Source: a virus
Virus record (IMG/VR): IMGVR_UViG_3300038701_002606
Location: 1 to 32,616 of that record
DNA: 32,616 nucleotides
Strand: one strand, 5' to 3'
This document shows, in pieces, positions 1 through 32,616 of the stretch (position 1 is the stretch's first letter; each line of letters starts with the position of its first letter). The translations under genes and the position numbers were made by a program. Under the pieces are notes generated by a model. It was not told where the DNA came from and ran no database searches. It worked only from the letters and a program-made list of their open reading frames with translations.

Positions 1-205
1 GTGGGAGAAAGGAGAAAACGTCTACCTCCGCCGACCCGGCACCCAAATCTTCTTCTGGATCACCGGTGGCGGTTTCATCATCTGGTGGCTTGTCGATTTC
101 TTCAGGATCCCCGGCCTTGTCGAACGCCACAACCACGAAACCGCCCGCCGCATCATGGCCGACATCTCCCAACTCCAAATCCCCGCAAATCCACCCCAAA
201 CCTAA
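1..205 (+). CDS. TM2-domain membrane protein, 5'-truncated by window edge
   Basis: The reading frame begins at base 2 and runs to TAA at 203-205. The visible 67 residues contain a YLRRPGTQ segment, a hydrophobic helix (FFWITGGGFIIWWLVDFF) and a basic tail with RHNHETAR. Residue by residue this matches the TM2 protein at 32203-32541, so this is the C-terminal two thirds of a paralogue. TM2 proteins are small two-helix inner-membrane proteins with no firmly assigned biochemical role. The 3' noncoding DNA just after the stop also resembles the sequence after the right-hand copy. It could be a host gene flanking the phage or a phage-borne gene. Confidence 0.75.
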   Translation, partial: WEKGENVYLRRPGTQIFFWITGGGFIIWWLVDFFRIPGLVERHNHETARRIMADISQLQIPANPPQT

Positions 206-388
206 CCCCAACCCCACAAAACCCCCAATCTCACCCAACCTCCCCGGGGAAAAACAATTCCGCCCCCCATCCCACAAAAACATGATGCGAGACACACACC
301 CCAGGACGTTCTTTTCAATCTGAAAGCTTACTTATTGTCCACAATCCACCCGCGCCGGGACTCCTGCTACAAACTACCGCCGCAAAAC

Positions 389-1561
389 TCACCCAAACTT
401 CACCCGTCGCGCCTCACTCAACGAATGATCCGCCCGCGTATGAGTGTAAGTCCGGAGAATTAAAACCCCTCCGTCTTTGTGTCCCGCCCACTTCGCCACC
501 GTCGCCACGTCCACCCCGGACTCAATGCACGACGTGATGAAGAAGTGTCTCAAATCATATGGGCGAATCTTCGGCATCCCCAACCGCTCGCACGCGTTGG
601 ACAAGGCACGAACCGGACTGGAAACCGTGAACAGCTTCCCCTCCCTCTTCCTCATCCGTTCCCGGTCGATCACCGCCGCGAGATGGTCATTGATAGGAAG
701 CAACCTTTCTTCCCGGTTCTTTGTTCCTTCCTTTCCGCCTCGCACCGAGAGCCAATCCCCTTGAATATCTTCAGCCGCCAATTCCCTCAACTCACCCGGG
801 CGGCATCCAGAGTATGCCATGAACTCAACCATTGCCGCCACCTCCCGCGAATTTCTCTTTCCTTGTCGCCTGATACTCTCCGCCACCGCCTTCACATCCT
901 CTCCGCTTGGCATCACCCGCAATCGCTTCCGAACCGGCCTCCGCTCCAGGCACTCCGCCGGACTCTCCCCCAATCCTCGCGCCTTCCAACACATCGAGAG
1001 GACAGCCTTCAACACCCTCAACTTGTGATTCACGGTCACCGGCTCCCATTGCTCACACTCCTTTCGCCACCACCGGCGCAAATCTTCAGATTTCAACACC
1101 CTCACCGGAATCTCACCCAGCTCACTCCGCTTCAATAGATCGGCCCGCTTCTCATAATCCGCCAAAGTGGATGCCTTGATCCGCACCCTCTCCGACTGCA
1201 CCCGCAACCACTCAACGCACCAATCCCCGAACGTCTCCAGCTTCCCCAGCTCGCTCCTCAACTCCAAAGCCCCCGCATACTCAGCCCGCGCCTTCTCAAT
1301 CGCTCTCGTGATACGAGTCTTCGCCACCGATTGAGACTTCGTTTTCAGGCTTCCCCGTCTCGACCGGCCACCGATTTTGGCTTGCCAATAATACGTGCCC
1401 GCCCTACTCCGCACCAGGTAACTAATCCCGGTCGACTTGTATTCACTCACGCCATCAACACACCACCCCAGCTCCCCGGGATCAATGACCCATTTCCGCC
1501 GGTCGTCCCTCTGCGGTCGTCCCTCTACAATTTCGAAGGCAATGAATACCGGCCAAACCAT
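389..1561 (-). CDS. int: Tyrosine recombinase, phage integrase
   Basis: The 390-residue protein has the lambda-integrase layout: an N-terminal arm/core DNA-binding part (about 45-210) and a C-terminal catalytic domain (about 215-390). Visible catalytic residues are R254 (SGCRPGEL), a lysine near 277 (GGKEGTK), R338 in YDLRH (Tyr where many family members have His in HxxR), H361 in AGHKD, and the nucleophile Y372 (RTYTH). It should catalyse site-specific integration and excision. The gene starts 25 bp from a partial tRNA (1587-1626). Its first codons contain two copies of AGGGACGACCG, and two more copies occur on the far side of the tRNA fragment, as expected for arm-type binding sites. It is complete and transcribed leftward. 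The start ATG at 1561 has no clear Shine-Dalgarno sequence. Confidence 0.93.
   Translation of the reverse strand: MVWPVFIAFEIVEGRPQRDDRRKWVIDPGELGWCVDGVSEYKSTGISYLVRSRAGTYYWQAKIGGRSRRGSLKTKSQSVAKTRITRAIEKARAEYAGALELRSELGKLETFGDWCVEWLRVQSERVRIKASTLADYEKRADLLKRSELGEIPVRVLKSEDLRRWWRKECEQWEPVTVNHKLRVLKAVLSMCWKARGLGESPAECLERRPVRKRLRVMPSGEDVKAVAESIRRQGKRNSREVAAMVEFMAYSGCRPGELRELAAEDIQGDWLSVRGGKEGTKNREERLLPINDHLAAVIDRERMRKREGKLFTVSSPVRALSNACERLGMPKIRPYDLRHFFITSCIESGVDVATVAKWAGHKDGGVLILRTYTHTRADHSLSEARRVKFG
1500..1526. repeat. Left pair of CGGTCGTCCCTCT repeats (candidate integrase arm sites)
   Basis: Two direct copies of CGGTCGTCCCTCT lie at 1500-1512 and 1514-1526, inside the 5' end of the integrase gene, with a 14-bp period. 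The same core (CGGTCGTCCCT) occurs twice at 1731-1754. Paired repeats on both sides of an attachment core are typical of arm-type sites for lambda-class integrases. Binding is inferred, not shown. Confidence 0.55.
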
Positions 1562-1586
1562 TGCAAATCAAAGACTTTGAGAAAAA

Positions 1587-1626
1587 GGGGCTGTAGCTCA
1601 GTTGGTTAGAGCAGAGGACTCATAAT
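1587..1626 (+). other. 5' half of a CAU-anticodon tRNA, probable attP core
   Basis: The sequence begins with acceptor strand GGGGCTG and continues with TA, D-stem GCTC, D-loop AGTTGGTTA and GAGC, then anticodon stem GAGGA and loop CTCATAA, with anticodon CAT at 1621-1623. Homology stops just after the anticodon loop. No complementary anticodon strand, T-arm or acceptor 3' strand follows, so this is not a functional tRNA. Temperate phages often carry a tRNA part at attP, and crossover in the anticodon loop is known for this integrase class. The parent is tRNA-Met(CAU) or tRNA-Ile2. Because it lies between integrase and the phage body, it reads as attP more naturally than as attL. Confidence 0.75.
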
Positions 1627-1730
1627 TACACGACTCTCCCCAATCTCACCCAACGTTCCCCGCCGTTTCAACGTTTTGGGCAACCTTCCGCCGGGGCCCA
1701 CCCCCTGATTTGCTCTATATTTGCAACCGT

Positions 1731-1754
1731 CGGTCGTCCCTTTCGGTCGTCCCT
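1731..1754. repeat. Right pair of CGGTCGTCCCT repeats (candidate integrase arm sites)
   Basis: Copies at 1731-1741 and 1744-1754 match the pair at 1500-1526 and lie about 105 bp to the right of the tRNA fragment. They are followed directly by a different tandem repeat, GGTCATTGTC at 1759-1768 and 1770-1779. That second repeat recurs at 18775-18794. Confidence 0.55.
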
Positions 1755-1760
1755 GTCTGG

Positions 1761-2153
1761 TCATTGTCCGGTCATTGTCGGGACACCCTCTACCAACTCC
1801 GCGTCCAGAGCAATCGCCACCCGCCCGGCCTCGTTTCGCACCGGTGCGGGATCGACCAACCCGGCCCTGATCTTCCGATCCAAGGTCCGCACGCTCACCC
1901 CCACAATCTCCGCGAATTCCTCACGGGTGAAATGGCCACGGACCCCCGCCCGCTTCTCGATGCCTGAAAAATCGTCCACCGAGATCACCGGGCTCATCTC
2001 CTGATTGTTTTCCTGCCGCATCACCGGCCCCGCCGTCGTCTCCTTGTAAAAGACGATCACGCCCAGCACCACCAGGAAGACCATCGATTGCATCGCCACC
2101 ACCAACTTCACGCCCCGAATCTCCCCCCGCATCAACTCTATTTCGTTGCGCAT
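1761..2153 (-). CDS. Membrane-anchored protein with MerR/excisionase-like HTH
   Basis: This 130-residue protein has one predicted transmembrane helix near residues 18-38 (VVAMQSMVFLVVLGVIVFY). A linker follows, and then a C-terminal helix-turn-helix at about 74-110 (FTREEFAEIVGVSVRTLDRKI) that resembles MerR or excisionase-type DNA-binding domains. The arrangement suggests a DNA-binding domain tethered to the inner membrane. It is the last gene of the long leftward unit, next to the putative attP, so a role as excisionase or attachment accessory factor is possible. Its last residues and stop are encoded by the GGTCATTGTC tandem repeat. No specific family is recognised. Confidence 0.6.
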   Translation of the reverse strand: MRNEIELMRGEIRGVKLVVAMQSMVFLVVLGVIVFYKETTAGPVMRQENNQEMSPVISVDDFSGIEKRAGVRGHFTREEFAEIVGVSVRTLDRKIRAGLVDPAPVRNEAGRVAIALDAELVEGVPTMTGQ

Positions 2154-2189
2154 CCCACATGATAAAACGACACACGAACAACTATCAAT

Positions 2190-2681
2190 TCACCATTGGG
2201 AAATGCGCATTTTTACCACTATCAAAACCACCCCGACCCACAGACTTAAAAAAACCATCATCTTCAGATCCAGGAACCCGGCCAGCCCGCGCCCTGTGTG
2301 CCTCCTCAATAACTCCCGGTCCCCCTCATCCTTCTCCGCCAGATACTCGTACGCGCTCCGAACGTGACAATACCCCGCCAGGATCCCAGCACCCTGACGG
2401 GAGGGAATGTTGGAAATCACCCCGTGTGCGAACCACCAATCCGACCATTCCGCGCCCAAATAGGACCCAAGCCACGCCATGAACCAATAGGCATTGTCAA
2501 ACACCTGCCCCACGAACGACACCGCCACCCCCAAAAGCATCCACTGTGCCGCCGTCTTATGTCCCCTCACCACACCCAGGGCATCGGCACCCCATATCCT
2601 CAACACCACCAACGCAAGCCAGATCGTCGGCACCGTCAGCACCAACGACAACACCTCCGCCCCATCGCTCGCATCACTCAT
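2190..2681 (-). CDS. Integral membrane protein of unknown function
   Basis: The 163 residues include hydrophobic stretches at about 10-30 (VLTVPTIWLALVVLRIW), 45-70 and 140-160 (MMVFLSLWVGVVLIVV), so three to four membrane segments are likely. The start ATG lies inside the end of the preceding gene (8-bp overlap). Its position downstream of endolysin and a small coiled-coil membrane protein suggests a lysis-related or accessory membrane role, but no motif supports an assignment. Confidence 0.6.
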   Translation of the reverse strand: MSDASDGAEVLSLVLTVPTIWLALVVLRIWGADALGVVRGHKTAAQWMLLGVAVSFVGQVFDNAYWFMAWLGSYLGAEWSDWWFAHGVISNIPSRQGAGILAGYCHVRSAYEYLAEKDEGDRELLRRHTGRGLAGFLDLKMMVFLSLWVGVVLIVVKMRISQW

Positions 2682-2940
2682 CGTCCGGGAATCTCTTCAG
2701 GAAGTCCCCATGTAATTGCTCAATCATGGGCACCACCTTTTTCGCCAAGTGGATCTCCCCCTCCAACCGACCAACCTTCCCCGACATCTCGACCAGCTCC
2801 TGTGTCGTCTCGTCATGCCGCTTCTCGATCCTATCCGACCGCTCCTCAATCTTCTCCACGCCCTTCTGATTGATCCGGTAAAGGAACACAATCACCCCGG
2901 CGAGCGTGCCCAGGGCGGACATGAAAAGACTATCAGACAT
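2674..2940 (-). CDS. Small membrane protein with coiled coil, lysis cassette (spanin- or holin-like)
   Basis: The 88-residue protein has an N-terminal hydrophobic segment (about 5-21, FMSALGTLAGVIVFLYRI) and then a long charged helix with heptad character (VEKIEERSDRIEKRHDET). An N-terminal anchor plus periplasmic coiled coil is the layout of inner-membrane spanins and of some small phage membrane proteins encoded beside endolysins. A good Shine-Dalgarno (GGAGGATG) precedes the ATG at 2940. It lies 3 bp after the endolysin gene. Spanin function is inference from topology and place. Confidence 0.6.
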   Translation of the reverse strand: MSDSLFMSALGTLAGVIVFLYRINQKGVEKIEERSDRIEKRHDETTQELVEMSGKVGRLEGEIHLAKKVVPMIEQLHGDFLKRFPDDE

Positions 2941-2943
2941 GCT

Positions 2944-3639
2944 TCAACATCCTCCAGAAAAATACCGCCGCAACCCCTCAACATAAGCCCTGGCCACCCC
3001 GTCCACATCGTCCACGAACCTCTCCCGCTCTGCCGGATTGCTCACAAAGAACGGCTCACAGAGACAACACGGTGCCGGCGACGCCTTAATCATCCCCGAC
3101 CCCCTCCCGCTCCGATTCTCAAAAATCCCATTGCTCCGCCTCGCCCGACTCCAGGGCGCGAACAACTGCCACGCATCCCGCATTGCCGACGCCAATCCCC
3201 GACTCTCCCGATAGTGGAATTCATGCCCATGGGCCTCCTCATAATCCACCGCGTTATAGTGCAACAACAACACCACCTCCGCCCCCGGGAAATGCTTCAG
3301 CACCCCCGACCGCATCTCCGCGCACCTCCGGGAATAAGCCTGGCTTCGATGCTCATAAACGAACACCTCCGCCCCCTGTGCCTCCAAAATCTCCACCATC
3401 CTTACCGCCAACTTCAGGTTCCACTTCCGCTCCCCCTCGGCACCGCCTCCCGGCTCATGCCCGATCACCAGGCACACCCGCCGGTTGAACAAGCCACCCG
3501 CCCCCGGACCACCGGGAGCGGGTGCTACCTCATGCTTACCCAAAACCAAAGCCTCCTCCTCATCGATCACCCGACGAAGATTCCGAAAGTCCCGCGGTGA
3601 ATTCCGCGCATACCAAAGCAACGTCGTCTCGTAACTCAT
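2944..3639 (-). CDS. N-acetylmuramoyl-L-alanine amidase, endolysin (Amidase_3)
   Basis: The protein hydrolyses the amide bond between MurNAc and the stem peptide at lysis. Of 231 residues, the catalytic domain covers about 54-228. Visible zinc and catalytic residues follow the Amidase_3 pattern: H61 in LVIGHEPGG (normally GHGG), E70, H127 in LLLHYNAVD, and the C-terminal glutamate E195 in CEPFFVSNP. No signal peptide is visible, so release through a holin is expected. The 50-residue N-terminal extension has no recognised wall-binding motif. The start ATG at 3639 is preceded by AGGAGG. Neighbouring genes encode a holin-like protein upstream and a coiled-coil membrane protein downstream, which forms a lysis cassette. 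Confidence 0.85.
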   Translation of the reverse strand: MSYETTLLWYARNSPRDFRNLRRVIDEEEALVLGKHEVAPAPGGPGAGGLFNRRVCLVIGHEPGGGAEGERKWNLKLAVRMVEILEAQGAEVFVYEHRSQAYSRRCAEMRSGVLKHFPGAEVVLLLHYNAVDYEEAHGHEFHYRESRGLASAMRDAWQLFAPWSRARRSNGIFENRSGRGSGMIKASPAPCCLCEPFFVSNPAERERFVDDVDGVARAYVEGLRRYFSGGC

Positions 3640-3651
3640 ACCGGCCTCCTA

Positions 3652-3834
3652 TTATTTCCCAGGGGCATCCACCCCCGGCTCTTGTATCTGCTCAATCACC
3701 CGCCCGGCCTCCACCGGGTCGATCCCAAACACCGGATTCCCCGACTCATCCAGAGTCACCGTGCAAGAGGGCAGGAAAAACACCAACCCGAAAGCCAGAA
3801 TCACAACCGGCAACTTCCCGCCGCCTCCGGGCAT
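3652..3834 (-). CDS. Possible embedded lipoprotein (outer-membrane spanin candidate)
   Basis: An internal in-frame ATG at 3834, preceded by GGGGAAG, would give a 60-residue protein with a textbook type II signal: a short N-terminus with Lys7, a hydrophobic core (LPVVILAFGLVFF) and the lipobox LPSC with Cys24. A short polar mature part follows. Outer-membrane spanin subunits are often encoded inside another lysis gene. Here the frame is the same as the host gene, so it could also simply be the C-terminus of the longer protein. Confidence 0.4.
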   Translation of the reverse strand: MPGGGGKLPVVILAFGLVFFLPSCTVTLDESGNPVFGIDPVEAGRVIEQIQEPGVDAPGK

Positions 3835-4155
3835 CTTCCCCGTGTGATGCCAGTGACTCGACACTATCGCGAACAACGGCCCCAACACCGCCAGCATCGC
3901 CGTCGCCTTCTCCTCGTCCAGCAACTCAAACGTCACCATCGCCGCACCCAATGCCCCGGCAACCTTCCGAATCAGGCTCATCAGCATGTCAACCGAGTCC
4001 TTATTTCGGAACCCCCATGCCAACATCACCACCGACAACAACACGCCGGAAATCGCCTCGATTTGATTCCCCGAATACAGCCCCCACGCCGCCACCGCCG
4101 CGCCCGTCACGTTCAAAAGCTCCCGAACTTGTCCCGAAAATTGCTCCCTAGTCAT
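3652..4155 (-). CDS. Holin-like multi-span membrane protein with C-terminal lipoprotein-like segment
   Basis: The 167 residues from the chosen ATG contain hydrophobic segments at about 17-30, 35-50, 68-80 and 90-102, compatible with a holin. A further hydrophobic run ends in LPSC, a lipobox-like sequence, and a polar tail. I chose ATG 4155 because TTGACG at 4170-4175 sits 14 nt upstream, as in ten other genes of this phage. A GTG at 4182 with GGAGG directly adjacent is an alternative. The place between fibre gene and endolysin supports a lysis role. The last 60 codons look like a separate lipoprotein gene (see 3652-3834). Confidence 0.6.
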   Translation of the reverse strand: MTREQFSGQVRELLNVTGAAVAAWGLYSGNQIEAISGVLLSVVMLAWGFRNKDSVDMLMSLIRKVAGALGAAMVTFELLDEEKATAMLAVLGPLFAIVSSHWHHTGKMPGGGGKLPVVILAFGLVFFLPSCTVTLDESGNPVFGIDPVEAGRVIEQIQEPGVDAPGK

Positions 4156-4178
4156 GAGACGGGCGGGAACGTCAACAA

Positions 4179-6836
4179 TCACACCTCCCTTCCCATCGCT
4201 GTCTGGAAGTCCTGCACAAGCGTTTCGAGAATATCGGCCTCCGCTTTGCTCAAACCATCCCCGATGATGTCCATGGCGGAATTGTGATCTCCAAAGTCTT
4301 CCGCCGTCCCCCCGTTATTACGAGCGAAGAGGTAAAGATTCACGCTCGTTCCATCAACTGCCGCATCCGTGTCATCATACTCGACACCGCCGCTCCTCGC
4401 GAATTGCTCTGCCGCACCAACCCGGCTCGCGAAATTGTGCCCCTCAAAACTCCCCGCATGAGTCGCCAAGACTCCGTTAATTGCCACCCCGTTCAAACCT
4501 GAAACGGTCATCCTCGTAGACGTGTCCACGCGCATCGCCGCACGGTCACCAGTCCCTCCGCTCGCCCCGATGAAATACCCGCCCGTCGTCGGGGAGGCCG
4601 TCCGGCAATAGGTGTAGAGGAACAAAGAATTGACCGAGGTGAAGTCCTCCGTCTTCAGCCCGGTGTCTCCGTAAAACGCGGTCCCGTCTCCTGTCACTCC
4701 ATTGGCATCATGCGTCGGAGTGCCCCCCGTCCAGGTGATATTGGAATTGGCCTTCAGATCGATCGCATGGTCAGAAGCCGACCCTCCCATATAAGGGTAA
4801 ATCGCCCGAAGCTTACTCCACAGTGAATTGTTTTTCAGCCCCAGCACGAACTTGTTCAACGCCGTTTTCTCTGCCTGATCCACGATCCCCGCCGCGGTCA
4901 AATAAGTGTCCGCATCGGAATCAATCGCGATGACAATATCATTCTCAATCGTCCAATAATAAAAGCTCCCGTCGAACTCCCACGACAAACGGTCCAGCTC
5001 ATAGGCCCCCGTCGAGAGCGCAAAGCTTGATTGAGTCGCCGACCCGTCCGGCAAGGTCAGCGTCCTCGATCCCGTCGCATCCTGCTCCACGTAAATCACC
5101 CCCCTCATCCCGTTCTCCGACCCGGAAATTTCCAAGGTCCGGTTTCCGCCAAGGACGAGCTTGTGGGACTGAAAGGTTTTGTGCTTGTCGCAAGTGATCG
5201 TGACCGTCGTATCATCCTCCAGGTCCGCGAATGCCGGTGCGGTCCCCGGTGTCCAAAGCCCGGTTTTTGAAAACTCCGCTATCTCCGCAAAATCCGTCAC
5301 GAACACTCCCTCATCGTTCACCGACCCCGTTTCGCTATTCGTCGATTCACCCTCGCTGCCTTCCACATATCCGTCATGATAAAGCCGCAGCGCGACATTC
5401 TTCCCCGTCGAGTCGAGGTGATGAGCCTGCCAACACATTTCACTGGGAATGCTCCGCGCCCCCCCAGGATACGCCGCGTCCCACGCGTGAGTTTGAAAAG
5501 AGAAGACCCTCGACGGCTTGAGCGTATCACTGGCCGATGCGTAACCCGAAACCAATTTGAGATAGTAAGCCGTCCGCAATGTCGAATTCCCCCCCAGCTG
5601 CATCGGCCCCCCGCAGGCAAAAGCAAAACGCCACCGAGAAGAAAAAATCATCTCTCCCCCGAATTGGTCGTGAGTATTGTCATGGCAAAGCGTGGCCATC
5701 ACCGTATTCCCTCCATCCGGATCATACCAGACCAAGCCCGTGTTCGCCGGGAAGTGAATATTTCCAGGACCCGAAAACGCCGGATCCGCCTCGTCCACTC
5801 CCACATTCAACTCCGCCGTCACGATATTCCCGTCATCGTCCACGAACAACCCGAACCCATCCGACAAACCCAACTCCGCCCGCGCCGTCGCCACCTGTCC
5901 CGCGCTCAACCCCTCGCCGCTCGCCCGCTCAAAGGTCGCCACGAAGTCCTTGATATTCGCATTCCGCGCCTCCCGGCCCCCGCTGAAAGTCGCCCCGTCC
6001 CAGGTAAAGGTTGCCGACATATCCCCCGCTGAAAGCGAGACGGTCTTGCTGTTCCCCGCCGTCCCTTTCAGATCCACCGAGACTGTCAGCGTCGTTGCCG
6101 TCGCTACCGCCGTCAGCTCATCAAAGGCCGCCGGCCTCCCCGCAAATGTCGTATTGACTCCATCCACCGGGCTGTCCCCGTTGATATACGCCTCCAGCTC
6201 CGCCAGGAACTCCGCCACGGTCAGCCCCGTGTTGTTCGCGATATAGCTCGCCCCACTCGCATCTCCCGAGTCCTCGACATACTCCACCTGCGTCCCGTCG
6301 ATCTCCACATAACTCGAATCCGGAGGACTCGCAAAGGCTCCCGTGCTGGTCAGCACCGCCTCCGCACTCAGGGCCACCACCGCCCCGATCGATGGCAACA
6401 GCTCTTCATCGTCCGCCCGATTGACATCATTCACGATGAGGCAATTCAAGGTGTTGGTCGAAAGCGTCCCGTCGTCCGTTGTCCAACTCACCTCCGCCAT
6501 CGCCTCCAGGCTGGCGACATCATTGGAGTCATCTCCATCCACCTCCAGGGCCGCATCGATGGCCGTCATATCAAACGCCGCCGTCCCTTTGTAAATCCCA
6601 TCCTCCAGCGTGAAATCCGTCACCGAAAGCAACAGATCGCCATCATATTTCCCCCGCTCCTTGACTCCATAAACCAAGCTCGCGCCCTCCGGCAAAGTCG
6701 CCGCCGTCACCCCCTCACAAAACTCCACCTCAATCGCCGCCGTGTCCCCTCGTTTATGCTCAAATGGACGCGGCGAAGAAGCCACTCCCCGGGATGTCAC
6801 AAACCGACCCGTCAACAAATCCACCGTGATACGCAT
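4179..6836 (-). CDS. Tail fibre / receptor-binding protein
   Basis: At 885 residues this is the largest structural protein, located last in the tail module where host-recognition proteins lie. Residues 1-150 form a small beta-rich domain reminiscent of the BppU-type N-terminal attachment domain. A threonine/alanine/glycine-rich middle follows. Around 560-640 there is a repeat-type module (HKLVLGGNRTLEISGS, RTLTLPDGS). The last 200 residues resemble a LamG/lectin-like binding domain common in phage tail proteins (SLWSKLRAIYPYMGGSASD; GVTGDGTAFYGDTG). Domain names are by resemblance only. ATG 6836 has TTGACG 14 nt upstream. The stop overlaps the leader of the next gene. Confidence 0.75.
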   Translation of the reverse strand: MRITVDLLTGRFVTSRGVASSPRPFEHKRGDTAAIEVEFCEGVTAATLPEGASLVYGVKERGKYDGDLLLSVTDFTLEDGIYKGTAAFDMTAIDAALEVDGDDSNDVASLEAMAEVSWTTDDGTLSTNTLNCLIVNDVNRADDEELLPSIGAVVALSAEAVLTSTGAFASPPDSSYVEIDGTQVEYVEDSGDASGASYIANNTGLTVAEFLAELEAYINGDSPVDGVNTTFAGRPAAFDELTAVATATTLTVSVDLKGTAGNSKTVSLSAGDMSATFTWDGATFSGGREARNANIKDFVATFERASGEGLSAGQVATARAELGLSDGFGLFVDDDGNIVTAELNVGVDEADPAFSGPGNIHFPANTGLVWYDPDGGNTVMATLCHDNTHDQFGGEMIFSSRWRFAFACGGPMQLGGNSTLRTAYYLKLVSGYASASDTLKPSRVFSFQTHAWDAAYPGGARSIPSEMCWQAHHLDSTGKNVALRLYHDGYVEGSEGESTNSETGSVNDEGVFVTDFAEIAEFSKTGLWTPGTAPAFADLEDDTTVTITCDKHKTFQSHKLVLGGNRTLEISGSENGMRGVIYVEQDATGSRTLTLPDGSATQSSFALSTGAYELDRLSWEFDGSFYYWTIENDIVIAIDSDADTYLTAAGIVDQAEKTALNKFVLGLKNNSLWSKLRAIYPYMGGSASDHAIDLKANSNITWTGGTPTHDANGVTGDGTAFYGDTGLKTEDFTSVNSLFLYTYCRTASPTTGGYFIGASGGTGDRAAMRVDTSTRMTVSGLNGVAINGVLATHAGSFEGHNFASRVGAAEQFARSGGVEYDDTDAAVDGTSVNLYLFARNNGGTAEDFGDHNSAMDIIGDGLSKAEADILETLVQDFQTAMGREV

Positions 6837-6860
6837 ACCGCGCCCCGACCCGTCAACCGA

Positions 6861-7988
6861 TTAAGGACCACTCGACCCCGCGCAATCACCCAGCGTCATC
6901 GTGACATCACCGGATCCAGTCAATAACCCATCCTCCCACACCAGCTCCGCAATCACCGTCGCGTCACAATCCACGAAAGTAATCGTACGATTCACCCCGT
7001 TCCCGGTGATCCTCACGATGTCCCCGTCCTGCACGATTCTGATTTGTCGCTCGTCCCCTTGCTCCCCCTGACCCAGGCTCCGAAACTTCGCCTTCTTCGT
7101 CGGGTCCACCGGGTCTGTCAGGTCCGGCTCCTCATAAATTTTCGCCGCAAAACCCGTCTCCCCGTCCCCGATGTTCTCGGCATCGAATCGCAATTTCACC
7201 ACGTCGTCCTCCAGGAAGTCCTCCAACCCATACTCCCCCAAGGTCCGGTAAAATTCCAGCCGTTGTTCCTCCGCGTCCCATCCCTTGTAAGCGTCCGATC
7301 CCGATCCCCCCACGTTTTTCGCCTGTTGCAAAATCGGGCCAATTTCGATGTCTGATTTCTGCCAATATTTGATAACCGCCTGCGTCTCATCATCCGGGTC
7401 CGCCGATATCTGACAGAGCCGCCGTTTTTGATACTGTTCCGGATCCCCCGCCGCGTCCGCATCCCCAGGTTGATAGTGCGCACTATCCGTCACCGCCGCA
7501 CTCTCCGCCGCAATCGTCGGGGTCCCTGTTAGAATCCCCTCCCCGGTCCGCTCAATCGTGCAATAGATATACCCGCCTTCCGGTACGAACACCACCGGCC
7601 TCTCCCCGGTCTCCACATCATTTTCATCCATCGCCGTCCCCCCGATCGTCGGGATTTTATAGTCTACCCCGTTCCCGCTATTCGCCGCCGCCGCCGGATT
7701 CATCGACACCACCCGCCCCGGTTCCAGCGTCACGTTCCACCCCTCCGCCGGTGGATCCTCGCCATCGGTCCCTTGCGAAATCGCCGCCACCGCGAACGGC
7801 GCCAGGTCCCCACTCTCATCCTGCCAACTCCCCCGCCGGGGAATCGTCAGCACCGTCCCCGCCGGGGTGTGTTTCCGCCGATACCCTACCCCGGGCTGGA
7901 TCATCAAAGACCGCATGAAATCGACCATCGCATTGAAATCATCCGCCCGCACCGGATCCCCCGGCCTCACCTTCTCTGGTAATTTCAT
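6861..7988 (-). CDS. Putative tail protein, unknown
   Basis: The 375-residue soluble acidic protein has no signal peptide or membrane segment. The N-terminus (MKLPEKVRPGDPVRADDFNA) resembles the start of phage tail or fibre-associated proteins that place a PGDP.KADDFNA-type segment before beta-rich domains. The C-terminal 100 residues are beta-rich and end in DCAGSSGP. It lies between another tail protein and the fibre, so it is probably part of the tail tip or fibre attachment. The start is preceded by GGATTAAGAG. Confidence 0.6.
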   Translation of the reverse strand: MKLPEKVRPGDPVRADDFNAMVDFMRSLMIQPGVGYRRKHTPAGTVLTIPRRGSWQDESGDLAPFAVAAISQGTDGEDPPAEGWNVTLEPGRVVSMNPAAAANSGNGVDYKIPTIGGTAMDENDVETGERPVVFVPEGGYIYCTIERTGEGILTGTPTIAAESAAVTDSAHYQPGDADAAGDPEQYQKRRLCQISADPDDETQAVIKYWQKSDIEIGPILQQAKNVGGSGSDAYKGWDAEEQRLEFYRTLGEYGLEDFLEDDVVKLRFDAENIGDGETGFAAKIYEEPDLTDPVDPTKKAKFRSLGQGEQGDERQIRIVQDGDIVRITGNGVNRTITFVDCDATVIAELVWEDGLLTGSGDVTMTLGDCAGSSGP

Positions 7989-7991
7989 CTC

Positions 7992-8723
7992 TTAATCCTG
8001 ATAATATCTCGTATTCCAACCGCCCTTACCGGACAGTTCCCAAGTCGCCTCCAGCTCATACACCCCGCCGCGCTCGTCACTCTGCAGACCCGTGAAAAGC
8101 CAATTCCTCCCCGCCGCCACCGTCGGGGGATCACCCTCCGGCGTGCTGATTTCCCCGATGTCATTCAGATTCGTGGGCAACTGGTCGTCCACCCACTTCT
8201 TGACCCAAGAAACTTTCGGATCCCGATACGCCTCGATCCCCTTCTGCACATCCTCAAAAAGCTCAATTTTCAACGGATCCCACCCGCTCGTGTCGATCTC
8301 TTTCAACGATTTCCCATCCTTCTCGCGGGGAGGATTCGTCGCCAACTCATACGCCTCCACAATGTCCGCGTCGTCCAGGTCATCGTATCGCGGATGCGTC
8401 GTAATCGGCTCTTCCGAAAGAGTCACCCGGAGCGAATACACCTCAACCGGACCACCACCACCCCCGGCCCCGCCGCCCGTGTTCGCGCCCTCGTAATTGA
8501 CCCTGACCCGACACATCCCGCCCTCCGTCCCGACAATCTGCCGGTCCGTCACCGCCATGAACGGAAACAATTCCCAGGAACTCCCAATGTAGGGGAGCAA
8601 CACCCCCACCCGATCTTTCTGACAGCTAAATTCCTGCCAACCCTTCCAGAGCCCGCGCCGATCACTCGTCGCCTCAAAGCGATAATTCTTCGTCAGATCC
8701 CCGTCGTCATGCACCTTGGCCAT
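7992..8723 (-). CDS. Putative minor tail protein, unknown
   Basis: The 243-residue protein starts at MAKVHDDGDL. This ATG was chosen because TTGACG at 8739-8744 is 15 nt upstream and GGGACGGG lies between. The upstream TAA of the tape measure gene sits just before the motif. The protein contains a glycine-rich linker (NTGGGAGGGGGPVE) around residue 90 separating an N-terminal beta-rich part from an alpha/beta C-terminal part. No family is recognised. Its place directly after the tape measure gene is that of distal-tail proteins. Confidence 0.6.
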   Translation of the reverse strand: MAKVHDDGDLTKNYRFEATSDRRGLWKGWQEFSCQKDRVGVLLPYIGSSWELFPFMAVTDRQIVGTEGGMCRVRVNYEGANTGGGAGGGGGPVEVYSLRVTLSEEPITTHPRYDDLDDADIVEAYELATNPPREKDGKSLKEIDTSGWDPLKIELFEDVQKGIEAYRDPKVSWVKKWVDDQLPTNLNDIGEISTPEGDPPTVAAGRNWLFTGLQSDERGGVYELEATWELSGKGGWNTRYYQD

Positions 8724-8744
8724 CGTCCCGTCCCGGACCGTCAA

Positions 8745-10298
8745 TTACCCATAGACCGCAATGGGAGATCCCCCGCCGTCCCGCGTGTTGCGCTCGATCG
8801 TTTTCAACGTCCGGTTCCGCTCCCGGTCGAGAGACAGCCCACCCATTCCGGTAATCGCCGCACCACCCACCCGGGCCAGACTCGACACCATCGGGCGGAC
8901 GACCCGCCCCATGATCCCCTCGCTGTCACCCAAGGCCAGATCACCCGCTCCCGCCTTCCCTTGCTCTTCCTTCGCCCCCTGATTGACCGATTCCCGTTGC
9001 TCATCCACGGCCCGACCAATCTTCTCCAAAGTTTTAGAAAGCCTTCCCCGCTCCGCCGATACATCCAAGGGGCCATTCTTCGACATCTCCTCCTTAAAAG
9101 CCCCCGCTGTCGAAACCACCGCGTTCGATAGACTCTCCCGATATCCCTCGCTTGCCCGCATCATAGCCGCCGCACCCGCTGAAAATTCAGCCTTTACCAG
9201 CATCCCGTGTTCTTTTTTTAACCGCTCCGAAATCCCAAAAGATTCCGCGACGGCACTCGGCAAAATCTGCATGAAAGCTTGTGCAATCGCCCCACCCAAC
9301 CCCGACATGATCGAACGCAAACCGGACCAAAAATCTTTTTCAAAAAGAATCCTGAGACCCGAAACGATAATTTCCGGAATATTTTTGATGTATTCGATCA
9401 AAGAAGCAATCACCCCTCTAATCCCCTTCACCAGGTAATTAACAAATTCCTTTGCCGCCAACAACAACCCATCCCTCAACAAACCGGGCACAGCATCTTG
9501 TTTGAATGCCTCCACCAACATCGCCACCGCCCGCCCCACCTGTTGACCGATCCCCGACCAATCCACCGAGTTGAATTTTTCCAACACCGGCAACAACACC
9601 GGATTGATAAAATCCGCCATCCCCACGAACAACCCCCGCAGCTTATCACCCATCCCCCCCAAGAGATCACTCGCTCGATCGAAAGAATCCGCCGACCGAT
9701 TCAAAATTTCCGCCTGACCACCCACGCTCGCCGCCGCATTCGTCATCGCATCCGCATTGCTCAACAAAGCCCCCAGCTCGCCCCCGGACCGCCCGAAAAT
9801 CTGCATCGCACGCGCACTCCGCTCCGCCGGATCCTCGATCCCGGCCAAGGCCCGCTGAATCTCCGTGAATTGCTCCGCCGGACTCATCCGCCTCAAATCT
9901 GCCAGACTCAACCCCAACGCCTCAAACGCCCGCCGATACGTCGCCACCCCCTCCCCGGCCTCCACGATCGATCGCTGCATTTTCTGGATCGTCGGCTGCA
10001 ATTTCTCGCCACTGATCCCCGCGTCCCGCAACGCCCTCTCCATCACCAACGCCTCACCCGCCGCCAATCCCGTATTCGCCGCGATGTCCGAAAGCCGCCC
10101 CCCCATATCCAGAGCCGACCGAATCCCCCGTGCCGAGGCATACATCGAGGCCATCGCCGCCGCCCCACCGGCCAGAGCCCCACCAATCGACAACCGCTTC
10201 AAACTCCCCGCCAACCCGGCCAACATCCCCTTGGCCCGATCCATCGCCCGACCCAGCCCCGAAGTGTCGCCCCCTACCTTATACGTCAACGCCGCCAT
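8745..10298 (-). CDS. Tail tape measure protein (short)
   Basis: The 517 residues are helix-rich, with long alanine/glycine stretches and hydrophobic segments in the middle (VNYLVKGIRGVIASLIEYI). The N-terminus (AALTYKVGGDTSGLGRAMDR) and the text around residue 150 (MSPAEQFTEIQRALAGIEDP, ERSARAMQIFGRSG) are typical of phage tail tape measure proteins. Length sets tail length in this family, so a short tail of a siphovirus is predicted. It follows the tail assembly chaperone genes, as usual, but a divergent plus-strand block is inserted between them. ATG 10298 has TTGACG at 10315-10320 with G-rich spacer. Confidence 0.85.
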   Translation of the reverse strand: MAALTYKVGGDTSGLGRAMDRAKGMLAGLAGSLKRLSIGGALAGGAAAMASMYASARGIRSALDMGGRLSDIAANTGLAAGEALVMERALRDAGISGEKLQPTIQKMQRSIVEAGEGVATYRRAFEALGLSLADLRRMSPAEQFTEIQRALAGIEDPAERSARAMQIFGRSGGELGALLSNADAMTNAAASVGGQAEILNRSADSFDRASDLLGGMGDKLRGLFVGMADFINPVLLPVLEKFNSVDWSGIGQQVGRAVAMLVEAFKQDAVPGLLRDGLLLAAKEFVNYLVKGIRGVIASLIEYIKNIPEIIVSGLRILFEKDFWSGLRSIMSGLGGAIAQAFMQILPSAVAESFGISERLKKEHGMLVKAEFSAGAAAMMRASEGYRESLSNAVVSTAGAFKEEMSKNGPLDVSAERGRLSKTLEKIGRAVDEQRESVNQGAKEEQGKAGAGDLALGDSEGIMGRVVRPMVSSLARVGGAAITGMGGLSLDRERNRTLKTIERNTRDGGGSPIAVYG

Positions 10299-10324
10299 AC
10301 ACCCCGCCCCAACTCGTCAACACC

Positions 10325-10366
10325 CCCCGGAATCACCCCGGAATCACCCCGGAATCACCCCGGAAT
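10325..10366. repeat. 11-bp tandem repeat CCCCGGAATCA, about 3.8 copies
   Basis: Copies start at 10325, 10336, 10347 and 10358 and run into a stretch of ten A (10367-10376). The array is in the noncoding gap between the tape measure gene and the plus-strand block, upstream of the tape measure leader. The function is unknown. It may be replication slippage or a protein-binding array. Confidence 0.7.
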
Positions 10367-10381
10367 AAAAAAAAAACGAAA

Positions 10382-10415
10382 AAAAGTGTCCTTTCCCCTT
10401 GCGCTCCCCACTTTT
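10382..10415 (-). terminator. Weak candidate leftward terminator
   Basis: AAAAGTG (10382-10388) and CACTTTT (10409-10415) can pair across a 20-nt loop. On the minus strand the stem is followed by a T-rich tract that ends in ten T. The stem is only 7 bp and AU-rich, so termination would be weak. The same bases include the promoter and palindrome of the plus-strand block, so this may be incidental. Confidence 0.3.
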
Positions 10416-10426
10416 AAGTGTATTCT
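10399..10426 (+). promoter_or_regulatory. Candidate promoter of the plus-strand three-gene block
   Basis: TTGCGC at 10399-10404 and TATTCT at 10421-10426 are separated by 16 bp and lie 46 bp upstream of the first ATG (10472). This resembles a sigma-70-type promoter. It is the only plausible promoter for the plus-strand genes, which cannot be served by the leftward operon. Confidence 0.5.
10409..10420. promoter_or_regulatory. Palindrome CACTTTTAAGTG, candidate operator
   Basis: The 12-bp inverted repeat, 5-bp arms CACTT and AAGTG around TT, lies between the candidate -35 and -10 elements. That is where a small HTH autorepressor encoded in the same block could block transcription. Known Aca proteins bind inverted repeats in acr promoters this way. 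Binding is inference. Confidence 0.45.
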
Positions 10427-10471
10427 ACAAACATCGGCAGGCAATAAAGCCCCGACAAACCAGACAGAACA

Positions 10472-10870
10472 ATGAAACACCAAGTCACTTATACGAAGCT
10501 CGATGGAAGCACGAACACCATTAAGGGAAGCCTCTCCGATTTGGAGCGAAAAATAAAAAAGGCCCAAAAAAATCATCCAGGCCATGACCTATCCCCGAAA
10601 TTCTCCCCGCTTGAGTGGGAACACCCCGACTTGAGCGGCGAGGCTTTTTCACTGCTCTCCGAATCAGGATCATTTGTGATTCAGTATGAAGCCTTCCACA
10701 ACGACAGCTCGAAATCATGGAATGGTGTAATCTGGAATAAGACCTTCAGCGATAATAATGGACGCCCGTTCACCTTCAACTCCGAGGATGACGCTGAAAA
10801 GTTCCACGAACTCATGACCAAAACCCCAAACGCAATTTACAAAATTTCGACAACAATCCCCAATTCCTAA
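10472..10870 (+). CDS. Unknown small protein, first gene of plus-strand block (candidate anti-CRISPR or other moron)
   Basis: The 132-residue soluble protein is rich in Lys, Ser and Asn (begins MKHQVTYTKLDGSTNTIKG) and has no recognised motif. Base composition is visibly AT-richer than the flanking tail genes, and it is coded on the opposite strand, the usual signs of a moron. It is followed by a second small unknown gene and a small HTH gene. The candidate promoter and palindrome lie just upstream. Inhibition of a host defence system is a context-based guess only. Confidence 0.7.
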   Translation: MKHQVTYTKLDGSTNTIKGSLSDLERKIKKAQKNHPGHDLSPKFSPLEWEHPDLSGEAFSLLSESGSFVIQYEAFHNDSSKSWNGVIWNKTFSDNNGRPFTFNSEDDAEKFHELMTKTPNAIYKISTTIPNS

Positions 10871-10896
10871 GGGTTAAATTTCACTAAACCAAGAAA

Positions 10897-11214
10897 ATGA
10901 AAGAATACCACGCCACTCAAAAAAGCAACGTACTCAACTGGGCTTTTACCGGAACCCTCACCGAAATCGCCGATTGCCTCACCGGAGACGGGAAGGCCCA
11001 AATCCTCGAAATCGAAGCCGAAAACGAAGATTACCCCGAAGAAGCCAAGACCCCGGGGATCTACTATACCCCCAACTGCGAAGCATGGGACCTTGAACGC
11101 GCCGGGGGGCTTGACAATAAACGAAACATCCTCGGGAGAACCCCGATGGAAGCCGCCATCATCGCCATCCTTCAACACGATGGAACTCAAGCCACTCTGG
11201 AAGAACTGTCATGA
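10897..11214 (+). CDS. Unknown small protein, second gene of plus-strand block
   Basis: The 105-residue acidic protein (MKEYHATQKSNVLNWAFTGT) has many Glu/Asp and a C-terminal helix-like part (TPMEAAIIAILQHDG). No family is recognised. It is 26 bp after the first gene and overlaps the following HTH gene by ATGA, so the three are co-transcribed and probably translationally coupled. Small size, acidity and company fit anti-defence proteins, which often mimic nucleic acid. That is inference. Confidence 0.7.
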   Translation: MKEYHATQKSNVLNWAFTGTLTEIADCLTGDGKAQILEIEAENEDYPEEAKTPGIYYTPNCEAWDLERAGGLDNKRNILGRTPMEAAIIAILQHDGTQATLEELS

Positions 11215-11456
11215 AAATCACCTGCCACCACCCCGCCAGCTCCTACGGAATCCCCGTCATCCTCGATGATGACGGGGAGCCCATGGACTACACCCCCGGC
11301 CTGAAAGCCGTCCTGAAAAAAATCGGCTGGACCCGCGAACAAGCCGCCATCGAGGCTGGCTACAAATCCGCCCGGTCCATCGAAAAATTCTTTCAGGGTG
11401 TCCCGCCGTCCGCGCAACTCCTCAACCGTCTCGCCGTCGAGTTGGATCGACAATAG
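11211..11456 (+). CDS. Small helix-turn-helix protein, Aca-like position
   Basis: The 81-residue protein has a short N-terminal strand-rich part (MKITCHHPASSYGIPVILDD) and a C-terminal HTH at about 41-62 (TREQAAIEAGYKSARSIEKF) in a Cro/HigA-like fold context. Anti-CRISPR-associated (Aca) proteins are HTH proteins of similar size encoded as the last gene of acr operons, where they repress their own operon. Here the gene is last in a divergent moron block with a palindrome in the promoter. It could equally be the antitoxin of a toxin-antitoxin set or a Cro-like regulator. Confidence 0.7.
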   Translation: MKITCHHPASSYGIPVILDDDGEPMDYTPGLKAVLKKIGWTREQAAIEAGYKSARSIEKFFQGVPPSAQLLNRLAVELDRQ

Positions 11457-11471
11457 CGACAGACTCCCACC

Positions 11472-12133
11472 TCACTCCCCCAACAAAGGCCCCGCGTTCT
11501 CGCGCCGGGCCTTGATTCGTTGGAACTTCTCCCGCATCGTCTCCGCGGTCCCCCGCTCCGCCTTCCGGCCCCGATCAAATTTCATCGCCACCCCTGCCGC
11601 AATTCCGGACGCATGGAGAATCCCCAAGCCCTTCGCCATCGGGAGCCGCCACAAAATAAAACGATCACTCCAGCCGGTCTCCCGGGCAATCCCGGCCAGG
11701 TACATCACCCACCAGTCCGGCGAGTCGCCTTCTTCCGGTTCTTCGCTCCAGCCCCCCGGCTCACGGTCTTTTTTTTTGGCGACGCCCTCGCCGCTTCGAT
11801 CTCCGCTTTCTCCGCTTCGATCAATTCCCAAAACTCCCCGACATCTTCCGGAGTCAATCCCATTGAGATTTCCTTCGCCTTGACCTTCCACTCCCGGTCA
11901 TCGGCATCCACTACAAACTCCGCCAGTTCCCGGTCATCCATCGCCACAACCAGCAACATCTCGAAGAGGTCATCTTGATTCACCGTGTCCCCCTTCTTCG
12001 CCCCCATCACAATCGGATTCTCCCGCTCTTCCAGGATCACAATCCGCCCCGCCGTCAAAGGGTGTAACCTCTGCCCGCAGAATTTCGGGCGGCTCTCAAA
12101 CAACATCATCGGCACTCTCTTTTTCTCACTCAT
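11472..12133 (-). CDS. Tail assembly chaperone, frameshifted long form (G-T type)
   Basis: The protein is read from ATG 12133 and shifts -1 at the A9 run (11769-11777 on the plus strand) into the frame ending at 11472, giving about 220 residues. The downstream frame is open from before the overlap and contains the conserved-looking part SPDWWVMYLAGIARETGWS. A pair of overlapping frames just before the tape measure gene, joined by a slippery sequence, is the hallmark of lambda gpG/gpGT-type chaperones. These coat the tape measure protein and recruit tail tube subunits. The shift direction follows from codon phase: AAA-AAA-AAG becomes AAA-AAA-GAC. Confidence 0.75.
11486..11513 (+). terminator. 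GC-rich hairpin ending the plus-strand block
   Basis: AAGGCCC (11486-11492) pairs with GGGCCTT (11507-11513), and an inner CGCG/CGCG pair extends the stem with a two-base bulge. It lies 30 bp after the stop of the HTH gene and inside the 3' end of the convergent chaperone reading frame. There is no long T-run, so efficiency is uncertain. It may act on both strands. Confidence 0.45.
11705..12133 (-). CDS. Tail assembly chaperone, short form (G type)
   Basis: The 142-residue protein is mainly helical and acidic with a lysine-rich end (ASPKKKTVSRGAGAKNRK). It starts with MSEKKRVPMMLFESRP, and its ATG overlaps the stop of the upstream gene (ATGA). The KKK codons are the slippery run. Most ribosomes should terminate here at 11705, and a minority shift to make the longer form. 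Family placement rests on position before the tape measure gene and on the frameshift overlap. Confidence 0.8.
   Translation of the reverse strand: MSEKKRVPMMLFESRPKFCGQRLHPLTAGRIVILEERENPIVMGAKKGDTVNQDDLFEMLLVVAMDDRELAEFVVDADDREWKVKAKEISMGLTPEDVGEFWELIEAEKAEIEAARASPKKKTVSRGAGAKNRKKATRRTGG
11769..11777 (-). other. Slippery A9 run for -1 ribosomal frameshifting
   Basis: Nine consecutive A on the coding strand, in the 0 frame CCA-AAA-AAA-AAG, permit tandem slippage to the -1 frame. It lies inside the 187-bp overlap (11705-11891) of the two chaperone frames. A run this long is otherwise rare in this GC-rich coding DNA. Confidence 0.75.
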
Positions 12134-12540
12134 CGATCAAATTTCCCTAAAATTTTCTCCTCCATTTCCGCGGTCGCATTGCTTGGCAACATCGCCACCG
12201 CATCACCGGCCCGCATGAAAACGTAATCCCCCAACCCCGCCAACTCCCTTTGAGTCTCTTTGAAATTCCATTGAGCCGCCATCGCATAGGCAAACGGATG
12301 CTCCGGATTCTTCTCGATCCAAGACACCCCTTCCTTCCACGCCTTGACCAGCTCGACCGTCTGCCACTTCCCGCACTCGCTCACCGGCGACAGGAAGTAT
12401 TGATACCTCCGCCCATGCTCATGCTCCGGCGTAATCACCCGACACCGCTCTCGACCCACCGGCCTCACCCCCACCGCCATCAATGCCGACAACAAAAAAA
12501 TGTCGCGCGTCTCAAAGTCCTCGCGAGAAGCTGCCGACAT
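12130..12540 (-). CDS. Putative tail-module protein, unknown
   Basis: The 136-residue protein starts at MSAASREDFETRD. This ATG (12540) has GGGAG about 10 nt upstream, whereas the longer frame reaches 12594. It is soluble, with mixed alpha/beta text (RRYQYFLSPVSECGKWQ) and an aromatic-rich middle. The gene lies between tail tube candidate and chaperone and is joined to the chaperone by ATGA. No family is recognised. Confidence 0.6.
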   Translation of the reverse strand: MSAASREDFETRDIFLLSALMAVGVRPVGRERCRVITPEHEHGRRYQYFLSPVSECGKWQTVELVKAWKEGVSWIEKNPEHPFAYAMAAQWNFKETQRELAGLGDYVFMRAGDAVAMLPSNATAEMEEKILGKFDR

Positions 12541-12680
12541 ATTCACCACTCCCTCATTCATCACCCCGAAAAATAGAGACTCCCGACGGAGCAAGGGAGG
12601 GTGGAGTGGGAAGTGGGAACCCGTCTCCTTGTCCGTCGGAAGAAATTAAAAATCAAACTCATCGCCCACTCCTCATCCAC

Positions 12681-13058
12681 TTAGGATTGCAAGGTCCCCA
12701 AGGTCGGGAAGTAAGTCCCCCCGAAATCCAGACCACCAAAGGCCCGGTTCTCCCGGCTCCGACGCCCTGATTTCACGATGGCCTTGCCACTGGTGCCCAC
12801 CCCGAACTCGTCGTAATCGGGATCATTCCCCAGGGTGATCGCCGCGCCCAGTCCCGCCGACAAGTCCGCCGCGCTCGACTCAAAACCGCTCGCTTCGAAG
12901 TCCACCTTGGGATTGAAAAACGCCCCGGAGACATCATCGCCATCCTCGTCCCCGAAGGTCACTTCCTCAATCGCAAAAGAGGAAGTGAAGGATTGAATCG
13001 TCATCCCGGTCTCCGCCGTCACTCCGAAGATACCCGTGCCATAAACAGTCGCCGCCAT
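12681..13058 (-). CDS. Putative tail tube (major tail) protein
   Basis: The 125-residue protein begins MAATVYGTGIFGVTAETGMT and is rich in Gly, Ser, Thr and Asp with predicted beta strands throughout. Its position after the tail terminator candidate and before the chaperone matches the major tail protein of siphoviruses. The assignment is from position and composition, and the protein is short for the family. ATG 13058 was chosen because TTGACG at 13076-13081 is 17 nt upstream and GGGAGG lies between. Confidence 0.55.
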   Translation of the reverse strand: MAATVYGTGIFGVTAETGMTIQSFTSSFAIEEVTFGDEDGDDVSGAFFNPKVDFEASGFESSAADLSAGLGAAITLGNDPDYDEFGVGTSGKAIVKSGRRSRENRAFGGLDFGGTYFPTLGTLQS

Positions 13059-13077
13059 AATAATGTGCCTCCCGCCG

Positions 13078-13548
13078 TCAACTGACCGCACCCCGGAATT
13101 GCGCAGTAAAACCTACCTCTCCCACAAACCAATCATCCTCCACCCGCCACGCTCCGGAATCGCTCCGCAGGTCGTAAACCTCCAGCTCCTCTTCTCCGAT
13201 CCCGCGCTCATTCTCATCATCATTCAACCACTCCACACACGCCGTCAGACTCACCCCCGCCACCGTTAAAGCACTCTCCACTCCGGCCAACAACTCCCGC
13301 CGGATCGTCTCCGAAACATCCCGCGCCTTCATCTCTAACAGAATCTTCCCCATTACCGAATACACCCCATCCAGCACCTCATGCTCCTCCGGTTCCTCCG
13401 CGTCCAGGGTTACATTCAGGGATCCCTTCGATCCCTCATAATCCCGCATCCTCGGAGTCACCCCGCCGGGAATCCCGATCGCCACCCAGTCAACAGTCTC
13501 CGATAAATACTCACCCAATGCCACCAACAGACGATCACTCGCTACCAT
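13078..13548 (-). CDS. Putative tail terminator / neck protein
   Basis: The 156-residue acidic protein has an N-terminal helix (SDRLLVALGEYLSETVDW) and a beta-rich remainder that ends FVGEVGFTAQFRGAVS. Size, start and place between the gp10-like gene and the tail tube gene agree with tail terminator proteins. There is no diagnostic motif. ATG 13548 has TTGACG at 13563-13568, 14 nt upstream. The stop TGA at 13080-13078 is part of the TTGACG motif of the next gene. Confidence 0.5.
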   Translation of the reverse strand: MVASDRLLVALGEYLSETVDWVAIGIPGGVTPRMRDYEGSKGSLNVTLDAEEPEEHEVLDGVYSVMGKILLEMKARDVSETIRRELLAGVESALTVAGVSLTACVEWLNDDENERGIGEEELEVYDLRSDSGAWRVEDDWFVGEVGFTAQFRGAVS

Positions 13549-13578
13549 GACCCGCTCCCGTTCGTCAATTCACCCGCC

Positions 13579-14052
13579 TTAAAACGCGGATGGGACTTCC
13601 CGCAACCACTCCGCCACCCCATGAATGACACATCCAGATTGGTTCAAAAAAAGATCGCTTCTCGCATCGTAAGCCACAAGAAAAGACCGCCCCTCACCAG
13701 GCAAAGCCGCCAAGTAAACCTTCAAGTCTTCAACAAGAACAACACCCTTTTCATCCCGGGCCACAATCCCCCATCTGTCAGGAACCCCGACCCGGCTCAT
13801 GATAGCGGAGGCCGCTTCTTTCGCAGATTCATCAATTTCCCTTCCAGGATCAACTTCCCCATAAAAATCAGACACCGATCGATCTATCGGCAAATCCCCA
13901 CGCTCCACCAAAATATTCACATTGGCAGCACGAAGTGAAATAGACGCGAAACAAAAATTTTCCCACATCTTCTTATCTCTGACCTCTCCTTTTTCAATAG
14001 CGTATCCCATGTTAAACCACCGTCGCGTCAACCATACCGCTGTCCCGTTCAT
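13579..14052 (-). CDS. Unknown protein inside the tail module, possible moron
   Basis: The 157-residue protein (MNGTAVWLTRRWFNMGYAIE) does not resemble neck or tail proteins. Codon use is less GC-biased than its neighbours (many Asn, Ile, Lys codons ending in A/T). The start ATG overlaps the stop of the previous gene as TGATG. It may be an inserted accessory gene kept in the same orientation. No function is recognised. Confidence 0.55.
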   Translation of the reverse strand: MNGTAVWLTRRWFNMGYAIEKGEVRDKKMWENFCFASISLRAANVNILVERGDLPIDRSVSDFYGEVDPGREIDESAKEAASAIMSRVGVPDRWGIVARDEKGVVLVEDLKVYLAALPGEGRSFLVAYDARSDLFLNQSGCVIHGVAEWLREVPSAF

Positions 14053-14744
14053 CAATTCACCCCCCGCCGATTCGCCTCCCGCTCCGCCTTCTTCGCCGCC
14101 GCCCGTTCCTTCCGTCGCAAAGCCGCGAGCAAGGCCCGGTCCTTCCGCCTCATCACGTCGCGAATCCCACTTTCCCCCATCACTCGCTTGCTCGCGACGT
14201 GTTTAGGATCCGCCGAAAATTTCCACATCGCGCCGGTCACCGCCCGCCGTCGCCTCGATCTCCCCCGACTCCTCGCCCGCAAGATCCATCCTTGAAATCT
14301 CCCTTTCAGCTCCGCCGGATCCCCGGCCACCATCGCCCCCTTCGCCATCCCGACCCGCGCTTGCACCTCCGCCAAGTAAGCCTGGAACACACTGACCACG
14401 ATTTTCTTCTTACTCCCCCGCCGCGTCCGCCCCCGACTCCCCCGTCTGCTCTCATGCCATCGCTTCGCCTCCGCCCGATTCTTCACCACGCCACTCCCCA
14501 TCCTCGCCCGCTCCGGCACCACTAGGAAGATTTTGAGCAAGTCAGACTTGACCGCATTCTCTCCCATCTCCCGCGCCTTCTTCCCACTCCCAAATGGTTG
14601 AGTGCGCCTCACCACCGAATCCCGCACCACCTTGGCCGAGAAATCCGCAAACTCCCCCATCCGCATCCCGGCCCGCCGCTTGAACCGATCAATCTCCCGC
14701 CGCGTCTCCGCCAATCCCCTCACCTCAATCTTGACCTTGACCAT
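14052..14744 (-). CDS. Putative HK97 gp10-like minor tail / tail completion protein
   Basis: The 230-residue protein is strongly basic. The N-terminal segment (VKVKIEVRGLAETRREIDRF) is the typical opening of HK97 gp10-like proteins, which join tail and head. Residues 110-175 carry an Arg/Lys/Gly-rich insertion that is not usual and lengthens the protein beyond the roughly 120-150 residues of the family. The ATG at 14744 forms TGATG with the upstream stop. Confidence 0.6.
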   Translation of the reverse strand: MVKVKIEVRGLAETRREIDRFKRRAGMRMGEFADFSAKVVRDSVVRRTQPFGSGKKAREMGENAVKSDLLKIFLVVPERARMGSGVVKNRAEAKRWHESRRGSRGRTRRGSKKKIVVSVFQAYLAEVQARVGMAKGAMVAGDPAELKGRFQGWILRARSRGRSRRRRAVTGAMWKFSADPKHVASKRVMGESGIRDVMRRKDRALLAALRRKERAAAKKAEREANRRGVN

Positions 14745-15061
14745 CACTCCGTCTCCAGTTCCACGCTCCAGGCCACATCTCCGATTTCCCTAAGACAGCT
14801 CACGACCCTCATCGTCTGCCCGTCCAGGTCCAACAAGGTTTCCCTCTCCAATCCATCCGCCGGAAGATACGCCAACCGCACCCGCACCGTCACCCGGAAT
14901 TGCTCCCGCGTCCCGCCCGTCTCCCATTCTTCCCGACTCTCTTCTCCGCTTCTCGCACAGGGAAACGTCTCCCCATCGTAATCAATCGACCCCGGAAAAC
15001 AGTCTTCCAGGATCAACTGCGATTGCGTCAAAAACTCACCACGACTCGCCGCCAAACTCAT
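14744..15061 (-). CDS. Putative head-tail connector protein
   Basis: The 105-residue acidic protein (MSLAASRGEFLTQSQLILED) ends in a beta-rich part (RVVSCLREIGDVAWSVELE). It is the first gene after the capsid terminator and before the gp10-like gene, the place of head-tail adaptors. The start at ATG 15061 is favoured by TTGACG at 15076-15081, 14 nt upstream. A longer frame to 15130 would pass through the terminator hairpin and is unlikely. Confidence 0.5.
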   Translation of the reverse strand: MSLAASRGEFLTQSQLILEDCFPGSIDYDGETFPCARSGEESREEWETGGTREQFRVTVRVRLAYLPADGLERETLLDLDGQTMRVVSCLREIGDVAWSVELETE

Positions 15062-15086
15062 ATCCCGCCCGTCGTCGTCAATCGCT

Positions 15087-15123
15087 AAAAAAACGGCCCG
15101 ACGGGCAGAACCCGCCGGGCCGT
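15087..15123 (-). terminator. Strong rho-independent terminator after the capsid gene
   Basis: On the minus strand ACGGCCCGGCGGG pairs with the complementary CCCGTCGGGCCGT across a short loop, and the stem is followed by seven T (15093-15087). It begins 32 bp after the capsid stop. It separates head from tail genes and would raise capsid transcript relative to tail transcript, with readthrough or antitermination needed for the tail. Confidence 0.85.
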
Positions 15124-15154
15124 GCAACACACAGCATTCTGCAAAGAAAACTTT

Positions 15155-16006
15155 TTAGTCAGTCGCGCCCTCGATGACCTTGCCGGCCGTGGTATCACCA
15201 GCCGCCGCTCCGAACATCACGCCGAGACTGGACCACCGCGCACGCGTCGCCAGCGAAACCCAGCTCGACATGTAGACCATGAGCCCACCGGGAATCTCAA
15301 CCATGATCCGATCCTCCAGGGCAGCAATCAATCCGTCGTCCGACTGTGGCTCACCGGAAGCATAAACCAACGCATCTTGCGTGCCGCAGAACCCGATGAT
15401 GTCAGTCCCCGCTCCGTCCCAACGATTATTGACGTGGATGGAATCGAACCCGTACGCCCCTTGCTGCCCAGGCCGGAAACTTTCCGCATTGGTCGGCAAG
15501 AGTTGCGCATAGTGCCCGCCATCCAGAATGAGATTCTTCGTCGGGAAGTCTTTGCACGCGGCCCAAATCGTTTTCGTGTCCGCCGGCGCGAAAGAAGCCG
15601 CCGCTTTGTCCACCACCGCCGACCCAAAGTTGGCTTCGGTGATGGGAGCAAAGAGCGCGTCCCGGATCGCATTGCCCAGGACCTGCATGTTCTTCTGAAC
15701 GAGATGGGACACACGGTGCCCGTTGTTCATCTCCGCCTGAGTGGCATGGAAACTCACGTTGTGTTCATCGACCGTCACCGACCGCTGAACCTTGGTGGAA
15801 TCTCCGGACTCATAGCTGGATGGATTGGTGGACGCAGTCGCGCCCGCTGTCACCACACCGACTTTGACCGACGCGCCGGGGGCAATCGGATTGACCTCGA
15901 TCTGGTGAGTGAATGAATTCACCACGGAGAGCAACGGCCCCAGGGTGGTAATAGCGGCTTCCTCGACAATGTCAGGAACCAAAGTTGATGGAATGGTATT
16001 TGCCAT
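15155..16006 (-). CDS. Major capsid protein
   Basis: The 283-residue protein (MANTIPSTLVPDIVEEAAIT) begins like many short coat proteins of phages with P22/HK97-fold capsids, has no separate N-terminal scaffold, and ends with hydrophobic strands (GGLMVYMSSWVSLATRARWS). It directly follows the protease-scaffold gene and is followed by a strong terminator. The ATG is preceded by an A-rich leader without a G-rich motif, unlike neighbours. The codon choice looks more balanced than in flanking genes, in keeping with high expression. Fold is inferred. Confidence 0.75.
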   Translation of the reverse strand: MANTIPSTLVPDIVEEAAITTLGPLLSVVNSFTHQIEVNPIAPGASVKVGVVTAGATASTNPSSYESGDSTKVQRSVTVDEHNVSFHATQAEMNNGHRVSHLVQKNMQVLGNAIRDALFAPITEANFGSAVVDKAAASFAPADTKTIWAACKDFPTKNLILDGGHYAQLLPTNAESFRPGQQGAYGFDSIHVNNRWDGAGTDIIGFCGTQDALVYASGEPQSDDGLIAALEDRIMVEIPGGLMVYMSSWVSLATRARWSSLGVMFGAAAGDTTAGKVIEGATD

Positions 16007-16039
16007 TTTTCTAAATTTCTACTTGTTGATTTTGATAGA

Positions 16040-17170
16040 TCACCCGGCTTTGTTCTTGTCGGAATAAGCCCGGAGAATCGCGGACTCATGAGCCTTGTAA
16101 AACTCACGTCGCGCCTCGCCTCGCGGCATTGCTTCCAACTCATCAAGGATGGACGCGCCGGATTTCTCCGCCCCTTCCTTGCTCACCGGCTCCGGCAAGT
16201 CCTCCGTCGCGGCACAGTCAAAACCATGCTCCGCCAGGACCGCAGCCACCGACTTTGCTTCCGCTTCCATCATCATGACCGCCGCCGTGAATTTAGCCGC
16301 TTCCGCTTTCGCTTCGTCGCGTTCGTTCTTCGCGCTCGCAAGCTCACCTTTCAGGGATTCAACCTCCCCGGTCAGGCTTTCAATTCTCGCCACCAACTCG
16401 CCGCCGCGATTGGTCGCTTTCTTTTCCGTCGCGCCCTCGGGAGTCATCCCAAGTCGCGCCAGTAAATTCTTCCAGGCACTCGGCTCTTCCACCTCGCCGC
16501 CTTCTTCCTCCTCTTCCTCCTCTTCCATCACCAGGTCCTCCGGCACATGGTCAAAACGATTTTCAACCTTCCAGTCATCCAGACAAGCCGCCGCCTTGAC
16601 CGTCTCCATAAGGGTATGGGCAAAGCCTTTCTCCACCGCTTCCCTGCCGTTCATCCACGTCTCCGCCGCCATCATCGTCCGGATCTCCCCGGCATCGATC
16701 CCGGTCCGCGCCGCGTAAAATTCCACGATGTCATCCCCCAGCTTGTCGATCAAGTCCGCCACGTCCCGCAGGTCATCGGATCCCCCGAAAGCTCCCCCCG
16801 AAACATTGTGAATCATGAGGTATCCGTTTTCCGGAATCTGCACCTCGTCCGCAGCCAGGGCCACCACGCTCGCCATTGAACAAGCCTGCCCCTCAATCCT
16901 CGCCGTCACCCGGGCCGGATGGCGCATCAACCCATTGGCAATCGCCCATCCGTCCAACACCTCTCCGCCCGGGGAGTGGATCCGCAGATCAATCGAATCG
17001 ATCTCGCCCAGGCTTTTCAACTCCGCCAAAAAATCACTACCCGAAACATCCCATCCTCCAATCGGCCCCGTGATGTCGATCCGGGCCACCGATCCCGGCT
17101 CACCGTTTTTGACAGTTTCTCCCTCCGCCAGAGGGAGGGCCGACATTTTAAACCACGATTTCACGGACAT
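16040..17170 (-). CDS. ClpP-type prohead protease fused to scaffold-like coiled coil
   Basis: The 376-residue protein has an N-terminal S14/S49-like serine protease (about 28-195): IDITGPIGG, then HSPGGEVLDGWAIANGL, nucleophile Ser98 in GQACSMAS, and His121 in MIHNVSG. After a run of Glu (216-223) a long helical region follows (SLTGEVESLKGELASAKNER) and an Ala/Glu-rich end, as in lambda gpC where the C-terminal part serves as scaffold. It should cleave scaffold during head maturation. ATG 17170 was selected because TTGACG at 17186-17191 is 15 nt upstream with GGGGAGG. The frame is open further upstream but overlaps portal. Confidence 0.85.
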   Translation of the reverse strand: MSVKSWFKMSALPLAEGETVKNGEPGSVARIDITGPIGGWDVSGSDFLAELKSLGEIDSIDLRIHSPGGEVLDGWAIANGLMRHPARVTARIEGQACSMASVVALAADEVQIPENGYLMIHNVSGGAFGGSDDLRDVADLIDKLGDDIVEFYAARTGIDAGEIRTMMAAETWMNGREAVEKGFAHTLMETVKAAACLDDWKVENRFDHVPEDLVMEEEEEEEEGGEVEEPSAWKNLLARLGMTPEGATEKKATNRGGELVARIESLTGEVESLKGELASAKNERDEAKAEAAKFTAAVMMMEAEAKSVAAVLAEHGFDCAATEDLPEPVSKEGAEKSGASILDELEAMPRGEARREFYKAHESAILRAYSDKNKAG

Positions 17171-17171
17171 G

Positions 17172-18737
17172 CTACGCCTCCCCTCCGTCAACTGACAACC
17201 CCGCAGCCTCCCGAAGCTCTTTCTCCCGCTGCTCTGCCCAAATCTTTTCCCGGATGATTTTCTCGCGCTCCTCTCTCCAGTCCCGACCCTGCCTTGAGAA
17301 AAACAACTCTTCCGAAAGCAACCCCTTCTCCAACTGGTCCAGCTCCAACTTCCCATCCCGGCCCCGGTCAATCGTCAGGTCCGCCTGGGGACTCCAGCTC
17401 GCCTTCCACCAGCAATCCACATCGGGCGGAGTTTCAATCCGGCCGGCCTTGATCTCCTTGGCCAAAAAATACATCCAGACCTTCTGACAATCCCTTTGCA
17501 ATCTCGCTTGGCTGTCCTCCACGAACCGCCGCGTTTCAGCCATCACAAACCGCATCCCCGGTCCATTCATGCCGGACGCATCCCACAAAACTTCCGGGCT
17601 CACCCCGCCATGCGGCAACCCCCACGCCATGTCCCGAATCAACCACGACAACAACGCCATGACGTTCGGACTAGGCCTCGTATCGTTCATCGTTTTCAAC
17701 GATTGCCCCGGCTTGAATTCTTGAAACCTCCCGCCTTGAATAAACTCATCCACCCCCAGGATCGTCCCGCTTTCGTCGGTCGATTCGATCCCATCCGGGA
17801 AGTCGCTCGCCCCGTCCCCATCCATTAAAATCTCCGCCGTCTCCGCCGCCGTCTCCAGGAACCCCGTCAGGTCCGCACCCAATGCCCCGGCATCTTCGCC
17901 CCCGCTTTGCTCGATCCACGCCCCGAACAAAGCCGCCACTTTGACCCCGTGCTTCGTGTCCGCGATGATCTCCACCATATCCATGAAATTCGCCACCGCA
18001 TGAGCCAACCCGGACACCTGCCGGGGACGCCCCACACGCTCCTCGTCGGCATGATAAATACACCGATCCCGGGGAACCGTCCCCGCCGCCCGGCCCTTTC
18101 CATCCAGGATCCGAAACCCCGCCCGGCCTCCCGAACGATCCAAAAACACCCCGTCCACCAGGTTCCCCGGCTGGCCATCTTCCGCCTTCCCGTCGCCAAT
18201 TTGAGCCGCCTCGTAACAAACCAACCGGCCCCCACCGTCCGCACCCTCTCCCAGCACCGACAAGCAATCGCCCGCCCTCAACTTCGATGTCCGAACCCAC
18301 GCTTGCCAAGCCATGAAATCAAAACTCCCCGCCGCGTCAAACGCCCTCGGATGCGTAAACCGCGCCGTCATCCGCTCATCCACCTCCTGATTGAATTCCT
18401 CATTACAAGTCGATGCCCGCCCTTTCAGGTTCCCCACCAAACGCGCCACCCCACCAATCGACCGCTTCACAAAACCAACATTCTGCTCCGCCGCTTCAAC
18501 CTTCCCCAAAATTTCCATCCGCTCCGATGGCGAAACCCGCTCTTTCGGATCCAACCGGGGCACGATCACCCGCCCGCGCCTCTCCGACTTCCGGGCCGCG
18601 TCCCAACTCGAAAGAGCTTTCAAAAGCTGCCCCTTCGACATCTTCTTGCCATCCCCCAGGCTCACCGCACCCGAAGCCCCCCGACCCCGGCCACCACGCT
18701 TTCCCCTCTTCCTCGACCTAGAACCTTTTGACGCCAT
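17172..18737 (-). CDS. Portal protein (lambda gpB family)
   Basis: The 521-residue protein would form the dodecameric DNA channel of the head vertex. The N-terminus is very basic (about residues 3-20). Motifs of lambda-type portals are seen at about 120-135 (ERMTARFTHPRAF), at 137-158 (FDFMAWQAWVRTSKLRAGDC) and at 232-247 (ERVGRPRQVSGLAHAV). Near 400 a segment with WDASGMNGPG and METRRFV-like helices follows. Place between terminase and protease agrees. ATG 18737 has TTGACG at 18753-18758 and a second copy at 18760-18765. The C-terminus is 2 bp from the protease start. Confidence 0.88.
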   Translation of the reverse strand: MASKGSRSRKRGKRGGRGRGASGAVSLGDGKKMSKGQLLKALSSWDAARKSERRGRVIVPRLDPKERVSPSERMEILGKVEAAEQNVGFVKRSIGGVARLVGNLKGRASTCNEEFNQEVDERMTARFTHPRAFDAAGSFDFMAWQAWVRTSKLRAGDCLSVLGEGADGGGRLVCYEAAQIGDGKAEDGQPGNLVDGVFLDRSGGRAGFRILDGKGRAAGTVPRDRCIYHADEERVGRPRQVSGLAHAVANFMDMVEIIADTKHGVKVAALFGAWIEQSGGEDAGALGADLTGFLETAAETAEILMDGDGASDFPDGIESTDESGTILGVDEFIQGGRFQEFKPGQSLKTMNDTRPSPNVMALLSWLIRDMAWGLPHGGVSPEVLWDASGMNGPGMRFVMAETRRFVEDSQARLQRDCQKVWMYFLAKEIKAGRIETPPDVDCWWKASWSPQADLTIDRGRDGKLELDQLEKGLLSEELFFSRQGRDWREEREKIIREKIWAEQREKELREAAGLSVDGGEA

Positions 18738-18774
18738 ACCGCGCCCCCGCCTCGTCAACCGTCAACCCCACCCC

Positions 18775-18794
18775 GTCCGGTCATTGTCCGGTCA
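18775..18794. repeat. Repeat TCCGGTCATTGTCCGGTCA, second copy at 1756-1774
   Basis: The 19-bp sequence at 18776-18794 matches 18 of 19 bases at 1756-1774. At both places it encodes the C-terminal TGQ-stop of a minus-strand gene, with the stop at the same position in the repeat. It is itself a direct repeat of GGTCATTGTC type. It may be a shared gene-boundary sequence used in module exchange, or a binding site. Confidence 0.6.
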
Positions 18795-18996
18795 CTGACT
18801 CGACATCAAAACCCCGATCTTCCATGACTTCCAAAATCTTCTCCAGATAAACCGCTAGATCCATCGCTTCCTCTTGCGCATGTTGCACCCAATCCCGCAG
18901 AGATAAATCCTCCCGCTCCATCGAAACGCCATACTTCACCAACCCCATCTCCCGACGGGCCACAATTTTCCCGATTACTTTTTCCTCAATCGACAT
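18781..18996 (-). CDS. MazG-like (all-alpha NTP pyrophosphohydrolase-like) small protein
   Basis: The 71-residue helical protein contains KYGVSMEREDLSLRDWVQHA followed by QEEAMDLAVYLEKIL. The EExxD pattern and helix layout resemble the metal-binding core of MazG/DUF550-type nucleotide pyrophosphatases, and similar short proteins occur in many phages. It is shorter than typical enzymes (about 100 residues). It lies between the gpW-position gene and portal, where it is not structural by position rules. The start at 18996 overlaps the upstream stop as TGATG. Confidence 0.55.
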   Translation of the reverse strand: MSIEEKVIGKIVARREMGLVKYGVSMEREDLSLRDWVQHAQEEAMDLAVYLEKILEVMEDRGFDVESVTGQ

Positions 18997-19307
18997 CAAA
19001 ACCCCCAAACTCTCCGCGCAAAAGAAATATGCGACACCCCCGGATTCACCATCCCGGAAGCCCCCGCCCCAAGCCGCACCTTGTAATTGTAAGCAAGGCG
19101 ATATTCCTTCAACTTCGTCTCCAACTCCTCTTCCCGATACTCCCCCGATGTCCCCGATTCCTTCATGTTCGCCGCCGTCACCACCACCCCACCATCCCGC
19201 GCATCTTCCAACAGGGCCGACGTCTCATCAATCTTGACGAGCAACTCCGCCTTCGTATATCGCCGCGCCAGGGAAATCACTTGATCAACAGAAACACCGG
19301 AAGCCAT
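18996..19307 (-). CDS. Small head-module protein in gpW position
   Basis: The 103-residue protein (MASGVSVDQVISLARRYTKA) has two helices followed by a basic, Gly-rich end (YNYKVRLGAGASG). In lambda the gene between terminase large subunit and portal is W (head-tail joining). Size and helices fit loosely, but sequence does not confirm it. ATG 19307 has TTGACG at 19323-19328 with the same 15-nt spacer as the portal gene (TGGCGGGGGCGGGGT versus AGGCGGGGGCGCGGT). Confidence 0.5.
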   Translation of the reverse strand: MASGVSVDQVISLARRYTKAELLVKIDETSALLEDARDGGVVVTAANMKESGTSGEYREEELETKLKEYRLAYNYKVRLGAGASGMVNPGVSHISFARRVWGF

Positions 19308-19340
19308 ACCCCGCCCCCGCCACGTCAACCGCGCGAACAG

Positions 19341-19383
19341 GTCGATTCAGCAGACCCCTTCAGGGCTGCTGATCTTGGCTGTT
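19341..19383 (-). repeat. Cassette-end hairpin repeat, copy 1
   Basis: This 43-nt copy is identical at 42 of 43 positions to copy 3 (26177-26219). The core CAGCAG, an unpaired A, CCC, loop, GGG and CTGCTG folds into a hairpin, and GAT/ATC pairs extend it around one unpaired T. The frame that ends other cassettes (NSQDQQP-stop) is also encoded here. It follows the cassette genes at 19433-20265 and precedes the gpW-position gene. Confidence 0.8.
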
Positions 19384-19432
19384 CCCGGACCCGCTCCGCT
19401 CACGTCGTTTCAGATCGCTGGAATGCGGTTGG

Positions 19433-19891
19433 TTACACACCCATAAATTCCGTGTCATGGCTGGTATCAGTTTTGGGGATTTCAACGGTGCGATCTTGCA
19501 CGTCTTCCGCTACGCTCTGCGTCAGGGATTCCGTTCGGAGTGCGGTTGTTAGTTTGCGGGCTGCTCGGTCTATTTCCGCAGCCGCCATTTCGTAAGCGTC
19601 TTCGATGGTCACCGCTTTCACTGCTCCAACATGTTCCTTGTTTCGGAATTTGGCTGCTCGTTCTTTGAGCTTTTCGACCAGCCGTTGCACTCCACCCCAT
19701 CCTTGGTCCGGGAATGGCGGAGCCGTGGTGTGGTCAGTTGTGGCGTCATGTTTCCTCCCCGCTTCGCGGGTCCGGGAACAAGACGCAGGTGTAGACCCGG
19801 TGGAACTCACTCCCGCCAGTCGCTTGATTGCTTCCTTCGCGCCCAGGCCGTTCACTAAATTCTCAATTCGTTGTTTATTTTTCGGTTTCAT
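19433..19891 (-). CDS. Unknown cassette protein
   Basis: The 152-residue protein (MKPKNKQRIENLVNGLGAKE) starts at ATG 19891, preceded by AGAAGGAG, a better Shine-Dalgarno than most phage genes here. It has a Thr/Pro/Ser-rich middle and a helical, charged C-terminal half (LVEKLKERAAKFRNKEH; ITIEDAYEMAAAEIDRAARK-like helix). No family is recognised. Codon use is clearly less GC-rich than the portal or terminase genes, as expected of a transferred cassette. Confidence 0.6.
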   Translation of the reverse strand: MKPKNKQRIENLVNGLGAKEAIKRLAGVSSTGSTPASCSRTREAGRKHDATTDHTTAPPFPDQGWGGVQRLVEKLKERAAKFRNKEHVGAVKAVTIEDAYEMAAAEIDRAARKLTTALRTESLTQSVAEDVQDRTVEIPKTDTSHDTEFMGV

Positions 19892-19950
19892 AAATTCGCT
19901 CCTTCTGGTCATTCTTGTGTTCCATCGGGCACCACAGCTCCGCCATTGGC

Positions 19951-20265
19951 CTAATTACAGAGATTGCGGCAATCCTCCTCTTCCGGCCATTCTTCGCCGG
20001 GGCGCGGAGGTTCCTCTCCATCGATTGTGCGCTCCAGTTCGCGAGCACATCGCATGTAGGCATCAGCGACTCCCGCGATATGGTGTGAGGGCTTTCCCTG
20101 TTCCAGTCGTTTCCCGGCTACCTCATAGCGGGAATCCGCCATCTTCTTGAATCGGTCAACGAGCAAGGCCAACAAGTCCGTGGAGTCCAACACCGCTTTG
20201 CGGCTTGGTGATACCCACCCTTCCTTGTCGTCCCAAACGTCTCCAGGTTTGCTATTCTTGTTCAT
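19951..20265 (-). CDS. Unknown cassette protein
   Basis: The 104-residue acidic protein (MNKNSKPGDVWDDKEGWVSP) has a helical middle (STDLLALLVDRFKKMADSRY) and an acidic C-terminus (PRPGEEWPEEEDC). No family is recognised. The start overlaps the stop of the DUF1508 gene in GAATCATGA, a junction that recurs at 29513 and, as GAATTATGA, at 22666. It belongs to the insertion between DUF1508 and the gpW-position gene. Confidence 0.6.
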   Translation of the reverse strand: MNKNSKPGDVWDDKEGWVSPSRKAVLDSTDLLALLVDRFKKMADSRYEVAGKRLEQGKPSHHIAGVADAYMRCARELERTIDGEEPPRPGEEWPEEEDCRNLCN

Positions 20266-20444
20266 GATTCGTCGCGGTGTGGCTCACGAGTGGCGTTCCT
20301 CACCAACTCCAAATTCCTCCGCGCCGCCCGCTCCCTCTTAAAACCCTCCGAAGAAGCCCCCACAATCCTTCCATTTCGAGCAACGATCTTCCACCGCCAC
20401 TCCCCTCTGACATCCCGGTAAAAAACAACCTTCATCCCTATCAT
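20262..20444 (-). CDS. YegP-like DUF1508 protein
   Basis: The 60-residue protein contains one DUF1508 repeat: FYRDVRGEWRWKIVARNGRI followed by VGASSEGFKRERAARRNLE, a pattern of small YegP-type proteins whose function is unknown. The start ATG at 20444 overlaps the terminase stop (ATGA) and has TTGACG at 20455-20460. MKVVFYRD, three codons later, is an alternative start. The C-terminal tail (NATREPHRDES) may derive from the neighbouring cassette junction. Confidence 0.7.
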   Translation of the reverse strand: MIGMKVVFYRDVRGEWRWKIVARNGRIVGASSEGFKRERAARRNLELVRNATREPHRDES

Positions 20445-22324
20445 CCCCGCCCCCCGTCAATCTGATTCATAAACCGCCGCGCCCATAAATCCCTCCCGAT
20501 AATCGCCATTTTCACACAGTCCCCAATGTCGTTCCCCGGCTCCGATTCCCAACTCGTCCGACCATTCTTCCGCACCTGCCACTCATGACAAAACCCATCC
20601 AGAAAATCCTCATCCGCCGCCGCGTCCACCGGAAGCATCAACTCCCCGAACCTCTCCAACGGCTCCCCATTCTCATCCACCGCATCACGATCCAAGATAA
20701 ACGTCCGATACAACATCCGCCGGTAAGCGTCGTCATCGTAGTGCAACACCTTCACCAACTGGTTTCCCTGCTCTTCCTTCTTAAACACCCTGCACGGCCT
20801 CCAGCTCAAAAGCTCGCCCCCGTTCCGCTGGTTTTGCATTCCTCCCAAACCCTTCGACGGATTAAAAAGCGGACTCAACCGCGCACAATTTTGCCGCACC
20901 TCAAATGTCCGGTGCCCCCCTTCGTCCGTCAAATTACACCGCACCGCCACCTTCCGACCATCCACCCCCATCGCCCCGGCCCGAGCCCACGCCACCAGGT
21001 TCTTCCAGGTCAAAAAATCTCCCCAGTCCGAAACCATCACATCGCCCTCCCGAGAATAACCCACCTTGACCGCCACCCATCGATCATCTTGCGTATCCGC
21101 AAACACTCCGGCCAGGACCGCCGGTTTCGGAAACTCCCCCCGCCGCCAATCGCCACATAAATCCCGCATCATCTCCGCCGATACCCGCCGCGAAACCCCC
21201 TCCTTCCACGGCTCCCCCAGTCGATCCTGAATAAACCCCTTCAGCTTCACCGGATTCCGACCCGCCGCGATTTTCTCCACCGCCAAATCCCCCCATCGAC
21301 TCCCCTCCCACATCGCATACAGATCCGAATAGTGAAACGACATCACCCCGGGCAACCAACCCGGCACCCGCACCGTCTTCCCATCCCGCTCCTCCTCCCG
21401 GTAATTCGTCGCCCGTGCCTCTCCCCGCTCCAACATCCAAGCCTTCTTCTCTTCCGGAATCGCCGCCGCACAATGCCCACATTCGTAATACGTCTCCCGC
21501 CGCACCCGCTCCAAATCCAACTCCCCGAACTCGTCCCGCAAATGCTTATAGCGTAACTGCCCCAACTCCAACACCTGAAACTCCCCGCACTCCGGACACG
21601 GAAGGAAATCCTTGTGCTTCGTCCCCGTCTCATACGCCCCGAAAATCTGCCCATCCTCATCCGTCGGTTTCGAGAAACCAAATTGTTTCCCACTCATCGT
21701 CGCCTTCCCCCGGCTCCCCAGGAGGTGCAAGGTCTGACCTTCTTTTTTCGGCACCCGATGATTGTCCACCTCATCCACCACCACCAACACCACTCCCGGT
21801 TTACTCGCCATCTGCCCCACCGAACCGGCCCCCACAAACCAAACCGTCATCCCCGGCAACTGGATCGTCTCTCCCTTCAGACAATGCTCCGGAAGATTCC
21901 GCAACGTCTCCCGCATCTCCGGAACCCCCCAAAGAAAATCCACAAACCTCGCCGCCACCGATTCCGCATTGCCTTTCGAGTCGATGCCATAGACCACATT
22001 CCCCGGTCTCTCCACCGCACTCTTCGCCATCATCATCAGCGCATGGGCCGTCACCGTCGATTGACTCGACTTCATCCCGAAGCACTTCCGCCACTTCCGC
22101 CCCCGCCCCTCATCCGCAAACACCTCCATAAAACGGCAAACCGATTGCGTCATCTCCCGGGAGTAAGGACCCGCATAATCCGAATTCTCCGAATTCGTCA
22201 GGATGATATTTTTCTCACACCAGTCCCCGAACGACAACACCTCCCTCGAGGTCCACACCCGGTCCAACACCCCATCCACCGCGCCCGAAACAACGCCCCT
22301 CAATTCTAACAACATCTCATTCAT
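20441..22324 (-). CDS. Terminase large subunit (lambda gpA family)
   Basis: The 627-residue packaging motor and nuclease starts at MNEMLLELRG. An N-terminal ATPase carries a deviant Walker A, KSSQST at 85-90 within CFGMKSSQST. As in lambda gpA, the lysine is at the start and the usual GKT is absent. The Walker B is VVLVVVDEVD at about 178-187. A pair of CxxC motifs (CPECGEF and CGHCAAA, about 267-310) is typical of the family. A nuclease region follows with VFADTQDDRW and DWGDF. It cleaves concatemers and drives DNA into proheads. The start region is duplicated at the start of the upstream cassette gene (23043). Confidence 0.92.
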   Translation of the reverse strand: MNEMLLELRGVVSGAVDGVLDRVWTSREVLSFGDWCEKNIILTNSENSDYAGPYSREMTQSVCRFMEVFADEGRGRKWRKCFGMKSSQSTVTAHALMMMAKSAVERPGNVVYGIDSKGNAESVAARFVDFLWGVPEMRETLRNLPEHCLKGETIQLPGMTVWFVGAGSVGQMASKPGVVLVVVDEVDNHRVPKKEGQTLHLLGSRGKATMSGKQFGFSKPTDEDGQIFGAYETGTKHKDFLPCPECGEFQVLELGQLRYKHLRDEFGELDLERVRRETYYECGHCAAAIPEEKKAWMLERGEARATNYREEERDGKTVRVPGWLPGVMSFHYSDLYAMWEGSRWGDLAVEKIAAGRNPVKLKGFIQDRLGEPWKEGVSRRVSAEMMRDLCGDWRRGEFPKPAVLAGVFADTQDDRWVAVKVGYSREGDVMVSDWGDFLTWKNLVAWARAGAMGVDGRKVAVRCNLTDEGGHRTFEVRQNCARLSPLFNPSKGLGGMQNQRNGGELLSWRPCRVFKKEEQGNQLVKVLHYDDDAYRRMLYRTFILDRDAVDENGEPLERFGELMLPVDAAADEDFLDGFCHEWQVRKNGRTSWESEPGNDIGDCVKMAIIGRDLWARRFMNQIDGGRG

Positions 22325-22339
22325 CACTTTGAAAAATCG

Positions 22340-22387
22340 AACAGCCAAGATCAGCAGACCGTTTCACGGCTGCTGATCTTGGCTGTT
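22340..22387 (-). repeat. Cassette-end hairpin repeat, copy 2, perfect 18-bp arms
   Basis: AACAGCCAAGATCAGCAG (22340-22357) is the exact reverse complement of 22370-22387. Inside, an unpaired A and CCGT/ACGG with a TTC loop extend the stem. Relative to copies 3 and 4 (CCCT/AGGG) both members of one pair are changed, a compensatory exchange that preserves the fold. It overlaps the C-terminal codons (NSQDQQP) of the gene 22364-22666 and ends 16 bp before terminase. Confidence 0.9.
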
Positions 22388-22666
22388 CTGCTCATGAATC
22401 AGAGATAGCGAGATAATGGAAAGTTTCTCGCAATCAATCCCTGCTTTTTCTGCAATCCCAGACTTGAGGTGCAAATAATCATCGAAATTCAAAACCTCGT
22501 GAGATCGGTCCGCTATTCCGTCAATATAATTGACCGACCCAAATTCGCCTTGCGTGATCGCTGCGTAATGGTAGACCCAGGCAGAACAATACGGAGAACT
22601 CGAATCCTTAGATTCGCCGGAGTTGGTTTTCATTTCGATTGGTTTTTCTGTTTTTATATCACTCAT
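22364..22666 (-). CDS. Unknown cassette protein with NSQDQQP end
   Basis: The 100-residue protein (MSDIKTEKPIEMKTNSGESK) is acidic with aromatic text (YCSAWVYHYAAITQGEFGSV). No family is recognised. The first residues resemble the cassette protein at 29235-29513 (MSxxxxTEKP) and the last seven are identical to those of 26196-26375. Base composition is much AT-richer than terminase. ATG 22666 overlaps the upstream stop within GAATTATGA. Confidence 0.65.
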   Translation of the reverse strand: MSDIKTEKPIEMKTNSGESKDSSSPYCSAWVYHYAAITQGEFGSVNYIDGIADRSHEVLNFDDYLHLKSGIAEKAGIDCEKLSIISLSLIHEQNSQDQQP

Positions 22667-23043
22667 AATTCGTTCGTTTCGGATCGGTGTCCTTTGACGT
22701 TCGGGTAAGGATGAAGCACAGGCCACCAGCCTCTCGGATCGAGCGTCACCAAAAAACCTTCAACAGCGGCAATGACATGAACTCCGCCAATATGACTCGG
22801 CCATTCATCCACGGGCAGCAAATGATTATCCAGGCGTTTCCACAGTTCCTCACTGGATTCATCGCGCCCTCTGTATATCGGATGCCATCGGTGAGATGGC
22901 TTGAATCCTTCAGGATTCCGCCTTGAATATCCTGTTAAAGCGTTTCTCCTGAATCGGATCAAACCCGAACAATTCTCGGATGGAGAAACCGCTGCCAGCG
23001 ATGCCAACGGCGGGGAGTAGGATTGTTTGTGTGTCTCATTCAT
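22663..23043 (-). CDS. Unknown cassette protein
   Basis: The 126-residue protein (MNETHKQSYSPPLASLAAVS) has several Trp, His and Pro (WKRLDNHLLPVDEWPSHIGG) and no recognised domain. Its leader and first codons (A/T-rich tract, AAAGTAATGAATGAGA) duplicate those of terminase (AAAGTGATGAATGAGA at 22324), so the cassette seems to have been inserted at the terminase start with a copy on each side. It overlaps the next gene by ATGA. Confidence 0.65.
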   Translation of the reverse strand: MNETHKQSYSPPLASLAAVSPSENCSGLIRFRRNALTGYSRRNPEGFKPSHRWHPIYRGRDESSEELWKRLDNHLLPVDEWPSHIGGVHVIAAVEGFLVTLDPRGWWPVLHPYPNVKGHRSETNEL

Positions 23044-23058
23044 TACTTTAAAAAAATC

Positions 23059-23715
23059 TCACTCCCCTGCCAAAGCCTCCCTCAAATACTCATCCCACAC
23101 CAGCTCCCAATCCTTCCCCGTCCGCGTCGCCATCAACTCATCCCGCGCCGCCCGACCCATCTTCGCCCCGCTGATCCTCTCCCTGATCTCTCTTTCTTTC
23201 GGCTCCCAAACCTTCCGGACCCATTCCCGCAACGCCTCGCCGGCCACCGCCAGGCAATCATCATTGCGTTGCACCGCCCGCTTCATCTCCGTAGCATCCC
23301 GCCACCTCTTTCGCGCCGCGTCCGCATTCCTCCCGGAATCCACCACCGCCCGATAGCACGCATGAGCTTCCTCCTCTTCCTGCACCACCCGGGCCAAGGT
23401 CAAAGGCAAACCCAATCGCGCCAACGCCCGCTCCAACAACTCCACCGGCCCCAGGTCAATCGACACCTCCGGAGCATCCGACAACCCCAGCTCGCGCCGC
23501 AATTCCTCCACCCGATCCAGCACCTTCCCCGACGGCTTCCGCCCCACATGAACCTTATACCACTCCACCAACAAAGCCGGATCACCCTCCCACAATGGCG
23601 GCACCTCCCCGCACTTCTCACCCTTCTCCACCCACCCCCGGATCGTCCGGGAATGCACTTGCCACCGCGACGCCGCCTGCATGATTTTCTCTTTATCAAT
23701 CACTACACTCATCAT
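23059..23715 (-). CDS. Terminase small subunit candidate
   Basis: The 218-residue, highly charged helical protein has an N-terminal HTH-like segment (DKEKIMQAASRWQVHSRTIR) as in DNA-recognising small terminase subunits, a leucine-rich middle (VELLERALARLGLPLTLARV) and a basic helical end. It lies next to terminase large subunit, now separated by a 0.7-kb cassette. It would recognise the packaging site, but no cos site was identified. The start may be 23715 or 23712 (tandem ATG). Confidence 0.65.
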   Translation of the reverse strand: MMSVVIDKEKIMQAASRWQVHSRTIRGWVEKGEKCGEVPPLWEGDPALLVEWYKVHVGRKPSGKVLDRVEELRRELGLSDAPEVSIDLGPVELLERALARLGLPLTLARVVQEEEEAHACYRAVVDSGRNADAARKRWRDATEMKRAVQRNDDCLAVAGEALREWVRKVWEPKEREIRERISGAKMGRAARDELMATRTGKDWELVWDEYLREALAGE

Positions 23716-23721
23716 TTTTTC

Positions 23722-26130
23722 CTACACTTCACAAGCCGCCACCTTATCCGCCACCACTCCCAGCTCCGTCACATACTGGACTTTCCGACATTCACTCTCG
23801 ACCCATCGCCGCTTCTTCCGCGCCTTCCAATCCTTCCGGATCCCGAACAACTCCCGCGCAAAGGTCGGCATCTCCCGATGGTGCGGAACCACGTCGTTCA
23901 ATTCACACCAATCGTTATACAGCTCGAAAATCTCATTCACCGAAACCATCAGCTCCGACTGGCCTTCCTTCTCTTCCAACCACCCATCCTTCAGGAACAA
24001 GGACAACCCGGCCCGATGCTTCATCAAGTCCCGTGTCGCCTCCTCGCTCCTCGAGGTATGCACAAATCTCCCACGCTTCTTCAGTCTCCGATATCCCTCC
24101 AGAGCCCAATTCAAGATCCCCGGAAGCTCCGCCTTGAACCTCTCCTGAAACCCATACTCCCGATCCTTCGCCGCAATCACCTTGTCAAAATTGATTTGAA
24201 TAAACCTCCTCTCAAACCCTCCCGATGAATCCGGAGTTGCCGCAATCACATTCGATTCCATCACCAACCTCCCCTTCGGCCGGAAGTCAAAACCCTGCCC
24301 ATACTTCACATCCACCGACACCGGATCCCCCGACACAATCGCCTTAATCAATCCGATATGAGTAAACGATTTCGTCGTCAGTTCCTTCGCCAGATACAAC
24401 GACTTCCCGACGAGTTGACTCCGCAAAAAAGGATTGTCCAATTCGGTCAACTCCAATGCCACCTTGTTATCACTCCCCACCAACCATTCCAACACGTCAA
24501 CACAAGTTGATTTCCCCGTGCCACCATCGCCATAAAAGAAAAAGAATGAGTGATAGTTGATATCCCCCCCCAGGCAATACCCAAACACCTCTTGAATCTG
24601 CGACACCGTCTCTTCGTCATCGTGCCTCCCCGCCAGCCACTTCTTCCACTCCGGACAATCCGCACCCGGCACATACGGATGAGGAATCTGCACCGTCGTC
24701 AAATGGCCGTGCCGATGCGGATAAAGGATCCCCTTCTCCACATCCAACAACCCATTTGCCACCGGGAAACACCCTTCCGGCACGCTGTTCAATTCCTCCG
24801 GAAATTTTACCCGCTCCGATGTCGCCAGCTTCACGATCGATGACACCCGACCCGAATTCAGCACTTCCTCGCCACCTTTCTGCGAAGTCAGAACCCGCCG
24901 CACCTTCCGGTCAATCCACGTCTTCTCCCGCACCTTCGACCAGATCCCCGCCCGACCGTTCCACTTCCAAAAATGGTCGCCACAATAAATCAGATTCTCC
25001 GACCGAACCAAGGTCCTTGCCAGTCGATCTTCCAGGACCCGATACCCGCCGCGGCCACCGTCAGCCACCAAACCCGAAAACAAATCAAGGTCTTCCAACC
25101 CCGCCCGCTCCGCCGCCGCCATCAGGTTCCCCCGTTGCTCATCAATCATCATCCCCACCTCGTCACAATAGTCCCGCCAATCCGACACATCGTGACCCGG
25201 CTCCGCACCACTCCACAAATCATCCAGGAGCAACACCCCCACCCGATCACACACCTCGAACAACTCCCGCGCCACCTTCTCCGCACCCTCCAATCCCGGG
25301 CCATCGAAGTCCGGCACCACCACCACCCAACGATCCCGGAAGAATTTCGCAAACGAATCCTTCCACTTCCCCGCCCCCATCGGAAACGTCGTCGCTACCA
25401 CGTCCCGACCGTCTTCCGATAACTCCTCCAACCGCTCCACATCCTTTTCCCCCTCCACCAAAAAAATCGGCTCCACCCGATCACTCGCCAGGATCTCCGG
25501 CACCCGGTAGGGCACCGTCCTCACGTCCTTCAACGAATAAACCCACTCCCCTTCCTCCACCGTCACACCCGGACGACGTTGCCGGAAATTCTTCGGCTCA
25601 TATCGCAGCGTTTCATGAAGCACCCGCCCCGACTCGTCCTTGTATTGGTAAATCTCCACCACCTCACCCAGTCCACCACCCGATGAAGTACGACCCTCAC
25701 TAGACTTCTTCCCGGTCAATGGCTTCCCCGCCACCCGCTCCGCAAGCGATGGCTTCTCAACCAACGCCCCCACCGGCTTCACCGGATTCTCCGGCACCTT
25801 TCGCATCGGTCGATCTCCCCCACCGGTCCCCCAGGGCACCCCCGCCAACTCATGATAAATCTTGATCGCCTCCCGATTGTCACACCCCCGCGCATGCTGA
25901 ATCAGCGTCACCTCATCGCCACCATCTCCCGACCCGAAATCTTTCCAGAGCCCCACCCCACCATCGATCTTCAAAGAACAAGATGGCGTTTTCTCCTCCC
26001 GGAACGGAGCCAAAACCTTCACCGCCGCCGGACCACCGGCCCAACTCGAAACCTTCTCCGCATCCGGAAGCCCCAGCTTCCCCCACAACACCCACAAGGG
26101 CAACCTCGCCCGACAATCTTCAACGCTCAT
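23722..26130 (-). CDS. Primase-helicase (TOPRIM plus D5/SF3 helicase)
   Basis: The 802-residue replication protein begins with a DnaG/CHC2-like part at about 38-96 (APFREEKTPSCSL, LWKDFGSGDGGD) that lacks the zinc-binding Cys/His set. TOPRIM follows at about 221-300 with VEGEKD and DFDGPG. After a linker, a D5_N-like region around 380-470 precedes an SF3 helicase with Walker A GDGGTGKST (534-542) and later GDPVSVDVKYGQGFDF and NVIAATPDSSGGFERRF. It should synthesise primers and unwind the phage origin. An A-rich leader without clear Shine-Dalgarno precedes ATG 26130. It is longer than typical satellite primases, and N-terminal zinc loss is notable. Confidence 0.9.
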   Translation of the reverse strand: MSVEDCRARLPLWVLWGKLGLPDAEKVSSWAGGPAAVKVLAPFREEKTPSCSLKIDGGVGLWKDFGSGDGGDEVTLIQHARGCDNREAIKIYHELAGVPWGTGGGDRPMRKVPENPVKPVGALVEKPSLAERVAGKPLTGKKSSEGRTSSGGGLGEVVEIYQYKDESGRVLHETLRYEPKNFRQRRPGVTVEEGEWVYSLKDVRTVPYRVPEILASDRVEPIFLVEGEKDVERLEELSEDGRDVVATTFPMGAGKWKDSFAKFFRDRWVVVVPDFDGPGLEGAEKVARELFEVCDRVGVLLLDDLWSGAEPGHDVSDWRDYCDEVGMMIDEQRGNLMAAAERAGLEDLDLFSGLVADGGRGGYRVLEDRLARTLVRSENLIYCGDHFWKWNGRAGIWSKVREKTWIDRKVRRVLTSQKGGEEVLNSGRVSSIVKLATSERVKFPEELNSVPEGCFPVANGLLDVEKGILYPHRHGHLTTVQIPHPYVPGADCPEWKKWLAGRHDDEETVSQIQEVFGYCLGGDINYHSFFFFYGDGGTGKSTCVDVLEWLVGSDNKVALELTELDNPFLRSQLVGKSLYLAKELTTKSFTHIGLIKAIVSGDPVSVDVKYGQGFDFRPKGRLVMESNVIAATPDSSGGFERRFIQINFDKVIAAKDREYGFQERFKAELPGILNWALEGYRRLKKRGRFVHTSRSEEATRDLMKHRAGLSLFLKDGWLEEKEGQSELMVSVNEIFELYNDWCELNDVVPHHREMPTFARELFGIRKDWKARKKRRWVESECRKVQYVTELGVVADKVAACEV

Positions 26131-26176
26131 TTTTTTCTCTTCTTAATTCTGTGTGTTTAAAATTCCGTTAGAAAAG

Positions 26177-26219
26177 GTCGATTCAGCAGACCCTTTCAGG
26201 GCTGCTGATCTTGGCTGTT
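26177..26219 (-). repeat. Cassette-end hairpin repeat, copy 3
   Basis: This differs by one base from copy 1 (19341-19383). It has the stem CAGCAG/CTGCTG with an unpaired A and inner CCCT/AGGG. It encodes the last codons and stop of the cassette gene 26196-26375 and lies 46 bp upstream of the primase start. Confidence 0.85.
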
Positions 26220-26375
26220 GTGCAGAAATTTGGAACTCCGCTTCTCAGATCGTCTCCTTTCATAATCCAGAGCCAGCCCCATAGCCCAAATTCCCAGAAG
26301 CATACCGAAAGCCATTGAAATGACCGCGCACCCAAACAAAATACCTAAAAATTCAGAATGAGAAATAGTGATCAT
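26196..26375 (-). CDS. Small cassette membrane protein with NSQDQQP end
   Basis: The 59-residue protein starts MITISHSEFLGILFGC, has one long hydrophobic segment (about 8-35, ILFGCAVISMAFGMLLGIWA), a basic stretch (YERRRSEKRSS) and the end NSQDQQP shared with 22364-22666. The start ATG overlaps the stop of the previous gene (ATGA). Function unknown. Confidence 0.6.
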   Translation of the reverse strand: MITISHSEFLGILFGCAVISMAFGMLLGIWAMGLALDYERRRSEKRSSKFLHNSQDQQP

Positions 26376-26656
26376 GGATTCATGCTGGTTTGGCAGATAG
26401 TCGGTGCCGTTGCGTTTTCTGGATTGGTTTCCGCGCTGCTGAGAAAAGTAGTTGAGCAATACGTTTCTGCACCACGGGCTCTAATCCTGTTTGGGTGTCT
26501 GACGATTATCATATCCACCATTTTAGTTGCGACACAGGCCATCAGTAACGGCCCAATTAACATACATATCGGCGCCCCACCTCCCTGAATGAAGATGCAC
26601 AACAAGGCGTGCGAGGCAACGCGCGGCAACGTCCTTCTTTGAATTCGATCTTTCAT
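26372..26656 (-). CDS. Unknown cassette membrane protein
   Basis: The 94-residue protein (MKDRIQRRTLPRVASHALLC) has two hydrophobic segments at about 14-27 and 30-52 (ICMLIGPLLMACVATKMVDM) followed by a polar, Cys-containing tail. No family is recognised. The start overlaps the upstream stop by ATGA. It and the following 59-residue membrane protein form the third cassette, between the early genes and primase. Confidence 0.55.
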   Translation of the reverse strand: MKDRIQRRTLPRVASHALLCIFIQGGGAPICMLIGPLLMACVATKMVDMIIVRHPNRIRARGAETYCSTTFLSSAETNPENATAPTICQTSMNP

Positions 26657-27057
26657 TTCGCGCGTGCCTCCACATCGACGTTCTTAAAAAGCCCCCCAAT
26701 CCCCGGTGCCTGATCCACCATCGGTTTCACTTTCGCTCCCATTGTCTCAACCCACTCTCTCCCCCGGACACCCAAACCACGCAAATCCACCCCAGGCTTA
26801 CTCCCCTTCTTCCTCAACAACCGCACCGCATCACCCTCTCTCCCAAGGGCAAGATTAACCTCCGCCCGCCAACAAACATACAACCACCCCGCCCGAGTCC
26901 CACCCGGAAACTCCGGACGCAACACCGCCTCCAGCTCCGCCACATCCTCCGCCGCCAGCAACTCCACCGGCCCATACACCCAATCATCGATCACCCGACG
27001 GATCACCGCCCGATACGCCAAGCGGATTGGAGATTGCGTTTCCCATCCCTCACTCAC
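26653..27057 (-). CDS. Unknown early protein
   Basis: The 134-residue protein reads from GTG 27057 (VSEGWETQSPIRLAYRAVIR), chosen because this GTG overlaps the stop of the acetyltransferase gene (GTGA). It has an N-terminal helical part (VIRRVIDDWVYGPVELLAAE) and a basic, glycine-containing end (KKGSKPGVDLRGLGVRGREW). No domain is recognised. It is the last early gene before the third cassette. Confidence 0.5.
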   Translation of the reverse strand: MSEGWETQSPIRLAYRAVIRRVIDDWVYGPVELLAAEDVAELEAVLRPEFPGGTRAGWLYVCWRAEVNLALGREGDAVRLLRKKGSKPGVDLRGLGVRGREWVETMGAKVKPMVDQAPGIGGLFKNVDVEARAK

Positions 27058-27470
27058 GCCACCCCCCCTTCTCCTACCGCACCAATCACCGGGCGCCAGA
27101 TTTTCACCGGAGCCAACACCCTCACCAAAGTCACCCAACCAACCGGAGGATCCAGAGGATCATCCTTCCGCCACACCTCAAAACCGACAGCCTTGAAAAA
27201 CTCCACCGCGCCCGGAGCCTCATCATAAACGCCCACATCAACCACCGCCAGAGCCGCCCCCGACTCCGCCGCGATTTTACAAGCCCGATCCATCAGCACC
27301 CGACCAATCCCATCACGCCGATACCCAGGAGCCACACAAAGCCCCCCGATCCTCGCCAGCCCACCCTCTGAAGGACGAATCACCACCATCCCCCGGCAAG
27401 CCCACCGATCCCGCCATTGCAAGACCACCCGACGCTCCCCACAGTCCCAGGTTGTAAATTCCTCGAACAT
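27054..27470 (-). CDS. GNAT-family N-acetyltransferase
   Basis: The 138-residue protein has the GNAT core. A strand-rich N-terminus is followed by motif A at about 46-59 (VAPGYRRDGIGRVL), the acetyl-CoA-binding R/Q-x-x-G-x-G/A signature, then helix DRACKIAAESGA and motif B-like text EAPGAVEFFKAVGFEVW. It transfers acetyl from acetyl-CoA to an amine, but the substrate is unknown. It is coupled to the ParB-like gene through TGATG. Phage GNATs can modify host proteins or DNA, but nothing here identifies the target. Confidence 0.85.
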   Translation of the reverse strand: MFEEFTTWDCGERRVVLQWRDRWACRGMVVIRPSEGGLARIGGLCVAPGYRRDGIGRVLMDRACKIAAESGAALAVVDVGVYDEAPGAVEFFKAVGFEVWRKDDPLDPPVGWVTLVRVLAPVKIWRPVIGAVGEGGVA

Positions 27471-28834
27471 CAGGAAACCCTCCCGCGCCAGAATTCCAGA
27501 ACCCCGAAAGCCGATGCCAACCGGATCCCCCCACGGTCATCCACCGCCAACCCCTCCAGACACCACCACACCACCACCGGAAGAAACGTCTCAAACTCCG
27601 ACAACACAAACTCATCCAACTCCCCGGGATCAATTCCCAGAAGCCTCTCCGCAGACAACCGCCAATCCGAACCCGAAAAATCCAGCACATCCACCGCCAA
27701 CCGGGCCGCGTCCGCCCGAAACTCGACCGACAACAAAAGCCAAGGATTCCACTCACTCTCTCTCGTCACCAGCTCCGCCGGAACCTCCACATCGACTCCG
27801 CCGGAATCATCCTCCTTGTCCGAATCATCATCCAACTCCCGACCCTTCAACCTCGCCCCCAACACATACTCCTCCCCCGACTCCTTCCGGCCCCGCTCCG
27901 CATCCTCCACCAGCGAACGGTCCACCACTCTCCGGACATTCCCGCACCCCTCTTGATAACCCCCCACCGGCACCACCAGAAGCGGCACCCCATGAAGCTT
28001 CGCCAACGTCCCCCAAGTCACCGCCGCATCTTCCGGACGCGCCGCCAATCCCCCCACCTGATCCGTCTCCAACTTCCAGGGCGAAACCGCCTCACCATAA
28101 GGCCGGACATATTTTGCCCAGTCCGCCGGATCATCCAAAAACATACACCGCTCAAAAGCCTCTTGCCCACTCACTCCAGACACCCATGACCGCCATCCTT
28201 CCAGGTTCCTGCGGGGCTTCTCATACTTCTCCACCACCATCCGATTCACCTCCTCATCAGAAAGCACCTCCCCCAAAGAAAGCACCGTCTGACCCAACGA
28301 CTCCCGGACATCCTCTTCCTCCACCTCCATCACCCGGCGAACCGATGACAACCGCACCAACCCCTTCCCCACTGCGTCCCGCAATGGCTCCGGAGCCAAT
28401 TTCAGATTCAGCCGATCCTGAACCCAGGACACCCCCCGGCCCAACTTCTTCCCCACCAAATCCGCATCCCATCCCGTCCGCTCCGAAAGCCTCTCGACTC
28501 CCTCCGCCGACTCCACCTCAGACAACCCGGCCCGCTGGTCATTCTCGACAATCTGAATCTCCAACACCTCCTCATCCGACAACTCCCGAACCAAACAAGG
28601 GACCGCGCCCATCCCCAACAACTTCGCCGCCCTCCATCGCCGCTCCCCGGCCACAATCTCCAACACCCCATGCGCACAAGCCCGGACAATCAGAGCCTGC
28701 TGAATCCCCACCTCCTTCACCGACGCCGCCAACGCCGCCAACTCCCCATCATCAAAATCACGACGCGGATTTGTCGGGCTCTCCGACAAAAGATCCACCG
28801 CCACCATCTTCACTTCTTCATTCTTCTCACTCAT
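27470..28834 (-). CDS. ParB-like protein without partner ParA
   Basis: The 454-residue protein has a ParB/Spo0J N-terminal domain at about 10-110 with SPTNPRRDFDD, GIQQALIVR, and the CTPase/arginine motif GERRWRAAK at 63-71. A KorB/ParB-type HTH follows (WDADLVGKKLGRGVSWVQDR). The long C-terminal half has a strongly acidic linker (LDDDSDKEDDSGGVDVEV) and a final helical domain of unknown type. Partition or transcriptional control of phage DNA is plausible. No parA gene is seen. ATG 28834 has AAGGAAG upstream; a GTG at 28861 is an alternative that would overlap the previous stop. Confidence 0.85.
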   Translation of the reverse strand: MSEKNEEVKMVAVDLLSESPTNPRRDFDDGELAALAASVKEVGIQQALIVRACAHGVLEIVAGERRWRAAKLLGMGAVPCLVRELSDEEVLEIQIVENDQRAGLSEVESAEGVERLSERTGWDADLVGKKLGRGVSWVQDRLNLKLAPEPLRDAVGKGLVRLSSVRRVMEVEEEDVRESLGQTVLSLGEVLSDEEVNRMVVEKYEKPRRNLEGWRSWVSGVSGQEAFERCMFLDDPADWAKYVRPYGEAVSPWKLETDQVGGLAARPEDAAVTWGTLAKLHGVPLLVVPVGGYQEGCGNVRRVVDRSLVEDAERGRKESGEEYVLGARLKGRELDDDSDKEDDSGGVDVEVPAELVTRESEWNPWLLLSVEFRADAARLAVDVLDFSGSDWRLSAERLLGIDPGELDEFVLSEFETFLPVVVWWCLEGLAVDDRGGIRLASAFGVLEFWRGRVS

Positions 28835-28857
28835 CTCAAAAATCACTTCCTTCAAAT

Positions 28858-29121
28858 TCACTCTACACTCCCACTATCAAAACTCTTCAACGCCTCGCGC
28901 ATCAACCGCAACGGCCTCCGGGCCGCCCCCAGGCAATGCTCACAAGGATGAATCGCAATCACCTGCTCCACCTTCGCCGCTCCCGTTATCGAACCATCAA
29001 ATTGACCGCCTGATTTAGGCTTGTCATAACTCGCATTCAAAGGATTCCCGCAATCCGTGCAGACCAGGACCGACACCAAATGCGTCCGCCCGAAATCCTT
29101 CATCTCACGCGGCACACTCAT
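28858..29121 (-). CDS. Small zinc-ribbon-like protein
   Basis: The 87-residue protein has two Cys pairs, CTDCG (about 21-25) and PCEHC (about 59-63), spaced as in zinc ribbons, with a basic C-terminal helix (ARRPLRLMREALKSF). It likely binds zinc and perhaps nucleic acid. No specific family is recognised. Its ATG overlaps the stop of a 29-residue membrane peptide upstream. Confidence 0.6.
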   Translation of the reverse strand: MSVPREMKDFGRTHLVSVLVCTDCGNPLNASYDKPKSGGQFDGSITGAAKVEQVIAIHPCEHCLGAARRPLRLMREALKSFDSGSVE

Positions 29122-29207
29122 CGCGACCTCCTCTCACCAACCTCACACCGCTCCCGCCGCATCACCAGGAACAACAAAACCCCAACAATAAAAAATAATT
29201 CACTCAT
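29118..29207 (-). CDS. 29-residue membrane peptide
   Basis: From ATG 29207, MSELFFIVGVLLFLVMRRER and then CEVGERRSR, with stop TGA overlapping the ATG of the zinc-ribbon gene as ATGA. The hydrophobic segment covers residues 4-16 and is followed by a basic cytoplasmic tail. The four-base overlap, shared with most genes here, makes it a likely gene. Function unknown. Confidence 0.45.
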   Translation of the reverse strand: MSELFFIVGVLLFLVMRRERCEVGERRSR

Positions 29208-29234
29208 ATCAAAATCTCTATCTTAAAACTAAAA

Positions 29235-29513
29235 TCATTCCGAACATGTCAATTCAGCAGACCCTTCCAGGGCTCCTGATCCTTGACTGTTCGCTGTGGA
29301 ATAAATAAAACCTTGATGACTTCTCATGTAGCCATTGTCGTAGAGTCGATCAAAAACCACGCCTTCAGCCGTCGTAAGACTGTGCCAGTCTCGACCGTGC
29401 CAACATTCAGCAATTAGTGTTTCAATCGACTTCAGCGAACAAGGCAGCTCACGCGAATCCTGCTCTCTTTGTGGTTGATCGGTCGGTTTCTCAGTTGATA
29501 GGGTATTACTCAT
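29235..29513 (-). CDS. Unknown cassette protein reading through hairpin copy 4
   Basis: The 92-residue protein (MSNTLSTEKPTDQPQREQDS) has CWHGRDWHSLTTAEGVVFDR in the middle and ends by translating through the hairpin repeat (NSQGSGALEGSAELTCSE). Relative to the other copies, a one-base insertion shifts NSQDQQP-stop into a longer frame. The first residues resemble 22364-22666. The start overlaps the upstream stop within GAATCATGA. Function unknown. Confidence 0.6.
   Translation of the reverse strand: MSNTLSTEKPTDQPQREQDSRELPCSLKSIETLIAECWHGRDWHSLTTAEGVVFDRLYDNGYMRSHQGFIYSTANSQGSGALEGSAELTCSE
29248..29291 (-). repeat. Cassette-end hairpin repeat, copy 4 (diverged)
   Basis: This 44-nt copy has about five differences from copies 1 and 3, one of them an insertion. 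The inner stem CCCT/AGGG and the unpaired A are kept, while CAGCAG faces CTCCTG with one mismatch. It seems to be the oldest or least constrained copy. Confidence 0.75.
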
Positions 29514-30196
29514 GATTCGGTAGGGTTAGATTTGTCGTCGCAGGATCGGTGGCTTGGGTCGTTCCTCTTCCTCCCCCGCGCCACCGCCGCCGTCTTCCTC
29601 CTCTGTTCCTCGCCCTGTTGCCATCCCGCCCGAAGACTCCCACCCGCTTGCTCAATCGGTGCATTGCACTCCCGCCGGACCCTCTTGCTTGTCCAAGTCC
29701 GACTCTCCCCCAGCGCACGCGACAAACTCCGCACGCTCCACCCCTCCAGCTCCCAGTGATTAAAAAACAACCCGAACGCCAGGACCCGCTTGCCCAGGTC
29801 ATCCACCCCGGGAGCATCCCAAAACCAACTCCCCAACACCCGACGCGCCACCGCCGCGCCCTCATCTCCACCCAACTCCCCCAAAACTCCCCGCATCACC
29901 ACCACTCCCGGGACAAATCCTTTCTCAAAACCAACCGCCCGAGCCAAGGCCAGGACCCGACCCCCAACCGCTGCCACATCACAATCCCGCGACCACCCCT
30001 CCAAACACCTCGAAATCATCACACTCATCACCGCCGCCCGCACCCCGGGATCCTCGCCGCCCGATTCCGCATCCTCCAAAATCTCCGCCGGGCTCCGCCG
30101 CTCCGCCCCAAACACACTCCACCCACTCTCGCCGCCGGATTTAAAGTACGACGAATCCAAGACTTCCGCCTCGATCGTTTGGCCGGTCCGCTTCAT
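29510..30196 (-). CDS. Early protein with HTH-like segment, unknown
   Basis: The 228-residue protein (MKRTGQTIEAEVLDSSYFKS) is helical in its middle part. Near residues 150-175 the text WSVRSLSRALGESRTWTSKR looks like a helix-turn-helix. The tail is basic and less GC-rich and ends CDDKSNPTES at the GAATCATGA junction with cassette 4, so the original C-terminus may have been replaced. It lies next to the DnaA-like gene, so a replication-regulatory role is possible. Confidence 0.55.
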   Translation of the reverse strand: MKRTGQTIEAEVLDSSYFKSGGESGWSVFGAERRSPAEILEDAESGGEDPGVRAAVMSVMISRCLEGWSRDCDVAAVGGRVLALARAVGFEKGFVPGVVVMRGVLGELGGDEGAAVARRVLGSWFWDAPGVDDLGKRVLAFGLFFNHWELEGWSVRSLSRALGESRTWTSKRVRRECNAPIEQAGGSLRAGWQQGEEQRRKTAAVARGRKRNDPSHRSCDDKSNPTES

Positions 30197-30561
30197 CGCT
30201 CGCCCCCCTTCACCGGATCATACTCCCATCCCCGTTCCTTCATCTCCCGCACCGCCTGCCGAAACTTTCGACCAGACTCCGGGCAACATTCATCGACCCA
30301 CAAAACCCCCTTCGTCACCGTTGAATGATCCCGCCGAAAATACTTCCCGATCTCCGTCCGACTCATCGCCAACATCCCCGCCGCCGCATTCCAAATCACT
30401 TTCCGCACCATCGCCGCCTCACAACCCACCCGACGATTCCCCGAAACCAAAACCCCCCGCCGTTGCCGAAACAAATAGGCCGCGCAATCCACAATGTAGT
30501 CCAGGTCAATCCCGGGATTCCCCCCAACTTCCGCCCGAAGTTCATCGATCAACATTTTCAT
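30193..30561 (-). CDS. Stand-alone DnaA domain IV-like protein
   Basis: The 122-residue protein contains the signature of the DnaA DNA-binding domain: SRTEIGKYFRRDHSTVTKG at about 67-85, with the RDHSTV motif at 77-82 that contacts the DnaA box. The AAA+ ATPase domain is missing. Domain IV alone can bind DnaA boxes without melting DNA, so it may mark the phage origin, recruit host DnaA or block host initiation. A DnaA-box variant TTGTCCACA occurs at 335-343. The start is MKMLIDELRA. Confidence 0.8.
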   Translation of the reverse strand: MKMLIDELRAEVGGNPGIDLDYIVDCAAYLFRQRRGVLVSGNRRVGCEAAMVRKVIWNAAAGMLAMSRTEIGKYFRRDHSTVTKGVLWVDECCPESGRKFRQAVREMKERGWEYDPVKGGER

Positions 30562-30851
30562 CCCCGCCTCCTCTCCAGCTTCTCCGGCCTCACCGGCTCA
30601 TTATTCCCAACCAGCCCCGCCAACTCCTCAACCACTCCCACCACCTCACCCAACTCCGCCGCATCCTTCCCCGTCACCTCCCGAACCGCCTGAAACGCCA
30701 CCCGATAATTCACCCCATCTCTCCGAATCGTAAAAATCCGCCACTTGGGAGACTCCTCCGAAATATCCCCATCCTTCAAAACATACTCCAACCGCTCATT
30801 CAACGCGCCCGTGTAAAGAGCCGCGAACGGCTTGAATTGCCCCACGCTCAC
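30558..30851 (-). CDS. Unknown early protein
   Basis: Read from GTG 30851, which overlaps the previous stop as GTGA, the 97-residue protein (VSVGQFKPFAALYTGALNER) has a beta-rich middle (RIFTIRRDGVNYRVAFQAVR) and an acidic helical end. No family is recognised. It lies directly before the DnaA-like gene with ATGA overlap. Confidence 0.5.
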   Translation of the reverse strand: MSVGQFKPFAALYTGALNERLEYVLKDGDISEESPKWRIFTIRRDGVNYRVAFQAVREVTGKDAAELGEVVGVVEELAGLVGNNEPVRPEKLERRRG

Positions 30852-31156
30852 TTCGCGCCCCCTTTCCCACTCTCTCCGAATCCCTGCCACCGCCGGACCG
30901 AACCAGCCGTCACCAAAACTTTCCCAACCCCCGGGCACCTCTCAAAGACTCCATCCTCGATCATCCGGTAAAGCATCGTGTCAGACAGCCCCGTCTCCTC
31001 CATCAGCTCCCCGATTCCCAACGGAGCCGTCCGCGCCGGAACAATCATCCCCCGCTCCTCCAACGCATCCAGAATCCCATGCACCAGGGCGGAATCTTTC
31101 GACACATCCAGAGGCAACGCCACCGGAACCGAAACCGAAGAAGCCCCCGCACTCAT
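30848..31156 (-). CDS. Excisionase/AlpA-like HTH protein
   Basis: The 102-residue protein starts at MSAGASSVSV. Residues about 50-95 carry a MerR-superfamily type winged HTH (IGELMEETGLSDTMLYRMIE, then a GVGKVLVTAGSVRRW wing), as in excisionases and AlpA regulators. As the second gene of the early operon it probably acts in lysogeny or excision control. ATG 31156 overlaps the stop of the preceding 57-residue gene as ATGA, which supports this start over longer frames. Confidence 0.7.
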   Translation of the reverse strand: MSAGASSVSVPVALPLDVSKDSALVHGILDALEERGMIVPARTAPLGIGELMEETGLSDTMLYRMIEDGVFERCPGVGKVLVTAGSVRRWQGFGESGKGGAK

Positions 31157-31326
31157 GCCGCGGCCCCCTCTCCTTTCAACTCCCTGATCTCCTCCTTCAA
31201 CTCCAACTCCCGTTCCCCGGCCACGATTGCCTTCAACGGGCAATCCTTCGCCCGCCGCCGCATCATCGCCACCGTCTCCAATTCCTGTTGGAGTAATTCC
31301 AACCTCACTTTCTGTTTTTCACTCAT
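31153..31326 (-). CDS. 57-residue coiled-coil protein, first early gene
   Basis: From ATG 31326 the frame reads MSEKQKVRLELLQQELETVA, a central MRRRAKDCPL, and a charged helix ELELKEEIRELKGEGAAA. It is coupled to the HTH gene by ATGA. It is entirely helical and likely a coiled coil. It is the leftward gene nearest the repressor operators, the Cro/CII position, but has no DNA-binding motif. Function unknown. Confidence 0.6.
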   Translation of the reverse strand: MSEKQKVRLELLQQELETVAMMRRRAKDCPLKAIVAGERELELKEEIRELKGEGAAA

Positions 31327-31332
31327 CGTTTT

Positions 31333-31366
31333 TTCGTGATGAACGAACTATTCGCACTATCCGAAT
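31333..31366. promoter_or_regulatory. Two repressor-operator-like palindromes
   Basis: TTCGT-gatga-ACGAA (31333-31347) and ATTCG-cactatc-CGAAT (31350-31366) are inverted repeats with the same TTCG/CGAA half-sites. They sit just upstream of the early operon ATG (31326), where a repressor would block the leftward promoter. Spacers differ by two bases (5 versus 7). Confidence 0.6.
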
Positions 31367-31384
31367 CTGACGGCAAGAAAAAAG

Positions 31385-31418
31385 TTGTCCTTTTTTGAAT
31401 TTTTCGTTACAAGCGAAA
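31385..31418 (+). promoter_or_regulatory. Repressor promoter with third operator-like palindrome
   Basis: TTGTCC (31385-31390), 16 bp, and TTACAA (31407-31412) resemble -35 and -10 boxes. The palindrome TTTCG-ttacaag-CGAAA (31402-31418) covers the -10 box and touches the ATG at 31420. Transcription from here would start at or near the ATG, giving a leaderless message as for lambda cI from PRM. Autorepression is likely. Confidence 0.5.
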
Positions 31419-31419
31419 C

Positions 31420-31827
31420 ATGAGCAATTCAGCAACAACCCTCCAAAACATTATCCGTCAGTCTTTTGACGGGAAGAAGTCCGCCCTCGCGAAAGCCGCA
31501 GGAGTAGCACCGCGCGTTATCACCCGACTCACCCAGGACCAAAGTTTCACCCCCGAAACCCTCCGAATCATCGCGAGCGCGTTACTCCCCAGCGATGCCC
31601 GCACCCTCGCCCTAGCCGCCTGCCGGGACCTCCTCCCGCCAGAACTAGCCGACGAGGTATCGCTCGACCAATCATCGATCCTTGCCGAGCACTCCCCCAT
31701 CTACAATCTCACCCCCGTCGATGACAAATCGGAGGAGATCCTGGCCAAACTCCGCACCCTCATCGCACGCGACCCCGAAACCCGGGATTGGCTCCACCAC
31801 CTCGCCGAATGGATCTTTCCAGAGTAA
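31420..31827 (+). CDS. CI/Cro-type HTH repressor
   Basis: The 135-residue protein has an N-terminal HTH at about 19-37 (KKSALAKAAGVAPRVITRLT) followed by helices (TPETLRIIASALLPSDARTL) and an acidic C-terminal part of about 60 residues that may mediate dimerisation. There is no peptidase signature (no LexA-like Ser-Lys region), so induction would not be by self-cleavage. It is divergent from the early operon with three palindromes between, as for a lysogeny repressor. A different role, such as regulator of the TM2 gene to the right, is possible. Confidence 0.75.
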   Translation: MSNSATTLQNIIRQSFDGKKSALAKAAGVAPRVITRLTQDQSFTPETLRIIASALLPSDARTLALAACRDLLPPELADEVSLDQSSILAEHSPIYNLTPVDDKSEEILAKLRTLIARDPETRDWLHHLAEWIFPE

Positions 31828-31833
31828 CCCAGC

Positions 31834-32138
31834 GGACAGGGTGGACAGGGGGACAGGGTAGAATCGACAAACCTTATATACGTGACGAGAAACCCCGAAA
31901 ACACGACTTTACACAACCATAAGTTTTCACCCTTTCTAGGGTGGACCGTGGAATTTAACAAAAGCAGTAGCCAGCAAGCCATTGAAAAACAAAGACTTAA
32001 CCCACGGACAGGGTAAGGACACCCACCCCCTCGCAGACAGGGTAAAACACCCCCACCCTGTCCAACCCACAAAACCCACCAGCCGCCGGACAGGGTAACC
32101 GGACACCATAGCACCCCCGAAGCACCCCTACCCTGTCC
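31834..32138. repeat. GGACAGGGT iteron-like repeat cluster in noncoding region
   Basis: The gap 31828-32202 holds no convincing gene. Copies of GGACAGGGT (or one-base variants) start at 31834, 31843, 31851, 32006, 32035 and 32088 on the plus strand, and inverted copies ACCCTGTCC lie at 32055-32063 and 32130-32138. The first three are in tandem with period 8-9. Between the groups lies an AT-richer 150 bp with a hairpin CACCCT-ttct-AGGGTG (31928-31943). Iterons, a ParB-binding centromere, or a host repeat are possible roles. Confidence 0.7.
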
Positions 32139-32202
32139 GCAAACCCAGCAGCAGCAGACCGCGAATTTCAGAACCAAACCAACCTCAAAAAACACCCGCA
32201 TC

Positions 32203-32541
32203 ATGAGCAAAACACCCAAATCCGTATCCCGCGCCCTCGCCCGACTCGACAAACCCACCCGCAAGCTATTCCACCAGGAACTCCGACCGGAGCAAAAATC
32301 ATTCATCCTCGCCTTCTTCGCATGGTTATTCCTCGGCTGGCACTATCTCTACCTCCGCCGCCCTGGCACCCAGCTCGCCTTCTGGATCACCGCCGGGGGT
32401 CTCGGCCTCTGGTGGTTCCTCGATCTCCTCCGCCTCCCCGGCCTCATCCGCAGACACAACCACACCGTCGCCCGATCCCTCCTCGCCCAGTTCCTCCAAC
32501 TCCACCCAATATCATCCCCACCCAACCCCAAAACCCCCTAA
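32203..32541 (+). CDS. TM2-domain membrane protein, complete copy
   Basis: The 112-residue protein (MSKTPKSVSRALARLDKPTR) has a basic N-terminus and two hydrophobic helices at about 33-49 (SFILAFFAWLFLGWHYLYL) and 55-77. The RRPGTQ turn separates them, and a basic RRHNHTVAR segment follows. This fits the TM2 family, whose members act in the bacterial inner membrane in poorly known ways. It is paralogous to the fragment at 1-205. Start: ATG after CCCGCATC without Shine-Dalgarno. Host flank or phage accessory gene cannot be decided here. Confidence 0.75.
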   Translation: MSKTPKSVSRALARLDKPTRKLFHQELRPEQKSFILAFFAWLFLGWHYLYLRRPGTQLAFWITAGGLGLWWFLDLLRLPGLIRRHNHTVARSLLAQFLQLHPISSPPNPKTP

Positions 32542-32616
32542 ACTCCCAACCCCACCCAACATCCCCCAGGAAAAACAATCCCCGCCCCCATCCCACACAA
32601 GCATCATGCGTCTTCT

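Follow-up and report, generated by a model that had tools for sequence, protein, structure and literature searches.

It is unresolved how phages acquire fast-turnover small genes of unknown function with precision at places between essential ones. The window analysed here is a 32,616-nt IMG/VR virus record. Its genes include those for a gpA-type terminase, a lambda-type portal, a Clp-type protease, a primase/helicase, ParB, and a phage integrase, the last being an ordinary phage enzyme. Among annotated phages, the best full-length match of the terminase is to an Akkermansia phage, at 23% identity, and a terminase search of IMG/VR found no close relatives. Small genes in the window end in a short conserved hairpin. 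We propose that such hairpins are putative phage-borne recombination sites resembling integron attC in type and associated with inverted cassettes. Recombination is inferred and was not assayed, and we put the probability of this reading at about 0.63.

The short hairpin is present in four copies in the window, all on the minus strand, which is the coding strand (Table 1). Its 18-mer left arm gave four matches at no more than three mismatches, against 0.01 expected from shuffling. The conserved hairpins reported by the first-pass annotation are real, and most of their described details were reproduced: copies 1 and 3 are 42/43 identical, copy 2 carries a compensatory CCGT/ACGG change, and all four folds leave a stem base unpaired, a T on the coding strand that corresponds to the A noted earlier on the plus strand. 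The peptide end NSQDQQP, followed by a stop codon, is read in frame from copies 1, 2, and 3, and a 1-nt insertion makes copy 4 read NSQGSG... instead. Cassette-gene junctions were also found as described, GAATCATGA at 20265 and 29513 and GAATTATGA near 22666. The claim that the cassettes are AT-rich holds for cassettes 2 to 4 (47 to 48% GC versus 58% outside, close to the 5th percentile for stretches of such length) but not for cassette 1 (55.7% GC). No match to the cassette proteins was obtained in Pfam, PHROGs, or PADLOC. At locus 2, a 24-nt flanking duplication was observed, and another is present in contig L026; target-site duplication or a retro-like insertion was considered and rejected, the duplication being missing at most other loci.

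Table 1. Sites and small genes of the window
Feature	Position	Strand	Basis or remark
S1, short attC-like site (terminal hairpin, cassette locus 1)	19335..19383	-	R1 74.2 bits; fold; frame AAC-AGC-CAA = NSQDQQP and stop
Short site S2, nearly perfect palindrome, sole extrahelical base kept = T	22339..22387	-	Fold z -10; R1 51.7 bits
Short site S3, right box degenerate (TTTTC)	26171..26219	-	R1 69.4 bits
Short site S4, one-base insertion GGATC	29242..29291	-	R1 54.6 bits
Long attC-like site L1, stop/start GAATCATGA in loop	20171..20297	-	Arms pair at -21 kcal/mol; folds with bulges on right arm
Long attC-like site L3, contains stop codon of 161-aa gene	26601..26682	-	Arm scan, fold; arms near identical to site at L059 1053
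Long attC-like site L4, stop/start GAATCATGA in loop	29438..29563	-	Arm scan, fold
Weak candidate long site, locus 2	22584..22702	-	Picked by eye; not supported by folding
Decayed long site between both cassette-1 genes, AAC lost, right part retained	19777..19950	-	51-nt 90% match to L073 around CTTGTTCCCGG
104-aa cassette gene, its start codon within L1	19951..20265	-	No Pfam/PHROG/PADLOC match
Cassette gene, 159-aa ORF	19433..19912	-	Homologue in L073 array, 37.7% over 69 aa
Cassette gene ending in NSQDQQP and stop	22364..22666	-	Homologues in L068 and L041
Small gene of 126 aa, first at locus 2	22663..23043	-	ORF list
Cassette gene, small hydrophobic protein ending in NSQDQQP and stop	26196..26375	-	ORF list; in-frame reading of hairpin
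Possible small membrane-protein gene, opposite strand of cassette 3	26382..26588	+	ORF list
Cassette gene, 92 aa, start codon within L4	29235..29513	-	ORF list; start-codon reading

A hairpin at the 3' end of the cassettes, as previously reported, is indeed seen, but a longer hairpin at the opposite end had been overlooked. Three or more of the four cassettes in the window begin at this second, longer hairpin, one cassette being only weakly testable. The long hairpin contains the stop codon of the preceding gene together with the start codon of the next. Scanning for AACG...TTGTT pairs with complementary arms yielded 24 pairs at or below -22 kcal/mol versus 4 expected from shuffled arms, and 20297-20171, 26682-26601, and 29563-29438 of the window are in the candidate list. 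A greedy arm scan proved too strict. Long sites were selected by arm energy, before bulges were counted, and 11 of the 41 candidates were removed by hand, a subjective step that left 30. Their fold z-scores are uninformative because of the big loops.

An exact pattern comprising the conserved outer part of the hairpin with a free centre (AACAGCCAAGATC...TCGACC) returned 31 IMG/VR contigs, of which inspection confirmed 24, and a scan of the genomes of 84,980 species with a window-derived core returned one real case, metagenome bin G001. The wider search proposed by the first-pass annotation hence places the family in 24 other viral contigs and one metagenome bin. Three contigs of this bin carry the family hairpin and are jumbo-phage-like; one of them, C148, has genes for large-phage replication and tail-like proteins, and its interpretation as a host chromosome was rejected in view of its resemblance to a jumbo phage. 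Arrays in host chromosomes, likewise proposed, did not turn up: outside G001, no match was found in 148 plus 292 genomes from two phyla, and the hosts are unknown. Annotated phages and plasmids contained no match to the one hairpin queried, and Rfam 15 gave none above the gathering score. Narrow hairpin patterns were discarded, since they produced only chance matches in viral contigs, except for a partly similar site in L006. The genes upstream of the hairpin vary from copy to copy, and its inner stem changes by compensatory substitution.

The fold of the short hairpin is supported by covariation, with 95.4% of cells paired, 61 double-change cells, and 8 pairs with compensatory changes; the covariation score is 0.414, versus 0.158 for shuffled and at most 0.057 for slid comparisons. 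Long and short sites are both imperfect palindromes with AAC/GTT end boxes, an unpaired central spacer, and a variable terminal structure. When AAC is paired to GTT, 25/30 short sites and an equal share of long sites (25/30) have single-base right-arm bulges lying 9 and 16 nt before GTT, and every one of the 56 sites with an extrahelical base at 16 has T there. With shuffled interiors, bulges at both positions arose in 0 and 1 of 150. The left arm has both attC-spaced bulges in none of the 60 sites and one bulge in a single site, against both on the right arm in 50/60. The attC of aadA1, taken from a plasmid as a control, has identical 9/16 spacing, but on the left arm; in attC sites, the extrahelical bases are defined as lying on the R''-L'' arm (Bouvier 2009, PMC2727003). 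Since the bulges occupy the arm opposite to that of the aadA1 control, each site has a mirror-image orientation to its genes, and the phage coding strand resembles a classical attC bottom strand. The AAC/GTT core is present; the GTTRRRY consensus is met by 0/60 sites and RYYYAAC by 0/30 short and 2/30 long sites.

Such an anatomy bears on two explanations that do not involve attC-type exchange. The hairpins might act in RNA only, as transcription terminators or by linking the end of translation to its restart, and have no role in moving genes. Stable folds, stop codons in every site, and start codons in long sites would suit this role. However, no consistent direct U-tract follows the hairpins, so that the criterion for intrinsic terminators is failed, a terminator needs neither a conserved unpaired spacer nor extrahelical bases, and the boxes coincide with exchange borders; we regard an RNA-only role as highly improbable. 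Even harder to credit is recognition of the hairpins by an HUH (Y1) transposase or a REP/RAYT-type element. It would account for the extrahelical T, but not for the presence of both end boxes, two bulges at attC spacing, and loops ranging from 3 to about 100 nt, and a look around the arrays, though not a systematic search, revealed no nuclease of this kind.

All arrays that combine the two types (18/18) start with long sites and end in a single short one. The permutation value of 1e-5 for this order overstates independence because several arrays lie at the same place in related phages. Spacing between array sites is commonly about 200 nt, equivalent to one small ORF. The frame that reads AAC as a codon is the longest upstream opening in 27/33 short sites and 32/41 long candidates. 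Stop codons occur within every site, and 26/30 long sites contain ATG or another start, reading through the right box into the next ORF. Sites lie close together without an integrase, an arrangement resembling integrase-less attC clusters (CALINs), though they fail the box consensus.

Relatives with unoccupied positions, a point that the first-pass annotation had left to be checked, were found among phages carrying these sites. In phage C75C1, the gap between portal and scaffold is 0.28 kb and contains no array; its relatives have 2 to 4 kb there, with sites and with content that is different in each. L070 lacks the hairpin, and its homology to hairpin-bearing relatives starts just past GTTC. 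A distant relative, G010 (portal 35% and terminase 30% versus the window), has a short site directly after the terminase stop, ahead of the next gene and the portal, and the window carries three small genes and one long site at the matching position. The attC idea was to be abandoned if the hairpin proved to be a mere terminator without association to gain or loss of cassettes; this was tested and is not the case.

An HNH_3 gene, uninterrupted in L061, L033, L050, L053, and L070, is split in L068 by a 415-nt insert consisting of a long site and its downstream ORF, with AAC at both borders; this ORF continues in frame into the remainder of the target gene. The target has no hairpin, only AACAAC. 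A 241-nt cassette with AAC-to-AAC borders is 97.9% identical in L040 and L043. In related phages, homology begins at the short-site AAC, with unrelated sequence upstream, and flank comparison showed that blocks shared between contigs are bounded by GAACG and CTTGTTC; some shared blocks or exchanges break at GTT, not AAC. The borders of exchange at boxes are exact in sequence comparisons, for which no assay data exist. Cassette genes are common to unrelated phages in new contexts. Homologues of gene 22364-22666 stand in the arrays of L068 and L041, and AAC links each of them to another type of site; the L073 relative of gene 19433-19912 matches at both of its ends. Of about 14 gene insertions detected among relatives, just one uses long/short sites.

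Two further accounts do involve movement of genes. Ordinary integron cassettes, in which the gene travels with its 3' hairpin and crossover occurs at GTT, with phages carrying CALINs, would agree with the visible order of gene and then hairpin, with the known existence of phage CALINs (PMC9892861), with shared hairpins flanked by unrelated genes on both sides, and with homology that in some cases stops at GTT. For that orientation, however, the extrahelical bases are on the wrong arm, the clean insertion consists of a long site and a downstream ORF from AAC to AAC, and the fixed AAC phase and the invariable last place of the short type are left unexplained. We consider this account unlikely, without dismissing it. 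PeSL regulatory cassettes of T4-type phages are small stem-loop elements tied to small-gene shuffling; promoter and terminator are moved by homology, and attC anatomy is lacking. That intergenic hairpins serve here in a comparable manner as homology patches, with ordinary homologous recombination shuffling small genes, appears to us less plausible still. The shared unit is often only the 47-nt hairpin with different flanks, and hairpin-free small-gene turnover is also common among related phages, but compensatory stem changes imply that sequence identity is not what is conserved, two extrahelical bases are kept at fixed attC spacing, and the HNH target offered no hairpin as a homology patch.

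We show covariation, bulge spacing, mirror orientation, site order, codon phase, unoccupied relatives, and AAC-to-AAC insertion, on which the putative inverted-cassette model rests. The mobile cassette would comprise a long site and its downstream ORF, to which the long site would provide the start codon. Without a stop codon of its own, the ORF would run to the next site, whose AAC would always be read in frame as Asn and which would provide the stop. The short hairpin may be a resident site, probably an anchor, attached to a phage backbone gene, with cassettes accumulating upstream of its AAC box. We infer that the coding strand is exchanged while folded as single-stranded DNA, with crossover at AAC, both strand and direction being inferences too, and that a tyrosine recombinase of the integron-integrase type, probably host-supplied, might act in trans. 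No integron integrase was found in the window or in 24 related records, and 22/24 of these records, which are mostly fragments, lack any tyrosine recombinase; that the host, whose identity is unknown, supplies the enzyme is therefore only a guess. With canonical R boxes failing and no IntI found, the system is a variant and not a proven integron. The original suggestion of attC-like cassettes or a new single-strand recombination element gains support from covariation, bulge spacing, shared genes, unoccupied relatives, and base-precise insertion, yet needs correction as to the mobile unit, which would be the longer hairpin with its downstream gene, as to the end hairpin, probably a resident anchor, and as to the boxes, which are non-canonical.

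Tentatively, and with the odds somewhat against it, one may speculate about a distinct integron-like lineage in environmental phages of several kinds, with 5' sites, fixed-phase start and stop codons, resident landing sites, and an unidentified recombinase. In that case, any cassette could be joined to any other or inserted into a gene. Cassettes that bring their own start and stop codons would constitute a concrete, testable route of exchange among unrelated phages, perhaps including host integrons, and would predict the location of new phage genes. Searches for attC that require canonical boxes or the usual gene orientation may overlook a class of sites. The general idea is not new, phage attC clusters being already known; in the literature searched, the mirrored orientation, stop/start function, terminal short type, and dispersed placement appear to be new.

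Like integron attC, exemplified by aadA1 (Bouvier 2009, PMC2727003), the phage sites possess AAC/GTT boxes, an unpaired spacer, bulges 9 and 16 nt from the box, a variable terminal structure, and small genes between sites. Unlike attC, they do not meet the GTTRRRY/RYYYAAC boxes, bear their bulges on the opposite arm relative to the gene, hold start and stop codons in fixed AAC phase, and include a separate terminal short type, and no IntI integrase or attI site was found in the window or the 24 related records, most of which are fragments. Phage CALINs, which recombine with IntI1 (Qi et al. 2023, PMC9892861), are similar in being attC-type arrays without integrase in phages, with one small ORF per site. 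They have canonical boxes and were found with standard attC models, whereas the present sites lack such boxes and occur singly or in short runs at several junctions of one genome, including between structural genes. The array of L006 differs in its integron-like boxes (GCCTAAC / GTTAGGC types) and in genes with their own ribosome sites after the box; it is likewise an attC array in a viral contig, some of its sites also have right-arm bulges, and two of them share AACAGCCAAG[AC]TCAGCAGCC with the window hairpin.

Hairpin copy 2 of the window, the attC-like site at the 3' end of the small-gene cassette locus 2, forms an almost perfect palindrome. The left arm seems to have served as template for a rewritten right arm, an apparent change that removes the spacer (the unpaired part of the stem) and one extrahelical base. 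The entire locus-2 insert is bracketed by an imperfect direct repeat (GATTTTT..AAAGT.ATGAATGAG), which is a copy of the terminase start region. The sequence GGTTGACG.GGCGGGGGCG.GGTATGGC lies upstream of each of two successive genes, a translation start region present twice around two small genes adjoining the portal gene. The direct copies at both record ends are apparently paralogous host genes that flank the prophage on either side.

Positions of repeats, hairpin and arrays
Feature	Record	Positions
Hairpin copy 2	window	22339-22387
Locus-2 repeat, 24 nt	window	22316-22338; 23036-23059
Portal-adjoining start region	window	18731-18758; 19300-19328
End copies, about 260 nt, 72-77% similar	window	21-289; 32348-32610
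Small gene between AAACAGAAGAACCGTAGAGG copies	L070	about 6411-6580
Same	L035	about 310-480
Cassette array	L006 (IMGVR_UViG_3300022542_000228)	about 200-6600

Small-gene arrays and insertions were also observed in other contigs. In the L026/L023 array of small genes (G001:C152, a metagenome-bin contig), the repeated sequence GGAACTCCGATATAATTAGGTATG is associated with gene starts, preceding each gene, and the proteins carry an HREDGPA repeat and a C-terminal ...VDQLKIKK. In L070 and L035 a 20-nt duplication brackets a small gene; this is a different kind of gene insertion, adjoining the array. The viral contig L006 carries roughly ten cassettes of one gene each; two of its sites match the window hairpin in its left half, several have right-arm bulges (unpaired stem bases), and the array contains integron-like R boxes.
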